Part shown: positions 1-64,000 of the stretch, piece after piece
Numbering within the stretch: the stretch's first letter is position 1
Layout: each line of letters opens with the position of its first letter
NCBI GenBank assembly: GCA_002968845.1
Contig: PVBG01000010.1
Span: 124,001 to 188,000 of the forward strand
DNA length: 64,000 nt
Reading direction: 5' to 3'
Source: Neorhizobium tomejilense
Lineage (GTDB): Bacteria > Pseudomonadota > Alphaproteobacteria > Rhizobiales > Rhizobiaceae
Position numbers and translations under genes: made by a program
Notes under the pieces: model-generated
Database searches by the model: none
The model's input: only the letters and a program-made list of their open reading frames with translations
What the model was told of the DNA's origin: nothing

Positions 1-141
1 ACCACACCGGAAGAGGTCGACCTCTGGCTAACTGCGCCATGGGAAGAGGCGAAGTACCTGCAGCGGCCGCTACCGGGAAGCATGCTGGTGATCGTGGAGC
101 CACCGGCGAAGCCGATTGAAGAGGAACCACCACTGCTATGA
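1..141 (+). CDS. SOS response-associated peptidase (SRAP/YedK family), C-terminal part
   Basis: The window opens inside this gene. Only the last 46 codons are visible, ending in TGA at 139-141. The segment DLWLTAPWEEA followed by LQRPLPGSMLVIVEP matches the usual C-terminal end of SRAP proteins (YedK/HMCES), which crosslink covalently to abasic sites in single-stranded DNA. The catalytic N-terminal cysteine is outside the window and cannot be checked. The stop overlaps the next start as ATGA, so the three plus-strand genes here look co-translated. Phage copies of SRAP are common, and the gene probably belongs to the prophage rather than the host. Confidence 0.75.
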   Translation, partial: TTPEEVDLWLTAPWEEAKYLQRPLPGSMLVIVEPPAKPIEEEPPLL

Positions 142-341
142 GCGACGAACGAACTGCGACCCATCCCGCGGCCCCGGTGCATTTCGAGCACTGGTGCGAG
201 CATCCCGGCTGCAAACTGTGGGGCGCCTTCGGCTTCGAGCGCGACAAGACGAAGACGGATTGGTTTTGCATGGAGCATCGGCCGGAGACCTACCGCGGCC
301 AGCCGGTGCGTCGGAACACCGAAATGCAGGTGGAGCAATGA
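138..341 (+). CDS. Small zinc-finger-like phage protein
   Basis: This 67-residue protein begins at an ATG that overlaps the SRAP stop (ATGA) and ends overlapping the nuclease start (ATGA). It has a CxxxxC pair in WCEHPGCKLWG and a later C-x2-H in WFCMEH, spaced like a small zinc-binding fold. The pattern is frequent in short proteins of rhizobial prophages. No function is known to me. Its position between SRAP and a nuclease suggests a DNA-related role, but that is inference. Confidence 0.7.
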   Translation: MSDERTATHPAAPVHFEHWCEHPGCKLWGAFGFERDKTKTDWFCMEHRPETYRGQPVRRNTEMQVEQ

Positions 342-703
342 TTGGGGCGATCATCATCTGCGCGTCGTTGACCGCCGTGGACGGCGATACCGTGAAATGT
401 GACGGGCAGAATATGCGCCTTCTCGGACAAGGCGTCGTCGATGTCAGGGGTATAGACACGCCTGAAATTGGCAGCCATGCAAAATGCGAGAAGGAGCGTA
501 AGCTGGCCCTGATCGCCAAGCGTCACCTGAGCGACCTCATCCAAGGCAAGAGGATCAAGATCGAGGCCAAAGGCATAGACGACTTCGATCGTCCGCTGGT
601 CAACCTCTATTTGCCGGACGGACGCGAGATCGGCCAAATCCTGCTGAAGGACGGTACCGCACGCGAATGGCGACCTGGTAACCGGAACGACTGGTGCGAA
701 TAA
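338..703 (+). CDS. Staphylococcal nuclease-like (SNase) endonuclease
   Basis: The 121-residue product has the SNase (thermonuclease) fold signature: VDGDTVKC near the N-terminus, then LLGQGVVDVRGIDTPEIG, where the arginine and aspartate correspond to active-site positions, and a C-terminal LLKDGTAREW segment. These calcium-dependent enzymes cut DNA and RNA. A hydrophobic start (MIGAIIICASLTAV) may be a short signal or anchor sequence. The start is chosen because its ATG overlaps the upstream stop as ATGA. A longer in-frame extension to 116 is rejected because it would overlap the upstream gene completely. It is the last gene of the SRAP cassette and faces the end of the late operon. Confidence 0.85.
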   Translation: MIGAIIICASLTAVDGDTVKCDGQNMRLLGQGVVDVRGIDTPEIGSHAKCEKERKLALIAKRHLSDLIQGKRIKIEAKGIDDFDRPLVNLYLPDGREIGQILLKDGTAREWRPGNRNDWCE

Positions 704-736
704 AAAAGCCCCGCAGCAGGTTGAGGCTACGGGGCT
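701..736 (-). terminator. Intrinsic terminator of the leftward late operon
   Basis: An inverted repeat AGCCCCG (707-713) / CGGGGCT (730-736), extended by AGC/GCT after one mismatch, is flanked on its left by a run of A. Read on the minus strand this is a GC-rich stem followed by six T, a standard rho-independent terminator. It lies just past the last minus-strand gene (779-1204) and just past the stop of the facing nuclease gene. Confidence 0.8.
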
Positions 737-778
737 CTAGGTCCGCCATCGAATGTGCAGATGCAATCTACCACGAGA

Positions 779-1204
779 TCACGGCGGCAGCCAGCGCCGC
801 AGCGCCGGCCCAATATTTTCCCCGAACCAAAGGAAGGCTGTCCCGAAGGTCCCAATCCCAATTCCGGCGCCAATCAGCACCATCCGCATTCCCCAGCCCA
901 ATGTCTTCAGGCGGTTCCATTCTTTCAGAGTTGGCTTGATCTCCTTCTCCATCACATCCGTCAGGCCGGTGATGATATCGCGCTGCTGCGCCGTTATTGC
1001 GCCGGACACCACAACCGTCTTTTCGGCTTCGCCTATTCGATGCGCCTGCTCTTCTATGCGCTCGTAAATCCGGTTTCTGCTCTCCGAGCTCGACCTCCTT
1101 TCCGAGCTGAATTCGGTCTCAAAACGATCAAGGCGATCATCGAGAGCGTCAACCTTTCCCTCCAGGCGACCGAGTGCCCGCAGGATATCGTCATTCGAAA
1201 CCAA
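779..1204 (-). CDS. Coiled-coil membrane protein (DUF1515-like), possible lysis accessory
   Basis: The product has about 141 residues. The N-terminal two thirds form a heptad-rich coiled coil (ILRALGRLEGKVDALDDRL), and one strong membrane segment follows near the C-terminus (MVLIGAGIGIGTFGTAFLWFG). Proteins of this design are annotated as DUF1515 in rhizobial prophages; I make that match from memory. A TTG start at 1204 is chosen because AGAGG lies seven bases upstream; an in-frame TTG at 1219 has no such site. It is the last gene of the late operon after the lysis genes, so a holin-like or lysis role is possible but unproven. Confidence 0.7.
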   Translation of the reverse strand: MVSNDDILRALGRLEGKVDALDDRLDRFETEFSSERRSSSESRNRIYERIEEQAHRIGEAEKTVVVSGAITAQQRDIITGLTDVMEKEIKPTLKEWNRLKTLGWGMRMVLIGAGIGIGTFGTAFLWFGENIGPALRRWLPP

Positions 1205-1248
1205 CGCCCTACCTCTCAAATTATGGTGTTTTGCGCGGGGCGCGTTCT

Positions 1249-1455
1249 ATGTGGAAATGTAGAGGATGCCGGGACACTGGTTGGGTATGCGAAGCTCATC
1301 CGACCAAACCATGGACGGGAACTCACGGATGCGGATGCGGTGCGGCCGGTATGCTTTGCCCCCGATGCGCTCCAGAGCCGGCCTGGGATAAGGCACCCGA
1401 CGTTTCGAAGGTCTTCAAAGCCGTGACGCATGTGGCTGGAAAGAAGGTCAATTAG
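1249..1455 (+). CDS. Cysteine-rich zinc-ribbon-like small protein
   Basis: The 68-residue protein contains CRGCRDTGWVC and, later, CGCGAAGMLCPRC, the spacing of a DnaJ-type or treble-clef zinc site. It is encoded on the plus strand inside an otherwise minus-strand late region and converges with the lipoprotein gene, overlapping its stop by four bases. The start at 1249 places the first zinc ligands just after the methionine. Function is unknown; similar small proteins occur in rhizobial phages. Confidence 0.6.
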   Translation: MWKCRGCRDTGWVCEAHPTKPWTGTHGCGCGAAGMLCPRCAPEPAWDKAPDVSKVFKAVTHVAGKKVN

Positions 1456-1721
1456 CTGCGCGGCTTTCCGGCTGTTTTCTGGTCATGCGCGAGGCACTCG
1501 CCCGGCGTCCAGACGCCCGCCCCGCACACACCGGCTACCGTGTCGTCGATTGCCTCCTGATCATCAGGCGTAGCGCCACGCGCGCCTATCAGTGACGTGC
1601 CGACGATTGCTCTAGCCGTGCGGGACAGCTGCCCCTTCGAGGCACCGACCTGTTGAGTTGAGGTACACGCCGCCGCGCTCACGGCACATGCGACGGTTAA
1701 AGCGAGCCTTGTCAGCTTCAT
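1452..1721 (-). CDS. Outer-membrane lipoprotein, o-spanin (Rz1)-like
   Basis: This 89-residue protein has a lipoprotein signal: a basic start (MKLTR), a hydrophobic core and a lipobox ending SAAAC at residues 15-19, so the mature protein would begin with a lipidated cysteine. Its start lies inside the preceding membrane-protein gene in another frame, the classic Rz/Rz1 nested arrangement of phage spanins. Unlike lambda Rz1 it is not strongly proline-rich. Placed directly after an endolysin, it would help fuse inner and outer membranes at lysis. The call rests on architecture and position, not sequence similarity. Confidence 0.65.
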   Translation of the reverse strand: MKLTRLALTVACAVSAAACTSTQQVGASKGQLSRTARAIVGTSLIGARGATPDDQEAIDDTVAGVCGAGVWTPGECLAHDQKTAGKPRS

Positions 1722-1899
1722 TGCTCAGTTCTCCTACGGCTTTGTCGGTTGCTGCCTGCATGGTGGCGCGCTCGACGGCGCGCGCCTCCTCCTTGGCGTC
1801 TGGCAGCCACCAGACGGTATTGATGGTGGTGAAGGCGGCAAAGCCGATCGCCAGTCCGCCCGCCGCCCCGATCGCCATGCTGATCTTGGCGATGGTCAT
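1612..1899 (-). CDS. Inner-membrane lysis protein, i-spanin (Rz)-like
   Basis: The 95-residue product has an N-terminal membrane segment (residues about 6-27, IGAAGGLAIGFAAFTTINTVWW) followed by a charged helical region (AKEEARAVERATMQAATDKA). Such an N-in, C-out topology is that of an i-spanin. The ATG overlaps the endolysin stop as ATGA. The next lipoprotein gene starts inside it. The protein is shorter than lambda Rz (153 residues), and its C-terminal end has two cysteines (RMCRERGG, GRCLEG) that might form a disulfide. A simple membrane protein of unknown role is the alternative. Confidence 0.65.
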   Translation of the reverse strand: MTIAKISMAIGAAGGLAIGFAAFTTINTVWWLPDAKEEARAVERATMQAATDKAVGELSNEADKARFNRRMCRERGGVYLNSTGRCLEGAAVPHG

Positions 1900-2867
1900 G
1901 GTTCTACCGCCGCACGGATCTTGCCGACCGCCGAGACGATCGAGTTCTGAAGCAGGAGGCCAAGGATCAGCGTGACGAGGATGAGGATGGCGATCACCGC
2001 GACCACCTGCCAATCCATACCGGCGAAGGCCGCGAGGCCGAGGCCGCCGAACGATCCGCCACCACCAAAGAGGCCGAAGATGTTGAACTTGCGCTTGACC
2101 TGCGTCTCGACGGCGACCGGCACGACGGCCTTCTCTTCGGTGATCGGCGAGGCGGAGAAGGCTGCCATTTGCACCGACGCCCCCGAGAGAGCGAGGAGAT
2201 CCTTGTGCAAGGCCGCTCGAGTCTTCGGCCCCACGTCGCCATCGATATCGAGGCCGCGTTCGGACTGATAACGCCGGATGTCCGTCTCGGTCGGCTGGTA
2301 GCCGAGCAGGACGAGCGAGATCCGGCCATAGTAATCGATGCGATCGACCAGGCCGTTCTTGCCACCGTTGATCTTCTTGGTGATCGTCTCGATGTCGTTC
2401 CGGTCGGCGTATGCGTTCAGGTTCCGGGTCGACCAGTACCAGAGCGGCACGAGGCCTTCCCACGGATCGGTGTTGACGAGATCCGGCTGAGCAACGAAGT
2501 CAGGCGGATTAAAACCCTTCTGACGGCACCAGTCGCGGAAGGCCTCATAGTTCTCCTTGCCGGTGATCTGGATGCCGGCGCGGCCGCGGTAGAGGTAGCC
2601 GTCGCCATCGGCTGCCGGCGTGTTGCCAAGATCGGTGCGGGTATCATATCGGGCCTGCGCAGCCGTCGGCCCCCAGATTTCCTGATCGAAGCGGAAGGCG
2701 CCGCTCTCGTGCATCAGCTGCGCGAGGTAGTGCGCAACCCGGTGCGGCCGGTTCAATCCCAGCCCCAACCCGAACTTGTCGAGCGCGACCAGGACCGAGT
2801 TCATGTTGCTTTCGTTGACACGCGATTTTGCAGCCGCGCGGATCTGCGCGGCAGAGATGACGCTCAT
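1896..2867 (-). CDS. GH19 endolysin with peptidoglycan-binding region and C-terminal membrane segment
   Basis: The 323-residue protein begins with a glycoside hydrolase family 19 domain: the catalytic glutamate is in MHESGAF (Glu54), and YRGRAGIQITGKENY is the family substrate-cleft motif. Residues about 200-240 (YQSERGLDIDGDVGPKTRAAL) form a peptidoglycan-binding repeat. The C-terminus, from about residue 285, is a glycine-rich linker and a long hydrophobic segment (WQVVAVIAILILVTLILGLLL). The start at 2867 has GGAGAA upstream and the conventional MSVISAAQI opening. It cleaves the cell-wall glycan at lysis. A C-terminal anchor on a GH19 lysin is unusual and may give built-in export or holin-like timing. 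Confidence 0.9.
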   Translation of the reverse strand: MSVISAAQIRAAAKSRVNESNMNSVLVALDKFGLGLGLNRPHRVAHYLAQLMHESGAFRFDQEIWGPTAAQARYDTRTDLGNTPAADGDGYLYRGRAGIQITGKENYEAFRDWCRQKGFNPPDFVAQPDLVNTDPWEGLVPLWYWSTRNLNAYADRNDIETITKKINGGKNGLVDRIDYYGRISLVLLGYQPTETDIRRYQSERGLDIDGDVGPKTRAALHKDLLALSGASVQMAAFSASPITEEKAVVPVAVETQVKRKFNIFGLFGGGGSFGGLGLAAFAGMDWQVVAVIAILILVTLILGLLLQNSIVSAVGKIRAAVEP

Positions 2868-2895
2868 AACAATTCTCCGGTGATGGAAGGTTAGA

Positions 2896-3207
2896 TCAGT
2901 TCGGCCAGACGATCGGCGTGATGCCGCCGATGAACTCTTCAATGGTCGGCGGTGCGATCTCGCCTGCCTGGACAGCGGCGAGTTGGTCGAACATGTAGTC
3001 CAAGGCAGCATCTCGCCATGCGATGTAGGCCGCCGCCTCGGCGGCCCACAGTGGCTTGGTGCTGCCCTCGTAACTGACGATCGTGAGGCGGTTGCTGTAT
3101 TGCCGTTGAGCCGCGACAGCGTCGAGATGATGATCGAACGCGACCTTGTAGTGATCGATCGTCGGAGCAATGCCAGGTAGGATGGCGGTCCCCCAGGAAG
3201 TCAGCAT
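2896..3207 (-). CDS. Probable tail-fibre assembly protein
   Basis: The 103-residue product is helical, with a C-terminal part rich in acidic and aromatic residues (YIAWRDAALDYMFDQLAAV). Its position directly after the fibre gene is that of phage fibre-assembly chaperones. The ATG at 3207 overlaps the fibre stop by one base (TGATG) and has GGGGGAA upstream, which favours it over the GTG at 3222. Assignment is by position and general design; no family motif is certain. Confidence 0.55.
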   Translation of the reverse strand: MLTSWGTAILPGIAPTIDHYKVAFDHHLDAVAAQRQYSNRLTIVSYEGSTKPLWAAEAAAYIAWRDAALDYMFDQLAAVQAGEIAPPTIEEFIGGITPIVWPN

Positions 3208-6014
3208 CAGAAGTTCCCCCACTGTGCTCCACCCGCAGAGACGATAGTCTTCTTGCCGGTCAGGTTGCGGAAGCGGTATTTCATGTTCATACCGCTCGGT
3301 TGAGATGCGAGGCTGGCGTCACCCTGATAGAGTTTGTGTCCGCCGACATCTGAGATGAGCGCCATGTCCGCGGTTGCCCAGGTCGCGCCGTTGTCTCTGG
3401 AGATCTCGCCGACAAAATCGGTGTTCGGGATCAACGCGTCGCTGCCAACACCGGTTTCGATCAGCACGCGACCCTTGGCCGGAGAGCTCGTCGACGCCAC
3501 GGCGATAGATTCAAGAACCATGTCGTCGTACATCTTAAGGTCGGTTTTCCCTTCCATTCCACGGAATTGGAAGAATAGTCCAGCCGCAAGAGCAGTGTAA
3601 GTCACCGGTGCAGCGACTTCGGCTTCCTGAGCCGTAGTCTTGGACCAGCTGTTTATCATACCGACACCCTGCGCGCAGGAATCAAATACACCTGATGTGG
3701 CCGGGCAATCGAAGGTAATGACGAGATCCCGAGTAATATCCGGTGTGAATGCTATCCAATCCGACCAATGCTCCGCCAGTGCAACTGGTTGCAGGCTATT
3801 AGACCCACCAAACGTCACGCGAGTGATGGTTGCTGGATCCATATCCCATGCATTGCCTGCAACTGCCTTGTGCCCAATAAAGATATTCGCCAACGGCTTC
3901 TGTGCACCACTCAACGAACCACCGAAGCAGATCCGAATATATGGAGCTGAAAATCTCATCAACGCAGCTGATAGAACCATCCGCAACGTATAGACGGTTG
4001 CAACAGCAGCAGAGTTTGTCCTTATCCCACGTATGGCAGCTATCAAACTCTTTAGCTCTCTCGGATACCATTGGAAACCAGTAGCGTCATAAAGAGCAAG
4101 CTTCGTAGACGTAGTTCCATTACCATAAGGAGCTGTAGGAGGCGTGAAAGGCTCGAAGTTCCTAGCAATCCCCTTGCTAAATCTTATTTCATCAAGATAT
4201 CCGTTCCATGAAAACGTCGCATCAAAACCACCACCAATACTTGGTCCGTTAGAATGCACTATATAGTTATTTGCATCGACGTAATTCGCCCCCTCCTGAA
4301 CACCGTTCAGGAACAACTTTGTCACTCCATCTTTACGAACTAGTTTCCAGTGAAACCAAGTAGTCAACGGAACAACAGTTGTCCCCGTAATGCGGTTGCC
4401 TGCACTTACATAATAGATCAGTACGTTACCCGCACTGACGTAAAGAAGAGGGGTGACGGATGTAGCTACGGTTCGAGCATCTAGGATATAGTGAGCAACA
4501 CCCGCGACGTTACGATAGGCCCATCCATCAATATCAAAATCACCAGTGCCTAGAGCAAAATCAGCGGAGCCATCACCAAGAAGTCTACAATTGTTTACTC
4601 CATCGAACGCAGCCGCAAATCCTCCGAACTTTGATTGAGCATCACTAACCTGGAAAGATCCCTGGGGAGTCCAGAAATGGCGAGGCGAAGCCGTATAATC
4701 CTCATACGCACTGTCACTAACAGATTTCTTGCCCGTTACTGGTCCATCGAAATGAAGCAACGAGACCGTGAAGGGATCATTCCCTCCGTTAGGAAGATTG
4801 ATACCGTCCGTGTTGCGATAGGAGTCCGCAAAGCCCCCGTTCATCCCTTGTATGCTGCCTGTCAGGTCAGCAAGAGCCAAGGCAAACGCCGCGTCGTTCT
4901 TACCGCCCGCGTTTGCAGCCAGCACCTCTATCGCAGTCTGGAGCGTTGTCGGCGCATCCGGAAGTCCGGCGACCGCGTTGTCGAACGACACGTCGGTTCC
5001 GGCAATCGCAAGCCAATCCTTCGCCTCCTCATTCGTCAACACCTTGAGGACTTTGCCGGTCTCGCCGTCATAACCAACAAGCGCCCCGTCCTCCGATGCT
5101 CCCGGCCCGGTAACCAGATCGGAAACCAGCTTGTCGCCTTCATCGATCGCCTTGCCGGTATTGCTGCTGAAGGCGGCGACGCGGCCGACGGTAGCGCCAC
5201 TTGGCCCTACGACATCACCCGTGCCCGTGCCGTCCAACCCTTTTGCGGCTGCGAGATACCAGTAGGCGTTGGCAGTCGCCGGGAAAACAGGCGGAGCATT
5301 CCCGGTGGTCGCCTGCAGGGCGATCCACGAGGAACCGTTATTCAACACCATGTCACGCACGGCGTAGGCCGTCGCACCGGAATAGGCACCGCGGAAGTTC
5401 ACCCCGATCTCGCCGGCGGGGATTGTGAAGGTGATCTGGTAGGGATCGCTCGGTTCACCGCTACCCGTCACCTCCATCTCGGCATTCGTGCCAGGCGCAC
5501 CGGTAACGACAGGCTCGAAACCGATCTCAGGCGCAGGGCCGGCCGGACCGGTGCCATAGCTGAACGGCCCCGCCCAATCGCCTGAGGTCGCAGATGCCTT
5601 GATATAGAGGTCGGCCGGATTGACGTCGATCGCCAGGAAGGCAAAGCCGGCCGGCCTCTCGGCATAGGTCGCAAGATCGGCGGCATCGGCCGCCACGTCG
5701 TAACGATAGAGCGTTCCCGCCTCCTGCCCGACCAGCAGGCGGGACAAGATGTTGCTGTTGGTTTCGAGCTGCTCGCTGAACGCTGTGGCCCGAAGTAGGG
5801 CGTAGGCATAGGTGCCGGTCGCGCCGGTCCATTCCAGAGCCGCCGTCGCAGCCGTGTTGCTGTCGATCGAGGCCAAGGGCAGCGGGTTGCCGGGCGCCTG
5901 AACGTAGATCGTGCCGCCGGCCACCTGCGCGATAGCCCAGGCGGTGTCGATGCCGGTCACGGCCTTGCTGCCGTTGGTCAGCTGAACTGACCCGGTGATG
6001 TAGTAATCAGCCAT
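3207..6014 (-). CDS. Tail fibre with LamG-like carbohydrate-binding region
   Basis: The 935-residue protein starts with a conserved phage attachment head (MADYYITGSVQLTNGSKAV), followed by a short collagen-like/flexible part (GTGPAGPAPE) and a possible carbohydrate-binding motif (ATAYAVRDMVLNNGSSW). Residues about 410-620 read as a LamG/concanavalin jelly roll (LLHFDG, then KLFLNGVQEG and NGYLDEIRFSKGIAR). The DNA coding for roughly residues 395-790 is far more AT-rich (two sampled 60-base lines are 45% and 47% GC) than the 5' part (one line 72%). That points to exchange of the receptor-binding module. It recognises the host surface; the receptor is unknown. Confidence 0.85.
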   Translation of the reverse strand: MADYYITGSVQLTNGSKAVTGIDTAWAIAQVAGGTIYVQAPGNPLPLASIDSNTAATAALEWTGATGTYAYALLRATAFSEQLETNSNILSRLLVGQEAGTLYRYDVAADAADLATYAERPAGFAFLAIDVNPADLYIKASATSGDWAGPFSYGTGPAGPAPEIGFEPVVTGAPGTNAEMEVTGSGEPSDPYQITFTIPAGEIGVNFRGAYSGATAYAVRDMVLNNGSSWIALQATTGNAPPVFPATANAYWYLAAAKGLDGTGTGDVVGPSGATVGRVAAFSSNTGKAIDEGDKLVSDLVTGPGASEDGALVGYDGETGKVLKVLTNEEAKDWLAIAGTDVSFDNAVAGLPDAPTTLQTAIEVLAANAGGKNDAAFALALADLTGSIQGMNGGFADSYRNTDGINLPNGGNDPFTVSLLHFDGPVTGKKSVSDSAYEDYTASPRHFWTPQGSFQVSDAQSKFGGFAAAFDGVNNCRLLGDGSADFALGTGDFDIDGWAYRNVAGVAHYILDARTVATSVTPLLYVSAGNVLIYYVSAGNRITGTTVVPLTTWFHWKLVRKDGVTKLFLNGVQEGANYVDANNYIVHSNGPSIGGGFDATFSWNGYLDEIRFSKGIARNFEPFTPPTAPYGNGTTSTKLALYDATGFQWYPRELKSLIAAIRGIRTNSAAVATVYTLRMVLSAALMRFSAPYIRICFGGSLSGAQKPLANIFIGHKAVAGNAWDMDPATITRVTFGGSNSLQPVALAEHWSDWIAFTPDITRDLVITFDCPATSGVFDSCAQGVGMINSWSKTTAQEAEVAAPVTYTALAAGLFFQFRGMEGKTDLKMYDDMVLESIAVASTSSPAKGRVLIETGVGSDALIPNTDFVGEISRDNGATWATADMALISDVGGHKLYQGDASLASQPSGMNMKYRFRNLTGKKTIVSAGGAQWGNF

Positions 6015-6025
6015 GTGATAGAGCC

Positions 6026-7537
6026 CTATGAGGTCGGGATGCCGAGGATGTAGTAGCGAATGCCGACGATGCGCGAAGTTGAATAGTCAAACGCCCAGGC
6101 GTCGTTGGTGTACCTCTCCTGGTACGGGTTGCCCTCGTAGGTCCAGAAGGTCGCCTGGTTGCTGCCGAGAATGCAGAAGCTGCTGTTCCCGGCGTTGTAG
6201 CGAGTCGAGTTGTCGTAGCTTTCGACGAGTCGTGCGGACGGAGCCTTGACCCCGGCCCCAGCATCGGCGTCCGACATTACCGTCATGTATTTGACGAAGG
6301 GGAAGAACCCGGCTCCGTTGAAATTCACCGTGAACGCCTGTCCCGTGTTCACCGCCGGCGGCGTCCGCTGCGACTGTGCGGCGATCGGCTGGTAGCCATG
6401 CGCGAGGATCTGGATCGCAGGCCAGCGACTGTCGAGGACGATGTCAGCGAAGTTCGGGGGGGTGGCAGCGCCGGGCCGAAGGAACTGGACGACGTCCTGA
6501 ATACCGTCATTGAACTGGTGGAACACCTTGTTGTTGCCGGAGGTCGGCGGCAACTGGTCGTTCGAAAGGACCAGGTACCGGACCCGGCATGGTCCCGAGA
6601 GATTGTTGATGTAAAGCTTGGTACCGGAGAACCAGTATTCGCACCTGGTGTCGGTGAAATAGCCGCTGACCGGATAGGAGATAACCCCGTTCTCATACTG
6701 CAGCATGTCGCAGATGGTGGTGCTATCGACCGGATAGCCGACCTCGATCTCGGTTAGGCCGGACGGCAAGGCAATGTCGCCGGCCTTGATCACCGCGAGC
6801 GGGCGCCCCGACGAGTCGAAAGCCAGCTGCGTTGGAGTTGCTGTCCGGGTGTCATATCCCGGCTTTGCCACCCGACAGAAGTCCTTGGTAATCTCTACCG
6901 CACGCAGCCCGGGGACAGTGGGCATCGGGTCACTGTCGAGCAGCGGGATGTTTGTTGCAGGCAGCCTCCAGACCACCAGCTTGATCTCGTAGGATCCGCC
7001 ATCGAATGCACCAAAGGTATTGGTGTAGTAGCGAATGCCGTTGCCCAACGGAGGGCTGCCATAGAAGGATTGCCCGTCATTGAGCCACCAGCCGTTGTTC
7101 ATCCAGCCGATCATGGTGCGATAGCCGGGCTCTCGCCCACTGGGGTCCTCCGCCCCTTGGGTAAAGACCCTGAAGTTCTCGACGTATCGGTCATCGGAGA
7201 CGCGCTGGTATTTCAGGTCATAGACCGGGAGGTCGTATGGCAGTGCCTCTCCGAAATAGGCGTTGCGGATCATGATGTAGCTGAAGCCGGCGACAGATCC
7301 CGGCATCTTCTTCTTCTGATAGTTCGCGTTGCCCGTCCCCGCCGGCCAGTAGGTTGTCGCATTGGGCGAAAACGGCGTGCTGTCGATGGCCGCGATCTTC
7401 AAGTCAGCCGTGAATTTCGAGTTATAGAGGAACGAACTCTTGTTGGCGTCCGGCTCGCTGAACGGATCGATCTCCCCCTTGGTGATCTTCACGCAGGGTT
7501 CGCCGACGCTGTCGATTCCGATAAAGGTCTTGGTCAT
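6026..7537 (-). CDS. Phage structural protein, tail tip or baseplate region
   Basis: The 503-residue protein has no motif I recognise. It is rich in beta-prone, aromatic and glycine residues, without membrane segments, typical of a virion protein. It lies between the J-like tail-tip gene, with which it shares an ATGA overlap, and the tail fibre, so a fibre-connecting or distal tail role is likely. The name rests on position and composition only. Confidence 0.6.
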   Translation of the reverse strand: MTKTFIGIDSVGEPCVKITKGEIDPFSEPDANKSSFLYNSKFTADLKIAAIDSTPFSPNATTYWPAGTGNANYQKKKMPGSVAGFSYIMIRNAYFGEALPYDLPVYDLKYQRVSDDRYVENFRVFTQGAEDPSGREPGYRTMIGWMNNGWWLNDGQSFYGSPPLGNGIRYYTNTFGAFDGGSYEIKLVVWRLPATNIPLLDSDPMPTVPGLRAVEITKDFCRVAKPGYDTRTATPTQLAFDSSGRPLAVIKAGDIALPSGLTEIEVGYPVDSTTICDMLQYENGVISYPVSGYFTDTRCEYWFSGTKLYINNLSGPCRVRYLVLSNDQLPPTSGNNKVFHQFNDGIQDVVQFLRPGAATPPNFADIVLDSRWPAIQILAHGYQPIAAQSQRTPPAVNTGQAFTVNFNGAGFFPFVKYMTVMSDADAGAGVKAPSARLVESYDNSTRYNAGNSSFCILGSNQATFWTYEGNPYQERYTNDAWAFDYSTSRIVGIRYYILGIPTS

Positions 7538-9942
7538 GAGGATACCGTGATGCCGTTGGAGTTGATGAGCGTCTTGCCGATCTCGATCTCGCCGGAGATG
7601 ATCTTGATGATGTGGGCGAGCGCCATTTTCGTTACGCCATCCTCGATGACGAATGGCTTGATCGCGTCGCCGCCGCCACCTGAAACCACGAGCTGGTCGA
7701 CGTCGAAGCCTGCTCGCGACCTGATCACCCCGTCTTCGGTATAAAGTTCGATGAAGAAACCACTTTGCTCGAATTCGTCACCCAGCTGCGCCTTGAGCAA
7801 GATGGCATAGCGAACGTTCACCCCTTCCGGCGCGGCGACTGCCTGAAAAGCAACCATCCCGTTCGCCAGGTTCTCGCCGAACTCGGCGATCAGCTCTTCC
7901 GTCGCCGCAGCCACGTTCGCGACGTCGGACGTTAAGATGACGATTTCCTCGCGGAAGCTCGCCCCAACTTGTTGCAGCTGGCGCCCGATCGATTGTGACA
8001 CGCCACCGTTGATCTGCAGGTTCTGCTGCAGGCGCGCCAGCAGGCCTTCCACCCGGCCCATTTCGGCATAGAGGCCTTCGAACAGGTGTCGGACGGCCCC
8101 GCCGAGGTGGTTCAGCTCGGCGATCGCGGTAAGCATCCCGGTCGCCTCGGCTGTCGTCATCCAGGGCGTGAAAGTCTTCAGGCGATCCGGCGAGGTGGTA
8201 ATCGTCGCCTGCGCCACATAGACCTTGCCCGAGACGACATTCTTGGTGGTCGTATACTCGCCGGTCTCCGGGTTGACAGACTGGTCCTGAAACACTTCCG
8301 TCGTGCCGTCGACCTGGTAGAAGAACCGCACGGCCGTGATCGTCGGATCTTCCGGCGGCTCCCACGTGAAGCGCAGGATTGGCACATCGTAGCCGGCCGC
8401 CCCGGTCATGTACCCTGCTTCGACGTCGAAACCCTGCACGGTGGACAGAAGCGAAGGATTGACCGGCGGGGTCGGCGGAATGACCACCGGACCCGGCTCG
8501 ATGTCGCCGTCATCGTAGATATCGGCATCAGCCTCGGACAGTTTCAGCGTAAACCTGAACTTTTCGTCGAGCGCCCATTCCGAGATCATCCACGTCTTGC
8601 CGCGCCAGATGACCCATTCACCTTCCTGCACCCTGAGGCCGACACGCCGGCTCACCGGCAAGGTGACGGTCCCGCCGCGGCGGTTCTGGCGGTACCGGAT
8701 ATTCAGCAGGTATTGCGCGATATCCGGATCGCTCACCTGCAGGAAATCGTTCGACGTCTGGCGGTTGCGGCCGTCCGCCGCCACGTCGGCATTCACATGG
8801 ACCGGCGTCAGGCTTTCCGGGTTCCACATCGCCTCGATCGAAAGGAACTGACCGGACAAGTGATTATACCGTTCGAAGGCAGATTTGCGGAACTGGATAT
8901 CCTTGGCCCGGTCGATTGGGATATCCTCGGCCGTGATTTCAAGTACCGGGACCTGGGGGGCGCCGGCGACGATGCCTGACAGGCCGCGCCGATTGAGGCC
9001 ATATCCGGCCATCGCATCGTCAAATTCCTTCAGGATCTCGGTATGATCGTCCTCTCCCGTCACCCAAAGCGAGCACTGGTAGGTCGGCTTGCTGCCGCGC
9101 AACGTGTCGCAGACGTTCATCGCCACAAAATACGTGCCAAGGTCGAGCTGCCCGAGGCTCTTTCCCTCTCCGATCAAGGTCCGACCGGAGATCATTGCCC
9201 GCAAGCCCAGCTGATAGTTCAGCCGATGGACAGCGGGATTTCGGGTATGGACCCAGGTCGAGGGATCGTCGATACGCTGCGGACCGGACCCGCCGGCAAC
9301 CGTGGAATCCTTCCGCGGATCGTATTCGCGAAGACCGCGCAGCACGAACTCGAATTCCGGTTTCCCCTGAGAGAAGAGATCCGCGTCATAGGTGCGGTAG
9401 ACGACGACATAGGCCATACCGGCGTTGACGCTGGTCGCCTTCCATCTCTGCCCCAGGGTCGCCGTGTTCGCGACCAGGTGGGTGTCAACACCCTGTCCCG
9501 GCCGGCCGTCGAAGAACAATATCAGGATCGAACTGCCGTACCCGGCAACATTATACGCGGCAACATGGTTGCCGCCCATGACCGTCGGCACCAGGTTGCG
9601 CTTCCGGCCGAAGAAATAGACATACGGCTCCAGCCCGTCACACCAGCCGTTCGCCAGCAGAAAGACCTCGGCATTGACCTTGTTGCCGCTGCCATACTTT
9701 GCGTAGAAGGCTCGCTGTCCCTTGGTCTTGCCTGTGCCGAACAGCGTTCCGACCGGGACGTCGCCGCCATATTGCGTCTCCCCCTGGACCGCCGTGTATT
9801 TCCGCTTCTTCGGCCGGTTGAGATATTGAAAGCCGAGGCTCGCGGCGAATGCGAGAGCGCTGCCGATGACGGTTGCGGCAAGCGCCGAGCCGGCAAAGAG
9901 CGCGCCCGCGATCAGCGAGCCGATGGCTGAAAAGATCGCCAT
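7534..9942 (-). CDS. Central tail tip protein (lambda gpJ-like)
   Basis: The 802-residue protein opens with a hydrophobic, alanine-rich stretch (MAIFSAIGSLIAGALFAGSALA) that in J-type proteins becomes part of the tail channel, then QYGGDVPVGTLFGTGKTKGQ, a phrase common in rhizobial phage tip proteins. A middle region (about residues 500-600) looks like a fibronectin type III domain (ILRFTWEPPEDPTITAVRFF). The C-terminus carries a coiled coil (LLARLQQNLQINGGVSQSI) and a DUF1983-like stretch. It closes the tail and triggers DNA release after receptor contact. Gene order after the peptidase-like gene matches lambda K-I-J. Confidence 0.85.
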   Translation of the reverse strand: MAIFSAIGSLIAGALFAGSALAATVIGSALAFAASLGFQYLNRPKKRKYTAVQGETQYGGDVPVGTLFGTGKTKGQRAFYAKYGSGNKVNAEVFLLANGWCDGLEPYVYFFGRKRNLVPTVMGGNHVAAYNVAGYGSSILILFFDGRPGQGVDTHLVANTATLGQRWKATSVNAGMAYVVVYRTYDADLFSQGKPEFEFVLRGLREYDPRKDSTVAGGSGPQRIDDPSTWVHTRNPAVHRLNYQLGLRAMISGRTLIGEGKSLGQLDLGTYFVAMNVCDTLRGSKPTYQCSLWVTGEDDHTEILKEFDDAMAGYGLNRRGLSGIVAGAPQVPVLEITAEDIPIDRAKDIQFRKSAFERYNHLSGQFLSIEAMWNPESLTPVHVNADVAADGRNRQTSNDFLQVSDPDIAQYLLNIRYRQNRRGGTVTLPVSRRVGLRVQEGEWVIWRGKTWMISEWALDEKFRFTLKLSEADADIYDDGDIEPGPVVIPPTPPVNPSLLSTVQGFDVEAGYMTGAAGYDVPILRFTWEPPEDPTITAVRFFYQVDGTTEVFQDQSVNPETGEYTTTKNVVSGKVYVAQATITTSPDRLKTFTPWMTTAEATGMLTAIAELNHLGGAVRHLFEGLYAEMGRVEGLLARLQQNLQINGGVSQSIGRQLQQVGASFREEIVILTSDVANVAAATEELIAEFGENLANGMVAFQAVAAPEGVNVRYAILLKAQLGDEFEQSGFFIELYTEDGVIRSRAGFDVDQLVVSGGGGDAIKPFVIEDGVTKMALAHIIKIISGEIEIGKTLINSNGITVSS

Positions 9943-9948
9943 ATTATG

Positions 9949-10362
9949 TCACCCGATATGAAATGCTGCGACGACGTCGGAAAGGCCGTAATCGGCCCGA
10001 CCGTTGGCGGTCTTGGTGACGAAGCGCGTGCCGACACAGACGCCGACATGCTCGGCGCCGTCGTCGAGGCGCAGGATAACGAGATCGCCCAAGCGTGCTT
10101 CCGCAGCTCCGACCGGCGGACGGCCGAGCTCGACGGTCCAGAAGTCGATCAGGCTCTTGAACCCGCGCTTCCGCAATGCGCGCTGCGCCCCGGCGAGGCT
10201 TTTGTAGGCGCCGCGATATTTCTCGACGAGGGCCATGCCCTCCAGGGCGTCAACAATGGCGCAGCCCATCATGAAGCAATCGGAGCGCTCTGGCTTGCCA
10301 TAGTCATACGGCTTCGCGAGCTCGCCCGAGAGCGTGCTTTCCACAATTCTAAAACGGTTCAT
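9949..10362 (-). CDS. DUF6950-like tail protein (cysteine-peptidase-like)
   Basis: The 137-residue protein has a cysteine in SDCFMMGCAIVDAL and a later histidine in GAEHVGVCVG, which together with KPYDYGKPERSDC resemble an NlpC/P60-type Cys-His layout. The family is often annotated DUF6950 in alphaproteobacterial phages. It sits immediately upstream of the J-like gene, where lambda encodes the K peptidase. Peptidase activity is inferred. The start at 10362 is four bases after the previous stop; an in-frame extension to 10407 would overlap that gene. Confidence 0.65.
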   Translation of the reverse strand: MNRFRIVESTLSGELAKPYDYGKPERSDCFMMGCAIVDALEGMALVEKYRGAYKSLAGAQRALRKRGFKSLIDFWTVELGRPPVGAAEARLGDLVILRLDDGAEHVGVCVGTRFVTKTANGRADYGLSDVVAAFHIG

Positions 10363-10366
10363 CTGA

Positions 10367-10954
10367 TCAGCCGGACCTCTGCCCCCATTCCTCGGGGATC
10401 GTTGCATTGGTGGCGACGTATTCGAGACCAGTGTCGGTCGCGAGATTGTCGAACTGCTGTTCCTTCATCGAGCGCTTGACGCCGGTCGATCCACGCGCCG
10501 ATCGTCCCGGCGGCTGCAGGTCGATCGACAGGGTGAGCGATCGCTCGGAACCCGAGATCGCGCCCTCGTTATATCGGACCAGGTCTATCTCGTAGACCGT
10601 GGAGGCGAGGATGCCGAGGACCTCGTTGGTATCAGGGGTACCCGCCAGATGCGCAATGATGACGGGCGAGTTTTGGTAGTTGAAAGCCTCGATCTGGGCG
10701 ATGGCATCATCCGGATTGGTCACCGGGATATTCGAGAAGACAATCGTGCGCGTGGTCACGGCCGTGCCAAGCGCGCTGACGGTGTTTCCCGGCTGAAGGA
10801 ACCGGTTAGGGAGATACACGAGGCCATTGTAGGTAAACTGGCGACCGCCGCGATGATAGCCGGCTGACTTGCCGGGAAGGTCGAACCGGATCAGGTCGAG
10901 GACGGCAAACCGGCCCTCCTCGATCACGGCTTCGACGGCAGGATCAAGCGACAT
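10367..10954 (-). CDS. Distal minor tail protein (DUF2163/gpL-position)
   Basis: The 195-residue protein has RFDLPGKSAGYHRGGRQF and YNGLVYLPNRF near its N-terminus, reminiscent of the beta-rich minor tail proteins that precede the tip peptidase in siphophages and gene transfer agents (gp13/DUF2163 or lambda L). It overlaps the previous gene by 11 bases. Cysteine ligands for an iron-sulfur cluster, as in lambda L, are absent, so it is probably the DUF2163-type counterpart. Role: part of the distal tail ring. Confidence 0.6.
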   Translation of the reverse strand: MSLDPAVEAVIEEGRFAVLDLIRFDLPGKSAGYHRGGRQFTYNGLVYLPNRFLQPGNTVSALGTAVTTRTIVFSNIPVTNPDDAIAQIEAFNYQNSPVIIAHLAGTPDTNEVLGILASTVYEIDLVRYNEGAISGSERSLTLSIDLQPPGRSARGSTGVKRSMKEQQFDNLATDTGLEYVATNATIPEEWGQRSG

Positions 10955-11603
10955 CGGGGAAAACCTCCGTTGCTGAGAAGCTGGCAGTGTAGTTCGGCCA
11001 GGACTTGGGCGCGCTGAACGAACCCTTGTCGATGGCCATCAAACAGGTAGGCTTTTCGAACCGGACCGTGCAGGGCAGCGTGAACACCTGCACATCGAGA
11101 AAGAAACGGATCGGCAGCGTCACCACGCCGGCGCCGCTCGCCACGGCACCGCTGCGGATCCTGTGCAGCGAGCGGACATACGTACTTTTTCTGATTTCGA
11201 CATAATCGCCGGCCGAAAGCACAAAGCCCGCCGGGAGACCGTCGACCACAATGGTCAATGGGTCCGTGATCGATTGCAGCACCGCATCACCATTGAACGC
11301 GCCACCGCCCGCCTTGACGCCTGAAAGCGGCTGGCTGCCCTGGTAAGCGATCGGTCGCGGGCGATGCGGATCATAGGCCGCGATCAGGCAACCGTCTTCG
11401 GCATCCATCTCGAAGGCGTCCATTAGCGCGGCTTCAGTCGTCGTCAGCTTTTCGGCCGTCAGCTGCAGAGTCCAATAGGGCGTGCCGAACACGTGGCTTT
11501 CGGTGCGACGGCCTTCCATCTGGTTGACGTCACCAGGGCGCACCGGCCGCATGTTGGACTGCGAGTAGGTTATACCTGGAAGAGAGACGATCGTCGCCGG
11601 CAT
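10944..11603 (-). CDS. Distal tail protein (gpM/GTA gp12-position)
   Basis: The 219-residue beta-rich protein follows the tape measure gene and precedes the DUF2163-like gene, the position of the distal tail protein that caps the tube. Recognisable phrases such as EGRRTESHVFGTPYW and DPHRPRPIAYQGSQP suggest a conserved virion protein, but I cannot name a family with certainty. The ATG at 11603 overlaps the tape measure stop (TGATG), with GGTGGGA upstream; a GTG one codon earlier is also possible. Confidence 0.6.
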   Translation of the reverse strand: MPATIVSLPGITYSQSNMRPVRPGDVNQMEGRRTESHVFGTPYWTLQLTAEKLTTTEAALMDAFEMDAEDGCLIAAYDPHRPRPIAYQGSQPLSGVKAGGGAFNGDAVLQSITDPLTIVVDGLPAGFVLSAGDYVEIRKSTYVRSLHRIRSGAVASGAGVVTLPIRFFLDVQVFTLPCTVRFEKPTCLMAIDKGSFSAPKSWPNYTASFSATEVFPDVA

Positions 11604-13684
11604 CACGTCCCACCGTTCTGGCGATAGTTCGCCTGGGCGTCGTTATTGCTGCGGATAAGCTGAACGCTCTGGTCTTGGCTCTGCTGAAGGATATTGCCGA
11701 CAAGTCCTTCGCCGAGCCGGATCTCGACTACAGACCGGTTGTCGGTGGCTTCGGAGCCCAATCCCTGCATCTTGCTCGGGGCATAGATCCGGCCATGCTG
11801 AGACGGGGCAAAGAATTCTCTCTCATTTTCGTTGACCTCGTAGAGGCGACCCGGCGAGACGTCGCCTCCCGCTGCCCTCGCGCCGCCGTAACCGAGGACG
11901 GCGCTGAGCGTGGTGTTCGGGACGAAGTTCGACTGCTTGCCGCCACCGAATAGTCCCCCGAAGAGCGATGCAAGAATTCCGCCGCCACCACCACCGCCGG
12001 CGGAGTTGTTGACCTTGAATATGCTGTCCAGAACATCGTCGAGCAGCTTATCGGAAATACGCGACAGGACATTGATTGCCATATCGCCCATCTCCTGCCA
12101 GGTGATCTTGCCGTCCTCGAGGGCGCTTTTCATGTCGTCGATCGCCGAACGCGTGAGATCACGTTCGAAAGCAATCTGGTCGGTCAGACGGTTGCGCGCC
12201 TCCTCCTGCTGGAAGAGCTCTTCGTTCAGCTCAATGATCTTGTTGCGCTCTTCCGTCGTGGCCTTGGAGCCTGCCATGCGAGAGCCTTCAAGCGCCCGCT
12301 TGGCCTGGTCGCTTTTCCAGACAACGGCGATCTCGTTTTCCAGCTCGGTGATGATCTCGCGGATCCGCTCCCGTTCCTTCTCGGTAGCGGTTGCCGCCCG
12401 CTCGGAGGTGGACGCGGATTTCTTGGCGGCTTCGTCCTGTTCCTGCCGGGCGACGGTCTCGCGGGCCAGTGCTTCGGCCTGGTCCTTGGAGAGCTTCACC
12501 CCCTTGCTTGACGCATCGGACAGGATCTTCTCAAGTTCGGCAGCGACCTTCCGCTCGGTATTCGACTTCGCGAGCTCTTCGCGATACTCCCGTATGTAAT
12601 CCCCGGACAGATCACGAGTGGGCTTGGGCGTGGACTGGTCCGCTTTACCTACGACACGGCTGTTGATAACATTGGTAATGCGGGCATCTTCTTCAGCCAG
12701 CTCCGCTAGCTTCCGTTTCGCCTCATCAATTTGCCCAGTGTAACCAGCCAGGTTGGCGTTTTTGCTGTCCTCAAACCCCAGGCTTTTCGCGGTAGGGGAC
12801 AGCTTTCCGCCTGCCGAACGCTGCTCTTCCTGCGCCTCCAATATCTGGCGTTCGAGATCCAGCCGCTCCTTTCCGATCTGAACCTGGCGACCCTGAAGGG
12901 TGGTATTCTGCTGCTGCTCGAATTCGTGGAACGTGTCGAGGAACCATGCCCAGGCTGATACCGCTTCAACGATCGCGCCTTTCAGCTTCGTGCCGACCGT
13001 CGCCGCAATGATGTTGAATTTTTTGTCGACTTCCTCTGCCTGGGCAACCATCTCACGGTTCATGACGAGGCCGAGCTCGTTCGCCAGCTGAATTTGCTCT
13101 CGAAGTCCTTCCGCTCCTTTGTCGACCAACTCAACGAACCGTTCGCCGGCGGACCCGCCGAACAGCTCGTCGCCGATCCTAAGGCGAGCTGCGCGGTCGA
13201 ATTCCTGCATTCTGCCGATGATTTCGACAAACAGAGCCGAAGGATCTTTCAGTTTTTCGGCAAGCTGCTCGGAACCGTATCCCAACCGCTGAAAAGCCTC
13301 AGCCGCACCACCGCCGCCGGTTTGCACAAATTCGTCGGCGCGCAGGCTCAGTTCCTTTAGGCCGTCAGCCAGGACATCCACCGCGATATTGTTTTGTTCA
13401 GCAGCAAATTTGAGGCCCTGGAACGCCTCAACATCCATCCCCGCCATGCGAGACTGCCTCGACAGCTCGGCAACCGATTCAACGGATGCCTTCATTGCGG
13501 CCGCAAGACCGGTAACTGCCGCCGTGGCAGCTGCAGCAGGTCCGGCCATCGCCGATTGGAAGCGGAGGAACGATGCGGTCAGATCGGCAGCGGTCGTTCG
13601 CGTCGCGGTACGCATGCGTGCGAGCGCACCCTCGAACTTACGTGGATCGCCGCTGATCGTGACCGGGATATCGGGTCTGGTCAT
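11603..13684 (-). CDS. Tail tape measure protein
   Basis: The 693-residue protein combines hydrophobic helical segments (FQSAMAGPAAAATAAVTGLA) with long coiled coils (residues about 300-480) and ends with a glycine-rich linker (NNSAGGGGGGGILASLFGG). Motifs MAGMDVEAFQGLKFAAEQ and DELFGGSAGERFVEL are typical of phage tail length proteins. It sets tail length and helps DNA pass the membrane. The ATG at 13684 overlaps the chaperone stop as ATGA. At 693 residues the protein would give a short tail (lambda gpH is 853), if length scales as usual. Confidence 0.9.
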   Translation of the reverse strand: MTRPDIPVTISGDPRKFEGALARMRTATRTTAADLTASFLRFQSAMAGPAAAATAAVTGLAAAMKASVESVAELSRQSRMAGMDVEAFQGLKFAAEQNNIAVDVLADGLKELSLRADEFVQTGGGGAAEAFQRLGYGSEQLAEKLKDPSALFVEIIGRMQEFDRAARLRIGDELFGGSAGERFVELVDKGAEGLREQIQLANELGLVMNREMVAQAEEVDKKFNIIAATVGTKLKGAIVEAVSAWAWFLDTFHEFEQQQNTTLQGRQVQIGKERLDLERQILEAQEEQRSAGGKLSPTAKSLGFEDSKNANLAGYTGQIDEAKRKLAELAEEDARITNVINSRVVGKADQSTPKPTRDLSGDYIREYREELAKSNTERKVAAELEKILSDASSKGVKLSKDQAEALARETVARQEQDEAAKKSASTSERAATATEKERERIREIITELENEIAVVWKSDQAKRALEGSRMAGSKATTEERNKIIELNEELFQQEEARNRLTDQIAFERDLTRSAIDDMKSALEDGKITWQEMGDMAINVLSRISDKLLDDVLDSIFKVNNSAGGGGGGGILASLFGGLFGGGKQSNFVPNTTLSAVLGYGGARAAGGDVSPGRLYEVNENEREFFAPSQHGRIYAPSKMQGLGSEATDNRSVVEIRLGEGLVGNILQQSQDQSVQLIRSNNDAQANYRQNGGT

Positions 13685-13908
13685 TTCTTTCTTTCGCTCC
13701 AGTTCGTCGCCCGGGGATCGGTCTTCAGCGACTTCCGCTTTCCGTGCGCCACAGCCATCCGCCGAACCTCTTCGCGGCTGACGAAGGGTTGCGACGAAAA
13801 CTTTCCTTGCTGCCCCTCGAGGGCCAACTGCATTTCCACGAGCGTTGCAGACCAGAACACGGCGGGCGGCCAACCCAGGCCACCGGGCGCGTTGGCCAGT
13901 CTGAACAT
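13681..13908 (-). CDS. Tail assembly chaperone, T-like part (Phage_TAC_6 type), probably made by -1 frameshift
   Basis: The 75-codon stretch from ATG 13908 has APGGLGWPPAVFWSATLVEM, the hallmark of small tail assembly chaperones found before the tape measure gene (PF09550-like; gene transfer agents carry one). No Shine-Dalgarno sequence precedes the ATG. The same frame is open back to a stop at 13975-13977, overlapping the end of the upstream chaperone gene by about 45 bases, and lies in the -1 frame of that gene. A G-GT fusion by -1 frameshift, as in lambda, therefore fits better than independent initiation. Confidence 0.7.
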   Translation of the reverse strand: MFRLANAPGGLGWPPAVFWSATLVEMQLALEGQQGKFSSQPFVSREEVRRMAVAHGKRKSLKTDPRATNWSERKK

Positions 13909-13928
13909 CGTGCGAACGTAGTCGGAGA

Positions 13929-14330
13929 TCAGGAGGGGCGCCCTTGCTCCCCCAGGATGGCGGCCTCGGCCATCTCATGGGAGGAACGTTCGTCACGATG
14001 ACGGTGGCCGCCCTCGATATGCGCGAGAAAGGCTTTCTCAATCCCCTCCTGCCAGCTGTCACGGTCCGCCATCGAGATATTGCTGTCGTCGAGGATCCTC
14101 GCCGAGAAGGCAGAGGCCTTGTCGTCATCGTCGGCAACGATCAGCGTGCGAACGGCGCAGGCGACCGCGAAGGGCTCGAAACCGATCAGCCTTCGGTACA
14201 GTTCGTCCACCGTCAACACCTTCGTTGCCTGAGAGAGCTTCGTCAGGCCGGAGAAGGTGACCGCGACCCGGAAGGACTCGCGGCCGATAGTGATATCCGC
14301 TTCGCCGCGGATCGGGTTTGCAGTCGTCAT
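13929..14330 (-). CDS. Tail assembly chaperone, G-like (GTA gp10 type)
   Basis: The 133-residue protein starts with NPIRGEADITIGRESFRVAVTFSGL, the pattern of GTA-gp10-like proteins that bind the tape measure during tail assembly. Its C-terminal residues (IEGGHRHRDERSSHEMAEA) are charged and probably flexible. It lies between the tail tube gene and the T-like reading frame. Near its end a GGGGG run (codons CTG GGG GAG) could let the ribosome slip by -1 into the T-like frame. Confidence 0.75.
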   Translation of the reverse strand: MTTANPIRGEADITIGRESFRVAVTFSGLTKLSQATKVLTVDELYRRLIGFEPFAVACAVRTLIVADDDDKASAFSARILDDSNISMADRDSWQEGIEKAFLAHIEGGHRHRDERSSHEMAEAAILGEQGRPS

Positions 14331-14332
14331 CG

Positions 14333-14743
14333 TCAGACGGCCGCCACGAAGGTCGTCGCACCCGTCAAGGCAAGACGGATATCAGCCTGCATTTCGTTCG
14401 TCTTGTCGCCCGAAAACGTCATGGACAGCAGGCCATCGGCTTCGATCGTGCCCACGCCGGGAATGGTAACCTGGTAAGCTTCCACAACCTGGTTGATCGC
14501 GTTTGCCGCCACTGCCTTCATCGTGGCATTGCTGACGAAGGCGCCCTGGCCGGTCACACGGATGGACTGTGTGCCATACATGAGCGCCAGGACCAGCTTG
14601 GAGCCGGGAGCTGCGCAATCCGGCTTGGTGATATCGATTTCCTCATTGTTGATTTCGATGCTGCGCTGCTCTGTTACGCAAAGAAGCTCAAAATCCCCGG
14701 TCCCGTCGTCGCGGGCGATGGTGAGTGTGCGGCCAAGTGGCAT
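14333..14743 (-). CDS. Major tail tube protein
   Basis: The 136-residue protein has features of the TP901-1/lambda V tail tube fold: an N-terminal strand with GRTLTIARDDG, central RSIEINNEEIDITKPDC, and a C-terminal beta region IEADGLLSMTFSGDKTNEM. Tail tube subunits of this group usually run 130-180 residues. It stacks as hexamers around the tape measure protein. Neighbours fit: tail terminator upstream, chaperones downstream. Confidence 0.85.
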   Translation of the reverse strand: MPLGRTLTIARDDGTGDFELLCVTEQRSIEINNEEIDITKPDCAAPGSKLVLALMYGTQSIRVTGQGAFVSNATMKAVAANAINQVVEAYQVTIPGVGTIEADGLLSMTFSGDKTNEMQADIRLALTGATTFVAAV

Positions 14744-14781
14744 GACTGAAGTCTCCTATTGAGATGAGAGGGATGGAAAGG

Positions 14782-15246
14782 TCAGAGCGCCGCGACGGAA
14801 GGATCGCTTGCGAGGGTCTTGTAACGGACCTGGTAGGTGAGATTTCCGGCACCGAGCGGAAGACCGGTGCGCGGATCGACGAACAGGCGGGTAGTCTGCA
14901 GTTCGAGATCGACCGCGAGACCACCGATCGTGACGTCTTGTTCCATCCGCGCCTCGATCAGCGCGGAAATCCGATCGAACTCCTCTTCCGCATCATCGTC
15001 CCGCAGATGGACGATGACCGAGAGCGCCATAGAACGGTCGTAACCATCTTCGCCGTTCGGCCCGGAGCTTGGCCGGCGGCCGCTGTTTTCGCCGGCCTCG
15101 CCCCACGACAGGGTAATGGCCGGCAGCAATTCCTGTGGCACGGCCGCGAACCGGCCGCGCGCTACTTTTCTCGGACCTGAAAATTCCGGGATGGTGGCAA
15201 GGCCGGCCGCGACCCCTGCGACGATCAGGCTACGGCGATGCGCCAT
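14782..15246 (-). CDS. Tail terminator protein (gpU-like)
   Basis: The 154-residue protein contains AVPQELLPAITLSWGEAGE, the LPAI phrase typical of gpU-like tail terminators, and later FDRISALIEARMEQDVTIGGLAVD followed by YQVRYKTL, the usual C-terminal strand. It caps the finished tail tube and gives the head-binding surface. Its ATG overlaps the previous stop (TGATG), and it lies directly before the tube gene, as in lambda (U then V). Confidence 0.75.
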   Translation of the reverse strand: MAHRRSLIVAGVAAGLATIPEFSGPRKVARGRFAAVPQELLPAITLSWGEAGENSGRRPSSGPNGEDGYDRSMALSVIVHLRDDDAEEEFDRISALIEARMEQDVTIGGLAVDLELQTTRLFVDPRTGLPLGAGNLTYQVRYKTLASDPSVAAL

Positions 15247-15539
15247 CAGCCACGGCGCCCTAGATCGCGCAACGCCCGGTCAGCGGTAACGTTGGAATAG
15301 CCTGCCGCAACGACGTCGGTGACCGTCTTGCCGTCCCTCAACAGCCGCCCGATATCGGAACGGATCGCGGATCGGAGGCGAACCGGCAACGTCTCCCAGG
15401 TGCCGGACAGCTTCCGCAGCGCTTCACGGGCATCCTTTTTCGCCTTGCTCTCACCCTCGGAAAAGAGCGCCTTGGCGATCCCCTCCGGATCGAGCGCGGC
15501 GGCGACCTTTGCCGGCTCTTCTGTCTTCGGTTCGTTCAT
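15246..15539 (-). CDS. Small head-tail region protein of unknown function
   Basis: The 97-residue protein is mostly charged helix (EGESKAKKDAREALRKL), with a later RSDIGRLLRDGKTVTDVV helix. It occupies the place where lambda encodes gpZ but has no resemblance to Z; a Z-like gene lies upstream of the terminase instead (24354-25100). The start at 15539, MNEPKTEE, follows the FII-like stop by one base; a longer in-frame extension would lie wholly inside that gene. Possibly a head-tail joining or assembly factor. Confidence 0.6.
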   Translation of the reverse strand: MNEPKTEEPAKVAAALDPEGIAKALFSEGESKAKKDAREALRKLSGTWETLPVRLRSAIRSDIGRLLRDGKTVTDVVAAGYSNVTADRALRDLGRRG

Positions 15540-15540
15540 G

Positions 15541-15900
15541 TCAGATATCTCCCGAAAGATAGATGCGCAGCATCGAGCGCGCATCGTCCGAGTGGTTCTT
15601 GATCTGGTAGGAAGCGCTGACGCCTGTCCGGTTTCCCAGCGCATCCAGTTCATGGATCGTCACGCTGTCGCGCTGGCTTTGCAGGCCCGCAACCTTGGAA
15701 TACGCAACGGAAAGCAGATGGGTCGTACCCTCGACCGCCTGCCCCTGTTCTTCCGCCTCGTCCAATTCCCGCCACTGGCGGAAGATGACGCGGACGGAGG
15801 GGCGCGCGACGCCGCCGATGGTGAAGACGGCGTCGGCATTGCCGAAGGCACGATCGAAGCTCACGCCCATCCGTTCGAAGATGGGTGAGCGGGGCTTCAT
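15541..15900 (-). CDS. Head-tail joining protein (gpFII-like)
   Basis: The 119-residue protein begins SPIFERMGVSFDRAFGNADAVFTI and has the size (lambda FII is 117) and position of the FII attachment protein, which sits on the head vertex and receives the tail. The ATG overlaps the preceding stop (TGATG). The assignment combines size, position and a weak match to the FII pattern. Confidence 0.7.
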   Translation of the reverse strand: MKPRSPIFERMGVSFDRAFGNADAVFTIGGVARPSVRVIFRQWRELDEAEEQGQAVEGTTHLLSVAYSKVAGLQSQRDSVTIHELDALGNRTGVSASYQIKNHSDDARSMLRIYLSGDI

Positions 15901-16304
15901 CAGGTCGGCTTCTTCAGCTTGATGTTTTCAGCCTCGGCCGCTTCCAGGCGTTTACCGAGGGCAAGATTGTCCTCGCCGAGCTTGGTGTGGTCGAGCACCA
16001 GCTTGTCGTAGAGGCTGGTCTTTTCGGAGAGCCTCGTCTCCAGCTCACGCTTCTCCGCAAGCAGCGTCTCGATCTGGGAATCCCGCTGCGAGATCTCGGC
16101 ATCCGCAAGCGCAGCGCCGGCCGCGCCCTCGATCTGGGGACCGCCGGTATAGTCGCCGAAATTGTGACGGATGTTCTCCGCCTCCTCGGCGCTGATACCG
16201 TCCTTGCCGCCGATCGGCACGGGTGTACCCGGAGCGTAGGACTTCTTTCCTGCCTTGACCGTCGCATTAAACCGCTCGGTCCTGCTATTTGTCTTGGTAT
16301 TCAT
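15900..16304 (-). CDS. Coiled-coil head protein (gpFI position)
   Basis: The 134-residue protein has a basic N-terminus and a long C-terminal coiled coil (IETLLAEKRELETRLSEK onward to the end). It lies between the major capsid gene and the FII-like gene, the FI position in lambda, where the product helps terminase dock to the prohead. No sequence similarity to FI is visible to me. The ATG at 16304 has GGAGG five bases upstream, which rejects the in-frame start at 16316. Confidence 0.6.
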   Translation of the reverse strand: MNTKTNSRTERFNATVKAGKKSYAPGTPVPIGGKDGISAEEAENIRHNFGDYTGGPQIEGAAGAALADAEISQRDSQIETLLAEKRELETRLSEKTSLYDKLVLDHTKLGEDNLALGKRLEAAEAENIKLKKPT

Positions 16305-16367
16305 GGGTGCCTCCATGGGCTTCGTGGCCGCCGGAACCCCGGTCGGCGCACGAGTTCGGTTCAGGGG

Positions 16368-17399
16368 TTAGCGGACGAGCGCGAACAGGCTGGCGTTCGG
16401 CTCGGGCATGATCGGCAGCGGTGCCGACTGCGTCTGGACGATGGTGCGGGACGGGTTGCGCTCATGCCACATGTCCGGGAACCGCTCGATCGCCTGGAGC
16501 ACCTGGTTGTCGAGGATGGCGCCGTAGGCAAAATGCCCCATGAACCCGAAGGGATCGAAGACCCCGACACCGTTGGTCGGCCAGAAGTTATTCTTGACGC
16601 CGGCAACGGTGTAGGGCTGCGAATACTGGACGAACGTCACTTCGCCGATCGAGCCGAGCACCGCATAGTATTTGTTCTCGGCGCCGGTCGAAACCGGGCC
16701 CAGCTGCATCACGCCGCCATCCTGGCGGCGGTTGTCCAGCGCCTTCAGAAACCGCTCACTCTTTTTCAGGAAGCCGGCAGCAGCGCCACCCAAGAGCACC
16801 TCGCGACCGGTAAACCCATCCGTGTCCACCAGAAGCTGAATCCATGCCTCGATGTCGTCAAAGGGATCTACGCCCGTTTCACCCCAGCGGTCGGTACCCG
16901 TCAGAACGATGCTCAGTCCGGGATCGCGCTGGTAGTTCACGGTCTGGGTCGGGTAGTCCTCGCCCTGGACGATCACCTGTCCGGTCCGAAGTGCCTGCGA
17001 GCACATGAATTCCTCGCGGCGGGTGATCCGCAAGTCCTGATCGTCGATCATCGTCGCGAGATTGTAGGCATAACGCTGCGCCGGCGTCACGTTGCCGCCG
17101 ATGCGCTCGCCGGGCATGCGGATCATGTTGCCGCGGGGGCGCAGCGTGTTCTGCGGCTTCACATAGGCAGGCGTGAAGCTGGTTGCCTTGAAGCCGCGGT
17201 TCGCCGAATCCTTGCCCGGAACATCCGGATGCACGAAAGGTGCAAGCTCGCGGTCGGGCAGGATCTTGTCGAAGACGATTTCTTCCGCATCGGAAAGCAC
17301 CGTCGTCGAGAAATAACGGTCGCGGAGGAAAGCCTCCGGCCGGTCGCGCGGAGGCAGAACCGTAATCAGCTCCGCGGTATTGAGAAGGATGTCAGCCAT
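16368..17399 (-). CDS. Major capsid protein (lambda gpE family)
   Basis: The 343-residue protein is almost exactly the length of lambda gpE (341). Signature parts include the N-terminal LITVLPPRDRPEAFLRDRYF, the MPGERIGGNVTPAQRYAYN region and NFWPTNGVGVFDPFGFMGHF near the C-terminus. It forms the icosahedral shell and pairs with the gpD decoration protein encoded just upstream. No N-terminal delta domain is visible, so scaffolding is probably supplied by the separate acidic protein (17786-18331). Confidence 0.92.
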   Translation of the reverse strand: MADILLNTAELITVLPPRDRPEAFLRDRYFSTTVLSDAEEIVFDKILPDRELAPFVHPDVPGKDSANRGFKATSFTPAYVKPQNTLRPRGNMIRMPGERIGGNVTPAQRYAYNLATMIDDQDLRITRREEFMCSQALRTGQVIVQGEDYPTQTVNYQRDPGLSIVLTGTDRWGETGVDPFDDIEAWIQLLVDTDGFTGREVLLGGAAAGFLKKSERFLKALDNRRQDGGVMQLGPVSTGAENKYYAVLGSIGEVTFVQYSQPYTVAGVKNNFWPTNGVGVFDPFGFMGHFAYGAILDNQVLQAIERFPDMWHERNPSRTIVQTQSAPLPIMPEPNASLFALVR

Positions 17400-17426
17400 T
17401 GAAGGTTTCCTTTGCGGGTTAGGCTG

Positions 17427-17783
17427 TTACTTCAGCACGCGGACGTAGAGAGGCGCGCTCTTCTTGCGGAAGGCGGCTTCCACGGTCGCCGGGGTATGAC
17501 CCGCGCCGAGAATGAGCTTGGTGGAATCGAAGGCGGCACTGGCATAAGCTGCCGTCACAACGTCGCCGGCGCTTGCATCGCAGTCGATTGCGAGGACCAG
17601 GTCGGGCGTCTGCGAACCATCGGCCGAAGCGGAGGCCGACAGGGTGTATTTGTCCGAGGCGGTAATGTTGCCGATGACGGCGCCCCGCTTCAGGTTCTGC
17701 CCGCTCACAAGTGTGATGTTGCGGGTGGCGACCGGAACGTCGGAGACGAGCAGGTCATTCGGCGAGAAAGTGGCTTCCGCCAT
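17427..17783 (-). CDS. Head decoration protein (gpD family)
   Basis: The 118-residue protein matches gpD in length (lambda 110) and pattern: SDVPVATRNITLVSGQNLKRGAVIG, where the RGAVIG strand is typical, and AIDCDASAGDVVTAAY. Trimers stabilise the expanded capsid at three-fold positions. It lies between the acidic scaffold-like gene and the capsid gene, as in lambda (C/Nu3, D, E). Confidence 0.9.
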   Translation of the reverse strand: MAEATFSPNDLLVSDVPVATRNITLVSGQNLKRGAVIGNITASDKYTLSASASADGSQTPDLVLAIDCDASAGDVVTAAYASAAFDSTKLILGAGHTPATVEAAFRKKSAPLYVRVLK

Positions 17784-17785
17784 GA

Positions 17786-18331
17786 TCAGGCATCCTTCTG
17801 GTTACGGCCATGCATGGCCTTGATGACATTGCCGACGCCGGCGACGACCGCCTGGCGCTCGGAGCTTTTGCCGGCCCCGCCGCCCGATCCGAGCTGCGGG
17901 GTCCTGCCCTGCATCTTGTCGGCCAGCCGGGAGCCACCCGCGGAGGAGGCAAGCAGGGCGCCAGCCTCTTCGGCGGAATAGAACTTCGTGCCGAAGGCCA
18001 GCTCGGCGGCGAGGCCGGGATTGGCATCGGCGCGGGGATGCGTCAGGATCGACTTGATCCGGCTCTGCTCGGCGCGGCGGATCTTGGTGGAGGCGGAAGC
18101 CTTGGGTTCCTCTCCCTCTTCCTCCTCACCTTCCTTGGGCTTGTCTCCCTCGGGATCTTCTTCCGGCGGATCGCCCTCGGCGGAGGTATCATCCTCCTCG
18201 GTCGTCGCCTCCTCCTCGGCCGGATCGCCTTCCAGATCTTCCGGACGGTCCTCTTCCATCCTGCCGTTGGTCTTTCCCCGCACGGCTGCGAGCACGCTCT
18301 GCGCGAGCGTGTTGCGCGTCAGATTCGACAT
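17786..18331 (-). CDS. Acidic scaffold-like head assembly protein
   Basis: The 181-residue protein has a very acidic middle (residues about 25-75, long runs of Glu/Asp). Its C-terminal region (RIKSILTHPRADANPG, ELAFGTKFYSAEEAGALLA) resembles the tail end of phage S49 protease-scaffold fusions. In lambda the scaffold Nu3 is the C-terminal part of protease C. Here that part seems to be a separate gene after the S49 protease, with 24 bases between them. Scaffolding is inferred from these facts. Confidence 0.65.
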   Translation of the reverse strand: MSNLTRNTLAQSVLAAVRGKTNGRMEEDRPEDLEGDPAEEEATTEEDDTSAEGDPPEEDPEGDKPKEGEEEEGEEPKASASTKIRRAEQSRIKSILTHPRADANPGLAAELAFGTKFYSAEEAGALLASSAGGSRLADKMQGRTPQLGSGGGAGKSSERQAVVAGVGNVIKAMHGRNQKDA

Positions 18332-18355
18332 TGCTGTCTCCTGTAATGTTGGGTT

Positions 18356-19261
18356 CTAGCCGGCGGACCGGCCCAGTTCCGCTTCGAAGGCCGCAAGGAC
18401 CTGCGAAGGCCGTGCCACGACGTCGGCGAGGCCAGCCTCGACCGCCTTCTGTCCACGGTACACACCGGCCTCGGTAGCGAGGGCGGATTTCAGATCGAGA
18501 CGGCCGGCGCGAAACCGCGCCACCGTCGTCGCAAATTCGACGCGAAGCTCTTCCAGCTCCGCAAGTTCGTGCTCGACCACCTCTTTGGGGATCGGCTCAT
18601 AAGGATTGAAGTCGGCCTTTCGCGCGCCGGCCTTCAGGATCGTGACGTTCAAACCTTCCTTGGCGAGCCAGGCGCTCATATCGACATGCATGGAGATGAC
18701 ACCGATAGAACCGCAGATGCCGGTCGACGGAATGACGATCTGCCGCGCCGCCGATGCGAGCAGGTAGCCGGCAGAACATGCGTGATCGGTCAGGATTGCG
18801 ATCGTCGGTTTCTTCTGCGAAAGCTCAAAGAGCACCTCGCAGCAATCGAAAGCTCCGGTGACCTCGCCGCCGAAGCTGTCGATTTCCAAGATGGCTCCGC
18901 GGATGGACGCATCATCTATGCAGTCCAACGCCTGAACGGTGATCCCTTCATAGCTGGTCATGCCTGACGACTTACCGAGCCATTTGCCCTTGTTCACCAA
19001 GGAACCTTCGATCTCGATCAGGGCGATACCTTCGGCTACGCGACCCGGGCCGCGGTAGATCTTGTCGCCTTCCCAATCGACGGCATCGCGGAGTTTCTGC
19101 CCGATGATGCCAAGGGATTCACCGCCCTGAATGCTTGCGGCAACATCCGGCAGGCCAAGAACACGAGGTCCGAAGGCGCGCGCGATGATGTCGCCCTTGG
19201 CCGGATGCAAGAACAACGGGGTGTTGAACATCCGGCTGGCGATTTCGGGATAGTTCGTCAT
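18356..19261 (-). CDS. S49-family prohead protease
   Basis: The 301-residue protein has the S49/SppA-like fold: the strand ILEIDSFGGEVTGAFDC, the catalytic serine in HACSAGYLLAS (Ser163), and the probable catalytic lysine in GARKADFNPY (Lys215). It processes capsid and portal proteins during head maturation. It overlaps the portal stop as ATGA. The scaffold-like C-terminal extension normally fused to such proteases is missing here and appears as the next gene. Confidence 0.9.
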   Translation of the reverse strand: MTNYPEIASRMFNTPLFLHPAKGDIIARAFGPRVLGLPDVAASIQGGESLGIIGQKLRDAVDWEGDKIYRGPGRVAEGIALIEIEGSLVNKGKWLGKSSGMTSYEGITVQALDCIDDASIRGAILEIDSFGGEVTGAFDCCEVLFELSQKKPTIAILTDHACSAGYLLASAARQIVIPSTGICGSIGVISMHVDMSAWLAKEGLNVTILKAGARKADFNPYEPIPKEVVEHELAELEELRVEFATTVARFRAGRLDLKSALATEAGVYRGQKAVEAGLADVVARPSQVLAAFEAELGRSAG

Positions 19262-20979
19262 GCCGGCACCTTTCTGCTGATGGACGGAATACCGGCCGGA
19301 TGACGCCGAGACGCCGATCGTGCATCCTGTTCGACCGGCGCCAGACCATCGCTATCGCGATCCGCGACGGGCGCCGGCCGGGTTGCCGGGTCGATCATGG
19401 ACGGATGTTGCAATCCCCGCGCCTCGTACTCGCGGACCTCGACGGCGAGTTGCTCCATGTCGTCGCGCCAGTCGCCGCCCTGCTCGGCGGCCTCCTTCTG
19501 CAGCGTGGTCAAGCGGTTCTTCATCCGCTCGCCGGCAGCCTGGGCTTCCTTCAGCGGATCAATCCAGCCGCGGCCGGGACCGATCCATTCGGCATGGCAC
19601 CACGCGGCGGGATTTTCCGCGAAGGGAACCGCACCGGCCGGCAGGTCGATCCGCCCGCTGTCGAACTGCTCCTCCAGCCACGCCCGATAGATCGGCGACA
19701 TGAACTGCGACGCGAAGCCCCCCTTCTTCACCGCGAAGCCGCGCCAGATCTCCAGCAGTGCGGCACGGGCGGACGAATAGTTGACGTTGCTCCAGTCCAT
19801 GGTCAGCTGCTCGTAGGTCAGACCGACGGCGCTCGCGACCTTGCGCAGTGCTGCGTTGACGAAGGCTTCGAAGTTGGCGTTAGGGTGCTCTGGCTTTGTG
19901 AGGTTCGCCTTTTCGCCGGGCTGCAACATGTTGACGCGGACGCCGGGCAGATCGATCGGCGCCGCGCCGTAGTAGGCCTTCTGCGCCTGTGCCATCTCGC
20001 CGTAGAGCTGCTGAACACCGCCGGGCGTGACATCCGATCCCATGGCGTCCAGAAACTCTTCTGGATCGAAGGGCGTTTCGATGAAGGCCGCCATGACGGC
20101 GTTCAGCATCGCAGCCTGGCTCTCATAGTCCTCATAGTCGGTCGATTGCTTGATCGACCGAATAACCGGCGCCCAATCGGATACGCCCCGGGTCATGCCG
20201 GCCCGTTTCTGGTCGAAAGCATGCACCACGATGGGGCGGCCCCATTCTGTCGACCGCTCGACATACTCCCAGTTCCAGAGCCCCATATTGCCCGCGAAGA
20301 ACTCGCCGGGATGGGATTTGCGGAAATGATAGCCAAGCGGGGCGCCGTAACCATTGATGGCGACGCCGTCGCGGAGGAATTCCTCGTCCATCCGGCCCAT
20401 GGGGTTTGAGCAACGGGCCGGATCGATGACATGGACACCGGTCTTGAACAGCGGAGCATCGTCCTGCCAGGCGACGATCGCGAAGGCTTCACCCTCGGCG
20501 CCGAACCGATGGCGCGCAGCAAGACCGAGGATCCCGGCCATGGTCTTGCTGCGCTCCGCATCGCACCATTTGTCGACGTCGTTGGTATAGTCCCACCACA
20601 GGCTTTCGATCTGGCCAGAGACCTCTTCAGCCTGCTGAAAGGTCATGTTCAGCGACTTGTGGTTCGGCTTCGCGGCAAGGGTCCAACCAGAACCGATGAT
20701 GTTATCGACCAGACGCGACGTGCCGGCGGCGCCCCAGCCGTCATTTCGGGCAACGTCGTTCAGACGGTCGACGATATCGGTGCGCGACCATGACAGCGCG
20801 GCCTGTCCCGACCATGTGCCGGGGCGCCATTTGGCAAGGTTGGGGTGGTCATACGCAGCGCCTTGATAGGCAGTGGACGCCAGGGCGCGGTTTTTCGCGA
20901 CCTGAAGGCGCGCGGCCGAACGGACATGCGGCGCAAGCGGCCGTGCGTCCGGCCCAAGGATCTCGATTTGTCCGCTCAT
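19258..20979 (-). CDS. Portal protein (lambda gpB family)
   Basis: The 573-residue protein (lambda gpB is 533) carries the family phrases TSRLVDNIIGSGWTL, HRFGAEGEAFAIV and LTYEQLTMDWSNVNYSSARAAL. Twelve copies form the DNA channel at one vertex, bound to terminase during packaging and later to the head completion proteins. Its start overlaps the gpW gene stop (ATGA), and its stop overlaps the protease start. Confidence 0.93.
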   Translation of the reverse strand: MSGQIEILGPDARPLAPHVRSAARLQVAKNRALASTAYQGAAYDHPNLAKWRPGTWSGQAALSWSRTDIVDRLNDVARNDGWGAAGTSRLVDNIIGSGWTLAAKPNHKSLNMTFQQAEEVSGQIESLWWDYTNDVDKWCDAERSKTMAGILGLAARHRFGAEGEAFAIVAWQDDAPLFKTGVHVIDPARCSNPMGRMDEEFLRDGVAINGYGAPLGYHFRKSHPGEFFAGNMGLWNWEYVERSTEWGRPIVVHAFDQKRAGMTRGVSDWAPVIRSIKQSTDYEDYESQAAMLNAVMAAFIETPFDPEEFLDAMGSDVTPGGVQQLYGEMAQAQKAYYGAAPIDLPGVRVNMLQPGEKANLTKPEHPNANFEAFVNAALRKVASAVGLTYEQLTMDWSNVNYSSARAALLEIWRGFAVKKGGFASQFMSPIYRAWLEEQFDSGRIDLPAGAVPFAENPAAWCHAEWIGPGRGWIDPLKEAQAAGERMKNRLTTLQKEAAEQGGDWRDDMEQLAVEVREYEARGLQHPSMIDPATRPAPVADRDSDGLAPVEQDARSASRRHPAGIPSISRKVPA

Positions 20980-21212
20980 CCGAAGATCACTCCACGGCTG
21001 CGGGCGCGGCTGGAAGTTCTCAATCCCAATTGAGCTTCCAGCGTCCGGACATACTGGCGCAACGAACCCGCGTTGGCGGCTGAATAAGTGATGTTCTCGC
21101 CGTTATAGGCGAGGCTCACTTCCGCTCCGCCGATCTCGAGGCGGTGCAAAGCTGCCCGCGCTTCGGAGAGCTGCGCCTCGAGGAGCGCCCGCTGTTCTAC
21201 AGTCAAAGCCAT
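20976..21212 (-). CDS. Head completion protein (gpW family)
   Basis: The 78-residue product begins TVEQRALLEAQLSEARAALHRLEIG, the two-helix gpW pattern, then a short beta hairpin (AEVSLAYNGENITYSAAN) and a terminal helix. Lambda gpW is 68 residues. It plugs the portal after packaging and lets FII join. Position between large terminase and portal is the same as in lambda. Confidence 0.88.
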   Translation of the reverse strand: MALTVEQRALLEAQLSEARAALHRLEIGGAEVSLAYNGENITYSAANAGSLRQYVRTLEAQLGLRTSSRARSRGVIFG

Positions 21213-21220
21213 CGAAGTTC

Positions 21221-23260
21221 CTATCGGTTGCGTTGAGCAGCGCGCGCGGCACGGGCGAGCGCCGCGGCGACAAGGCTGGATTGTTCGGTTTCCGAATCCT
21301 GCTGGGACGGGCTCGCATCGCCGGGAAGCATCCCGGTCAGCAGGTCCTCGATATCGCCCTGTACCGGAGCCTCGATCTTGGCGAGCACTTCCTCACGGAC
21401 ATCCCAATCGTCATCGGTCCAGTACGGAATGCCAAGCCGAATGGCGCCAGCACGGGCTTGGTTGAGCATGTCGAGCACCTCGTTGCGCTGGCCCGCCGGC
21501 AGCTTCCAGACCCAACGCGGATGCCCCGTCTTCGTCTTCTCAGGGACCCGGCTTTCCGACGTCGCCTGCTGATAGAAGTCATCGCCGAGGCCGATGGCGA
21601 ACCGGATGTAGCCAGACTGCTCGGCGTCCTCTTTCTTGAAGTCCCGATAGAGGCCCATTTTCATCACCGACGCATTGAAGTTGAAGAACCGGCTGGTCCA
21701 CTTCTGCTTCTTCGGCTTGCCCTTACGGTCGTATTCGCGCACCTGGCTCAGAAGCGGTGCGGCGTCTCGATTGTCGCCGCGTACCATGATGACGCGCGAC
21801 TTCGGGTGCTTACGCGCCCACATCCAAACGTCCTCGGTATAGGCATTGCCGTCGATCGCCGTCAGATCGACCTTGCGGCGCCGCCCTGCTTCGTCCAGCC
21901 ATGACCGCTCGATCAGGCGATCGAGCGCCGCACGCACCTCCGGTTCGGAAATATGTCCAGAATGATCCTTGTGGCCCGGCAGGTGACTTCCCGCGGAACT
22001 GTCAATCCGTCCGAAATCGATCACCGCATTGAAACGGTTTCGGCCCCATCCCCGCAACAGCCACTCGACACGGTCGCCCTGCACGTCGACGCCGAGCGTG
22101 AGAGCGAGGATACCGGCGGGGACCACACCGCGGCGGAAGCCTGCTTCCTCGGCGCGATCCCGGAGATCCTCCCAGGCGATAGCCTTGTTTTCGGCTTCAA
22201 ATTCGAGGCCGAGCCAGTCGTTCCAAAAGACCTGCTCGGTTCCAGCTGCTTTCTCCCGGTCGTCTGGGGCGCCCGATTGCACCTTCAGCCAGGCGCGGGC
22301 GATTGCCTCCCACGACTCCAGTGGGGAATAGGCAACCCAGATATGAAACGAGCGATGGTAACGCGCTCGCTCCGGATATTTGGCAACCCAGGTGGCACCG
22401 TTCTCCGGTTTGACCATCCATGACCGGTGATGTTCGTGGATCTCGCAACCGCAATGGACGCAAACGAAATGCGCTTTCTCCGGATGTTCGGGATCAATGT
22501 GATCCCGCATGTTTTCCCAGCGGAGCTCCTGCAGCTCGCGGCAGTGCGGGCACGGCACATGATAGCGCTCCTGCGTCCCGTCGAGGTAGTTTGCCGAGAT
22601 CCGGCAGCCCGGCGCTATAAGCGGCGTCGAGATCTTGAATACCTTGCGGTCAAAGAACGCCTTGGATCGGCTATCCGCCTGCACCTCCGGATCGCCGGCA
22701 TCGTTCATCGACCATTTCGCCAGGTCGTCCTGCACCTGGCGCCGCGGCGAGATCATCGAGAGGCCGGCCGGCGAGTTCGCCCCGGCCGCCTGCAGGGCGC
22801 CGCGGCCGTCCATCCGTTCCTTGTAGAGGATCGAATTTCCGCCTTCGCGGCTGGACTCCGAGAACAGAAGCCGGACGGCCGTCGTCTCGCGCAACAGCGG
22901 CATCAGCTTCGTCTTCGACCACCGGCTCGCGTTCTCCTCGGTCGGATGGACGTAGAGGAAATCGCATGGCGCCAGAACCAAAGTGCCGAACAGGAAGATG
23001 TTCGCAAGCACCGTGCCGCCGACCTGCGCCGACTTCTTCAGCGTTACCACGGTGCAGGGATCGTCCGGCGCCAGGGCACGCAGGATCTCGGAGAAGAACG
23101 GAAACAGGTCCTCGCGGTACCGCCCCGGCTGCGCCGAGATACGCTCTGAAAATACGATCTCCTCTTTGGCGAACTTCAGGAAGTCGACGGCCGGCGGCGG
23201 TTCGCAGGCTTTCGCCAGCTCCTGGAACGCCAGCTTCGCCGGATTGAACAGCATCGTCAT
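21221..23260 (-). CDS. Terminase large subunit (lambda gpA family)
   Basis: The 679-residue protein (lambda gpA is 641) has the adenine-binding and Walker-A-like motif KSAQVGGT (residues 76-83), the RRQVQDDLAKW segment, a cysteine set in HCRELQELRW and CVHCGCEIHEHH, and the nuclease part starting LTLGVDVQGDRVEW. GpA enzymes cut cos sites and drive DNA into the prohead, so cohesive-end packaging is expected. The start overlaps the small-subunit stop as ATGA. Confidence 0.94.
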   Translation of the reverse strand: MTMLFNPAKLAFQELAKACEPPPAVDFLKFAKEEIVFSERISAQPGRYREDLFPFFSEILRALAPDDPCTVVTLKKSAQVGGTVLANIFLFGTLVLAPCDFLYVHPTEENASRWSKTKLMPLLRETTAVRLLFSESSREGGNSILYKERMDGRGALQAAGANSPAGLSMISPRRQVQDDLAKWSMNDAGDPEVQADSRSKAFFDRKVFKISTPLIAPGCRISANYLDGTQERYHVPCPHCRELQELRWENMRDHIDPEHPEKAHFVCVHCGCEIHEHHRSWMVKPENGATWVAKYPERARYHRSFHIWVAYSPLESWEAIARAWLKVQSGAPDDREKAAGTEQVFWNDWLGLEFEAENKAIAWEDLRDRAEEAGFRRGVVPAGILALTLGVDVQGDRVEWLLRGWGRNRFNAVIDFGRIDSSAGSHLPGHKDHSGHISEPEVRAALDRLIERSWLDEAGRRRKVDLTAIDGNAYTEDVWMWARKHPKSRVIMVRGDNRDAAPLLSQVREYDRKGKPKKQKWTSRFFNFNASVMKMGLYRDFKKEDAEQSGYIRFAIGLGDDFYQQATSESRVPEKTKTGHPRWVWKLPAGQRNEVLDMLNQARAGAIRLGIPYWTDDDWDVREEVLAKIEAPVQGDIEDLLTGMLPGDASPSQQDSETEQSSLVAAALARAARAAQRNR

Positions 23261-23907
23261 TCGCTGGCATCCTCGACGTGAACTGGTTCGGCGTCAGCCT
23301 GCTGGCGGAACCGTTCGGCCTGTACCGCGCGGACCGCCCGAAAGGATTTCGCCAGCGCATGGTGAGCGTCGCGCTGCGGCACTCCGAATTGTTCGGCCAT
23401 GGCTTCCGACATCTGTTGCAGGCCTTGCTCCATGACACTGAATGCAGCGGCAATGGCTTTCGCCATCGCCCGGCGGCCGTCCTCGGTCAGCATGTACCGC
23501 CCAACGTCGAGCAGCTCTTCGCGCTCCGCCTGGTCGGTCTTGATCCGCTCACGTCGCAACCGCAGCTGCGCAAGCTCATCGACGGGCTGATCCTGCGTGC
23601 CAGGCGGCGGAGGTGATGGCGGCGCGTCACCCCTCGGCGTGAACAGGTTGGCGTCGGGAGCCTGCTGGGCCTTCGGCTCCGGGGCCCGCATAGCGGCGCC
23701 GTTGGCACCGAACCTCTGTCCCGGCTCCAGAGTTTTCCGAAGCTGGTCCTTTGCAAGAACCGGATTGATCTTTGCCCGCCGCCCCTCGCCCTCGATGGCA
23801 GCGCCGAAGATCTTTCCCTCTGCGATGTATTGAGACACCCGCCCCGGGCTGACGCCGAGCATCACGGCGAAATCGCCCTTGCTGACCGATCCGGTTTGGA
23901 GGTTCAT
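23257..23907 (-). CDS. Terminase small subunit (Nu1-like DNA-binding protein)
   Basis: The 216-residue protein starts with a winged helix-turn-helix of the Nu1 type (FAVMLGVSPGRVSQYIAEGKI). A proline-rich linker (about residues 75-105) follows, then a helical C-terminus (LRLRRERIKTDQAEREELL) that would bind the large subunit. It recognises the cos region. A cluster of TTTAGG-type repeats lies immediately upstream of its start (23908-23957) and is the natural candidate for its binding site. Confidence 0.85.
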   Translation of the reverse strand: MNLQTGSVSKGDFAVMLGVSPGRVSQYIAEGKIFGAAIEGEGRRAKINPVLAKDQLRKTLEPGQRFGANGAAMRAPEPKAQQAPDANLFTPRGDAPPSPPPPGTQDQPVDELAQLRLRRERIKTDQAEREELLDVGRYMLTEDGRRAMAKAIAAAFSVMEQGLQQMSEAMAEQFGVPQRDAHHALAKSFRAVRAVQAERFRQQADAEPVHVEDASE

Positions 23908-23957
23908 TTTAGGCTCTACTTTACCCGGGCTTTAGTTTAGGGTTTCAACTTTAGGCT
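23908..23957. repeat. TTTAGG-type repeats before terminase: candidate cosB (R sites)
   Basis: On the plus strand TTTAGGCT occurs at 23908-23915 and again at 23950-23957, exactly 42 bp apart. Between them are TTTACC (23920), TTTAGT (23931) and TTTAGGG (23936). The spacing is near 11-14 bp, about one helical turn. In lambda, R sites bound by Nu1 lie just before the Nu1 gene; the gene here is also Nu1-like. Function is inferred from position and repetition. Confidence 0.5.
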
Positions 23958-24081
23958 TCTAAAAATCGCTCAGACTGCCGCGACATAGCCGTGCCAAATA
24001 TCCGATGGGCGCTTTTGGCCAGGGAGGACCCGCGATTTGAGCCTAGGGCCTTTGGCCACGACGATGATGATGAGAGGGGTA

Positions 24082-24348
24082 ATGGACAAGCTTTTGGAAG
24101 TGATCGGCTCGCTCGGCGTGTGCGCTGTGCTGCTAACATTGGTCCTACTGGCATCAGCCAGCCAGGGCGGCGCGGATGCCGCGATCGTAGTTCTTGGATC
24201 ATTACCCTGGGCCGTCCCAGCTCTCATAGGCTGCGTGATCATCGCAGCCTTCGGCGTCATGCTAGGTGAACTGAAAGCAATTCGTTTGGCTTCAGAGATA
24301 CAGTCGCTACACTTGCGCGACTTGGTCAAACAACGGGACCGATCCTAA
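24082..24348 (+). CDS. Two-helix membrane protein, reversed insert in the late operon
   Basis: The 88-residue protein has two membrane segments (residues about 8-27 and 32-55), followed by a charged helix (LKAIRLASEIQSLHLRDLVKQRDRS). The ATG at 24082 has GAGAGGGG just upstream and is preferred to earlier in-frame methionines. It is on the plus strand between two minus-strand late genes, like a lambdoid moron. It could be a holin-type or superinfection-exclusion protein; the sequence does not decide. Confidence 0.65.
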   Translation: MDKLLEVIGSLGVCAVLLTLVLLASASQGGADAAIVVLGSLPWAVPALIGCVIIAAFGVMLGELKAIRLASEIQSLHLRDLVKQRDRS

Positions 24349-24353
24349 CTTCT

Positions 24354-25100
24354 CTACGGCGCCTGCCTTAGCAGTCGATCGAAGTGGCGCTCGAAGTTCA
24401 TCGGTAACACCGCATCTACATGCCGCTCGACAACCTCACGAAGCCTCAGGCGAATTCGGTAACCTTCGGATCGAAGGAACAAGACGACCGGCTTGATGCC
24501 CCCCGTCCCTGGGTTCCTCTCCCATATACCTGGGAACAGCTGCCCGCCGCGCTTCGGCACGAAGAACCGCGCGCTGCGGTAGTTCTTGTTCCGCTTCACT
24601 GACGCATCCGAGCGAACGCGGGTCGCGCCAGCACCGCGATAGTCAATCTGCAGATCTGCCATGAAGCGGTTGATATACCCTTGCGTCATGTTGCCATAAC
24701 GATCCCGAGGCGTATCGCGAGCAGGTACGGCAACCTCACCCTTCTGCATCGCGCCCCGCTGGATAAGCTGGCGCTCGAAAGCCTTGTGGGTACGATACCC
24801 GCCCTCGATCTGGGGTCCGAGGAATGCTGTCGCAGGCAATCCGCCCTTGGTCCTATCCCCGGTTACCGCGACTGCGGCCCGGAGGTTTTCCTTGGTTGCC
24901 GGATCATACACCACACCGCGTTTCGCATAAGGAGTGGGGCGATCGAATACCCGATCCATCTCGTTCTGCACTTCGATACGGCCTGACTTGACTGTATCGT
25001 TCAGCGCGTTGCGGATCACGCTCGGCATCCTGTTGCGCTCGACATCCCGCAGATATCGATCGAACTGGCTGAAATCTATTTTGACGTGAGCTTCGATCAT
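24354..25100 (-). CDS. Minor tail protein Z-like (tail completion)
   Basis: The 248-residue protein contains SVIRNALNDTVKSGRIEVQNEM followed by FDRPTPYAKRGVVY, the pattern of the phage minor tail Z family (PF06763), which acts in tail completion. In lambda, Z lies between FII and U; here it lies upstream of the terminase. The ATG at 25100 lies after a terminator hairpin, in a position suiting the first gene of the late transcript; an upstream GTG at 25154 would place the hairpin within the gene and is rejected. The ATG lacks a well-spaced Shine-Dalgarno sequence. Confidence 0.7.
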   Translation of the reverse strand: MIEAHVKIDFSQFDRYLRDVERNRMPSVIRNALNDTVKSGRIEVQNEMDRVFDRPTPYAKRGVVYDPATKENLRAAVAVTGDRTKGGLPATAFLGPQIEGGYRTHKAFERQLIQRGAMQKGEVAVPARDTPRDRYGNMTQGYINRFMADLQIDYRGAGATRVRSDASVKRNKNYRSARFFVPKRGGQLFPGIWERNPGTGGIKPVVLFLRSEGYRIRLRLREVVERHVDAVLPMNFERHFDRLLRQAP

Positions 25101-25115
25101 CCTGCTTAATGCAGG

Positions 25116-25142
25116 AAGAAAAAAGGCGACCTCTCGGTCGCC
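25116..25142 (-). terminator. Intrinsic terminator between NusG-like gene and late genes
   Basis: GGCGACC (25125-25131) and GGTCGCC (25136-25142) form a perfect 7-bp stem with a TCTC loop (plus-strand letters). The run of A at 25116-25124 becomes a T tract after the stem on the minus strand, so leftward transcripts should stop here, about 20 bases before the first late gene. Late gene expression would then require read-through. Confidence 0.85.
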
Positions 25143-25315
25143 TAAAGATCGCACATAGCGGTAGCAGTCGCCTTGAATCGGTGCCTCCGGTTGGGGGCTG
25201 TCAAAGCTGGGGTAGGAGGCCCTGTTCCGTGACGCCTTCCGGCGTCGTCTGGCCCGATCAGGTCGGGCGATGATGACGGTGAGACACTCCTACGTGTCCA
25301 ATGCCGATACGACTC
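25143..25315 (-). ncRNA. Structured leader RNA before the late operon, candidate antitermination element
   Basis: No protein is encoded in this 173-base stretch. Read leftward, the RNA would form in order: GACAC/GTGTC (25283-25298), GCCCGA/TCGGGC (25252-25268), GACGCC-GGAA-GGCGTC with a GNRA-type loop (25231-25246), and GCCTCC/GGAGGC (25183-25220). Then AAGGCGAC (from 25167-25174) can pair with GTCGCCTT (from 25123-25130), which is also the terminator's 3' arm, giving two exclusive folds. A TTGACA (minus strand, 25199-25204) could be the -35 box of a late promoter, but no good -10 is seen. Function is inferred. Confidence 0.5.
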
Positions 25316-25960
25316 TCACACCTTCTTCAGGAACGCAAGGGGGATGCTGGCAAGGTCAAAGGGCCGTCCCTGCACATCGATCCGTACGCTGGCCTTGGCT
25401 TGTCGGCACCATTTCACCGAGGTGACGACGCACATGAACCCGGCGAATGGACCCATCACGATATCGGCCCTGTCACCGTCTTTCATAGTTTTGTCGACAG
25501 CCACCCGCGGCGCCTCGGTCTGTTCGCAAAACCGTCTGAAAACATCGACATCCGCGTCCCGAATCACATGATAAGATCCGGTCTTGCTTCCGACGATATC
25601 GACGACGTCATCATGGCTTTTCAGCCCCAGAAAGGCCGCTGCAGACGGGACGACACGCACCAGCATGTAACCCGGAAAGCAAGGGATATTGCGCTCGACC
25701 TTGCGCCCGCGCCGCACCTCGACCAGCAATTCACGCGGCATAAACGCCTCGATACGCGAATTCCGCAATGCAATTTCCACAGAGGTTTCACGATCTTTTT
25801 TGATCTGCAGGCAATACCAACGCGCCTCCCAGAGCTTTTCATAGACCCGGTCGACGCATGCCGCGTACCGATTCGCTGCCTCTTCACCCATCTCCCGCAG
25901 ATCCCTCGCGATCTTTTCCATGCCTCGCGTCACGTCCACTTCATTGCCTTCGTGCATCAT
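25316..25960 (-). CDS. Phage NusG paralogue, putative late antiterminator
   Basis: The 214-residue protein has an N-terminal helical extension (about 50 residues) and then a NusG N-terminal domain: EARWYCLQIKKDRE, PRELLVEVRRGRKVERNIPCFPGYMLVRV. A C-terminal KOW-like part follows (MKDGDRADIVMGPFAGFMC). NusG proteins bind the RNA polymerase clamp and change pausing and termination; specialised paralogues such as RfaH act on chosen operons. It is the last gene before the structured leader, the terminator and the late operon, the place of lambda Q. The ATG at 25960 follows the replication gene stop by seven bases, with TAGGA upstream. Confidence 0.8.
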   Translation of the reverse strand: MMHEGNEVDVTRGMEKIARDLREMGEEAANRYAACVDRVYEKLWEARWYCLQIKKDRETSVEIALRNSRIEAFMPRELLVEVRRGRKVERNIPCFPGYMLVRVVPSAAAFLGLKSHDDVVDIVGSKTGSYHVIRDADVDVFRRFCEQTEAPRVAVDKTMKDGDRADIVMGPFAGFMCVVTSVKWCRQAKASVRIDVQGRPFDLASIPLAFLKKV

Positions 25961-25967
25961 CGTGATC

Positions 25968-27125
25968 CTACGCTGCATCAACATCGCCCTTGCCCTCGCT
26001 CAACCGTGCCTGGAATTCCGCCATCGCCTCCTCCGGCTCGCCCGCCGGAAAGAAGAACCACTCGTGATCCCCATCCGGGAACCACGGCCATCCCATGCGC
26101 TCGTGCAGCGCCTGCCAACGCAGGTATCGCTCGTCACCGCGGCGCATCCGCTCGAAGCTTTCTGACAGCGACACCAGCCTTGGGGGGACGGATACCGCCT
26201 TGCCGTCCGTCACCATGGCCGAGGCCTTAGGCCACCCATATTTCGCTTGGCGCTCCCGCTCCAACTTGCGAGCCTCTTCGGCATCACGCATCTGATTTCT
26301 TTGGAAGTGGGTTAGCGCCGGCCAACCGTTCGTCGACATGGGCTTGGAGATCTCGGCGAGGAAAAGCGCCGTCCACGGCCGGCTGAACGCCTTGTGCATC
26401 GTCGGCGGGGAGATCTCATCTTTGGGGTCTTCAAGACGACGCCAAGCACGATCGGCGAGGTAGACGGCCGCGAATGTGAACTTGGCGGTCTTGGTCGCCC
26501 TGACTGCCGCGATGAACGCTGGCGTGCGTTCGATGCATGCGGCCCGATCTTCAGGTGAAAGGGCATGGAACGCGCGACGTGCCGCTTCTTCGCTGCTCGA
26601 CAGGTAGGTCGGCCACGTCGGGTACCAGGCCTTGAACTTGCGCTCTATCTTTTTCGGATCTTCATCCGAGCCAGCGCACGCGCCCTCTCTCTCGGTTAAT
26701 ATTACAGGTTCTATTACAGGTTTATCTTTAGAGGACTCCAGTGTCCGGTTCAAACTGTCAGAAATGTCCGGTTCAAACTGCTCGATTTGTCCGGTTGAAG
26801 CCGAATTTGAACCGGGCAAATTGTCCGGTTGATCTTCAGGTGCTGCTGCACGGAACCCATCTTCGAAGGCAAGGGCGTACCGGTTGTTTTTGCGATACTT
26901 CCCGTCGCGCTGCTCAGTCCAATTTATGAGGAACTTTCCTCGCAAGCTCGCCAGCAGCCGGCGCACCGTCCGCTCGTCAATCTCGCAGGCTTCGGCAAGG
27001 TAGTCTTGGGAAGGGAAGCATCCCTCGACAGGATTATGGCAGTCCGCGAGATGCCACAGCACCCGCGCTTCCGCACAGGTGATGCCGCGCACCGTGACGG
27101 CCCACATGGTCGCTTTGTGGCTCAT
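25968..27125 (-). CDS. Phage replication initiator (helix-turn-helix, lambda O-like)
   Basis: The 385-residue protein begins with a winged helix domain (ARVLWHLADCHN, CFPSQDYLAEACEIDERTVRRLLASL), typical of HTH_36-type phage replication proteins. The centre (residues about 95-140) is low-complexity and is encoded by repeated DNA. The C-terminal domain (YLADRAWRRLEDP, WALTHFQRNQM-like helices) probably recruits helicase. As in lambda O, the origin seems to lie within the gene. It overlaps the upstream gene as ATGA and precedes the NusG paralogue. Confidence 0.78.
   Translation of the reverse strand: MSHKATMWAVTVRGITCAEARVLWHLADCHNPVEGCFPSQDYLAEACEIDERTVRRLLASLRGKFLINWTEQRDGKYRKNNRYALAFEDGFRAAAPEDQPDNLPGSNSASTGQIEQFEPDISDSLNRTLESSKDKPVIEPVILTEREGACAGSDEDPKKIERKFKAWYPTWPTYLSSSEEAARRAFHALSPEDRAACIERTPAFIAAVRATKTAKFTFAAVYLADRAWRRLEDPKDEISPPTMHKAFSRPWTALFLAEISKPMSTNGWPALTHFQRNQMRDAEEARKLERERQAKYGWPKASAMVTDGKAVSVPPRLVSLSESFERMRRGDERYLRWQALHERMGWPWFPDGDHEWFFFPAGEPEEAMAEFQARLSEGKGDVDAA
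26697..26834. repeat. Iterons and AT-rich element inside the initiator gene: candidate phage origin
   Basis: TGTCCGGTT starts at 26742, 26765 and 26788 (exactly 23 bp apart) and at 26822; an inverted related site (TTTGAACCGGGC) is at 26806-26817. The first two copies match over 16 bases (TGTCCGGTTCAAACTG). Because 23 is not a multiple of three, the repeats are read in different frames, so selection is on DNA rather than protein. Next to them is an AT-rich stretch with ATTACAGGTT at 26701 and again at 26714, a likely unwinding element. Confidence 0.75.
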
Positions 27126-27421
27126 CCGCGCCCCTCATCGTCCGGCGTCACGCCATCCGCTACGCGCCAAAGACGCCCGTTCGCAGCGGAAAAGCTCATG
27201 ATGTGAAGAAGATTCCCATCATCGCGCCGGTCCTCGCGCATGATGGAAAGAATGGTGTCGAGGTAGCCTAGCCCCTCGCGAAAGCCCGCCATCTGAAGCC
27301 AACGGCGAATGAAGGCTTCCTCGGAAATCATCGTCGAGAACGGGCAAGTCAGCAGCCAAGAGGCCATCTCGCGAGGCCCGTTGCAGTCGACGATATCGGG
27401 GCGGAGCAGACGGTCTTTCAC
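27122..27421 (-). CDS. Hypothetical phage protein, 99 residues
   Basis: This small protein has no motif I recognise. It is mildly helical, with two Trp-containing segments (ASWLLTCPFSTMISEEAFIRR and GRLWRVADG). It overlaps both neighbours as ATGA, so it is translationally coupled to the replication initiator. It may be a replication accessory factor, judged only by position. Confidence 0.65.
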   Translation of the reverse strand: MKDRLLRPDIVDCNGPREMASWLLTCPFSTMISEEAFIRRWLQMAGFREGLGYLDTILSIMREDRRDDGNLLHIMSFSAANGRLWRVADGVTPDDEGRG

Positions 27422-28068
27422 CGGCCGATCTCCCGCTCTATGCGCTTGGACAACATGCGCAGCTCGTCAAGCTTGGGTACCATGGCCTCCCATGCCTTGC
27501 GGCAGTCAGAGGCTGCTGAATCCGCCTGCTTGACGAGGTCGCAGACCGTCGCGGCCTGCGCTGCAAGCGCAGCCTGCTTTTCTAGATACTCGTCGAACAT
27601 CGGGTTAGAGCCCGCCGGCCCGAAGAATTCCTCGCGCAGCTTGGAGACCCAGTCACGAGGAACGCCGAGGTCCTTGGCAACCGCATTGTCCGTCCAGGGC
27701 GCCTTATAGGAATCCTTGCCATAGGCCTCGTCGAGCTTATCCATGATGATGCGGCGATCCTCGCGCGAGCATTCACGCGGCGGCTCCGCCAGCGGCTGTT
27801 TCGCCGCCACGGTGTTATCCATGGGTTTCTCCAGTTTTGGTTTGCGGCGCTTGGCGCAGGCGGGGCAAAGGTCTTTGCGATGGACGCTGCCGACCACCCA
27901 CTGCATCCCGCGGAAATGCTCGATGACGGCGGGAGGCGGACGAGGCACGCCCCCACGCTTCTGGGGATAGAAACCGACCGCCGGACAAGCCGAGCATTCG
28001 ATCCGGTAAGCGACGGCTGAAACGCCTCCGGACTCGATTCTCTCTTCAGGAAAGACGCGGTCCATCAT
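27418..28068 (-). CDS. Hypothetical phage protein with zinc-binding region
   Basis: The 216-residue product has cysteine pairs IECSACPAVGF and DLCPACAKRRK in its first 75 residues, which fit a zinc ribbon. A helical region follows with a helix-turn-helix-like stretch (DNAVAKDLGVPRDWVSKLREE) and a C-terminal coiled coil. Zinc ribbon plus HTH suggests DNA binding, perhaps in early regulation or replication. It is coupled to its neighbours by ATGA overlaps. No family name is recognised. Confidence 0.65.
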   Translation of the reverse strand: MMDRVFPEERIESGGVSAVAYRIECSACPAVGFYPQKRGGVPRPPPAVIEHFRGMQWVVGSVHRKDLCPACAKRRKPKLEKPMDNTVAAKQPLAEPPRECSREDRRIIMDKLDEAYGKDSYKAPWTDNAVAKDLGVPRDWVSKLREEFFGPAGSNPMFDEYLEKQAALAAQAATVCDLVKQADSAASDCRKAWEAMVPKLDELRMLSKRIEREIGR

Positions 28069-28619
28069 GCGAGAGCACCCCTCTGCCAGTTGTAGTAATC
28101 GGCGCGCAGATGGAAGAAGCGCTTGCGCGCAGCCTCGTCGCTGTTCAGTTCCGCTTTCGAGGAAATGTTGAGCAAGCCCTTCATTCGGGTTTCGGCCGCG
28201 ATGCGGGAGGTGATCACGCCGTCGATCCCTCGCGTTTCAAGGAAGCGCCAGAATGACGTCTTCTCGCAGAGCGATTTTGCGATGAAGCCGTAGTTCTCGG
28301 CACGCTTGCGGCCGATCAATCGGTCCAATTCGGCCTGCAATTCTCGCACGCGCTGAACGGCCCGGCCGACAAAACCCAGGAAGAAGAACAGGTGGTCGAG
28401 CGCGCCAGCAACCAGATCCTGTTCATCCGGCAACGCTTCATGGTGGATCGTGAGGATCTTGACCTGCTCCCCCGTTGCCCGCCGGGAAATCACATGGATG
28501 CCGTCCTGATCTGCCTCCATGTCCCAGACGTCGCCGGCCACGCGCGCAGCAATGTCGCGCAGCTTGATGAGCTTGAGCTTTTCCTTTTCACGATCAGCAA
28601 GTGCAGTCGCATCGGTCAT
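28065..28619 (-). CDS. Hypothetical phage protein, 184 residues
   Basis: The protein starts with a charged helix (ADREKEKLKLIKLRDIAARV), then a beta stretch (WDMEADQDGIHVISRR) and helices rich in charged residues. There is no membrane segment and no known motif. It lies between a DNA methyltransferase and the zinc-ribbon protein in the leftward early operon, with ATGA overlaps at both ends. Confidence 0.62.
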   Translation of the reverse strand: MTDATALADREKEKLKLIKLRDIAARVAGDVWDMEADQDGIHVISRRATGEQVKILTIHHEALPDEQDLVAGALDHLFFFLGFVGRAVQRVRELQAELDRLIGRKRAENYGFIAKSLCEKTSFWRFLETRGIDGVITSRIAAETRMKGLLNISSKAELNSDEAARKRFFHLRADYYNWQRGALA

Positions 28620-29326
28620 GCGTCACCGCCTTCCAGCGTGAGGCCGAACTGTACCTCTGGCTCCGGTTTCGGAGCGGCGACGAACATATCCGGTTGCGCG
28701 TAAGCCTTGCGAATGCGGTCGCAGGCGATCTCGAAGTACCCGGGGTCGATCTCTACGCCGATAAAGGCTCGCCCCCCCCTGGCGCAGGCGACACCGGTAG
28801 TCCCCGAACCCATAAAAGGATCGAGGATGATTTTGGCTTTGGGAATTTGGGCCAGGCACCAACTCATGACCTCTACGGGCTTCTGGGTTGGATGCTGCTT
28901 CCCGTCCTGAATCGCCTTTGAGCGAGAATATTCGATGCGGCGGATTGCGCCGTCGAACGAACACCACGCAAGTTCGCAATCGGCCAGCGAAAAATCGGTC
29001 TGCCCCTTATCCCACACCAGCCATTTCTGACTCGGCTGCAATAGGTCGGAAAAATAATTTCCGCCCCACAGGATGACATCACGAGCCTTGAGAACGATAG
29101 CTTTGATAAGCTCCGGAGAAGGTCGCTCGCGATCCCACTCCCCGCCGCCATAGTCTTTCCAGCGCCATTTCTGGCTGTTGCGCGCACGCGCCGCATTGAT
29201 CCCATAGGGCGGGTCAGTGATCACCGCATCGACCTTGCCGATCACCGGAAGGATCTCCATGCAGTCACCGAGATACAGCGTGCAGTCGCCGATCACTTCC
29301 TTGCGGCAATAGGGAAGCGCGTTCAT
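28616..29326 (-). CDS. DNA methyltransferase (N6-adenine/N4-cytosine, beta-class order)
   Basis: The 236-residue protein has the catalytic motif TDPPYGI (DPPYG at residues 38-42) before the AdoMet-binding motif LDPFMGSGTTGVA near the C-terminus, the order of beta-class enzymes. DPPY points to N6-adenine or N4-cytosine methylation. There is no neighbouring restriction enzyme, so it is an orphan enzyme that could protect phage DNA from host restriction or affect replication timing. It is coupled to the next methyltransferase gene by ATGA. Confidence 0.88.
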   Translation of the reverse strand: MNALPYCRKEVIGDCTLYLGDCMEILPVIGKVDAVITDPPYGINAARARNSQKWRWKDYGGGEWDRERPSPELIKAIVLKARDVILWGGNYFSDLLQPSQKWLVWDKGQTDFSLADCELAWCSFDGAIRRIEYSRSKAIQDGKQHPTQKPVEVMSWCLAQIPKAKIILDPFMGSGTTGVACARGGRAFIGVEIDPGYFEIACDRIRKAYAQPDMFVAAPKPEPEVQFGLTLEGGDA

Positions 29327-30732
29327 GCCGCCACCTCATCCGCATCGGTCTCTGCCTCGTCATTGACCACCGCCGCCAGTTCCGCCGGCACGTAATTCTT
29401 CCAGTCGACCCGGCGGATAACGGTCGGCGTCGCATAGGTGCCGTCCGGCTGCAGCTCCCAGATGAACCACGCCGTGTTCATGCTGCTGTTGGCCTTATTG
29501 CCCTCCCAGCCATCGCGGTGCATCATCGGAAGCCGCCGCGAGAACCACCAGATCCGAGCCGGCGAGCATTCGTCGAGGGCAAAATTCCGGTCGTCGTCGT
29601 CGAACCCGCCGAAGAAATTGACGTTCAGCAGCAGCGCCATCTTGCGCGGCCGATGGACGCGCAGCGCGTGGGCTACGAAAGCGTTCAGCGCCGCACCGTA
29701 GGGCGGGTTGGTGACGATATCGAAGTCGCCGTCGACCTCAAGCGGCGCCGAGGTGAGGAAGTCCTCGACCTTCTGGACCTCGCCAAACTGGTCAGCCGTG
29801 CCGTAGTCAATGAGGTCGGCGAGGATGAGATCATCCCAACCCGCCGCCTCCAGATGCCGCACAATTGCCCCCTTGCCGCACGCCGGCTCAAAAATCGTCG
29901 AGCAGAAGGTTTCCAGCCCCAGCAACGTGAACATTGCTTCCGGGCCGGTCTGGTAGAGATTGTCGCCGCGCTCTTCCTTGGTCGCCGTCTTGGTGCCTAT
30001 CGAGGCACGCAGGTTCGCGCGGGATGGTTCGAGGCCGGCCTGCAGCCGCGCGGCAATGGCCCGTTCAGCAATACCCGGCTCCCGCCGGTCGGCCTCAAGA
30101 AGCTGTTTCGCGTAGTGGAGATCCTTGCGGGTGAGACCAGCTTCTTCGGCCGTGAAAGCGTTCTCGTCTGGAACGCTTTTCGGGCGCCCTTTCAAGGTCT
30201 TGCCTTCCGCCTTCGCCTTCTCCCACTCCTCGGCAATCCGCATCTTGGTGCGGACTTCGATGCTGAGCGCATCCGCCTGGATACGGTGGCAGGCCTCAAG
30301 GCTTTCCTTCAGCCGGAATCGCGCCGAAAACCGGCCGCCGGCCTTTGCCTGCTCATAGATGCCCTCGGCGAGTTCCCGCGCCGCCATCACGTCGCCATGG
30401 GCGAGCAATGACCGGGCCGTGCCCAGTTTGGCTTCCATCGCCGCGACACCCGATCCGGCCGGCTCGCCAACGGACGCAACCGGCACGGCAATGCCACCTG
30501 AGATCTGACTTTCCAGCCAGGCCAGCATCTCCCGAGCCTTTTCGGTCGGATACCACTTCGCCCCGTCCTTCGGATCGCGGTCGAGATAGCCGTTCCCGTT
30601 GGCCTTCGCCGCCGCCTGCCGGTCCGATTGCCGTTTGCCATCGTCGAAAATGCCGCCCGCCACCGCGGTGCGGATGATTTCGAGGCCGCGAATGCCTGGG
30701 ACCGTAAAGGGCTTCTTCCCGGAATAAGTCAT
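29323..30732 (-). CDS. Class I SAM-dependent methyltransferase, probable DNA N6-adenine type
   Basis: The 469-residue protein has a long N-terminal part of about 250 residues, which includes a helix-turn-helix-like or target-recognition region (AEEAGLTRKDLHYAKQLLEA). The methyltransferase part follows: AdoMet motif TIFEPACGKGAIVRHLEAAG and catalytic TNPPYGAAL, with WFSRRLPMMHRDGWEG beyond it. This order (motif I then NPPY) differs from the neighbouring enzyme. Similar proteins are common in rhizobial prophages. The ATG at 30732 overlaps the previous stop (TGATG); an earlier in-frame start would overlap that gene further. Confidence 0.82.
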   Translation of the reverse strand: MTYSGKKPFTVPGIRGLEIIRTAVAGGIFDDGKRQSDRQAAAKANGNGYLDRDPKDGAKWYPTEKAREMLAWLESQISGGIAVPVASVGEPAGSGVAAMEAKLGTARSLLAHGDVMAARELAEGIYEQAKAGGRFSARFRLKESLEACHRIQADALSIEVRTKMRIAEEWEKAKAEGKTLKGRPKSVPDENAFTAEEAGLTRKDLHYAKQLLEADRREPGIAERAIAARLQAGLEPSRANLRASIGTKTATKEERGDNLYQTGPEAMFTLLGLETFCSTIFEPACGKGAIVRHLEAAGWDDLILADLIDYGTADQFGEVQKVEDFLTSAPLEVDGDFDIVTNPPYGAALNAFVAHALRVHRPRKMALLLNVNFFGGFDDDDRNFALDECSPARIWWFSRRLPMMHRDGWEGNKANSSMNTAWFIWELQPDGTYATPTVIRRVDWKNYVPAELAAVVNDEAETDADEVAA

Positions 30733-30956
30733 CACTCGCACCTCGCCAGGCGCCGGAGATAATCCTCACCCTTTTCGGTGATAACGAAGGTGAAGCGGTC
30801 GCCGGCATCATGATCAAGATATCCGGCGGAGAAACATTCTCCGGCCAGCGCCAATTCATCGGCACCCGTGACGCAAATCACGCCCGAGTTCATAACCACA
30901 TGCCGCATGAAGGCACGTGCATGACCGCCGATCGGTTGGATGATCGTGGCGGTCAT
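30732..30956 (-). CDS. Hypothetical phage protein, 74 residues
   Basis: This short protein ends with VITEKGEDYLRRLARCE, a winged-helix-like tail (beta strand, then helix). It begins MTATIIQPIGGHARAF; the ATG at 30956 overlaps the preceding stop as ATGA. A longer in-frame extension to 31070 would be antisense-like arginine-rich sequence and is rejected. A small regulatory role is possible; nothing proves it. Confidence 0.6.
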   Translation of the reverse strand: MTATIIQPIGGHARAFMRHVVMNSGVICVTGADELALAGECFSAGYLDHDAGDRFTFVITEKGEDYLRRLARCE

Positions 30957-31168
30957 TGGAGCACGCCGCCGTCGTCGTTCATCCTGTGGCGCAACCCATC
31001 CAGCGCCGCCTGCAGCGCGACATGCGCGTCGACGTCGTCGTGGCCGCGCTTGATGCAGGCATAGGCACAAGCCGTGGCGGCGGCGCCAAGCGCTTCGTCG
31101 TCGCCTTCGGGCAAATTGCTCGCCACAAGATTTACGAATGCCCGTGCCTTGTCGGAGACATTTCCCAT
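30953..31168 (-). CDS. Hypothetical phage protein, 71 residues
   Basis: A small alanine-rich helical protein (ACAYACIKRGHDDVDAHVALQAALDGL). A strong ribosome site (GGGAGGATGAG) precedes its ATG, lying in the stop region of the CII-like gene. It is coupled to the next gene by ATGA. No family is recognised. Confidence 0.6.
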   Translation of the reverse strand: MGNVSDKARAFVNLVASNLPEGDDEALGAAATACAYACIKRGHDDVDAHVALQAALDGLRHRMNDDGGVLQ

Positions 31169-31169
31169 C

Positions 31170-31613
31170 TCATCCTCCCATCATTGAAAAGAGCCGAGCG
31201 AGATCCTGCTGCGCGGCGACGATGCGGCTGCGCACAGCGGCCCGCTCGGCAGCGTCGATTCTGCCGTCCTCGATTGCGCGCACGACCTCGCGCACGACGT
31301 CGTCGAGCACGCCGTCGAGCTTCAGGACTGCAGTCGGGGTGAGCGACGTTGCCGGGGCGATAGGTTCATTGCGAACCAAGCGGCTCATGGCATCAAGAAA
31401 GAACGGATGCGAAGTCCGCCGATCCAACGCCACGGCAAGATCGAGGCGGATGTAGCTCGAAACCCATTCCGAACCGGTTGAGGCGTATTTCGTGAGGGTC
31501 GACGACGCGACTCCGATCGCATCGGCGGCGCGGGTGACCCCACCGATGGCGTCATAACTCGCAGCCGTCGCGGCTTTGAGAGCTTCCTGTTCTTTGGCGT
31601 CGAGTGGGCGCAC
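31170..31613 (-). CDS. CII-like transcription regulator
   Basis: The 147-residue protein has an N-terminal helix-turn-helix of the kind seen in phage CII-like regulators (GGVTRAADAIGVASSTLTKYAS) and a C-terminal helical region (VVREVVRAIEDGRIDAAERAAV) suited to oligomer formation. It is the first gene after the Cro-like gene and a terminator, the same place as lambda cII. A GTG start at 31613 is supported by AGGGG eight bases upstream. It may promote lysogeny; the target promoter is not identified. Confidence 0.68.
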   Translation of the reverse strand: MRPLDAKEQEALKAATAASYDAIGGVTRAADAIGVASSTLTKYASTGSEWVSSYIRLDLAVALDRRTSHPFFLDAMSRLVRNEPIAPATSLTPTAVLKLDGVLDDVVREVVRAIEDGRIDAAERAAVRSRIVAAQQDLARLFSMMGG

Positions 31614-31833
31614 GAAAATACCCCTGAAAAACGGTCAAGGAAAAAAGGTGAATGGTTTGATTCCGTGAATGCCGCCGCGAGGCGGCATAAGGTCGATGCA
31701 TCAGATCAAGGGGGACCGCATGCCATCTGCAGAAAAAGAAAGTCGCCGGAGCGTCGAGGTCCGCCACTCCGGCGACAGTTGGCGCGGCGAGAGACGAAAA
31801 AGCCGCGCGGGAGGAACTTATGAAGAGGGCTCA
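31614..31833 (-). other. Gap between Cro-like and CII-like genes
   Basis: This 220-base stretch has no convincing gene on either strand. It holds the hairpin terminator at 31742-31776, a second short GC-rich repeat (GCCGCCGCGAGGCGGC near 31670-31686), and the GTG ribosome site of the CII-like gene. It resembles the nutR-tR1 interval of lambdoid phages in place, although no box A or box B is recognised. Confidence 0.5.
31742..31776 (-). terminator. tR1-like terminator between Cro-like and CII-like genes
   Basis: GTCGCCGGAG (31742-31751) and CTCCGGCGAC (31767-31776) are perfectly complementary over 10 bp. The A-rich stretch to the left gives TTTCTTTTTC after the stem on the minus strand, so leftward transcripts from the cro promoter can stop here, before the CII-like gene. 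Confidence 0.75.
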
Positions 31834-32049
31834 TCATTCGGCGGCCTCTGGAGTCTCAAAAAAATATCGGTCATCCCAAGCCACCCCTCGGCCATCGGCC
31901 GCATCCCGAATTGCTCTCATCTCGTCGAGCGATGGCGAAACTCCATTCTCCCAACGAGATACGGACGCCTGGGAGACACCAGCAATCGCGGCGAATTCAG
32001 ATTGGGTGAGCCCGAAAACTCTCGTCCGAATATGTTTGAGCGTGTTCAT
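31834..32049 (-). CDS. Cro-like XRE-family repressor
   Basis: The 71-residue protein is a single helix-turn-helix domain (FGLTQSEFAAIAGVSQASVSRWENG), typical of Cro. It is divergent from the S24 repressor gene, and the shared intergenic region holds their operators. It is the first gene of the leftward early/replication operon. Cro would block repressor synthesis and favour lytic growth. Confidence 0.85.
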   Translation of the reverse strand: MNTLKHIRTRVFGLTQSEFAAIAGVSQASVSRWENGVSPSLDEMRAIRDAADGRGVAWDDRYFFETPEAAE

Positions 32050-32141
32050 GGTCGTATAGTATGCGCATACGTATGTTTTTCAAGTTCGAATTATACGTAC
32101 TCGCATTTTTCTATCGGCCCTAGAGGGATTAGGGTCGGATT
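32050..32141. promoter_or_regulatory. Cro/CI intergenic operator-promoter region
   Basis: GTATGCGCATAC at 32059-32070 is a perfect 12-bp palindrome. The longer site 32057-32074 read on the minus strand gives ATACGTATGCGCATA, identical to the core of the site at 32910-32927. A weaker copy (TACGTACTCGCATT) is at 32093-32106. These sites would be bound by the Cro-like and CI-like proteins. Promoter boxes for both divergent genes must lie here; I cannot assign them exactly. Confidence 0.7.
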
Positions 32142-32780
32142 ATGATGACGATCGAAGAAAAATTGCGAAGAATCATGCGCGTGACCGGCTGGAAACAAGC
32201 CAAGCTCGCGGAACATTTTGGCGTCACGCAGGCCACCGTGAGCCGGTGGTTCTCCGGATCGGAACCCGAAGGACAGCGGCGGGACGCTATTAACGACGCT
32301 TACGAGAGCATCGTTGATGAGGGACCAAAGGAGCAGTCAGGAACCATTGTCCCTGTAATGGGCTTCATCGGCGCGGGCGCGGAGATACAACCTGAGTTCG
32401 AGCAGACGCCTCCCGAAGGACTTGAGCAAGTGTGGATACCTTTTGAGCTCGGCGAAGAGCTGGTGGCATTTGAAGTTAAAGGAATATCGATGCTTCCCGT
32501 ATATCGCGAGGGCCACGTTATAGTGTGCTATCGGGACCAAAAACGGCCATTGGATTTTTTCTACGGCCTGGAAGCGGCAGTTCGCACCAGCGACGGGCGT
32601 CGCTTCCTGAAAACGATTATGAAGAATGGCGCGGAGATCGATCTACACTCATTTAATGCAGATCCGATCTCAAACGTTCGGCTCGAATGGATCGGCGAAA
32701 TTTTCGCCGCCCTTCCGAGGGCTTCGGTCAAGAGGATTGAACGCCAAGGAGGTATTCAAGGTCGGCTTCAAATGGGTTGA
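32142..32780 (+). CDS. CI/LexA-like phage repressor with S24 autoprotease domain
   Basis: The 212-residue protein has an N-terminal XRE-type helix-turn-helix (WKQAKLAEHFGVTQATVSRW, residues 17-36) and a C-terminal S24 domain. The nucleophile is Ser116 in GISMLPV, the general base Lys157 in RRFLKTIM, and the likely self-cleavage site is Ala78-Gly79 in FIGAGAE. RecA-stimulated cleavage after DNA damage would induce the prophage. The gene is plus-strand, divergent from cro, with operators both before and after it. Confidence 0.92.
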   Translation: MMTIEEKLRRIMRVTGWKQAKLAEHFGVTQATVSRWFSGSEPEGQRRDAINDAYESIVDEGPKEQSGTIVPVMGFIGAGAEIQPEFEQTPPEGLEQVWIPFELGEELVAFEVKGISMLPVYREGHVIVCYRDQKRPLDFFYGLEAAVRTSDGRRFLKTIMKNGAEIDLHSFNADPISNVRLEWIGEIFAALPRASVKRIERQGGIQGRLQMG

Positions 32781-32856
32781 TCTTGGCGTGCACCGCCTAA
32801 AACCGGCCGTTGCCTCCGGCCAAACGATGGCCCGGGACGCATAAGGAGGGCCGAAA

Positions 32857-32930
32857 TATACGCATAAACATTGCGCGAGCATACGTTCGCGCATTTTTTT
32901 TGTTGACGAATATACGTATGCGCATATTAT
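32857..32930 (+). promoter_or_regulatory. Rightward early promoter with overlapping repressor operators
   Basis: TTGACG (32903-32908) and TATTAT (32925-32930) are separated by 16 bp and make a good sigma-70-type promoter facing the plus-strand early operon. The operator core ATACGTATGCGCATA (32910-32927 region) fills the spacer. Two further copies lie upstream: ATACGTTCGCGCAT (32881-32894) and TATACGCATA (32857-32866). Repressor bound here would block the promoter directly, like lambda OL. Confidence 0.75.
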
Positions 32931-32972
32931 ACCTCAATCCGAGCCGCATCCCGGCGAGGACATCCCCGCAAC

Positions 32973-33028
32973 GAAGGGGACCGGCGCGCCACCGCTAATT
33001 GCGCGCCGGTCCAGCGGGGGTCCCCTTC
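32973..33028 (+). other. Leader hairpin with two alternative stems in the rightward transcript
   Basis: GGACCGGCGCGC (32978-32989) pairs perfectly with GCGCGCCGGTCC (33001-33012). In addition GAAGGGGACC (32973-32982) can pair with GGTCCCCTTC (33019-33028), which shares GGACC with the first stem, so both cannot form in full. It lies between the promoter and the first gene at 33044. No T tract follows, so it is not a plain terminator. Confidence 0.55.
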
Positions 33029-33043
33029 AAGATGGAGAGAACA

Positions 33044-33307
33044 ATGCGCCAGCAGATCCAGAACCATAATGCCTACCCCCATTGCCGAAACCGCGACGAA
33101 CAGGTCGCTTGCGTAGCCGAAGCAATGCGCCGTTTCGGCGAAGGCTGCACGGCCGATGACCTCAAGTCGTGCCTCGGCATCACCGAGGCCCAGTTGAAGG
33201 ATGTGGCAGACGACGCCCGCTCCCGTGCCGTCACACTCAGCACCTACCAGACCCGCATTTCCGTGCCGGCCAATCGCGCCGCCGGCAACTTCGAAAACCG
33301 GATCTGA
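33044..33307 (+). CDS. Hypothetical phage protein, first gene of rightward operon
   Basis: The 87-residue protein contains DEQVACVAEAMRRFGEGCTADDLKSCLGITEAQLKDVAD, read here as a small helix-turn-helix-like helical domain from about residue 15 to 55. The ATG at 33044 has GGAGAG upstream; an in-frame start at 32999 would lie in the leader hairpin and is rejected. Function is unknown; a regulatory role is possible. Confidence 0.62.
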   Translation: MRQQIQNHNAYPHCRNRDEQVACVAEAMRRFGEGCTADDLKSCLGITEAQLKDVADDARSRAVTLSTYQTRISVPANRAAGNFENRI

Positions 33308-33312
33308 CGCTC

Positions 33313-33537
33313 ATGCCGGCGACCGATCACATCTTCGACCAGCGTGGGTTCAATCTGAGGAACCCGGCTGCGGCAAAGCCCGCCCCTCAGACGCATTTCC
33401 GGGTTCACCTGGCGGACGGCTCCAAGCACGATGTCCTCGCCCATTCTTCGGTCGACGCAAACAAGCATGTCGAGAAGCTGTTTCCCGGCATCAAGGTGAC
33501 CAAGACCAAGCGCGTTGCCCCGAGGGCGCCGGCATGA
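33313..33537 (+). CDS. Hypothetical phage protein, 74 residues
   Basis: A small basic protein (THFRVHLADGSKHDVLAHS, then KHVEKLFPGIKVTKTKR). The beta strand followed by a helix and a basic end suggests nucleic acid contact, but no family is recognised. It starts six bases after the previous stop and overlaps the next gene as ATGA. Confidence 0.55.
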   Translation: MPATDHIFDQRGFNLRNPAAAKPAPQTHFRVHLADGSKHDVLAHSSVDANKHVEKLFPGIKVTKTKRVAPRAPA

Positions 33538-33707
33538 ACACCATTCGCGTCATCCCCTTCGCTATCGAGGCTCGCCGCGAACAGAGCCGCCGCGAATTCT
33601 TCGACATCCTCGCCACCGCCAACTTCTGGCGCGCTCGCGCGGTCGAGTTCCTTTGCCTGAGCATGATCGTCTTCTGGCTTGGCTTCGAGATCGCCCGCCG
33701 CCTCTGA
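33534..33707 (+). CDS. Small single-pass membrane protein
   Basis: A 57-residue protein with a basic N-terminus (EARREQSRREFF) and one C-terminal membrane segment (AVEFLCLSMIVFWLGFEIA). It begins at an ATGA overlap with the preceding gene. Single-pass early phage proteins often act in host takeover or exclusion; here that is only a possibility. Confidence 0.55.
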   Translation: MNTIRVIPFAIEARREQSRREFFDILATANFWRARAVEFLCLSMIVFWLGFEIARRL

Positions 33708-33770
33708 AGGGCGACCGGCAAACGTTAGTCACCCTCGGGGCGTCCCGATGGGCAAACGGGGAGAACACCC

Positions 33771-34133
33771 ATGAAAATCATACGCGATGCAAAACTGTTG
33801 CTCGGCCTGCTCGAACGGGGCGAGCTGAATAAGGAGCTTACCGACGTTCTGCAGGAAACCCAGAAGGCCCTGGTCGATCTGGTCTCCGCGCAGCCGAACC
33901 GCAAGTTCTCCGCCACCGTCAAGCTTGAGATGAAGCTGACGGCGGCCGGCGATACGATCGAATTCAACTGCGACATACCGCCCGTCAAGCTGCCGAAGCT
34001 TCCGCGCCGGTCGACCGTCTATTTCGCCCTCGACGATGGCAACATTTCCACCGAGCACCCACAGCAGATGGACATGATCGGCGGCCCCTACGAAATCGAC
34101 CACAACCGCCAGGGCCTCACCCGCCCGTCCTGA
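33771..34133 (+). CDS. Hypothetical phage protein upstream of DUF2303
   Basis: The 120-residue protein has a helical N-terminal half (LLERGELNKELTDVLQETQK) and a beta-rich part (FSATVKLEMKLTAAGDTIEF). It is preceded by a good ribosome site (CGGGGAGA). Proteins of this kind are usually found next to DUF2303 genes in rhizobial phages, as here. Function unknown. Confidence 0.65.
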   Translation: MKIIRDAKLLLGLLERGELNKELTDVLQETQKALVDLVSAQPNRKFSATVKLEMKLTAAGDTIEFNCDIPPVKLPKLPRRSTVYFALDDGNISTEHPQQMDMIGGPYEIDHNRQGLTRPS

Positions 34134-34194
34134 TCACCGCCGTTCGTCGCATGACGACGCGGCGCCCTCAACTTACCAATGGAGAACTTGAACC

Positions 34195-35160
34195 ATGGAC
34201 CAACTGTCCGAAACTGCCGTCAATGCCGTTGCCGCTCTCGCCAGGGAGAAGGGCTTCCAGATCGTCAGCGTAACCGCACCATCCGGCGCCAAAGGCGTGC
34301 CGACCAGCATACCCCTTCTTCTCAACCCGAAGGATGGCACGGCCGTCAGCGTCAAAGGGCAGTTCGACAGCTGGCGCGATACGCCCGAGCGCAAGACGGG
34401 CACCGCAAAGGCCACCACGCTCGACAGCTTCATCGAGCTGACCGAGCGCCACATGACCGGTCACTCGGTGATCTTCGCAGACACAAACTGGCAGAAGCCG
34501 TCCTTCACTGCCGTCATCGATTATCACCAGAAGAACACGGAAAACTCGGTTGCTGGCGGCACGGACACCTTGGCCGCCCTCGGCAGCCCGGATAACGGCC
34601 GCCACCGCATCCACTATCCATTCCCGCTGTCCGAAGAATGGCAGGCGTGGGTTGCCGGCAACAAAAAGCCGATGAATCAGGTCGACTTCGCCGAGTTCAT
34701 CGAAGACCGCATCGGCGAGCTTGCCGCTCCGCACGAGGACGAGATCACCTTCTGGGAAGCCAAGCTCGGCGGCAAGATGGCATACCCCAACGAGCTGCAG
34801 CTCCTGTCGCGCGGCCTGAAAATCCATGCGCAGACCAAGGTCTCCAACATCGTCACCCTGTCGAGCGGCGAGGGCGAGATCAGCTTCGAGGAAGAGCACC
34901 GGGACATGAAGGGCGACAAGCTCATCATTCCGTCTCTCTTCATCATCCAGCTTCCGCCGTTCTTCCAGGGAGAGCCGACCCGCGTTCCGGTCCGCCTTCG
35001 CTATCGTGCCAAGGAAGGCATCACCTGGTTCTACCAGCTTTACCGGCCGGACCAGTACATCACCGAGCAGGTGATGCGCGATCTTGCCCGGGCAGAAAGC
35101 GCAACGGGCCTTCCCACCTACCAGGGCACGCCCGAAATGTCCGGCTCCTCGTCCATGTAA
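34195..35160 (+). CDS. DUF2303 (YfdQ-like) phage protein
   Basis: The 321-residue protein fits DUF2303 (PF10065; prophage protein YfdQ) in length and in phrases such as SFIELTERHMTGHSVIFAD, FTAVIDYH and the C-terminal PVRLRYRAKEGITWFYQLYR. The family is widespread in temperate phages, and its role is not established as far as I know. It lies in the rightward early operon, with GGAGAA before the start. Confidence 0.85.
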   Translation: MDQLSETAVNAVAALAREKGFQIVSVTAPSGAKGVPTSIPLLLNPKDGTAVSVKGQFDSWRDTPERKTGTAKATTLDSFIELTERHMTGHSVIFADTNWQKPSFTAVIDYHQKNTENSVAGGTDTLAALGSPDNGRHRIHYPFPLSEEWQAWVAGNKKPMNQVDFAEFIEDRIGELAAPHEDEITFWEAKLGGKMAYPNELQLLSRGLKIHAQTKVSNIVTLSSGEGEISFEEEHRDMKGDKLIIPSLFIIQLPPFFQGEPTRVPVRLRYRAKEGITWFYQLYRPDQYITEQVMRDLARAESATGLPTYQGTPEMSGSSSM

Positions 35161-35214
35161 GCCCGCTTTGGTGACCGCCGCCTGTCAGAGGGGCGACGGC
35201 ATCCAAAACGGGCT
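35160..35214 (+). other. Inverted repeat after DUF2303 gene
   Basis: AGCCCGCTTTGG (35160-35171) and CCAAAACGGGCT (35203-35214) are inverted copies with one mismatch, and the enclosed bases can form a second short stem. It overlaps the DUF2303 stop and ends before the next ribosome site. No T tract follows, so it may be an RNA-processing or stability element rather than a terminator. Confidence 0.45.
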
Positions 35215-35226
35215 TTGGAGGCTACC

Positions 35227-35562
35227 ATGGGCAAACAGACGAATAGAATTGAGAAGCGCGTCACGACGATTGAACTCGACGAGGCGGCGATCCGCGCCGC
35301 CTACCTTGCCGGCGACGCGCCTTCGACGATCGCCAGCCGCGCACCAGACAAGGCACACTATGCGGCGATCATCGGCTTCATCGCAGTGCATCGCGACGTC
35401 TGGCTGCGCGAACGCCTGAAGCTGCGACGCATGCCGAACGACAAGAAGATTGTCGTCGAGCGGTGCATTTATGAAGACGAAATGGGCCGGTCCCGCTTCA
35501 TGAAGATCAGCCTCCCACGCGTCTCGATGCACATCGCCGCCATTCAGGAGGCGCAGCAATGA
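35227..35562 (+). CDS. Hypothetical phage protein, 111 residues
   Basis: The protein has an N-terminal charged strand (RIEKRVTTIELDEAAIRAAY) and a C-terminal beta-rich part (KKIVVERCIYEDEMGRSRFMK). The ATG at 35227 has GGAGG six bases upstream. It overlaps the next gene as ATGA. No family is recognised. Confidence 0.6.
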   Translation: MGKQTNRIEKRVTTIELDEAAIRAAYLAGDAPSTIASRAPDKAHYAAIIGFIAVHRDVWLRERLKLRRMPNDKKIVVERCIYEDEMGRSRFMKISLPRVSMHIAAIQEAQQ

Positions 35563-36146
35563 CCTTCACACCAAAGATGCTTACTGATCTCGCCTACTTC
35601 TTCACCAACACCGATCGCTCGGCTCTGGAGCAGGCAGGCATCATCAATCCGGGCAAGTCGGGCGACGACAAGTGGAAGCGGTACAACCACAACTTCGATA
35701 TCTTCATTCTCAAGTCTGATGAGCAGCAGCTCACCGCGCTTGCCAAACTCGCCAACGGTTACGTCTCGTCGTTCTCCCCACCACCCCAGTCACATACGAT
35801 GGGAGGCCAAGCCGCCGCAATCGTGGCGGAATATGACGCTTTTCTCGCGGCCCGCCAGGACTACGCGCCGACTGCCCGGCTCGTCGCCAGCGATGCGATC
35901 GGCGGGAAAGCGTTGGATCTACTGCGCACGATCGCGGAGCAGCCGCCCGAAACTCTGGTGGAGGCGCGCTGGCGCGTCGTCGAAGCGGCAACAGGCCCAG
36001 GCTATTGGGGCATCGAGCTTGAGCAAGCGGGCAATGATGACGACATGATCATGTGCCCGATCAAGATCCACCGCGATACCGTAGCGAGGATCGTTGAGGC
36101 CCACAACGCCGCCCTTGCCGCCTCCGCGACGGAGGACGGCCGATGA
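35559..36146 (+). CDS. Hypothetical phage protein, 195 residues
   Basis: This soluble protein has no motif I recognise. It contains two halves: residues 1-70 (LAYFFTNTDRSALEQAGI) and a C-terminal half with helices (ARWRVVEAATGPGYWGIEL). It is coupled to both neighbours by ATGA overlaps in the rightward operon. Confidence 0.58.
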   Translation: MTFTPKMLTDLAYFFTNTDRSALEQAGIINPGKSGDDKWKRYNHNFDIFILKSDEQQLTALAKLANGYVSSFSPPPQSHTMGGQAAAIVAEYDAFLAARQDYAPTARLVASDAIGGKALDLLRTIAEQPPETLVEARWRVVEAATGPGYWGIELEQAGNDDDMIMCPIKIHRDTVARIVEAHNAALAASATEDGR

Positions 36147-36661
36147 CCTGGGGCGACACCTTCAATCGCCACAAGGCGACCGGTATGGACCCGAGCGATG
36201 CGGCGTTCCGTGCCGACCAGTCGGACCCGATGCGCAAGCGTCGTGCCGAGGTCGAGAACGAGCGCCTGCGGGAGGCTCTTATCCAGGCCGATCTCAAGAT
36301 CAGGTCGCTGCCCGGCACGGATCAATCGGACGTGGAGTTCATCCGCGAGGCTTTGGGCGGCAACCCAGCACCCTCGACGAATGCGATGGGGCATTCAGCA
36401 GCCGATATCGTCGCCAAGATCGCGCAGATCGCCGCCGCTGTCGGCTGGCAGGCGAACGAACCGGCGATGGAGATGGCCGGCCAGATCGTTTCCGTCCTTG
36501 CGGCAAATCCCGAACACATCGACCGCTTCATGGCCGAAGGAACCGAACTGTTTCTGGACGGCACATTCAATCACGAAAAAGGGTCGCTGACCTATCGCGC
36601 CATCAACGGCTCGATCCTGTCGCCGTCCGTCCTTCGCGAGAAAAAGGGACAGCAGCAATGA
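36143..36661 (+). CDS. Hypothetical phage protein, 172 residues
   Basis: A helical protein with an N-terminal coiled coil (RRAEVENERLREALIQADLK) and a hydrophobic helix (ADIVAKIAQIAAAVGWQA). No known family. It overlaps its neighbours as ATGA and precedes the RHH fusion gene. Confidence 0.58.
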   Translation: MTWGDTFNRHKATGMDPSDAAFRADQSDPMRKRRAEVENERLREALIQADLKIRSLPGTDQSDVEFIREALGGNPAPSTNAMGHSAADIVAKIAQIAAAVGWQANEPAMEMAGQIVSVLAANPEHIDRFMAEGTELFLDGTFNHEKGSLTYRAINGSILSPSVLREKKGQQQ

Positions 36662-37269
36662 CCGCATCCACGATGACGCTCAATCTTTCTCCGGTCGAAA
36701 TGCAGGCGCTAGATCAGCTCTGCCTTGAACACGACATGTCGAAAACAGCCGTCCTGCGGCAGGCTTTGCGGCTCTACCAGTCCCTTCACCAGCACCTCAA
36801 AAATGGCGAGCGAATCATTCTCAGCGGTGATGTGCAGCGCGCGCTGGATTTTGTCGGACCTGGCTTCGGTCAGGATCTTCGCTCCCCCGCTCCCGAAACG
36901 AATAAGCGCGGCATCTACATCGCCAGCAAGACGAAACACGCCGATCGCTGGCGCCTGCTTCGGGACGCTGGCTTGCCGATCACCTCAACATGGATCGACG
37001 AGGCCGGCGCAGGCGAGAGCGGCGATCTGTCCGATCTATGGCGGCGTTGCATTCTCGAAGCTTCGACCGCCTCCGTGCTGGTCCTCTATCGTGAGCCAGA
37101 CGATGTTTTGAAGGGCGGATGGGTGGAACTCGGCGCCGCGCTCGCATGCGGCGTCCCCGTCTTCGCTATAGGGATCGAGGAATTCACGATCGCCAAGGAT
37201 AAGCGCATCCGGCATTTCGCCACGCTGGACGCCGCCCTTGCCGTCGCTGCTGCGGAGGCCGATCGATGA
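36658..37269 (+). CDS. RHH domain fused to nucleoside 2-deoxyribosyltransferase-like domain
   Basis: The 203-residue protein has an N-terminal ribbon-helix-helix DNA-binding domain (MTLNLSPVEMQALDQL, then MSKTAVLRQALRLY) and a C-terminal Rossmann-like domain of the 2-deoxyribosyltransferase/TIR-like group: RGIYIASKT, TSTWIDEAG, DLWRRCILEAS, then LKGGWVELGAALACG, where Glu157 is the probable catalytic glutamate. These enzymes cleave N-glycosidic bonds of nucleosides or nucleotides. Fusion to an RHH domain is unusual. Possible roles are nucleotide salvage or defence/exclusion; the sequence does not choose. Confidence 0.75.
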   Translation: MTASTMTLNLSPVEMQALDQLCLEHDMSKTAVLRQALRLYQSLHQHLKNGERIILSGDVQRALDFVGPGFGQDLRSPAPETNKRGIYIASKTKHADRWRLLRDAGLPITSTWIDEAGAGESGDLSDLWRRCILEASTASVLVLYREPDDVLKGGWVELGAALACGVPVFAIGIEEFTIAKDKRIRHFATLDAALAVAAAEADR

Positions 37270-37274
37270 GGATG

Positions 37275-37454
37275 TTAAAGGTCTTCCGGGCGATCGCCAT
37301 TGTCGCTAGCAAGCTTGTCGTAAATGGCGATGTTCACGCCAGCGGCGATCTGACGATATCTCCAGATTATCGCTTCCTCTCCAGGCGTCGGCGACCTTCC
37401 CGCAAGCTTTTTCTCCCAGCTATTGAGAATTTGATTGGCTTGTTCGGGCGTCAT
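37275..37454 (-). CDS. Candidate small reverse-strand gene, 59 residues
   Basis: On the minus strand an ATG at 37454 opens 59 codons (MTPEQANQILNSWEKKLAGR at the start, then a helical middle WRYRQIAAGVNIAIYDKL). GGAGG stands six bases before the ATG, a strong ribosome site. The competing plus-strand reading frame (37266-37496) begins at an ATGA overlap but ends in arginine-rich, shadow-like sequence. I favour the minus gene, but the evidence is limited and it would be the only reverse gene in this operon. Confidence 0.42.
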   Translation of the reverse strand: MTPEQANQILNSWEKKLAGRSPTPGEEAIIWRYRQIAAGVNIAIYDKLASDNGDRPEDL

Positions 37455-37492
37455 TTCGGCCTCCAGATTTTCCGACCGAGAGGAGTATGGCC

Positions 37493-38014
37493 ATGAAGAT
37501 GCCGATCGACAAGGAATGGTTCGAAAAGCGCGCGGCGGCCGAGGGCGATCTTGAAGTCGGCGCAGGAGGCCGGCGCAAGACCATGACGCTCTACCTCACC
37601 GAGGAAGAGATTGCCGAGCTTGAACGGCTGGTCAATCCGAACCGGGACGCGATCCGTGCAGAGGCTTTCGAAGAGGCGGCCAAGCTGGCGGAGGATTACA
37701 CCTTCCCCTCTCGGATGAATGGCCCGCTTGTCCGCAACATTCAGGACAAGAGCCAGTGCCCGCCATGCGGCCTTGCTGCATCCATTCGTGCTTTGGCTGC
37801 GTCCCCACCACCCGAACAGAAAAAGCAAATGGTTGGGCTTGAGGCGGTCCTTAATGTCATCCGCCAACATCGATCGACCTACGACGCCGAGCGAGCCGAT
37901 CTACAGCGCCGGGGAAAAGCAAACGCTCACTTTTACAAGGCGCTCGTAGATGTCTGCGAGAGCATTGAAAGCTCCGTCTTGACCGTCTCCACCACGGGGG
38001 GCTCAGAGCCATGA
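37493..38014 (+). CDS. Hypothetical phage protein, 173 residues
   Basis: The protein starts with a charged segment, then a strand-helix unit (KTMTLYLTEEEIAELERLV), and holds a CPPC motif (SQCPPCGLAASIRALA) near its middle. It ends with a helical region (HFYKALVDVCESIESSV). GAGAGGAG lies seven bases before the ATG at 37493, which is chosen over the ATG at 37487 that lies too close. It overlaps the cytosine methyltransferase gene by four bases (ATGA). Confidence 0.6.
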   Translation: MKMPIDKEWFEKRAAAEGDLEVGAGGRRKTMTLYLTEEEIAELERLVNPNRDAIRAEAFEEAAKLAEDYTFPSRMNGPLVRNIQDKSQCPPCGLAASIRALAASPPPEQKKQMVGLEAVLNVIRQHRSTYDAERADLQRRGKANAHFYKALVDVCESIESSVLTVSTTGGSEP

Positions 38015-38883
38015 GGTACGGTTCCGTTTGCAGCGGCATCGAGGCCGCAACGTCGGCGTGGCATCCTCTTGGATGGACGCCTGCATTCTTTAGCGAAGTT
38101 GCCGCCTTTCCCGCCGCCGTTCTCGCGCATCACTACCCGGAAGTTCCTAACCTCGGCGACATGACGAAATTCGAGGAGTGGCTCGACCATGCAATTGACC
38201 TTCTTGCCGGAGGAACCCCCTGTCAGGACGTCAGCATTGGCCAATCCGCAGGAACAGGAAGAGGCGGCGACGGCTTGGATGGAACACGTTCTGGCCTTGC
38301 CTTCTCCTTCGTCGGCATTCTTCGACGCTATCGCCCGCGGTGGTTTGTCTGGGAAAATGTTCCGAACATCCTCTCCAAGCGCCTGGCGTCCGGGTTCCTC
38401 AGGTTCATCCGAAGAATTGGCGAGCTGGGGTATTGCTGTGTCTGGCGAGTACTGGACGCGGCAGGGTTCGGCCTTTCCGACCAGCCAAGGCCCCGGATCT
38501 TCGTGGTCGGATATCTTGGAGACGTCCGCCCTGCCGCAGCGGTACTTTTTGAGCGCGAGAGCAATATCCGGGATCTCAAGAAGAAAACGGAAACCGCGCC
38601 TGTTCTCACCGCTCGCGGAGGCATGGCTTTCGACGACCGCACTCCGTGCATTCTGGACGGAGGCCGAGCGCGCATAGCAACGCCGGCAGAATGGGAACAG
38701 GCGATCGGCTTCCCGGCAGACCACACGCGGATCGCTTGGCGTGGCAAGTCGCTGGATCAGTGCCCGGACGGCCCACGCTACCGCGCGGTGGGAAATTCGA
38801 TGGACGTCAACGTCATGAGGTGGATCGGGAAACGCATCGCCCTTGTCGACGGATTGACCGCCGCATGGAGGATCGCAGCATGA
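38011..38883 (+). CDS. DNA cytosine C5-methyltransferase (phage Dcm type)
   Basis: The 290-residue protein has the standard C5 motifs in order: motif I SVCSGIEAATSAW, motif IV GTPCQDVS with catalytic Cys71, motif VI ENV at residues 115-117, motif VIII QPRPR at 158-162, and motif X YRAVGNSM near the C-terminus. It is short for the family, with a reduced target-recognition part between motifs VIII and X. No restriction partner is adjacent, so protection of phage DNA is the likely purpose. A second long reading frame lies wholly inside it. Confidence 0.92.
   Translation: MRYGSVCSGIEAATSAWHPLGWTPAFFSEVAAFPAAVLAHHYPEVPNLGDMTKFEEWLDHAIDLLAGGTPCQDVSIGQSAGTGRGGDGLDGTRSGLAFSFVGILRRYRPRWFVWENVPNILSKRLASGFLRFIRRIGELGYCCVWRVLDAAGFGLSDQPRPRIFVVGYLGDVRPAAAVLFERESNIRDLKKKTETAPVLTARGGMAFDDRTPCILDGGRARIATPAEWEQAIGFPADHTRIAWRGKSLDQCPDGPRYRAVGNSMDVNVMRWIGKRIALVDGLTAAWRIAA
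38189..38677 (+). CDS. Nested +1-frame gene inside the cytosine methyltransferase gene (possible dual coding)
   Basis: From ATG 38189 the +1 frame is open for 162 codons, wholly within the methyltransferase gene. It begins MQLTFLPEEPPV and contains SDILETSALPQRYFLS (residues 107-122), then a basic stretch ISRRKRKPR. From memory, separately annotated phage proteins share the pattern SDILE...PQRYFLS, and those stretches correspond to a shifted reading of the methyltransferase motif GYLGD.R.AAAVLFER. Both frames therefore look conserved. Whether the second one is translated is not shown here; a weak GGAG lies about ten bases before the ATG. Confidence 0.5.
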   Translation: MQLTFLPEEPPVRTSALANPQEQEEAATAWMEHVLALPSPSSAFFDAIARGGLSGKMFRTSSPSAWRPGSSGSSEELASWGIAVSGEYWTRQGSAFPTSQGPGSSWSDILETSALPQRYFLSARAISGISRRKRKPRLFSPLAEAWLSTTALRAFWTEAERA

Positions 38884-38926
38884 CCACCGGCAAGACCCCA
38901 GCGCCCAAACCGAGGGAGGCGGGACA

Positions 38927-39106
38927 GTGACAACACCGGCTCTCCCCTATCGATATGCCTGGGACCGCCAAGGGCGCAAAGGGCAGCTCTGCGATGTCGT
39001 CGTTCGCGCCAAGGCTATGAACTCATGCCTCGTTCGTTTCGCCGACGGCTATCAGATGGTCACCAGCCGCAACGCGATCCGGAAGAACAAGGAGGCGCAA
39101 CGATGA
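38927..39106 (+). CDS. Small conserved phage protein, 59 residues
   Basis: A GTG at 38927, preceded by GGGAGGCGGG, opens 59 codons: PALPYRYAWDRQGRKGQLC, then SCLVRFADGYQMVTSRNAIR. The phrase W.R.GRKGQ.C followed by SCLV.F.DG..MVTSRNA is one I recall from short proteins of rhizobial phages. It overlaps the ASCH gene start. A 16-codon frame at 38880-38930 (MTTGKTPAPKPREAGQ) links it to the methyltransferase gene and may only couple translation. Confidence 0.68.
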   Translation: MTTPALPYRYAWDRQGRKGQLCDVVVRAKAMNSCLVRFADGYQMVTSRNAIRKNKEAQR

Positions 39107-39528
39107 TCGACCTCCTCGCCCTCGCCGATCGCGTTGCCGCTGGCGAAATCAAGTGCCTCAGCATTAAGCAGCCGTACCCCCATCACATCTTCCATGACGG
39201 GAAGGACGTCGAGAACCGCGACTGGCCTACGAAGGGTCGGGGCTGGTTTATCGTCCACGCCGGCGTCTCGAAATCCGAGATCGACAAAGACGACGAGCGC
39301 CAGATGAGTATGCCGCGCGGCGGCGTGGTCGGCATGGCTCGCATCGTCGACTGCGTCACCGAGATGGATAGCAACTGGTTCTTCGGCCGCTACGGCTTTG
39401 TGCTTCGCGATGCCTTCCCACTGCCGCTGATCCCATGCCGGGGCCAGCTCCTGTTCTTCAACCTTGACCCTGACGTCAACCAGCAGGTGGCGGCCGCCAT
39501 CCGGGAACGTGCGAGGAGTGCAGCATGA
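39103..39528 (+). CDS. ASCH domain protein
   Basis: The 141-residue protein starts its fold at IKCLSIKQPYPHHIFHDGKDVENRDWPTK in pattern, with GWFIVHAGVS and later MPRGGVVGMARIVD, the hallmarks of the ASCH beta-barrel. ASCH domains bind RNA or act on modified nucleosides (some are amidohydrolases). The ATG at 39103 overlaps the previous stop (ATGA); an earlier in-frame start is rejected. Its phage role is unknown, possibly RNA binding or nucleotide modification. Confidence 0.85.
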   Translation: MIDLLALADRVAAGEIKCLSIKQPYPHHIFHDGKDVENRDWPTKGRGWFIVHAGVSKSEIDKDDERQMSMPRGGVVGMARIVDCVTEMDSNWFFGRYGFVLRDAFPLPLIPCRGQLLFFNLDPDVNQQVAAAIRERARSAA

Positions 39529-39752
39529 CAAATTCTGACACCCATGAAGATGGGTTAGATCCTTTGGCTTTCAGTTTGGCATCCCAGCGCCTCAACGAGG
39601 CGAAAGAGGCAATCTTTGCGAGCGAGTGGTCTGAGAAGCAGCAAGAAATGCTTGCAGACTTCGCCGAAGCTGCCGCCGATATGTTGGAGATGGTGAAGGC
39701 TGCTTATCTCAACCGCGCGACGCCGCCCCAAGCGGAAGGCGATCAGCCATGA
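39525..39752 (+). CDS. Hypothetical phage protein, 75 residues
   Basis: A small acidic helical protein (RLNEAKEAIFASEWSEKQQE, then AAADMLEMVKAAYLN). It is coupled to both neighbours by ATGA overlaps. No family is recognised; it may be a protein-interaction factor. Confidence 0.58.
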   Translation: MTNSDTHEDGLDPLAFSLASQRLNEAKEAIFASEWSEKQQEMLADFAEAAADMLEMVKAAYLNRATPPQAEGDQP

Positions 39753-39925
39753 CTGCAACGGCGATCGTCAAAAAGTCCGACCTTGATCGTATGGCCGACG
39801 TGGCGAACGCGAAAAATGTGACGGTCGAGATTGTAGAAGGCGGCCGGACCATCCGAGTATCTCCGGCCCCGCCGGCGCAGCCGGAAAGGAATCCGCTTGC
39901 GCCCAGAGGTGGAGTTCGGCTTTGA
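39749..39925 (+). CDS. Small protein upstream of integrase, 58 residues
   Basis: An ATG at 39749, overlapping the previous stop, opens 58 codons: IVKKSDLDRMADVANAKNV then VTVEIVEGGRTIRVSPAPP. The stop at 39923-39925 overlaps the integrase ATG (TGATG). The short strand-helix pattern and position suggest a directionality-factor-like role, but it lacks a clear helix-turn-helix, so this is speculative. Confidence 0.6.
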   Translation: MTATAIVKKSDLDRMADVANAKNVTVEIVEGGRTIRVSPAPPAQPERNPLAPRGGVRL

Positions 39926-41031
39926 TGGAACCCATGCCGCGCAAGTTGCCCCTCAACGTGATCAAAGAGAAGACCCGACATCAAACGTGGGTCTTCTACT
40001 ATCGCGTTGGCAAGGGACCGCGTACCCGCCTGCGCGGCGAACCTGGGACTGAAGAGTTTCAGGCAGCCTACAAGGCGGCGATTGCGGGAACCCCTGTAGT
40101 AGAACGCCGGCAGACTGCCGATAGCCGATCACTGAAGTGGTTGGTTGAGCGATACATGGAGAGCCGCAAGTGGGCGGCCCTGTCGGTTTCGACCCGGCGG
40201 GCGAGGGGGAACCTTTTCCTCCAAATGCTGAAAAACGCTGATGACGCCTTCTTCGGAGACATCTCGAAGAAGGACATAGAGGCCGCCCTCGACGCCCGTG
40301 TCGGCACGCCGGCGCAGGCCAACGCGCTGCTGAAAGCTCTGCGAGGTCTGTTCGAGTGGGGCATCAAGAATGACATATGCCTCTTTGATCCGACGCATGG
40401 CGTCGAGAACGTCGCATACAAGTCGGATGGTTTTGAACCCTGGACTGCTGAGGACGTGAACAAGTTCTGCAGGAAGTGGAAAGAGGGCACAACGCAGCGC
40501 CTGGCGTTCGAACTGCTGCTTTGCTCTGGACTGCGCCGCTCAGACATCGTCAAGGCCGGACGCCAACACATGACCGGGAATACGTTCTCCATGAGGACAA
40601 AGAAGACCGGCGCAGAAATAACCGTCGAGTTCCCCGCGAGGCTTATGAAAGCGATCGCAGAAACGAAGACCGGCGATCTTGCATTTATCGTTGGCGAGAA
40701 CGGCCGGCCCTTCACCACCGAATCGTTCGGAAACTGGTTTCGAAAGCACTGCACCAAGGCGGGCGTGAGCAAGAGCGCCCATGGCGTCCGAAAATTGTCA
40801 GCAACACTGGCTGCAAATGCCGGCGCCACCTCCCATGAATTGATGGCACAATACGGTTGGGCGACCTCCAGGCAGGCCGAAACCTACACGAAGCAGGCGG
40901 ACCGCAAGCGTCTCGGGATCAAGGCTTCAAAGCTGGTTGCAGAACAAATTGAGATCGAACTTTCCCCGCACCTAAATCCGAGTGCGGGGAAAATTCAAAA
41001 TAGCACAAGGAAATCAAAGGCCGGAAAGTGA
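39925..41031 (+). CDS. Phage tyrosine integrase
   Basis: The 368-residue protein has the tyrosine recombinase catalytic set: Arg204 in CSGLRRSD, His286 and Arg289 in HGVRK, Trp312 in YGWAT and Tyr321 in QAETYTKQ. An N-terminal SAM-like core-binding part is at residues about 65-155. It integrates the phage at the tRNA-Leu 3' end, which begins two bases after its stop. It is the last gene of the rightward operon, so its expression in the lysogen may depend on that operon or on a promoter inside. Confidence 0.94.
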   Translation: MEPMPRKLPLNVIKEKTRHQTWVFYYRVGKGPRTRLRGEPGTEEFQAAYKAAIAGTPVVERRQTADSRSLKWLVERYMESRKWAALSVSTRRARGNLFLQMLKNADDAFFGDISKKDIEAALDARVGTPAQANALLKALRGLFEWGIKNDICLFDPTHGVENVAYKSDGFEPWTAEDVNKFCRKWKEGTTQRLAFELLLCSGLRRSDIVKAGRQHMTGNTFSMRTKKTGAEITVEFPARLMKAIAETKTGDLAFIVGENGRPFTTESFGNWFRKHCTKAGVSKSAHGVRKLSATLAANAGATSHELMAQYGWATSRQAETYTKQADRKRLGIKASKLVAEQIEIELSPHLNPSAGKIQNSTRKSKAGK

Positions 41032-41033
41032 TG

Positions 41034-41120
41034 TGGTGCCCCGTGCCGGAATCGAACCAGCACTCCTTTCGGAACCTGATTTTGAGTCAGGCGCGTCTAC
41101 CAATTCCGCCAACGGGGCAC
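41034..41120 (-). tRNA. tRNA-Leu (CAA)
   Basis: Read on the minus strand, the 87 bases including CCA fold as a long-variable-arm tRNA: acceptor GTGCCCC paired with GGGGCAC, D-arm with GGCGGAATTGGTAGACGC, anticodon loop CTCAAAA giving CAA, variable arm, and TTCGATTC T-loop. The CCA is encoded. Its 3' end touches the prophage, so phage integration must rebuild that end. The gene is complete and should stay functional. Confidence 0.96.
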
Positions 41121-41348
41121 TTGGGTAGCGGTATGCGCTCTATCACGGGGCTGCACCGGCATGCAAGGATGAAGTGAGGTTGCAATCCCGCATGCCTGAC
41201 GCTTAAGAGATTGTCCTGGATCAAGGCTGCCAGACGTGTTTTTTTCCCTCTCCTCCACGGCTTTGCATACCAGGTCCCCTCCCGTGTCCCCCTTGTATTT
41301 TAAGCATCCCGGATGTTAGCTGGTGCAGCAAAAATAGAAGCGCTGCCC
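41121..41348. other. Gap between tRNA-Leu and acyl-CoA synthetase gene
   Basis: There is no gene in this 228-base stretch. It must hold the tRNA promoter (minus strand) and that of the synthetase gene (plus strand). A pyrimidine-rich stretch (TTTTTTTCCCTCTCCTCC, about 41239-41256) is visible. I see no repeat of the tRNA end here. This is the first host DNA after the prophage. Confidence 0.5.
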
Positions 41349-42983
41349 ATGAAACTGCCTGCCCGTACCTCCTATGAAGACCTTTTTCGCGATTTCGCCT
41401 GGGAAATCCCGCAGCGATTCAACATGGGGGAGGCGGTCAGCGATGCCTGGGCGGAAAAATTTCCGGATCGCATCTGTCTCCAGCATTTCAGCCCGGACGG
41501 CGCTCATCCGGCGCTGACCTATGGTGAGCTGTCCGGGCGGTCCGCCTCGCTTGCGAACGCCTTTGTCGCGCTGGGTCTGAAGCCCGGCGACCGCGTCGCA
41601 CTTCTTATGCCGCAGAGTTTCGAAACGGTGATCGCGCATGTGGCGATCTACAAGATGGGCGGCATTGCCCTGCCGCTGGCGCTTCTGTTCGGTGCCGAGG
41701 CGCTCGAATATCGGTTGAAGGCTTCGGGGGCGGCGGCGATCGTCACCAATCCCTTCGGCCTGTCGCGGTTGGCCGGCTTGCGGGAAAAGCTGCCGGAGCT
41801 GCGGCATGTGGTCGTGACTGGAGATACGCCCGTCGGCGACGGCCTGCTGGCGCTCGATGCGCTGATCGCCGCGCATCCGCCGCTGTTTAAGGTCGTCGAC
41901 AGCGGGCCGGACGATCCGGCTCTGATGATCTTCACCTCCGGCACGACCGGCCCGCCGAAGGCGGCGCTGCACGGCCATCGTGTGCTGGCCGGCCATATTC
42001 CGGGTTTTCAGCTGGCGCATGAATTCGCGCCGCAGCAAGGGGACCGGATCTGGACACCTTCCGACTGGGCCTGGGCCGGCGGCCTGCTCAACGTCCTGAT
42101 GCCGGCGCTGATGCTCGGCATTCCCGTCGTCTCTTCGCCCGCCCAGAAATTCGATGCCGACATGGCTTTGAGCATCATGAGCGAGATGGACGTTCGCAAC
42201 GCGTTCATCCCGCCGACGGCGCTGCGGCTCCTGAAATCCGTCGAAAAGCCGCTTGAAAAATACGATCTCAAGCTGCGGACTATCGCGTCCGCCGGCGAGG
42301 CGCTGGGCCGCGAGACCTATGACTGGGCGAAGGCGGCTCTGGGGCTGACGGTCAACGAATTCTACGGCCAGACCGAATGCAATTTCGTGCTGTCCTCGGC
42401 CGCCAATCTCGGCGTGTCGCGCGGCGGGGCGATCGGTCGGGCGGTACCGGGCCATCATGTGGCGGTGGTCGACGGCAGGGGCATCGAGCTACCGGCCGGC
42501 AAGATGGGGCAGATCGCCATTCGTCGTCCGGATCCGGTGATGTTCCTCGGCTACTGGAACGACGAGGCGGCGACGGAGGCGAAGTTCGTCGGCGACTGGC
42601 TGATCACCGGCGATCTCGGACGAAAGGACCGCGACGGTTATGTGGAATTCATTGGGCGGGACGACGACGTCATCACCTCGTCCGGTTACCGCATCGGGCC
42701 GAGCGAGATCGAAGACTGCCTGACCGGCCATCCGGCCGTGCGGTTGGCGGCCGTGGTCGGCAAGCCGGACCCGATCCGTACCGAGATCGTCAAGGCTTAT
42801 ATCGCGCTCGCGCCCGGCCATCGTCCGAGCGACGAACTGGCTCTGGAGATCCGCGACTGGGTGAAGACGCGGCTGTCGATGCACGAATATCCGCGTGAGG
42901 TCGCCTTCGTCGACGATATTCCGCTGACGACCAGCGGCAAGGTCATCCGCCGGCTACTGCGGGACAAGGCGGCCGCCGAGTGA
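41349..42983 (+). CDS. AMP-forming acyl-CoA synthetase
   Basis: The 544-residue protein belongs to the ANL superfamily: P-loop-like motif IFTSGTTGPPKAALH, the A5 region FYGQTECN, the A7 region GDWLITGDLGRKDRDGYVEF, and the C-terminal lysine in TTSGKVIRR. The N-terminal LPARTSYEDL is typical of medium-chain or propionate-like members. It activates a carboxylic acid to an acyl-CoA; the substrate cannot be read from sequence. The ATG at 41349 gives the usual N-terminus; ATG 41313 would add 12 residues. Confidence 0.9.
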   Translation: MKLPARTSYEDLFRDFAWEIPQRFNMGEAVSDAWAEKFPDRICLQHFSPDGAHPALTYGELSGRSASLANAFVALGLKPGDRVALLMPQSFETVIAHVAIYKMGGIALPLALLFGAEALEYRLKASGAAAIVTNPFGLSRLAGLREKLPELRHVVVTGDTPVGDGLLALDALIAAHPPLFKVVDSGPDDPALMIFTSGTTGPPKAALHGHRVLAGHIPGFQLAHEFAPQQGDRIWTPSDWAWAGGLLNVLMPALMLGIPVVSSPAQKFDADMALSIMSEMDVRNAFIPPTALRLLKSVEKPLEKYDLKLRTIASAGEALGRETYDWAKAALGLTVNEFYGQTECNFVLSSAANLGVSRGGAIGRAVPGHHVAVVDGRGIELPAGKMGQIAIRRPDPVMFLGYWNDEAATEAKFVGDWLITGDLGRKDRDGYVEFIGRDDDVITSSGYRIGPSEIEDCLTGHPAVRLAAVVGKPDPIRTEIVKAYIALAPGHRPSDELALEIRDWVKTRLSMHEYPREVAFVDDIPLTTSGKVIRRLLRDKAAAE

Positions 42984-42986
42984 CCG

Positions 42987-44276
42987 TCATGGCGTGACTA
43001 CTCCGGAACGGCCGGCAAGCGACATGATCTTTTCCCGCAGCATGCGGGCCATGTTGCGGGTGTTGCGGTAGAGGTGAAGCTGGGCTGCCACCTGGCGCAC
43101 GTCGCGGTCGCCGTTCTGGCGCAGGCCGATCACCAGCGTCCCCATCTCCTCGCGCTCTTCCCAGAAACGGCTCATGATCGGGTGATCGGGAATCGCGCAA
43201 CTGTCGGTGCGCATGATGTTGGCGTCTTCGAGATGCCACTCGGTCAGTTTCACCATCAGCAGCTTGCCGGGCGAGAACCGGGAAAAACCCTCGTCGTAGG
43301 CGGTCTTCCAAGTGTAGGCCTCACCGGCCATGATGAAGACGATGAGCGAAGCGATCGCCCGGCCATCGAAATCGATGGTGTGGATGCGGACCGCGTCGAC
43401 CTCCGCCAGGTTGGTGATCGCTTCGCGGGCAAACGCGGCGCGGTAACGGTCGTTGATCAGGGCCGAGCGTTTGCGGCCTTTCCAGCCCTTGGCTTCGAGC
43501 GCCAGGAATTCCTCCATCCGCAACCGGATCTCTTCCGGCTGGCGGGCAACCGAATAGCTGAGCGAGCCCTTGTTGCCGAGATTGCGCCACAGGCGGCGCA
43601 TTTCGCGGTAGTGGTGCGACGAGATCGAGTGTTTCAGATAGGTTTCGCCGTCGAGCAGGCTTTCCAGCATCGGCCGCTGTTGGGGATCGGTGACGGTCAC
43701 CGGCAGGTTGCGGCCGATCGCGACCGCCTTGGCGAGCTGTGCGAACGGACCGGCGAGCCTGACGTCCGGCATGACCAGCACGGAGGGCAGGCGGGCTTCG
43801 CGCATGCTCAGCGCCTCGAAAAGATTGTCGATCGTCTCGGCACTGTCTTCCGCATCGACGAGCGGCGTGCCGATCGGCCCGAAGGGATTGGCCCATGCAC
43901 GGATGATCGAGGCGCCGACCGAAAAACCCGGCTTCTCGACCGTGAACGGCATCAGCAGCCGCATACGACTGCGCGTGCCGGTCTCGTCGCGGATCAGCGC
44001 CAGGCGGACCTGCTTGTCCTCGACCCGCGGCATGGCGGGGGCGAGCAGCCGCGCCGAAAAGAAGATGTTCGGCTCGAGCGCACGGTTGGAGAGGAATTCG
44101 AGTTCTTCCTGCAGGTCGTAACCGAAGGCGGCGGGATAAAGGCAGAGCTCGCGGCCGGGCCGACCGACCTGGAGATGGGTGTCGGCATCCGGCCGCTCGG
44201 CGCGGAGCGCCTGGACCATGCTCATCCGGCCGCCGCCATTGCCCTCGAATTCGCTGCTGAACGGAGGTTGCGCCAT
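42987..44276 (-). CDS. GNAT-fold acyltransferase (CelD/BcsL-like)
   Basis: The 429-residue protein fits the Acetyltransf_6 (CelD/FemAB-like) pattern: a variable N-terminal half, then ERPTLIL-like middle, and the conserved GNAT part RIHTIDFDGRAIASLIVFIMAG, AYTWKTAYDEGFSRFSPG. It would acylate an exopolysaccharide or cell-surface glycan. Its start lies two bases after the flippase stop, so the two genes form one operon for surface polysaccharide. No membrane segments are seen; it acts in the cytoplasm. Confidence 0.8.
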   Translation of the reverse strand: MAQPPFSSEFEGNGGGRMSMVQALRAERPDADTHLQVGRPGRELCLYPAAFGYDLQEELEFLSNRALEPNIFFSARLLAPAMPRVEDKQVRLALIRDETGTRSRMRLLMPFTVEKPGFSVGASIIRAWANPFGPIGTPLVDAEDSAETIDNLFEALSMREARLPSVLVMPDVRLAGPFAQLAKAVAIGRNLPVTVTDPQQRPMLESLLDGETYLKHSISSHHYREMRRLWRNLGNKGSLSYSVARQPEEIRLRMEEFLALEAKGWKGRKRSALINDRYRAAFAREAITNLAEVDAVRIHTIDFDGRAIASLIVFIMAGEAYTWKTAYDEGFSRFSPGKLLMVKLTEWHLEDANIMRTDSCAIPDHPIMSRFWEEREEMGTLVIGLRQNGDRDVRQVAAQLHLYRNTRNMARMLREKIMSLAGRSGVVTP

Positions 44277-44278
44277 GG

Positions 44279-45700
44279 TCAGGAAGCCTTTGAAGGAGCA
44301 GAGGGCGTCGGATCGGCAAAGGCGAAGAGCACGATGCCGAGCGTGCGGCGGACTGCGATATGCAGCAGGATAGCCTCGATCATCATCGCCGCCGCCGTCG
44401 CCATCGCGGCCCCGGTCATGCCGAAGCGGGGGATCAGCGCGATGTTGAGAGCGATGCTCGCCAGCAGCGTCACGGCGTAAAGCAGGACGCAGAGCTTCTG
44501 GCGACCGGCCATGCTGAGCAGCACCTCGCCGGGGCCGACCATGGATTTGGCGAGGATGCCGCAAAACAGGATCGCCATCAGCCAGTAGCCGGCCGTGAAC
44601 GCACTGCCGAACAGCGACAGGAGCAGTTCGCCGGCCGCCAGCGCCATGAGCCCGACGGCAAGCGACGGCCAAAAACTCCAGCGCGCGGTCTGTCCGGCAA
44701 AGGAGGCGAGCGCCGTCATGTCGTTCTCCGCCATGATGGCGGAGAAGCGGGGTCCGGCGGCTGCCTTGATCGAGAAGTAGACGAACTGCACCAGCACGAT
44801 CGTCTTTGCGGCGGCGTAGTAGATGCCAACCTGGTCCGGCGGCAGGTAAAGGCCGACGACGACGACGTCCGCATTGGTCAGCAGGAAGCCGATGCCATCG
44901 ACGAGGAAGAGCGGCAGGGAATAACGGAACCAGGCGCCGATCTCGAACTGCATCGGGCCAGGGCCGTAAAGCCGGCGCAGGCGCAGCGTCAGGCGCAGCA
45001 GCTGCAGGAGCGTCGTGACATAGGTCGCGGCAAGGGCCGCCTGCATGGCGGTAACGGCCGTGTGGGCAGCGCCGAACCACAGTGCACCCAGCATGAACGC
45101 GAGGATCAGGGTTGGGCGGATCAGGTAGGTGGGCGAGAGCGCCGTCACCGTCCAGCCGTTCGAACGCGCGGTGCCGTCGAGCACGTCGCCGAGCGCGATC
45201 ATCGGTATGGTGAAGAAGGCCAGCGACACCGGCACGAGGTAATAGGCCTCGACCGTGTGGCCGTAGACATGCAGGAACAGGAAGCCGAGGCCGGCCACCG
45301 TGCTTGCCGAGATCAGCGCCACCAGGCGGACGGCAAGATTGAGCCCGCGCACGGTCGCCACCTCGTCGCGCGCCTTGTGCTGGTGCAGGAAGCGGATGAC
45401 GGACGTGTGGAAGCCGAGGCAGGAGAGATTGCCGGCAAGCACGACCAGAACCCAGACGAATGCGAAGATGCCGTATTCGAATTCGCCCATCAGGCGGGCG
45501 AGCACGATCTGCGACACGAAGGCGATGGCCGCGCTGGCGACCCGGATCACGAAGGCGGTCAGCGCGCGACGCTGGGCGCGGGCTGTCTCGTCGTCGTCGG
45601 TGAGGATCGATTCGAGCTTGCGGGTCAGCGGTGCCAGCCGGGTCCTAAGACCAGGCGGAAGCAATCTTTCCGCTGTTTCGATAACCGCCATGATGGGCAC
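44279..45700 (-). CDS. Polysaccharide flippase/lipopolysaccharide export protein (Wzx-like)
   Basis: The 473-residue protein has about 12 membrane segments and the oligosaccharide flippase pattern: RVASAAIAFVSQIVLARLMGEFEYGIFAF near the N-terminus, and a second repeat from about residue 235 (WFRYSLPLFLVDGIGFLLTNAD). A long cytoplasmic start of about 45 residues is present. It moves lipid-linked glycan across the inner membrane. It is followed directly by the CelD-type acyltransferase gene. Confidence 0.85.
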   Translation of the reverse strand: MPIMAVIETAERLLPPGLRTRLAPLTRKLESILTDDDETARAQRRALTAFVIRVASAAIAFVSQIVLARLMGEFEYGIFAFVWVLVVLAGNLSCLGFHTSVIRFLHQHKARDEVATVRGLNLAVRLVALISASTVAGLGFLFLHVYGHTVEAYYLVPVSLAFFTIPMIALGDVLDGTARSNGWTVTALSPTYLIRPTLILAFMLGALWFGAAHTAVTAMQAALAATYVTTLLQLLRLTLRLRRLYGPGPMQFEIGAWFRYSLPLFLVDGIGFLLTNADVVVVGLYLPPDQVGIYYAAAKTIVLVQFVYFSIKAAAGPRFSAIMAENDMTALASFAGQTARWSFWPSLAVGLMALAAGELLLSLFGSAFTAGYWLMAILFCGILAKSMVGPGEVLLSMAGRQKLCVLLYAVTLLASIALNIALIPRFGMTGAAMATAAAMMIEAILLHIAVRRTLGIVLFAFADPTPSAPSKAS

Positions 45701-45802
45701 GCAATACTCGTAACGACGACGGGAACAATGGGCAAAAGTGTTGCCACAGCAGGGTTAAGAAAGGGTTCGCCCAGGCGTCGATGGCTTCACGAACTGCGAA
45801 CT

Positions 45803-47263
45803 TCAAGGCTCCCTGGAAGAACGGGTAAAAAGGTTGCGGACGGCCGGAACAACCTGGTGAGTGGCCGCAATGGTGAGCGCGACGGCAATCATCCCCACGG
45901 CAATCGCGAAGGTGAACGACATGCCGGCGGCCACGGCTTGCGGAGGTGCCGTCGCGACATCGCCCGTTCCCGAGGCCATTGCGAACACCGCGCCCATCAG
46001 CGAGGCGCCGGTGATGAGGCCGAGATTGCGCGACAGATTGAGCAGGCCTGAAACGACGCCGCGCTGCTGCGGGCCGACGTCCACCATGACCGCGGTGTTG
46101 TTGGCTGCCTGGAACAGTTGATAGCCGGGCGTCAGCACCGCGATGGCAGCGACGTAGCCGCCAATGCCGAACGTTCCTGGAAGTAGAGTGAGCCCAAGCG
46201 AGCCGGCCACCATTCCGACGAGACCGATGACGACCGCCGTCCCCGCGCCCAGGCGGTCGACGAGCCGGCCGGCCGGTACGCCGCTGAATGTGGAAACAAT
46301 CGGGCCGATCGACATGACGAGCCCGACGAAAGCTGCGTCGAGACCGAGCGAACGCGAAAGATAGAACGGCCCGACCACCAGCGTCGACATCATCACCGCC
46401 GAGACAAGGGCGCTGGTTATCAATCCCGTGCTCAAGGCTGGGTTGCGCAACATCGACAGTCGGATCAGGGGCGACGCCGCTTTCGCTTCGACGAGAACAA
46501 ACAGGCCCGCTCCGACGGCAGCCAACAGCAGCAGAGCGGCGTTGACCGGACCAAGGCTGCCGCGGCCGATCGTCATGGCGAGTGCATAGGCTGCAAGCAC
46601 CAGGGCAAGCAGCAGCGTGCCCGAGACGTCGAAGCCGGGCATTTGGTCCGGTCTTTCGCGGCGAAGATCGGCGGGCAGGTAACGAAAGGCAAGAAGGAGC
46701 GCCAGCAGCCCCAGCGGCACGTTGATCAGGAAGATCGCCCGCCAGCCGGCGCCGGCGATCAGAAGGCCCCCCAGGGAAGGGCCGAGCGCGGTGCCGATTG
46801 CCGACATGGTTCCGAGCAATCCCATGGCCGCTCCGGTGCGTGTCTTTGGAAATATGTCAGCGACAAAAGCCATGGTGAGCGCCATCATGGCGGCGGCTCC
46901 GAGACCCTGTGCGGCTCTTGCGGCGACCAGAATGCCCAGCGTCGGAGCAATCCCGCAGGCGATCGAGGCTACCGTGAAAAGGGTGATGCCAGTGAGCAGG
47001 AGCCGCCGACGTCCCGCGATGTCGCCAAGCCGCCCGACACTGACGATCAGAGTGGTGATTGCGAGAAGATAGGCAAGGACCACCCATTGGACCTCCTGGA
47101 AGGAGGCGTCGAACGCCTGCGCCAATGTCGGCAGGCCGACATTGGCGACGCTGGTGCCGAGCGAAGAGAGCAACATCGAGAGCGAAAGACCGGCGAGCGC
47201 CCCACGGAGGGTACTCGCCCGTTCTGCCGGTTGCGGAACCGGATCGTGGGCGGCAGAGGTCAT
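45803..47263 (-). CDS. MFS drug exporter (DHA2-like, 14 segments)
   Basis: The 486-residue protein has the MFS motif A in VGRLGDIAGRRRLLL and the drug-exporter phrase GSLGLTLLPG-like later region, with about 14 hydrophobic segments. MALTMAFVADIFPKTRTGAAMG and ALGPSLGGLLIAGAGWRAIFLIN are typical of DHA2 exporters. It expels drugs or metabolites by proton exchange. It overlaps the DUF2798 stop as ATGA and is divergent from a LysR regulator gene, which probably controls it. Confidence 0.88.
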   Translation of the reverse strand: MTSAAHDPVPQPAERASTLRGALAGLSLSMLLSSLGTSVANVGLPTLAQAFDASFQEVQWVVLAYLLAITTLIVSVGRLGDIAGRRRLLLTGITLFTVASIACGIAPTLGILVAARAAQGLGAAAMMALTMAFVADIFPKTRTGAAMGLLGTMSAIGTALGPSLGGLLIAGAGWRAIFLINVPLGLLALLLAFRYLPADLRRERPDQMPGFDVSGTLLLALVLAAYALAMTIGRGSLGPVNAALLLLAAVGAGLFVLVEAKAASPLIRLSMLRNPALSTGLITSALVSAVMMSTLVVGPFYLSRSLGLDAAFVGLVMSIGPIVSTFSGVPAGRLVDRLGAGTAVVIGLVGMVAGSLGLTLLPGTFGIGGYVAAIAVLTPGYQLFQAANNTAVMVDVGPQQRGVVSGLLNLSRNLGLITGASLMGAVFAMASGTGDVATAPPQAVAAGMSFTFAIAVGMIAVALTIAATHQVVPAVRNLFTRSSREP

Positions 47264-47514
47264 CGCTTTTCGCCCTCCGCCGGTCTCGCGGTCGGCTTCG
47301 CGAGGTTGCTGACGATTCGGCGCGCCAGCGGCGCGACAACCAGCACGACCGGAAAAGCGATGATCCAGGAGGGGAGCCATGCTCCCATCCAGATTCCGAG
47401 AAAGCCGTCGATCAGCCCCGCGCTACGGAGCGTGGAAACGCCGGAGATAAGCAGGGACATCAGGCAGGAAAGAACAAAGCCGAAAATGACGGGTATCAGT
47501 CGTACGGGTATCAT
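47260..47514 (-). CDS. DUF2798 small membrane protein
   Basis: The 84-residue protein has two membrane segments (LIPVIFGFVLSCLMSLLISG and WLPSWIIAFPVVLVVAP) and the DUF2798 length and pattern. It precedes and is coupled to the MFS exporter. It may assist the exporter; the family function is unknown. Confidence 0.8.
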   Translation of the reverse strand: MIPVRLIPVIFGFVLSCLMSLLISGVSTLRSAGLIDGFLGIWMGAWLPSWIIAFPVVLVVAPLARRIVSNLAKPTARPAEGEKR

Positions 47515-47643
47515 GAGGGAACCTCCAGAAACTATTGTCCGAGGGCTATCTCAAGCGCACGCATGGCGGAAGGCGCATGATTTGCATCAATTCAATGCAT
47601 CCGACGCCATGTCATATTGAAGCGCCTGTGTTATGCTGCGCGC
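47515..47643. promoter_or_regulatory. Divergent control region with LysR-type palindrome
   Basis: TGCAT (47583-47587) and ATGCA (47595-47599) form an inverted repeat separated by seven bases, the usual layout of a LysR recognition site. It lies between the LysR gene and the DUF2798-exporter operon, so the regulator probably binds here to control both. Confidence 0.55.
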
Positions 47644-48549
47644 ATGTCCAGACCTGATCTCAACCTGCTTTTCACCCTCGACGTCCTTTTGGCCGAAGGC
47701 AGCGTGGCGCGGGCGGCCAAACGGCTGCGGCTCAGCCAGTCGGCCATGAGCCGGGCCTTGGCGCGATTGCGCGAGACGACGGGCGATCCGCTGCTGGTGA
47801 GGGCGGGCCGCGGGCTCGTGCCAACGCCAAGGGCGATCGAACTGCGCGAACGGGTCGGCGGCCTCGTGCAGGATGCGGAAGCGGTCTTGCGGCCGGTCGA
47901 GATGCTCGATCTCGGTAAGCTGGTCCGGACATTCACGCTGCGCACCAGCGAGGGTTTCGTCGAGAATTTCGGGCCTGGCCTCATCGCTCGTGTCAGCGCT
48001 CGGGCGCCGGGCGTGCGGCTGCGGTTCATCCGCAAGCCGGACAAGGAGAGCACCTCGCTTCGTGACGGAAGCGTCGATCTGGAAACCGGGGTCGTCGGCG
48101 CGACGATCGGTCCGGAAGTGCGGGCCCAGGCACTGTTCCGGGACCGTTTCATCGGCGTCGTGCGCAGCGGGCACCCGCTGGCCGAGGGCGAGATATCGGC
48201 TCGGCGATACGCGGCGGGCGATCATATCCTGGTTTCGCGACGGGGGCTTGAAAGGGGGGCGATCGACGAGGCTCTGGCGGCGTCGGGGCTGGAACGGCGG
48301 ATCATGACGATCGTCGACGGTTTCGCGACGGCGCTGGCTCTCGCCAGGTGTTCGGATCTGATCGCCAGCATTCCCGGGCGGCACAGCGGCAACCTGCGTG
48401 CCGGAATGTTCAGTTTCGCCCTGCCGGTCCCGGTGCCTGAAATTACCGTGTCATTGCTCTGGCATCCGCGGCTGGATGCCGATCCGGCTCACCGGTGGCT
48501 GCGGACATGTGTTCGGGAAATCTGCGCCGGGCCTCCAGCCGAAAGCTGA
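47644..48549 (+). CDS. LysR-family transcription regulator
   Basis: The 301-residue protein has the LysR N-terminal helix-turn-helix (NLLFTLDVLLAEGSVARAAKRL, then LSQSAMSRALARLRE) and a C-terminal effector domain like that of the NodD/SyrM-type group (FTLRTSEGFVENFGPGLIAR). It is divergent from an exporter operon with a palindrome between. The start at 47644 gives the usual MSRPDLNLL opening. Confidence 0.9.
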   Translation: MSRPDLNLLFTLDVLLAEGSVARAAKRLRLSQSAMSRALARLRETTGDPLLVRAGRGLVPTPRAIELRERVGGLVQDAEAVLRPVEMLDLGKLVRTFTLRTSEGFVENFGPGLIARVSARAPGVRLRFIRKPDKESTSLRDGSVDLETGVVGATIGPEVRAQALFRDRFIGVVRSGHPLAEGEISARRYAAGDHILVSRRGLERGAIDEALAASGLERRIMTIVDGFATALALARCSDLIASIPGRHSGNLRAGMFSFALPVPVPEITVSLLWHPRLDADPAHRWLRTCVREICAGPPAES

Positions 48550-48577
48550 TGCGGTCCCTCCGGAAGGCGGAAACGAA

Positions 48578-48599
48578 AACGCCGCCCAGGGGCGGCGTT
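48578..48599 (-). terminator. Terminator after secA
   Basis: AACGCCGCC (48578-48586) and GGCGGCGTT (48591-48599) form a 9-bp stem with a four-base loop. On the minus strand it is followed by TTTTCGTTT, so it fits termination of the secA transcript. It may also act on the facing LysR transcript. Confidence 0.75.
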
Positions 48600-48624
48600 C
48601 GCATCATCAGGTTTCGCGGAAGCC

Positions 48625-51336
48625 TCAGGCCTGCTCGAAGGCACCGTGGCAATGCTTGTATTTCTTGCCGGATCCGCAGGGGCAGGCCTCGTTGCGGCCG
48701 ATCTTGCCCCAGGTGGAGGGATCTTCCGGCCGGCGGTCTTCCGGCGCGGCGATGAAGTTCTCGCTGTCGAAGCCGTTGACCTGGTTGAGGCCGGTCGTCG
48801 GATCGACATGCTGTTCGTCGTAGACCGTCGGCGGCTGCGGCGGCTCGGGGTTCTGCACCAGCTCGACGCGCATCAGCTGGGCGGTGACCGCCTCGCGCAG
48901 GTTGGCGAGCAGGGCCTGGAACAGCTCGAAGGCTTCCGCCTTGTATTCCTGCAGCGGATCGCGCTGGGCGTAACCGCGGAAGCCGATGACCGAACGCAGG
49001 TGGTCGAGATTGACGATATGCTCGCGCCACAGGTGGTCGAGCGTCTGGAGCAGCACGGAGCGCTCCACATAGGTCATGATATCGGCGCCGAAGCGCTCCT
49101 TGCGATCGGCCGCGGCCTTGTCGGCAGCCTCGGTGATGCGTTCGCGGATATCGGTCTCACCGATGCCTTCTTCCTTGACCCAATCCTCGATCGGCAGGTC
49201 GAGGTTGAGCATCCGGTCGACGTCTTCACGAAGGCCGGCGGCATTCCATTGTTCGGCATAGGCGCGTTCGGGAATGTGCTTGGCGACGAGAACTTCGATC
49301 ACCTCGTTGCGCATGTCCTCGACGGTCTCGGATACGTCTTCCGAGTCCATCATCTCGATGCGCTGCTCGAAGATCACCTTGCGCTGGTCGTTGGTGACGT
49401 CGTCGTATTTCAGAAGGTTCTTGCGGATGTCGAAGTTGCGGGCTTCGACCTTCTTCTGGGCGCGTTCGAGCGCCTTGTTGATCCAGGGATGGACGATCGC
49501 TTCGCCTTCCTTGAGGCCGAGCTTCTGCAGCATGCTGTCCATTCGGTCGGAGCCGAAGATGCGCATCAGGTCGTCCTGGAGCGACAGGTAGAATTTCGAA
49601 CGGCCGGGGTCGCCCTGACGGCCGGAACGGCCGCGCAGCTGGTTGTCGATGCGGCGGCTTTCGTGGCGCTCGGTGGCGATCACGTAGAGGCCGCCGGCGG
49701 CAAGCGCCTTTTCCTTGAGCTGCTTCACTTCCTCGCGGCTTGCCGCTTCCAGTGCATCGCGCTCCGGACCCGGCTCCATGCCTTCGAGCTCGCGTTCGAG
49801 GCGCATGTCGATATTGCCGCCGAGCTGGATGTCGGTGCCGCGGCCGGCCATATTGGTGGCGATCGTCACTGCGCCCGGCACGCCGGCCTGCGAGACGATA
49901 TAGGCTTCCTGCTCGTGGTAACGGGCGTTCAGGACCTGGAAATTGTTGAAGCCCGACTGGCGCAGCATGGTCGCCAGCAGTTCCGACTTCTCGATCGACG
50001 TGGTGCCGACCAGAACCGGCTGGCCGCGTTCATGGGCTTGTTTGATCTCTTCGATGATCGCCTTGAACTTTTCGTCGAAGGTCCGGTAGACCTCGTCGTC
50101 CTCGTCGATACGCTGGATCGGCAGGTTGGTCGGTACTTCGATCACTTCGAGCTTATAGATATTGCCGAACTCTTCCGCTTCGGTCTGGGCCGTACCGGTC
50201 ATCCCGGCGAGCTTTCCGTACATGCGGAAATAGTTCTGGAAGGTGATCGAGGAGAGCGTCTGGTTCTCCGGCTGGATCGTCACCTTTTCCTTGGCTTCGA
50301 GCGCCTGGTGCTGGCCTTCCGAATAACGGCGGCCGGGCATCATGCGGCCCGTGAATTCGTCGATGATGACGATCTCGTCGTTGCGGACGATATAATCCTT
50401 GTCGCGGGTGAAAAGCTTGTGGGCCTTCAGCGCGTTGTTGATGTGGTGGACGATCGCGACGTTCTCGACATCGTAGAGGGATTCTCCCTTCAGCAGGCCG
50501 GCCTGACGCAGCAGGTTCTCGAGCTTTTCGGTGCCGACCTCGGAGAAGTTGGCGGAGCGCTGCTTCTCGTCGATCTCGTAGTCTTCCGGCGTCAGCGCCG
50601 GGATGAAGGCGTCGATGGTGTTGTAGAGTTCCGAACGGTCGTCGAGCGGGCCGGAGATGATCAGCGGCGTGCGCGCCTCGTCGACCAGGATCGAGTCCAC
50701 TTCGTCGACGATCGCGTAATTGTGGCCGCGCTGGACCATCTGGCTGCGCTCGTACTTCATGTTATCGCGCAGATAATCGAAGCCAAGTTCATTGTTGGTG
50801 GCATAGGTGATGTCGCAGGCATAGTTGGCGCGGCGCTCTTCATCGCTGAGACCATGGACGATGACGCCGGTGGTCAGGCCCAGGAAGCCGTAGAGCTTGC
50901 CCATCGTGTGGGCGTCGCGCTGGGCCAGGTAGTCGTTGACGGTAACCACATGCACGCCCTTGCCGGCGAGGGCGTTCAGGTAGACCGCCAGCGTCGCCAC
51001 CAGCGTTTTACCTTCGCCGGTCTTCATCTCGGCGATCGCGCCATCGTGAAGGATCATGCCGCCGGTCAGCTGTACGTCGAACGGGCGCATGCCGAGTACG
51101 CGGCGGGAAGCCTCGCGCACGACCGCAAAGGCCGGGATCAGGAGGTCGTCGAGCGTCTTGCCCTCGGCGAGCAGTTTCCTGAACTCCACCGTCTGGGCTG
51201 CAAGCTGTTCGTCGGAGAGAGCCTTGGTCTTCTCCTCGATTGCATTGATGGCGTCGACAGTCGGCTGGTAGCCGCGCACGCGGCGATCGTTTGCCGAACC
51301 GAACAATTTGCGGGCGATGCCGCCAAGGCTGACCAT
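48625..51336 (-). CDS. secA: Preprotein translocase ATPase SecA
   Basis: The 903-residue protein has the full SecA layout: Walker A MKTGEGKT (residues 104-111), Walker B region [20 protein letters not shown] in pattern, the [12 protein letters not shown] motif, [11 protein letters not shown], and the C-terminal zinc-binding [19 protein letters not shown]. It drives protein export through SecYEG. The ATG at 51336 gives [13 protein letters not shown], the usual rhizobial start. It is divergent from the parvulin gene. Confidence 0.97.
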
Positions 51337-51590
51337 ACGAATGGTCCTTTCTGAAATCTGTCCCATGGGGGCGCGGGACTGGTCGAACCATCGGTTTCTG
51401 ATGCCGATAAAATGACCCGTCACGCCCGGAAACTCTGCTGGACGCCAAGTTGCGTGACAGATAAGAGGGGGGTCGAATGATGTCAACGGTGGCGGCCGAT
51501 ACAGAATGGCCACAATCCGGTGTTTGTGAAGGTTTTCTGGCCGGAATCAGACGTTCTGAAACCGGTTTCCTTATCGAAAGGTCTTTATCG

Positions 51591-52463
51591 ATGTTGCGCC
51601 ACAAATTTCTCATGACGGCCGCGCTGGCCGCTGCGATCCTCTGCCAGGCTCCCGCCTTTGCGGCGGAGGATACCGTCGTTGCCAAGGTTGGCGACCTGGA
51701 AATTCACCAGTCGGAACTGGATATTGCAGTTCAGAACCTCGACCCGCAGCTCGCCCAGCTTCCGGACGAACAGAAGAAGGTCGCAGCCCTTTCCGGCGCC
51801 ATCGACGTCAAGCTGCTCGCCAAGGGTGCTCTCGCCGAAGGCATCAAGGATACGCCGGACTTCAAGAAGCGGATGGACTATATCGCCGACCGCGAGCTGC
51901 ATAACGCCTACTTCCGCAAGCATGTGATCGACGCCACGACCCCGGCAGAGATCAAGGCCCGTTACGACAAGGAAATCGCCTCCCTGCCGAAGCAGGAAGA
52001 GGTGCATGCCCGCCATATCCTGGTGAAGACCGAGGACGAGGCCAAGGCAATCATCGCCGATCTCGACAAGGGCAAGGATTTCGCCGCGATCGCCAAGGAA
52101 AAGTCCCAGGATTCCAACAAGGATGAAGGCGGCGACCTTGGCTGGTTCGGCCGCGGCCGCATGGTCCCGGAATTCGAAGAAGTCGCTTTTACGCTGAAGA
52201 AGGGCGAATATAGCAAGACGCCGGTCAAGTCGCAGTTCGGCTATCACGTCATCAAGCTGGAAGACACGCGCGATGCTCCGGCGCCGGCTTTCGACCAGGT
52301 CGAGGATCAGGTCAAGCAGCTGGTGATGCGCGACAAGTACGTCGCTCTCATCACCAAGGCCAAGAGCGAACAGAAGATCGACATCAAGGATGCGGCCCTC
52401 AAGAAGGGCTATGAAGACGTCAGCAAGATGCAGGACGCGGGCGACGCGCCGGTCCAGCAGTAA
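51591..52463 (+). CDS. Periplasmic parvulin-type peptidyl-prolyl isomerase
   Basis: The 290-residue protein has a signal peptide (residues 1-24, cut after AFA) and a parvulin domain at about 135-225: EEVHARHILVKTEDEAKAI, GGDLGWFGRGRMVPEFEEVAF and SQFGYHVIKLED. It helps fold exported proteins and fits its place beside secA. A SurA-like N-terminal helical part is present. The ATG has AAAGG eight bases upstream. Confidence 0.92.
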   Translation: MLRHKFLMTAALAAAILCQAPAFAAEDTVVAKVGDLEIHQSELDIAVQNLDPQLAQLPDEQKKVAALSGAIDVKLLAKGALAEGIKDTPDFKKRMDYIADRELHNAYFRKHVIDATTPAEIKARYDKEIASLPKQEEVHARHILVKTEDEAKAIIADLDKGKDFAAIAKEKSQDSNKDEGGDLGWFGRGRMVPEFEEVAFTLKKGEYSKTPVKSQFGYHVIKLEDTRDAPAPAFDQVEDQVKQLVMRDKYVALITKAKSEQKIDIKDAALKKGYEDVSKMQDAGDAPVQQ

Positions 52464-52474
52464 TTCCCGACAAC

Positions 52475-52495
52475 GGGCCCGGATTTTCCGGGCCC
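52475..52495 (+). terminator. Hairpin after parvulin gene
   Basis: GGGCCCGGA (52475-52483) and TCCGGGCCC (52487-52495) form a 9-bp stem with a three-base loop, followed by TCTCC and an AT-rich stretch. The T tract is weak, so it may be a partial terminator before argJ. Confidence 0.55.
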
Positions 52496-52523
52496 TCTCC
52501 ATATTTGAGCCAGGTAATTTCCG

Positions 52524-53765
52524 ATGTCCGATTCTGTTTCGCCGCTCGCTCCGAAATCCTATCCCGACATGCCGGCAATCCGCGGCGTGCGCATGGCGAC
52601 AGCCGCCGCCGGGATCAAGTACAAGAACCGCACCGACGTGCTGCTGATGGTGTTCGACGAGCCGGCGACCGTCGCCGGCGTCTTCACTCGCTCCAAGTGC
52701 CCTTCGGCGCCGGTCGATTTCTGCCGTGCCAATCTGCCGCACGGGGTGGCGCGCGCCGTGGTCGTCAATTCTGGCAATGCCAACGCCTTTACCGGCATCA
52801 GGGGCAAGGCTGCGACTGAACTCACCGCCAGATCGGCCTCCGAGGCTGTCGGCTGCGGTGAGAACGAGATCTATCTGGCTTCGACCGGCGTCATCGGCGA
52901 GCCGCTCGACGCGACGAAATTCGCAGGCGTGCTCGGCGACATGAACAGCGGCGCGACCGGCGGCTTCTGGCTCGAAGCTGCCAAGGCGATCATGACCACC
53001 GATACCTATCCGAAGGTCGCGACCCGCACGGCCGAGATCGGCGGCGTCACGGTGACGATCAACGGCATCGCCAAGGGCGCCGGCATGATCGCGCCCGACA
53101 TGGCGACCATGCTGTCCTTCGTGGCGACCGATGCCGACATCGCGTCGCCGGCGCTGCAGAACCTGCTTTCCGCCGGCGTCGGTCCGACCTTCAATTCGGT
53201 CACCGTCGACAGCGACACCTCGACCTCCGATACGCTGATGCTGTTTGCAACCGGCGCTGCCGCCGACGATGGGCAGGCCCGCGTCGAGACCGCTGACGAC
53301 CCGCGCCTCACGAGCTTCCGCGCCGCGCTCAACGATCTCCTGAAGGATCTGGCCCTGCAGGTCGTGCGCGACGGCGAAGGTGCGCGCAAGATGGTCGAGA
53401 TCACCGTCACTGGCGCCGAAAGCGATGCAGCGGCAAAGACGATCGCGCTGTCGATCGCCAATTCGCCGCTGGTCAAGACCGCGATCGCCGGTGAAGACGC
53501 CAATTGGGGCCGCATCGTCATGGCCGTCGGCAAGTCCGGCGAAATGGCCGACCGCGACCGGCTGGCGATCTGGTTCGGCGACGTGCGCGTCGCCGTCGAC
53601 GGCGAGCGAGATCCGGCCTATTCCGAAGCCGCGACCACCGCCGTCATGAAGGAACAGGACATTCCGGTGAAGGTCGATATCGGTCTCGGCAGCGGCCGAG
53701 CGACCGTCTGGACCTGCGACCTCACCAAGGAATATGTTGCCATCAACGGCGACTACCGGAGCTGA
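52524..53765 (+). CDS. argJ: Bifunctional glutamate N-acetyltransferase/amino-acid acetyltransferase
   Basis: The 413-residue protein is Arg[23 protein letters not shown], and the self-cleavage motif [14 protein letters not shown], in which Thr195 becomes the nucleophile of the beta chain. It recycles the acetyl group between ornithine and glutamate in arginine synthesis. It follows the parvulin gene with a hairpin between, the usual order in rhizobia. Confidence 0.96.
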
Positions 53766-53771
53766 CAGGAA

Positions 53772-54554
53772 TTGAACGAAGCATCATCTCCTCAGAACGA
53801 TCTGCCATTGGTCAGGCGGCTCGAAGCCGTGGGCTTTCGAGCCTGGCCGGCGGCGTCCGTCGTTTATGACGGAAGCTGGCAGGTTCGGCTGACCGGCGGC
53901 CATCCTTCAAAGCGCCTGAACTGCATCGTGCCGCTCGACCCGTCCGATCACCGCGACATGGCGATGCGGCTCGAGAAGGCTCGCAAGCGGTTCGAAAATT
54001 ACGGCCGTGAGTTGGTCGTCCGGGAGACGCCGCTCGCCCCTCCTAGGCTGATCGACCATCTCGATGCCGCCGGCTGGCGGGTGTTCGAGACCGTCGACGT
54101 GCTGACTGTCAACCTCACCGAACTGGAACTGCCGGACACGCTCGATCACCTGCCGAGCCACGATATCGGCCGGTTCTGCGACGCGAGCCTGGCGATCGAT
54201 AACGAAGATCCGGCGCTGAAGCCGGCGCTTGCCGAGATCCTGAGTTCGATCAAGCCGACCTCCGGCTTCTTCATCAAGGAGAATCCGCAGGAAGGAGCCG
54301 CGGCCGTGGCGCTCTGCGTCCAGGACAACGATCTTGCCGGCATCATCTCCTTTGCCGTGGCCCAGGCGCATCGGCGCGAGGGTCTCGGCACCGAAATCCT
54401 GTCTTCAGCGCTACGCTGGGCTCGTATCAGCGGTGCGCGTTCGGCCTGGCTGCAGGTCGTCTCGACCAACGAACCGGCGATGGCGCTCTATCGGAGGTTC
54501 GGCTTCCGCAAGGCCTACGAATACCGTTACTGGCGGCAGGAAAGCCAGGCATGA
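53772..54554 (+). CDS. GNAT-family N-acetyltransferase
   Basis: The 260-residue protein has a GNAT fold in its C-terminal half: AVAQAHRREGLGTEILSSAL (acetyl-CoA loop) and STNEPAMALYRRFGF. The N-terminal half resembles a second, degenerate GNAT. It starts at TTG 53772, six bases after argJ, and overlaps mutT as ATGA. The substrate is unknown. Confidence 0.85.
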   Translation: MNEASSPQNDLPLVRRLEAVGFRAWPAASVVYDGSWQVRLTGGHPSKRLNCIVPLDPSDHRDMAMRLEKARKRFENYGRELVVRETPLAPPRLIDHLDAAGWRVFETVDVLTVNLTELELPDTLDHLPSHDIGRFCDASLAIDNEDPALKPALAEILSSIKPTSGFFIKENPQEGAAAVALCVQDNDLAGIISFAVAQAHRREGLGTEILSSALRWARISGARSAWLQVVSTNEPAMALYRRFGFRKAYEYRYWRQESQA

Positions 54555-54964
54555 GCGACGCCCCCCGCAAGATACTGCTCGTCGCCGCCTGCGCGCTGAT
54601 CGATACGGACGGCCGCATCCTTCTGGCGCAGCGTCCCGAAGGCAAGTCGCTGGCCGGCCTCTGGGAGTTTCCCGGCGGCAAGGTAGAGCTCGGTGAGACG
54701 CCCGAGGAGACGCTGGTGCGCGAGCTCGAGGAAGAACTCGGCATCAAGACCAGGATTCCCTGCCTGGCGCCGCTCACCTTCGCCAGCCACACCTACGAGA
54801 CCTTCCACCTCCTGATGCCGCTCTATATCTGCCGTCGCTTCGAAGGCATTCCGACGGGAAGGGAAGGGCAGGCCATCAAATGGGTGCGGCCGAACGCACT
54901 CAGGGATTACCCGATGCCGCCGGCCGACGAGCCGCTGATCCCGATCCTGCAGGATCTGCTCTGA
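54551..54964 (+). CDS. mutT: 8-oxo-dGTP diphosphatase (MutT-type Nudix hydrolase)
   Basis: The 137-residue protein has the full Nudix box at residues 42-64 (GGKVELGETPEETLVRELEE start, then ELGI). The length and LAQRPEGKSLAGLWEFPGGK region are those of MutT, which cleans oxidised dGTP from the pool. It is coupled to the GNAT gene by ATGA. Confidence 0.9.
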   Translation: MSDAPRKILLVAACALIDTDGRILLAQRPEGKSLAGLWEFPGGKVELGETPEETLVRELEEELGIKTRIPCLAPLTFASHTYETFHLLMPLYICRRFEGIPTGREGQAIKWVRPNALRDYPMPPADEPLIPILQDLL

Positions 54965-55071
54965 TCGATAAAATTAGAGCCGCCGAATTCATACGGCGTT
55001 AAGGGATCGTTTAGCCGATTGTGGCACCTTCAAGGCTTATCCGGTAACGCGTTGATGAGGCTTTAGAAGGC

Positions 55072-55392
55072 ATGGACGAGGAATTCTGGAAAACTGTGCG
55101 GGTCCGTCAGCGGGCGACGCATGGCTCCGGCAAAACCGGCGCGCTCAATATCGCTCTTCTGTTCGGGACGGCCGCGATCGCTCTTTCACTGATCGTGACG
55201 CCGATGCTCGCTGGCCGCAATGATGAGCGCCGACTGGCGCATGTCCAGGAGGATTTCGACCTGATCAGCACGGGCTCCATCAAGCCCGGCGAAAAGGGCG
55301 CAAGACATTATACGATCCGGCGCAGCGTGCTGCAGGAAACGCCGGGCTCGGTCTGCATCGTGCAGGGCTATGGCGTCGGCAGCGACTGCTGA
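55072..55392 (+). CDS. Hypothetical membrane protein, 106 residues
   Basis: The protein has a basic N-terminus, one membrane segment (IALLFGTAAIALSLIVTPMLAG) and a periplasmic domain with two cysteines (VCIVQGYGVGSDC). It precedes the Flp pilin gene with 46 bases between. Similar proteins occur in this place in rhizobia, from memory. Function unknown. Confidence 0.75.
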   Translation: MDEEFWKTVRVRQRATHGSGKTGALNIALLFGTAAIALSLIVTPMLAGRNDERRLAHVQEDFDLISTGSIKPGEKGARHYTIRRSVLQETPGSVCIVQGYGVGSDC

Positions 55393-55438
55393 CACCAGGG
55401 GCTTTTTGGGCCCGCTGATGTTGATTGAAGGATATTCC

Positions 55439-55612
55439 ATGCGCCTTTTCAGGTTTCTTCTGAAGAACAATAGCGGCGCAACGGCCGTGGAATACGGCCT
55501 CATTATCGGGATCATCTCGCTGTCGATGATCGCCGGGTTCACCACCTTTACCGACGCATTGACGAATACGTTCAAAACCATCTCTAACAGCGTTGACGAC
55601 CCTGTTCCCTGA
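55439..55612 (+). CDS. Flp/Fap-type pilin
   Basis: The 57-residue product has the Flp prepilin signature: a basic leader (MRLFRFLLKNNSG), cleavage after Gly13, then ATAVEYGLIIGIISLSM with Glu at position +5 and Tyr at +6. It is the subunit of tight-adherence pili. The tad/cpa machinery is not nearby. The short leader and C-terminal asparagine-rich part are normal for the family. Confidence 0.9.
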   Translation: MRLFRFLLKNNSGATAVEYGLIIGIISLSMIAGFTTFTDALTNTFKTISNSVDDPVP

Positions 55613-55629
55613 ATTTGGGTCGGGGCCGT

Positions 55630-56505
55630 TCAGCGCGGGCTGCGACTGTTGAGAGCCTCGGCCAATCGCATCTTGGCCGAACCCGGCTTCAGCGGCTTCT
55701 GCTGGCTTTCGTGCGGGGCCCAGCCGGATGCGTAGATGATCGAAAATGTCGCGCGGATGCGGCCGTCCGGATCGGAATAACGTTCCGCATAAAGCTCTGC
55801 AGCCCTTACGAAGAAACGCCTTGTGACCGGCACGCGACTGCGGCCCGCAAGGGGGTTGGTCATGCCCATGGCGCGTAGATCGCGCATCAGCGGGAAAAGC
55901 GAGTCGTAGCGCACCGTGTAGGTCTCGGCATCGACGACCGGCAGCGAGAAACCGGCCCGCTGCAGCAGGGCGCCGACATCGCGCACATCGGCAAACGGGA
56001 TGACGCGGGGGCTCGCGCCGCCGGTCAGTTCTGCCTCGGCGGAGAGAAGGACGTCGCGCATTTCCTGCAGCGTGCCGGAGCCGGGAATCGCTGCTAGAAA
56101 AAGCCCGTCCGGCTTCAACGCCCGGCGGATGCGGATCAGCGTGCCGGGCATGTCGTTGACCAGGTGCAGCGAGAGCGGCGACAGGATCAGATTGACGGAT
56201 TCGGGTTCCAGTGGGACGTCTTCCAATGGAGCCGTGGCGAACGCGTCTCCGGGCCTTGCGAAAGCGGCATCGGTCTCGATACGGCTCACGGTGCCGATCT
56301 TGCCGGTGGCCAGCGCCTCGCGAGCGGCGATGCCGGTTCCGCCATGAAGTTCGACCGCGGTCTCGAATTGCCGTTCGACGACCGCCAGCCGGTCTGCAAG
56401 CTCGCGGCCGGCAATGTCCAGAAGGAAGGCGGCGTTGTCGTCCTTGGCGGTTATCGCGCGTCTGCGCCGTGCACCTATCAGCTGTTCGTCGAAAAGAATT
56501 TCCAT
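55630..56505 (-). CDS. SAM-dependent methyltransferase (BioC/NDUFAF5-like)
   Basis: The 291-residue protein has the pattern of the BioC/NDUFAF5 group: LILSPLSLHLVNDMPGTLIRIRRALKPDGLFLAAIPGSGTL, with a poorly conserved AdoMet loop and a C-terminal part like that of NDUFAF5 homologues. Known relatives act in complex I assembly in mitochondria. The gene is divergent from comF, an arrangement typical of rhizobia. Confidence 0.8.
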   Translation of the reverse strand: MEILFDEQLIGARRRRAITAKDDNAAFLLDIAGRELADRLAVVERQFETAVELHGGTGIAAREALATGKIGTVSRIETDAAFARPGDAFATAPLEDVPLEPESVNLILSPLSLHLVNDMPGTLIRIRRALKPDGLFLAAIPGSGTLQEMRDVLLSAEAELTGGASPRVIPFADVRDVGALLQRAGFSLPVVDAETYTVRYDSLFPLMRDLRAMGMTNPLAGRSRVPVTRRFFVRAAELYAERYSDPDGRIRATFSIIYASGWAPHESQQKPLKPGSAKMRLAEALNSRSPR

Positions 56506-56563
56506 GGCCGTCCACTCGTATTCTGCCGTCGCAAAGGCGCGCTCCGTCCGCTATTGTCAAGTC

Positions 56564-57340
56564 ATGTCCGCCGAGCCCAACGTCAACCCCTTGCGACTTT
56601 TAACATCGTTTGCCGTGGGGTGGACGAGATGGGTAGGCGACCTCGTCTATCCTCCGACCTGTCCCGGCTGCGGTGTGCGAACGGGCGCGCATCAGGGCTT
56701 CTGCCCCACCTGCTGGCGGGAAATCCGGTTCATCGAGCGGCCCTATTGCGAGACGCTCGGCCTGCCGTTCTCCTACGATCCGGGGCCTGGCATTCTGTCG
56801 GCGCAGGCGATTGCCGAACCGCCCGTCTTCGACCGCCTGCGTTCGGCGGCAATCTTCGAGGGCGCGGCCCGCGACCTCGTCCATTCGCTGAAATATCGCG
56901 ACCGCACCGATCTCGCGGGTATGATGGCCGGGTGGATGCTGCGTGCCTCCGATGGTTACGTCGCAAACTGCGACGGCATCCTGCCGGTGCCGCCGCATCG
57001 CTCGCGTTTCGCCTCGCGGAAATTCAATCAGGCGGCGGAGCTTGCCCGGCATCTATCGCGAAAATCCGGCCAGCCGTTCCTGCCGTCCACACTCATCCGC
57101 GTCAAACGCACGAACCGGCAGGTGGGGCTTTCGGCGCGGGCCCGCGAGGACAACGTGCGGGCGGCTTTCGCGATCGCGCCGGGCCATGAGGATCGCGTCT
57201 TCGGCAAGCGGCTGGTGCTGGTCGACGACGTCTATACGACCGGTGCGACAGTTTCATCCGCCACGCGCGCATTGAGACGAGCCGGCGCCGCCGAGGTCAC
57301 GGTTTTGACCTTTGCAATGGCTGTTACCGGGCCTATATGA
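56564..57340 (+). CDS. comF: ComF family amidophosphoribosyltransferase-like protein
   Basis: The 258-residue protein has the ComF layout: a four-cysteine zinc site CPGCGVRTGAHQGFCPTC and a C-terminal phosphoribosyltransferase motif VLVDDVYTTGATV. ComF proteins act in DNA uptake in some bacteria; in rhizobia the role is unclear. Start at 56564 (MSAEPNVN). It is followed by grxC. Confidence 0.92.
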   Translation: MSAEPNVNPLRLLTSFAVGWTRWVGDLVYPPTCPGCGVRTGAHQGFCPTCWREIRFIERPYCETLGLPFSYDPGPGILSAQAIAEPPVFDRLRSAAIFEGAARDLVHSLKYRDRTDLAGMMAGWMLRASDGYVANCDGILPVPPHRSRFASRKFNQAAELARHLSRKSGQPFLPSTLIRVKRTNRQVGLSARAREDNVRAAFAIAPGHEDRVFGKRLVLVDDVYTTGATVSSATRALRRAGAAEVTVLTFAMAVTGPI

Positions 57341-57399
57341 CAGAAGAAGACACTATTGCGCGTGGCCCATCCCCGCCTGGCCGCGCCCGGAGACGATCA

Positions 57400-57657
57400 A
57401 TGGCAGAGGTCACTATCTATACCCGCGAATATTGCGGTTACTGCGCACGCGCCAAGGCATTGCTGGAGACGAAAGGCGTTTCCTACACTGAGCATGACGC
57501 CACGTATTCGCAGGAATTGCGCCAGGAGATGATCGGCAAGGCGAACGGTCGCTCGACCTTCCCGCAGATCTTCATCGACAGCACGCATGTTGGCGGTTGC
57601 GACGATCTGCATGCACTCGACCGGGCTGGCAGGCTGGACCCGATGCTGGCAAACTGA
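57400..57657 (+). CDS. grxC: Glutaredoxin 3
   Basis: The 85-residue protein is a class I glutaredoxin with active site CGYC (Cys12, Cys15), the GSH-binding TFPQIFID and GGCDDLHAL motifs. It reduces disulfides with glutathione. The ATG at 57400, with GGAGA upstream, gives the normal length; an ATG at 57337 overlapping comF would add 21 residues. Confidence 0.94.
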   Translation: MAEVTIYTREYCGYCARAKALLETKGVSYTEHDATYSQELRQEMIGKANGRSTFPQIFIDSTHVGGCDDLHALDRAGRLDPMLAN

Positions 57658-57669
57658 GAGGTATCCTCC

Positions 57670-58524
57670 ATGGCTTTCAAGGCTGCCGCCATCCAGATGT
57701 GCTCCGGCGTCGATCCGGAAAAGAACGCTGCCGACATGGCGCGGCTGGTCCGCGAGGCTGCGGCGCATGGGGCGGTTTATGTCCAGACCCCCGAGATGAC
57801 CGGCTTTCTGCAGCGGGACCGCAAGGCCATGCGCGCCGTGCTGCGCGACGAGGCGGGCGACATCATTGTTTCGACCGCCCGCAGCCTTGCGAGCGAACTC
57901 GGCATCCATCTGCATATCGGCTCGACGGCGATCGCCGTCGATGGCGGCAAGATCGCCAACCGCGCCTTCCTGTTTGCGCCCAGCGGCCGGCAGATCTGCA
58001 CCTATGACAAGATCCATATGTTCGATGTCGATCTGGACAATGGCGAGAGCTGGCGTGAAAGCTCCGCTTACGAGCCCGGCAGCGAAGCGTGCGTTGCCGA
58101 CCTGCCGTTCGGCAAGCTCGGTTTTGCAATCTGCTACGACGTCCGTTTTCCGCAGCTTTTCCGCACTGAGGCCTTGGCCGGCGCCGAAATCCTGACCGTG
58201 CCGGCCGCCTTCACCCGCCAGACCGGCGAGGCCCATTGGGAAATCCTGCTGCGTGCCCGTGCGATCGAGAACGGTGCCTTCGTGATCGCTGCCGCTCAAG
58301 GTGGCGTGCATGAAGACGGCCGCGAGACATTTGGCCATTCGATGATCGTCGATCCCTGGGGCAGGATGCTGGCATCCGCCGGCGGCACCGGCGAAGGCAT
58401 CGTGCTCGCCGAGATCGATATTACCGCCGTTGCGGCGGCCCGGGGAAAGATCCCGAACCTCAAGAACGCCCGCGAGTTTTCGCTCGATGCGGTTACGGAC
58501 GCGGCGGGAGAGGTGGCCGCTTGA
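57670..58524 (+). CDS. Carbon-nitrogen hydrolase (nitrilase superfamily, Nit-like)
   Basis: The 284-residue protein has the nitrilase triad: Glu42 in TPEMTGF, Lys114 in YDKIHMFDVD and Cys155 in AICYDVRFPQ. The pattern fits Nit1/deaminated glutathione amidase, which fits a gene next to glutaredoxin. It overlaps the DUF1178 gene as ATGA. Confidence 0.9.
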   Translation: MAFKAAAIQMCSGVDPEKNAADMARLVREAAAHGAVYVQTPEMTGFLQRDRKAMRAVLRDEAGDIIVSTARSLASELGIHLHIGSTAIAVDGGKIANRAFLFAPSGRQICTYDKIHMFDVDLDNGESWRESSAYEPGSEACVADLPFGKLGFAICYDVRFPQLFRTEALAGAEILTVPAAFTRQTGEAHWEILLRARAIENGAFVIAAAQGGVHEDGRETFGHSMIVDPWGRMLASAGGTGEGIVLAEIDITAVAAARGKIPNLKNAREFSLDAVTDAAGEVAA

Positions 58525-58949
58525 TCAAGTATTCCCTCTCCTGCGAGAACGCCCACACGTTCGAAGGCTGGTTTTCGGAAGGCGCCGATTTCGACCGGCA
58601 GGTGGCGAGCGGGTTCCTCACCTGTCCGGTCTGCAATTCCGCTTCCATTTCCAAGACGCTGATGGCGCCCTCAGTCTCGACCGCCCGCAGACAAGAAGAG
58701 AAGCAGGCGATGGTGATGGACCTCGCCCGCCAGGAGGCTATCGCCAAGCTCAAGGAAGCCGTGGCGGCCATCAAGGCCAATGCCGAGGACGTCGGCGAGA
58801 AGTTTCCCGAGGAAGCCCGCAAGATCCATTACGGCGAGGCGGATGCCCGCGGCATCATCGGTCAGGCGAGCCTCGGCGAGGTGCGCGACCTGCTCGACGA
58901 GGGCATCGAGATCGCGCCGTTGCCGATCATTCCCGAAGACGCGAACTGA
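58521..58949 (+). CDS. DUF1178 family protein
   Basis: The 142-residue protein begins MIKYSLSCENAHTFEGWF, with a zinc ribbon (CPVCNSASISKTLMAP) and a C-terminal region IHYGEADARGIIGQAS, all typical of DUF1178. It usually follows the nitrilase gene in alphaproteobacteria, as here. Function is unknown. Confidence 0.9.
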   Translation: MIKYSLSCENAHTFEGWFSEGADFDRQVASGFLTCPVCNSASISKTLMAPSVSTARRQEEKQAMVMDLARQEAIAKLKEAVAAIKANAEDVGEKFPEEARKIHYGEADARGIIGQASLGEVRDLLDEGIEIAPLPIIPEDAN

Positions 58950-59003
58950 CCGAGCGGCTGGCGATCGGGGAGAGGCCAGCGTGCGTGGCGGGGTTGGGGA
59001 TGG

Positions 59004-59303
59004 CTACTCTTTCGGAAAGAGGACGCTCTCGTAGTCCTGGGCGCCGTGGAAGATATGGAGGATCTCAACCGTCGCGCCGCCGATCCTGTACAGGATCACA
59101 TAGTTGCCATAGGGGCGTCGCCTGATCCCGCTTTCCGGATAGTCTGATAAAGCGGCAAAAGCGCCCGGTGAATTTCCGAGCTGGCGGCAGGCTTCCCTTA
59201 ATTCCAGCGCGAATGAGATCGCCCGCGGAGGATTATCTTTCCTGATAAATTTTGTGATTGAGGAAATGTCCGAAAGCGCTTCGTCCGTGATGACGACTTT
59301 CAC
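59004..59303 (-). CDS. ParE-family toxin
   Basis: The 99-residue protein has the RelE/ParE pattern: ITDEALSDISSITKFIRKDN, then GIRRRPYGNYVILYRIGGATVEILHIFHGAQDY. ParE toxins block gyrase. It follows the antitoxin gene by nine bases. The pair lies between DUF1178 and ubiG. Confidence 0.88.
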   Translation of the reverse strand: MKVVITDEALSDISSITKFIRKDNPPRAISFALELREACRQLGNSPGAFAALSDYPESGIRRRPYGNYVILYRIGGATVEILHIFHGAQDYESVLFPKE

Positions 59304-59312
59304 GGGCTTTCC

Positions 59313-59558
59313 CTACTTTTCGAGGTCGCTCAAGATGCGATCGAAGGCCTCTTCGAGTGGGGTGACGCGGCCCGCATCGGCGTCGGCTATCGCCCGATCA
59401 AGAGACTCATGTAGCTTCTGTCTTTGGAGGTCGCGGAGATAGCGATCACGGAGCGCGTCCTCGATATATCGATCGCGTGACTTGGTTTCACCTCGTTCGA
59501 TAGCATCTTGGATGTGGCTATCCAGGACTGCGTCAAGCTTTACGGTTACTTGCGGCAT
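59313..59558 (-). CDS. ParD-like RHH antitoxin
   Basis: The 81-residue protein starts MPQVTVKLDAVLDSHIQDAI and continues ERGETKSRDRYIEDALRD, a ribbon-helix-helix domain with a C-terminal region (ADADAGRVTPLEEAFDRIL) that binds the toxin. It precedes and neutralises the ParE-like toxin and probably represses the operon. Confidence 0.82.
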   Translation of the reverse strand: MPQVTVKLDAVLDSHIQDAIERGETKSRDRYIEDALRDRYLRDLQRQKLHESLDRAIADADAGRVTPLEEAFDRILSDLEK

Positions 59559-59608
59559 ATGCAGCTCCTTCTACTCCGACATGGTATCACAGGCGCCACG
59601 AATTTCCA

Positions 59609-60364
59609 TCACGCCGGCCGCTTGGCCAGCATCATGTAATTGACGTCCATGTCCGGCGACAGGTTCCAGCGGTCCTGCAGCGGATTGAAGAAGACGCCGG
59701 TGCGATGGATGATTTCCATGCCGGCTGAGGAGATCGGTCTTTCGAGCTCTTCCGGGCGGACCAGCTTTTCGTATTGATGGGTGCCGCGGGGCAGCCAGCG
59801 CAGGATGTTTTCAGCGGCGAAGATCGCCAGCGCTCCGGCCTTGAAGGTGCGGTTGATGGTGGCGACGAACATCAGGCCGCCGGGGCGGACCATGTTGGCG
59901 CAGGTCGTCATGAAGAAATTGACGTCCGCGACATGCTCGACCACTTCCATGTTCAGCACGACGTCGAACGTCTCGCCGGCTTCGGCGAGCTGCTCGGCGG
60001 TGACGGCTCGATAGTCTACAGACGTCCCGGTCTCGGCGGCATGGGTGGAGGCGATGCCGATGTTCTTTTCCGACGGGTCGGCGCCGACGACGGTCGCGCC
60101 CATGCGGGCGATCGGCTCGGAGAGCAGGCCGCCGCCGCAGCCGATATCGAGGATGCGCAGGCCGGAAAGCGGCAGATGGCTCTTCGGGTCGCGGCCGAAA
60201 TTTTCACAGATGCGGTCGCGGAGATAGGCGAGCCGCACGGGGTTGAACTTGTGGAGCGGCTTGAACTTGCCGGTTGGGTCCCACCACTCCGCGGCCATTG
60301 CGGAAAACCGGTCGACTTCGCTCTGGTCGATCGTGCTGCGGGCGGCTTCGGTCATGGTCGTCAT
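59609..60364 (-). CDS. ubiG: Ubiquinone biosynthesis O-methyltransferase
   Basis: The 251-residue protein has UbiG features: [20 protein letters not shown], the AdoMet motif [14 protein letters not shown] (residues about 71-84), and [11 protein letters not shown], then [11 protein letters not shown]. It catalyses both O-methylations of ubiquinone synthesis. The C-terminal [13 protein letters not shown] is normal. Confidence 0.95.
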
Positions 60365-60658
60365 CCCTTCGTTTCAGCGTTTGAAGTCGGATGATAGGGC
60401 GTGGAAGTCAAGAGTTCTGCGATGGTCAGCGTCTTTTTGACACCGTGTACCCGAGGATCGCAAGCCAGCTGGCGTCGGGGCGCTGTTCCATCCTCTGCCT
60501 CAATAGCTGCAGGATGCGGTCGAAGTTTTTCGCAGTGGCGGATCCGCCGGCCTGATGCGGCGACGGGCGATTTCGTCTATGTCTTTGAAAATCTGGCAGG
60601 CACAGATGGCGGTCATCCTCTCTGGAGGGGAGGGATGGCGCACCGGGAGGAGGGCAAG
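60365..60658. other. Gap between ubiG and the hydrolase gene
   Basis: No convincing gene is seen in these 294 bases. There is a TTGACA at 60437-60442 without a good -10 box, and purine-rich sites before the hydrolase starts (60620-60634 and 60648-60655). In many rhizobia the aspartokinase gene lies beside ubiG; it is not here. Confidence 0.4.
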
Positions 60659-61552
60659 ATGGCGATCACGGTTGAGCGATTGAAGGAGTTGCTTGCCTTC
60701 GAAGAGGTCTCCATGACGCTGGCGGACAGTTCCGCGGAGATACACGACGGCTATATTCTCGAAAGGTTGCGGTTTCGGCTCGAGGATGGCGCGGAGGTCC
60801 GGGGTTTCCTCACCCGGCCGAGCGAAGGTTTCCTCACCCGCGGCCCGGCGATCGTCTATGCGCATGCACATGGCGCCCGCTGGGATATCGGCGCATCCGA
60901 ACTGATGGACGGCCGGCCGGCCTTGCTCGATGCCCCAGGGCCGGTTCTGGCGCGCAAAGGATATGTGGCGCTTTGCATCGACATGCCGACATTTGGCGAG
61001 CGGGCGGGGGTGACGGAGGATGCGGCGACCAAGGCGGCGCTCTGGCACGGCAAAACGCTGTTCGGGCAGATGCTTTCCGAACAGGCAGCGGCGCTGACCT
61101 GGCTCGCCGGCCGGCCGGAGGTCGATCCGCAGAGGATCGGCGTCTCGGGGCTTTCGATGGGGGCGACGCTTGCCTATTTCCTGGCGGCGATCGATCCGAG
61201 GGTGAAGGCGACGGCGCATCTGTGTTGTTATGCGGACTTCGCAACGCTGGTCGAAATCGGCGCCCATGATCTGCACGGGCATTACCTGACCGTGCCGGGG
61301 CTGCTCAGGGAAACCTCGATCGGCGAAATTGCCGGGCTGGTGGCACCGCGGCCGCAGCTGATCTGCGTCGGCTGGGACGATCCGCTGACGCCGCCTGACG
61401 CGGTGGAGCGCGCCTTTGCCGAGACGGAAGCCGCCTATCTGAGGGCGGAAGCGCTCGGTGCGCTGGTGTTGCTGCCGGAGGCAGAGGTCGGGCATCGCGA
61501 GACAGAAGCGATGCGGAGGGCGGTTCTGGCCTTTTTCAAAGGGTATCTCTGA
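60659..61552 (+). CDS. Alpha/beta hydrolase (dienelactone hydrolase-like)
   Basis: The 297-residue protein has the nucleophile elbow GVSGLSMGATL, an acid in GWDDPLTPPDA and a histidine in VGHRETEA. The N-terminal part has VRGFLTRPSEGFLTRGPAIVYAHAHG. The substrate is unknown. The ATG at 60659 has GGAGGAGG upstream; ATG 60635 with another purine-rich site is possible. Confidence 0.82.
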   Translation: MAITVERLKELLAFEEVSMTLADSSAEIHDGYILERLRFRLEDGAEVRGFLTRPSEGFLTRGPAIVYAHAHGARWDIGASELMDGRPALLDAPGPVLARKGYVALCIDMPTFGERAGVTEDAATKAALWHGKTLFGQMLSEQAAALTWLAGRPEVDPQRIGVSGLSMGATLAYFLAAIDPRVKATAHLCCYADFATLVEIGAHDLHGHYLTVPGLLRETSIGEIAGLVAPRPQLICVGWDDPLTPPDAVERAFAETEAAYLRAEALGALVLLPEAEVGHRETEAMRRAVLAFFKGYL

Positions 61553-61606
61553 CGGCATCAGGCGAGCATCTTTCAGATGACGCGGATACTCGCCTGGGGC
61601 CTACGC

Positions 61607-61849
61607 CTACCGCGTGCCGTTCAGATGTACGCATCTCTTGGAAATCTGCTCCTTGCGCTGCGCCTTGGTATAACGAGCGATCATGCCTGCCGGGCAGCTC
61701 TTGTCGTCGAACAAGACGGACTCGCCGGCCGCCATCGATGCGGGCGTCGGTTTGGCCTTGACCATCCTGGTCTGGGCGCTGGCCGGTGATAGCGTGGCCG
61801 GTCCGGCAAAGACCATGGCCAGCAATAGAATCAGAAAAGCGCGCAACAT
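61607..61849 (-). CDS. Small secreted protein
   Basis: The 80-residue protein has a signal peptide (LRAFLILLLAMVFAGPATLSPASA, cut near residue 25) and a mature part with two cysteines (DDKSCPAGMIARYTKAQRKEQ, then KRCVHL). This pattern is DUF6719-like in rhizobia, from memory. It would be periplasmic. Confidence 0.7.
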   Translation of the reverse strand: MLRAFLILLLAMVFAGPATLSPASAQTRMVKAKPTPASMAAGESVLFDDKSCPAGMIARYTKAQRKEQISKRCVHLNGTR

Positions 61850-61956
61850 CGAGGTCCCTCCTCCCGCTATGGTTGGTGAGGGATTGTAGCGCCCGTGCGA
61901 CCGACCGGCCATTCCACCGTCCGGTGTAGCTCGGCCCGAAGGAATGAGGGGGAGGA

Positions 61957-63039
61957 CTAGCTCCCCTTCACCCTCAATCCGTTCCGGTCGAACAGGTGCA
62001 GCGGCGCACCGGCGACGGAGAGGTAGGTTTCGTCGCCCGGCGAAATCAGCTTCTGGCCGGGAACGACAGCGAGGAGTTTTTCGCCGTTCAGATCGGCGTG
62101 GATGACCGTTTCGGAGCCGAGTGCTTCGACGAGGCGCACCTTGACCTTGAGGCTTCCCGGATCATTGGCGAGCGTGATGTGCTGCGGGCGGATGCCGATC
62201 GTCAGCTTTTCGCCGACGGACAGGGAATGGCCCGAGAACGGCACGAGCAGGCGGTGGCCGCCCGCGGTCGCAAGCGTCGCCGTGCCGGTCTCCAGATCGG
62301 CGACTTCGCCGGCCAGGAAGTTCATGTGCGGGGCGCCGATGAAACCGGCGACGAAGCGGTTGGCGGGCGTGTTGTAGAGGTCGAGCGGGGTGCCGACCTG
62401 TTCGATCTTGCCGGCGCGCATGACCACGATGCGGTGGGCCAATGTCATCGCCTCCACCTGGTCGTGGGTGACGTAGATCATCGTCGAGCCGAGGCGGGCG
62501 TGAAGGGCCGCGAGCTCGGCGCGGGTCGAGACGCGCAGTTCGGCGTCGAGGTTCGACAGGGGCTCGTCGAGCAGGAAGGCGGTCGGGCGGCGCACGATGG
62601 CGCGGCCGATCGCGACGCGCTGGCGCTGGCCGCCGGAAAGCTGGCCGGGCCGGCGTTCCAGGTAGGCTTCGATCTCCAGCATGCGGGCGGCTTCGGTAAT
62701 GCGCTCGGCCACTTCGGCCTTGGGCATGCTGGAATTTTCGAGGCCAAAGGCGAGGTTCTGGCGCACGCTCATATGGGGATAGAGAGCGTAGGACTGGAAG
62801 ACCATGGCAAGGCCGCGGTCGGCGGCGGACACTTCGTTGACGCGCTTGCCGTCGATCTCGATCTCGCCGCCGGTGACCTTTTCGAGACCGGCGATGGTGC
62901 GCAGCAAGGTCGATTTTCCGCAGCCGGACGGGCCGACGAAAACGATGAACTCGCCGTCCTTGATATCGAGGTCGATGTCCTTCAGGACGTCGACCGCGCC
63001 GAAGGACTTCTTGATTTTGGTGAGTGTGATCTCGCCCAT
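61957..63039 (-). CDS. Sugar ABC transporter ATP-binding protein (UgpC/MsmK family)
   Basis: The 360-residue protein has Walker A GPSGCGKST, signature LSGGQRQRVAIGRA, Walker B AFLLDEPLSNLD and the H-loop THDQ. The C-terminal third has the regulatory OB-like domain of the MalK/UgpC group (IGIRPQHI). It energises the permeases encoded upstream. The permease gene ends nine bases before this start. Confidence 0.94.
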   Translation of the reverse strand: MGEITLTKIKKSFGAVDVLKDIDLDIKDGEFIVFVGPSGCGKSTLLRTIAGLEKVTGGEIEIDGKRVNEVSAADRGLAMVFQSYALYPHMSVRQNLAFGLENSSMPKAEVAERITEAARMLEIEAYLERRPGQLSGGQRQRVAIGRAIVRRPTAFLLDEPLSNLDAELRVSTRAELAALHARLGSTMIYVTHDQVEAMTLAHRIVVMRAGKIEQVGTPLDLYNTPANRFVAGFIGAPHMNFLAGEVADLETGTATLATAGGHRLLVPFSGHSLSVGEKLTIGIRPQHITLANDPGSLKVKVRLVEALGSETVIHADLNGEKLLAVVPGQKLISPGDETYLSVAGAPLHLFDRNGLRVKGS

Positions 63040-63048
63040 CGGGGATCC

Positions 63049-64000
63049 TTACTTCAGGCCGGTGCCGGCAATGCCGGTGGTGATGAAACGCTGCAGGAAG
63101 ATGAAGACCAGCACGACGGGGATCATTGTCACGACCGTCATTGCCAGGATGAAGTGCCACTGGACGTTCAACTCGCCGGAATAGATGCTCAGACCCACCT
63201 GCAGGGTGTAGAGTTCGCGCCTCGACAGGACGATTAGCGGCCACAGGAAGTCGTTCCAGCGCCAGACCACCGAGAAGATCGCCAGCACCGCGAGCGCCGG
63301 TGCCGTCAGCGGCAGCACGATGCGCCAGTAGATCTGCCATTCGGACGCCTTGTCCATGCGCGCCGCGTCGATCAACTCGTCCGGGATGGTCAGCATGTAC
63401 TGACGCAGGATGAACACGCCGGTCGGTGTCGCGACCGTTGGCAGGATGACGCCCCAGAGATTGTTGAACAGGCCGAGCGACGAGATGATCGAATAGAGCG
63501 GCACCATGATGACCGAAAGCGGCACCATCAGCGTCGCGAGGATGATCAGCATGGCGAGCGAGCGACCGCGGAACTCGTATTTCGACAGCGCGAAGGCGGC
63601 CATGGAATTGACGATCAGGGTGATCAGCGTCGCCGTCACCGTCACGAAGACCGAGTTCCACAGGTAGCGCAGGAAATCGAATTGGGTGAAGGGCGTCGTG
63701 TAGTTTTCCGTGGCGAACGAGACCGAGCGGACCGGCGTGCGGTCGCCGATGTTGACGCGGACGATTTCTCCGGGCGTCGTCGGATCGACCATCTGGGCGA
63801 CGAGACCGATGCGGCGCACCTCGGCCAGCACCTTGGTCGAACCGTCCGGCATCTTGGCTTCGAAGAGCTGCAGCGGCTTGTCGTAACCCTGGACCGTCGC
63901 CTGGCTGGTGACATAGGGCAGGATCGACGGCGGGAATTCGGCAAGGGCTGCCGGCGTCTTGAAGGACGAGAAGGCGAGCCAGACGGCCGGGCCGAACATG
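63049..64000 (-). CDS. Carbohydrate ABC transporter permease (MalG-like), N-terminus outside window
   Basis: At least 317 codons are visible; the reading frame is open to the right edge. There are five membrane segments in the visible part, and the EAA loop ELIDAARMDKASEWQIYWRIVLPL before the last ones, typical of MalG-type permeases. A long periplasmic part of about 110 residues (residues 20-115) follows the first segment, which is mostly missing. The sugar transported is unknown. Confidence 0.9.
   Translation of the reverse strand, partial: MFGPAVWLAFSSFKTPAALAEFPPSILPYVTSQATVQGYDKPLQLFEAKMPDGSTKVLAEVRRIGLVAQMVDPTTPGEIVRVNIGDRTPVRSVSFATENYTTPFTQFDFLRYLWNSVFVTVTATLITLIVNSMAAFALSKYEFRGRSLAMLIILATLMVPLSVIMVPLYSIISSLGLFNNLWGVILPTVATPTGVFILRQYMLTIPDELIDAARMDKASEWQIYWRIVLPLTAPALAVLAIFSVVWRWNDFLWPLIVLSRRELYTLQVGLSIYSGELNVQWHFILAMTVVTMIPVVLVFIFLQRFITTGIAGTGLK

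Follow-up and report, generated by a model that had tools for sequence, protein, structure and literature searches.

The prophage analysed here ends its early block with a gene encoding a NusG paralogue, and this gene is directly followed by a conserved structured RNA. The phage NusG is probably an RNA-recruited late antiterminator, which resembles lambda Q in its position and LoaP with its leader hairpin in its mechanism. We regard the system as a probable new form of processive antitermination directed by RNA. On the protein side, the family and its antiterminator label are already known (PHROG 6386 and GenBank records); what appears to be new is the structured RNA and its pairing with the protein. 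With slightly less assurance, we consider it likely that a phage NusG and a dedicated multi-helix RNA behind its own gene constitute a new class of late switch that gates the whole late operon, with a previously undescribed RNA that is present one-to-one with the protein in temperate phages of Rhizobiaceae-type hosts.

Gene order of the prophage

The sequence examined is a 64,000-nt stretch, hereafter the window, of contig PVBG01000010.1 from Neorhizobium tomejilense (GCA_002968845.1). The window carries a temperate tailed-phage prophage, the integrase gene of which (39922–41031) adjoins a tRNA-Leu gene (41034–41118). Candidate attachment sites were sought as exact repeats, direct or inverted, of at least 14 nt shared by positions 40801–41400 and 1–3500, and none were found. 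The repressor gene is located at 32142–32780. The early block starts with the gene of a CII-like regulator (31170–31613, minus strand), continues with two methyltransferase genes and a replication initiation gene (PHROG 270, 25968–27125, minus strand), and ends with the phage nusG (25316–25984, minus strand), the open reading frame of which overlaps the replication initiation gene upstream by 17 nt.

The late operon is approximately 23 kb long (1896–25100, minus strand) and encodes a minor tail protein, TerS, TerL, head-tail adaptor, portal, protease, tape measure, distal tail, fibers, and endolysin, as assigned from PHROG matches of the open reading frames on either side of 14.1–18.4 kb. The first late gene encodes the minor tail protein (PHROG 1924, 24354–25100, minus strand). 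Its start is likely the ATG at 25100, past the terminator, and not the upstream GTG at 25154 selected by the ORF-finding tool, because the longer open reading frame is matched by the PHROG only from its residue 19 onward. A sequence-only reading of the window had placed nusG at the end of the early genes, ahead of a terminator and the late operon, and the gene order agrees with this description: nusG is followed by a terminator at 25119–25143 and then by the genes of the minor tail protein, TerS, TerL, and the remaining late proteins. The statement of the same reading that no Q, N, or similar antiterminator is present also holds for the 35 other open reading frames compared with the PHROGs (a set without those at approximately 14.1–18.4 kb and several small or doubtful ones), none of which matched Q, N, or a PHROG named as an antiterminator.

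The arrangement in which nusG comes after a replication gene and before late or packaging genes recurs in five named phages: Rhizobium phage PPF1, Sinorhizobium phages phi2LM21 and phi3LM21, Agrobacterium phage Rivra, and Mesorhizobium phage vB_MseS-P1. The possibility that the open reading frame at 25316–25984 is a chance product or an artefact was rejected, since its homologues keep the gene order.

The phage protein is a specialised NusG paralogue

The gene proposed by the sequence-only reading is real; it starts with ATG and encodes a protein of 222 amino acids. Residues 55–149 (25538–25822, minus strand) match the NusG N-terminal (NGN) domain of Pfam PF02357 with an E-value of 3.8e-14 and a score of 53.4 bits (cut-off 22.2). 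The AlphaFold2 model, calculated from a 66-row alignment, has a pLDDT of 90.3 and a pTM of 0.82. It contains an N-terminal extension of residues 1–53 (25826–25984, minus strand), with a β-hairpin at residues 8–17 and an α-helix at residues 18–41, followed by the NGN domain and a KOW-like C-terminal domain of approximately residues 166–222 (25319–25489, minus strand). The C-terminal domain is all-β in the model, with strands within residues 172–221, which is in agreement with the KOW-like end noted earlier. The host NusG does not have a counterpart of the N-terminal extension.

The fold prediction, which the sequence-only reading had named as a check, gave a NusG-like fold. Among solved structures, NusG ranks best in Foldseek, and RfaH is found from rank 7. 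The whole-chain TM-scores by query are low (approximately 0.3–0.4), which probably reflects a different placement of the domains; the rmsd values are 2.2–2.8 for the best alignments, which span about 100 columns. A profile of the family matches NusG structures in the PDB at 1e-33, and it also aligns with isolated NusG KOW chains. The nearest viral structure model, A0A291AUS6, is 36% identical to the phage NusG. The KOW domain is not notably basic, with a mean charge of +0.2 in the family and +4 in the window protein.

The scores of the phage NusG against NCBIfam models are 71.5 bits for UpxY, 60.1 for LoaP, 54.7 for NusG, and 45.5 for RfaH, all of which are under the cut-offs (100 bits for UpxY, 125 for LoaP (NF033641), and 144.5 for RfaH). 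The host genome contains two matches to PF02357, and the phage copy is 29% identical to the host NusG over 163 alignment columns. This identity and the N-terminal extension led us to reject an unchanged capture of the host nusG. The phage protein is a specialised NusG paralogue and not LoaP, UpxY, or RfaH.

PHROG 6386, named ‘transcription antiterminator’, matches residues 53–222 of the phage NusG with an E-value of 6e-50 (profile positions 12–179 of 179). The same profile matches 272 of 297 genomes sampled from the order and 12 of 14 control genomes, and these matches in the order sample are mostly ordinary NusG. The profile was therefore rejected as too broad to trace the phage family. Matches from phage collections that resemble housekeeping nusG were also set aside; one of them (H8) adjoins secE and rplK, and the others were recognized by name only.

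Structure of the leader RNA

A conserved structured leader RNA of 162 nt (25154–25315, minus strand) extends from the nusG stop codon to the terminator. Judging from the orientation of the gene and the terminator, the RNA would be made from their strand. The sequence-only reading gave neither this strand nor the structured RNA between nusG and the terminator.

Leaders of this kind share a common plan of a GGACGA-like motif, helix P1 enclosing variable arms, the P1′ strand, CCC, helix P2 with an internal loop, and an element close to CAGUGC-NNNN-GCUAUG. In the window, the first motif is GGACAC (25294–25299), the most common form in the family being GGACGA. It is located 5′ of P1, which is formed by the strands GUAGGAG (25287–25293) and CUCCUAC (25212–25218). 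The GG of GGACAC could pair with the CC that follows P1′. The arms inside P1 (25227–25279), assigned from the fold of the window sequence and from covariation, comprise a stem CCGU/ACGG (25276–25279 with 25227–25230) and hairpins at 25251–25268 and 25231–25246, and make up a three-way junction in leaders of the window type. P2 (25171–25206), which forms the motif core, consists of an outer and an inner stem with an internal loop. The P3 mini-hairpin (25154–25169) reads GACUGC-UACC-GCUAUG in the window, and its most common form in the family is CAGUGC-NNNN-GCUAUG. All of these elements are on the minus strand.

The predicted fold of the leader with the terminator (25101–25320) has a free energy of −87 kcal/mol and a z-score of −3.4, better than 200 of 200 shuffled sequences. 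By reading, a conserved stretch was recognized 3′ of nusG in all 25 first relatives, and among the distinct ones the core ends 159–163 nt after the nusG stop codon. In more distant phages, the 3′ core is retained and the 5′ half varies. A short form of the leader of 114–116 nt is found, for example, in Rivra, and a third form in ‘Nostoc phage’ Nsp-JY10. The leader does not match any Rfam family above the gathering threshold: the only match in the window is tRNA, eight relatives have none, and below the threshold nothing convincing was found in the window leader (best E-value 0.25).

Linkage and distribution of the RNA and the protein

Searches that started from the protein and from the RNA found the two together. 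The RNA motif is located within 300 nt after the nusG stop codon in 62 of 64 viral loci found by the protein, as determined with a loose motif that occurs by chance approximately 0.1 times per kb. The two exceptions (L095 and L097) are weak matches in other gene settings. A search with the RNA model identified 34 places in 31 of 297 genomes of the family at E-values of at most 0.001, one of them in the genome of the window. A nusG paralogue ends 43–132 nt upstream of the core in all 30 loci derived from these 34 places, some of which, including the window, are identical or close to the training sequences.

Patterns taken from the RNA gave the same picture. A 26-base pattern detected 58 loci in a collection of species genomes, which partly overlap with the RNA-model loci of the family sample; two could not be tested, and 55 of the remaining 56 have a nusG paralogue upstream. 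In the sole exception, from a Nitrospiraceae bin (L192), the pattern is inside what reads as an ABC transporter gene. The other matches carry the names Rhizobium, Agrobacterium, Ensifer, Neorhizobium, Shinella, Brucella, Mesorhizobium, and their kin. A 23-base pattern identified at least 120 stretches in viral contigs, of which at least 119 are new loci; the paralogue is present in 111 of 111 testable loci among the matches listed, and eight of the 119 begin too near the motif to be judged. One stretch (L079) is a locus already found by the protein and also has a nusG paralogue. The loci found by the RNA alone and by the protein overlap in part, with at least 21 of 79 new viral-contig pattern loci listed being, by reading, on contigs of the protein-found set.

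The credible genome matches of the RNA are all in Rhizobiaceae-type bacteria. The RNA was detected in two of 297 genomes of the order sample, namely that of the window and one of the same family, and in three of 385 genomes of the class sample, where the genome of the window was joined by two weak matches (E-values of 2e-5 and 1.6e-4); both scans used strict filters and may miss weak matches. The two weak matches do not have nusG upstream and look like chance, so that E-values in this range cannot be relied on. The presence of the RNA outside the family was rejected. The sequence-only reading had called a phage-encoded NusG in this role uncommon, which does not hold among rhizobial phages, given the 31 genomes of the family with the RNA and the existing annotation of the protein as an antiterminator in PHROG 6386 and in the GenBank records of PPF1, phi2LM21, and phi3LM21.

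The distribution also bears on an improbable alternative, according to which the RNA itself antiterminates, directly or with the host NusA, like put of phage HK022 or EAR of Bacillus, and the phage NusG is an accessory that replaces the host NusG, for example against Rho. Conservation is higher in the RNA core than in the protein, with matches of the RNA in 31 of 297 family genomes (E-value at most 0.001) as opposed to five of 297 for the protein (E-value at most 1e-25), although these thresholds are not comparable. The leader also differs from the hairpin of LoaP, which is small, in its size and extensive structure, and put provides a precedent for a self-acting RNA in the part of PMC9378689 available to us. 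A self-sufficient RNA, however, would be expected to spread alone, and among testable loci the RNA was found without a nusG paralogue only in the Nitrospiraceae bin and in the two weak model matches in other families. This linkage argues for a phage NusG that is recruited by the RNA.

The gate terminator

The intrinsic terminator before the late operon (25119–25143, minus strand) has an 8-bp stem, a 4-nt loop, and a T run. The stem occupies 25124–25143 and the T run reaches 25119. A strict terminator scan of the minus strand from 1 to 33000 identified four sites, at 32872, 25124, 15562, and 705, of which 25124 is the gate terminator, 15562 is inside the late region, and 705 is past the last late gene, where a strong terminator-like hairpin is located (705–738, minus strand). 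A looser scan of 21000–33500 gave 11 sites as compared with 11.4 in shuffled sequences, so that the case for a single terminator site rests on its strength, place, and conservation. A scan of the minus strand from 21000 to 32000 found no sigma-70 consensus promoter; rhizobial promoters may differ from this consensus, and a late promoter may be present in the region, since the sigma-70 consensus was the only one scanned for.

A strict terminator is present within 110 nt after the RNA core in 43 of 70 leaders, as compared with seven of 1291 random windows. In many of the 27 other leaders, the stem is, by reading, still present and the T run is shorter. In three loci (L123, L127, and L130) and in Mesorhizobium phage vB_MseS-P1, reading found no terminator before the next gene. 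The gate terminator is thus not universal among the leaders and not essential to the design, and the retention of the RNA where the terminator is absent favors a lasting change of the polymerase over a local attenuator. Attenuation by pairing of the leader with the terminator was rejected for the same reason and because the terminator stem is self-contained in the fold of the window sequence.

Still less probable is a role of the element as a regulatory or stabilising 3′ untranslated region, or as a terminator-ended trans-acting small RNA, with the phage NusG working elsewhere, for example against Rho throughout the genome. The element is directly 3′ of the nusG stop codon and ends with a terminator in many phages, as many small RNAs do, and transcription past it is a prediction of the switch model. 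Nevertheless, the RNA is kept where no terminator follows, which a terminator-ended small RNA would not predict, and in the window the gate terminator precedes late genes for which no other activator was found among the open reading frames scanned.

Covariation of the leader RNA

In alignment A4 (67 distinct rows), 96.6% of the cells of the model structure are paired, as compared with 89.8% after shuffling and at most 55% when the structure was slid, and eight pairs have two-sided changes, a number reached in none of 500 shuffles. The fitting of A4 to the model structure biases its pair counts in favor of that structure. Alignment A2, a MAFFT alignment of the 70-nt core with 41 rows, was not fitted to the model and agrees with the trend of A4 in paired cells, two-sided cells, and covariation score: 94.0% of its cells are paired (91.0% shuffled) and its score is 0.168 (0.106 shuffled), both above all 500 shuffles. 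Its three pairs with two-sided changes are within the shuffle range, being reached by 191 of 500. In 26 long-form sequences of the whole leader, two-sided changes occur in nine of 24 predicted pairs, a count without a shuffle control.

Helix P1 is outside the model. Its strands pair fully in 19 of 36 distinct combinations, as compared with a mean of 3.5 and a maximum of 10 in 5000 shuffles; the 3′ anchor was offset by 0–2 nt in real and shuffled data alike, the shuffles ignore relatedness, and the test omits five of 70 leaders that could not be anchored (L074, L122, L123, L128, and L132). A test with stricter anchoring gave a mean of 2.94 pairs of five as compared with 2.51, with a shuffle maximum of 3.0, and a search for the best helix without constraints gave 13.2 as compared with 12.0, with a maximum of 12.5 in 200 swaps. 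The P3 hairpin itself is unproved, because its two modelled pairs never vary. The stems contain 15 G-U and 13 A-C combinations, which is not a strand signal.

It is very improbable that the conserved sequence is a DNA element near a packaging site (cos) or of a late-promoter region, as could be suggested by the location of the locus near the end of the deposited genomes of PPF1 and Rivra, close to tail or HNH genes, because the complementary changes in P2 and across the P1 strands, between which there are 68 nt in the window, agree with the folding of a single strand, and the end of the PPF1 record falls past the next gene, outside the element.

Proposed mechanism and its significance

The protein family, the predicted fold, the structure and covariation of the RNA, its linkage to the protein, and the gene order with its terminator were computed, and from this basis we infer RNA binding by the phage NusG, its loading onto the polymerase, the read-through of the terminator, and the timing of the switch. 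The order of early genes, nusG, RNA, often a terminator, and late genes is what a late antitermination switch needs. LoaP provides the precedent of a NusG paralogue that passes terminators together with a leader hairpin, and the RNA is accordingly taken as a putative loading site on the early transcript. The early transcript would cross the replication gene, nusG, and the structured RNA of approximately 160 nt, and would normally stop at the gate terminator. Once accumulated, the phage NusG would use its NGN domain to bind RNA polymerase at the site that NusG normally occupies. The nascent RNA, with its P1 junction, P2, and the CAGUGC-NNNN-GCUAUG element, may hold the phage NusG on the polymerase. 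The polymerase loaded in this way would resist the gate terminator and later stops, and would transcribe the late operon to approximately position 705.

We did not find the RNA, its structure, or its coupling to a NusG paralogue in the open literature, and subscription papers could hold a prior description. Phrase searches of the open literature for phage-encoded NusG or for NusG-like late-gene antiterminators of phages also returned no papers. If the proposed mechanism is true, RNA-recruited NusG paralogues, which have been described for LoaP in antibiotic clusters, would also act in the lysis programme of a large group of alphaproteobacterial phages. The much-diverged protein-RNA pairs are a natural set for studying how NusG factors choose their transcripts. 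The conserved RNA is missing from Rfam, and its core motif and model are a ready marker for the starts of late genes in rhizobial prophages. The switching-on of late genes in phages without a visible Q-type activator becomes directly testable.

Comparison with known systems

The protein annotated under PHROG 6386 and as the antiterminator of PPF1, phi2LM21, and phi3LM21 in GenBank belongs to the same family as the window NusG. All phiLM21-like prophages were reported to carry a transcription antiterminator where the early region ends, together with an HNH gene (PMC12429752), in an account the available part of which gives neither a mechanism nor an RNA element. That antiterminator may belong to the window family; phiLM21 itself is absent among the matches listed. 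The accessible text of PMC7593976 mentions rfaH-like genes on prophages, and that of PMC2864571 lists Rhizobiales and phage motifs and does not contain NusG.

The gene transfer agent of Caulobacter is, like the prophage described here, an alphaproteobacterial phage-like cluster, and it is run by antitermination. As described in the available part of PMC11150451, its regulator GafZ contains a DNA-binding motif of the sigma type and probably acts together with the host NusA, NusG, and NusE. In contrast to the phage protein, GafZ is not a NusG paralogue.

RfaH is, like the phage NusG, a specialised NusG paralogue, and it is recruited to chosen operons. The C-terminal domain of RfaH is helical and refolds. 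The corresponding domain of the phage NusG, in contrast, is predicted to be β, and RfaH models score it below their cut-off. RfaH uses the ops DNA element, according to the part of PMC2871177 at hand.

HK022 put and the leader RNA differ in that a NusG paralogue accompanies the RNA here, whereas the put RNA acts by itself. Put is a nascent RNA element of a temperate phage that acts on pausing and termination (PMC9378689, in part), as is proposed for the leader.

The arrangement of a last early gene, a leader with a terminator, and the late operon is shared with lambda Q. Q is a late antiterminator and not a NusG homologue. A DNA element directs its loading onto a paused complex, as stated in the accessible part of PMC7171158, whereas the proposed signal of the phage NusG is RNA. 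The proposal of the sequence-only reading that a dedicated NusG takes the place of lambda Q therefore fits the anatomy of the locus; in mechanism, the link of the protein to a conserved structured RNA makes LoaP with its hairpin, or N with nut, a closer parallel than Q.

LoaP with the dfn/mln leader hairpin of Bacillus combines, like the system described here, a NusG paralogue, a specifically structured leader RNA ahead of an intrinsic terminator, and a long operon downstream. The structure found before the terminator here was not noticed to be the UNCG hairpin of dfn. In the available part of PMC12691694, LoaP serves antibiotic gene clusters through a small UNCG hairpin, and it requires no signal other than this leader hairpin to read through intrinsic terminators. 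The phage system differs from LoaP in gating a phage late operon, in the multi-helix RNA of approximately 160 nt behind the factor’s own gene, and in the extra N-terminal helix of the protein.

The region downstream of the conserved 3' part of the leader RNA, here called the RNA core, varies among the phage loci. At locus L120, a tRNA-Met gene (1414-1490, minus strand) immediately follows the RNA core and occupies the place that the terminator holds in other phages. In Mesorhizobium phage vB_MseS-P1 (L317, 4709-4860), the start of an annotated HNH gene falls within the RNA core, and there is no terminator between the core and this gene.

Short NusG-like genes on two other phage contigs (L095, 3980-4498; L097, 1012-1545), found by weak protein matches, lack the conserved leader RNA. 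They are possibly additional phage NusG paralogues that use a different signal. The labels of two records are possibly wrong. The record of 'Nostoc phage Nsp-JY10' (L032, PP395642.1, 5878-6671) contains both the RNA core and a rhizobial-type nusG; the host assigned to this phage looks doubtful, unless the element has been transferred far. The record of 'Microcystis phage MaAM05' (L033, MW495066.1, 3582-5916) contains the gene run secE-nusG-rplK-rplA together with metabolic genes, and looks like bacterial chromosomal DNA entered as a phage.

The prophage in the window encodes at least three DNA methyltransferases (28616-30741 and 38011-38883). A terminator-like hairpin that reads on either strand, with two opposed sigma-70-like sites, is located at 32872-32937. 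The repressor gene ends on one side of it, and the next rightward ORF lies on the other.

The phage NusG begins with an N-terminal extension of 53 residues (25826-25984), which is predicted to contain a helix, and many of its relatives start with MMQH or MQRR-like sequences. The extension, which host NusG does not have, is a candidate for contacting the polymerase or RNA.
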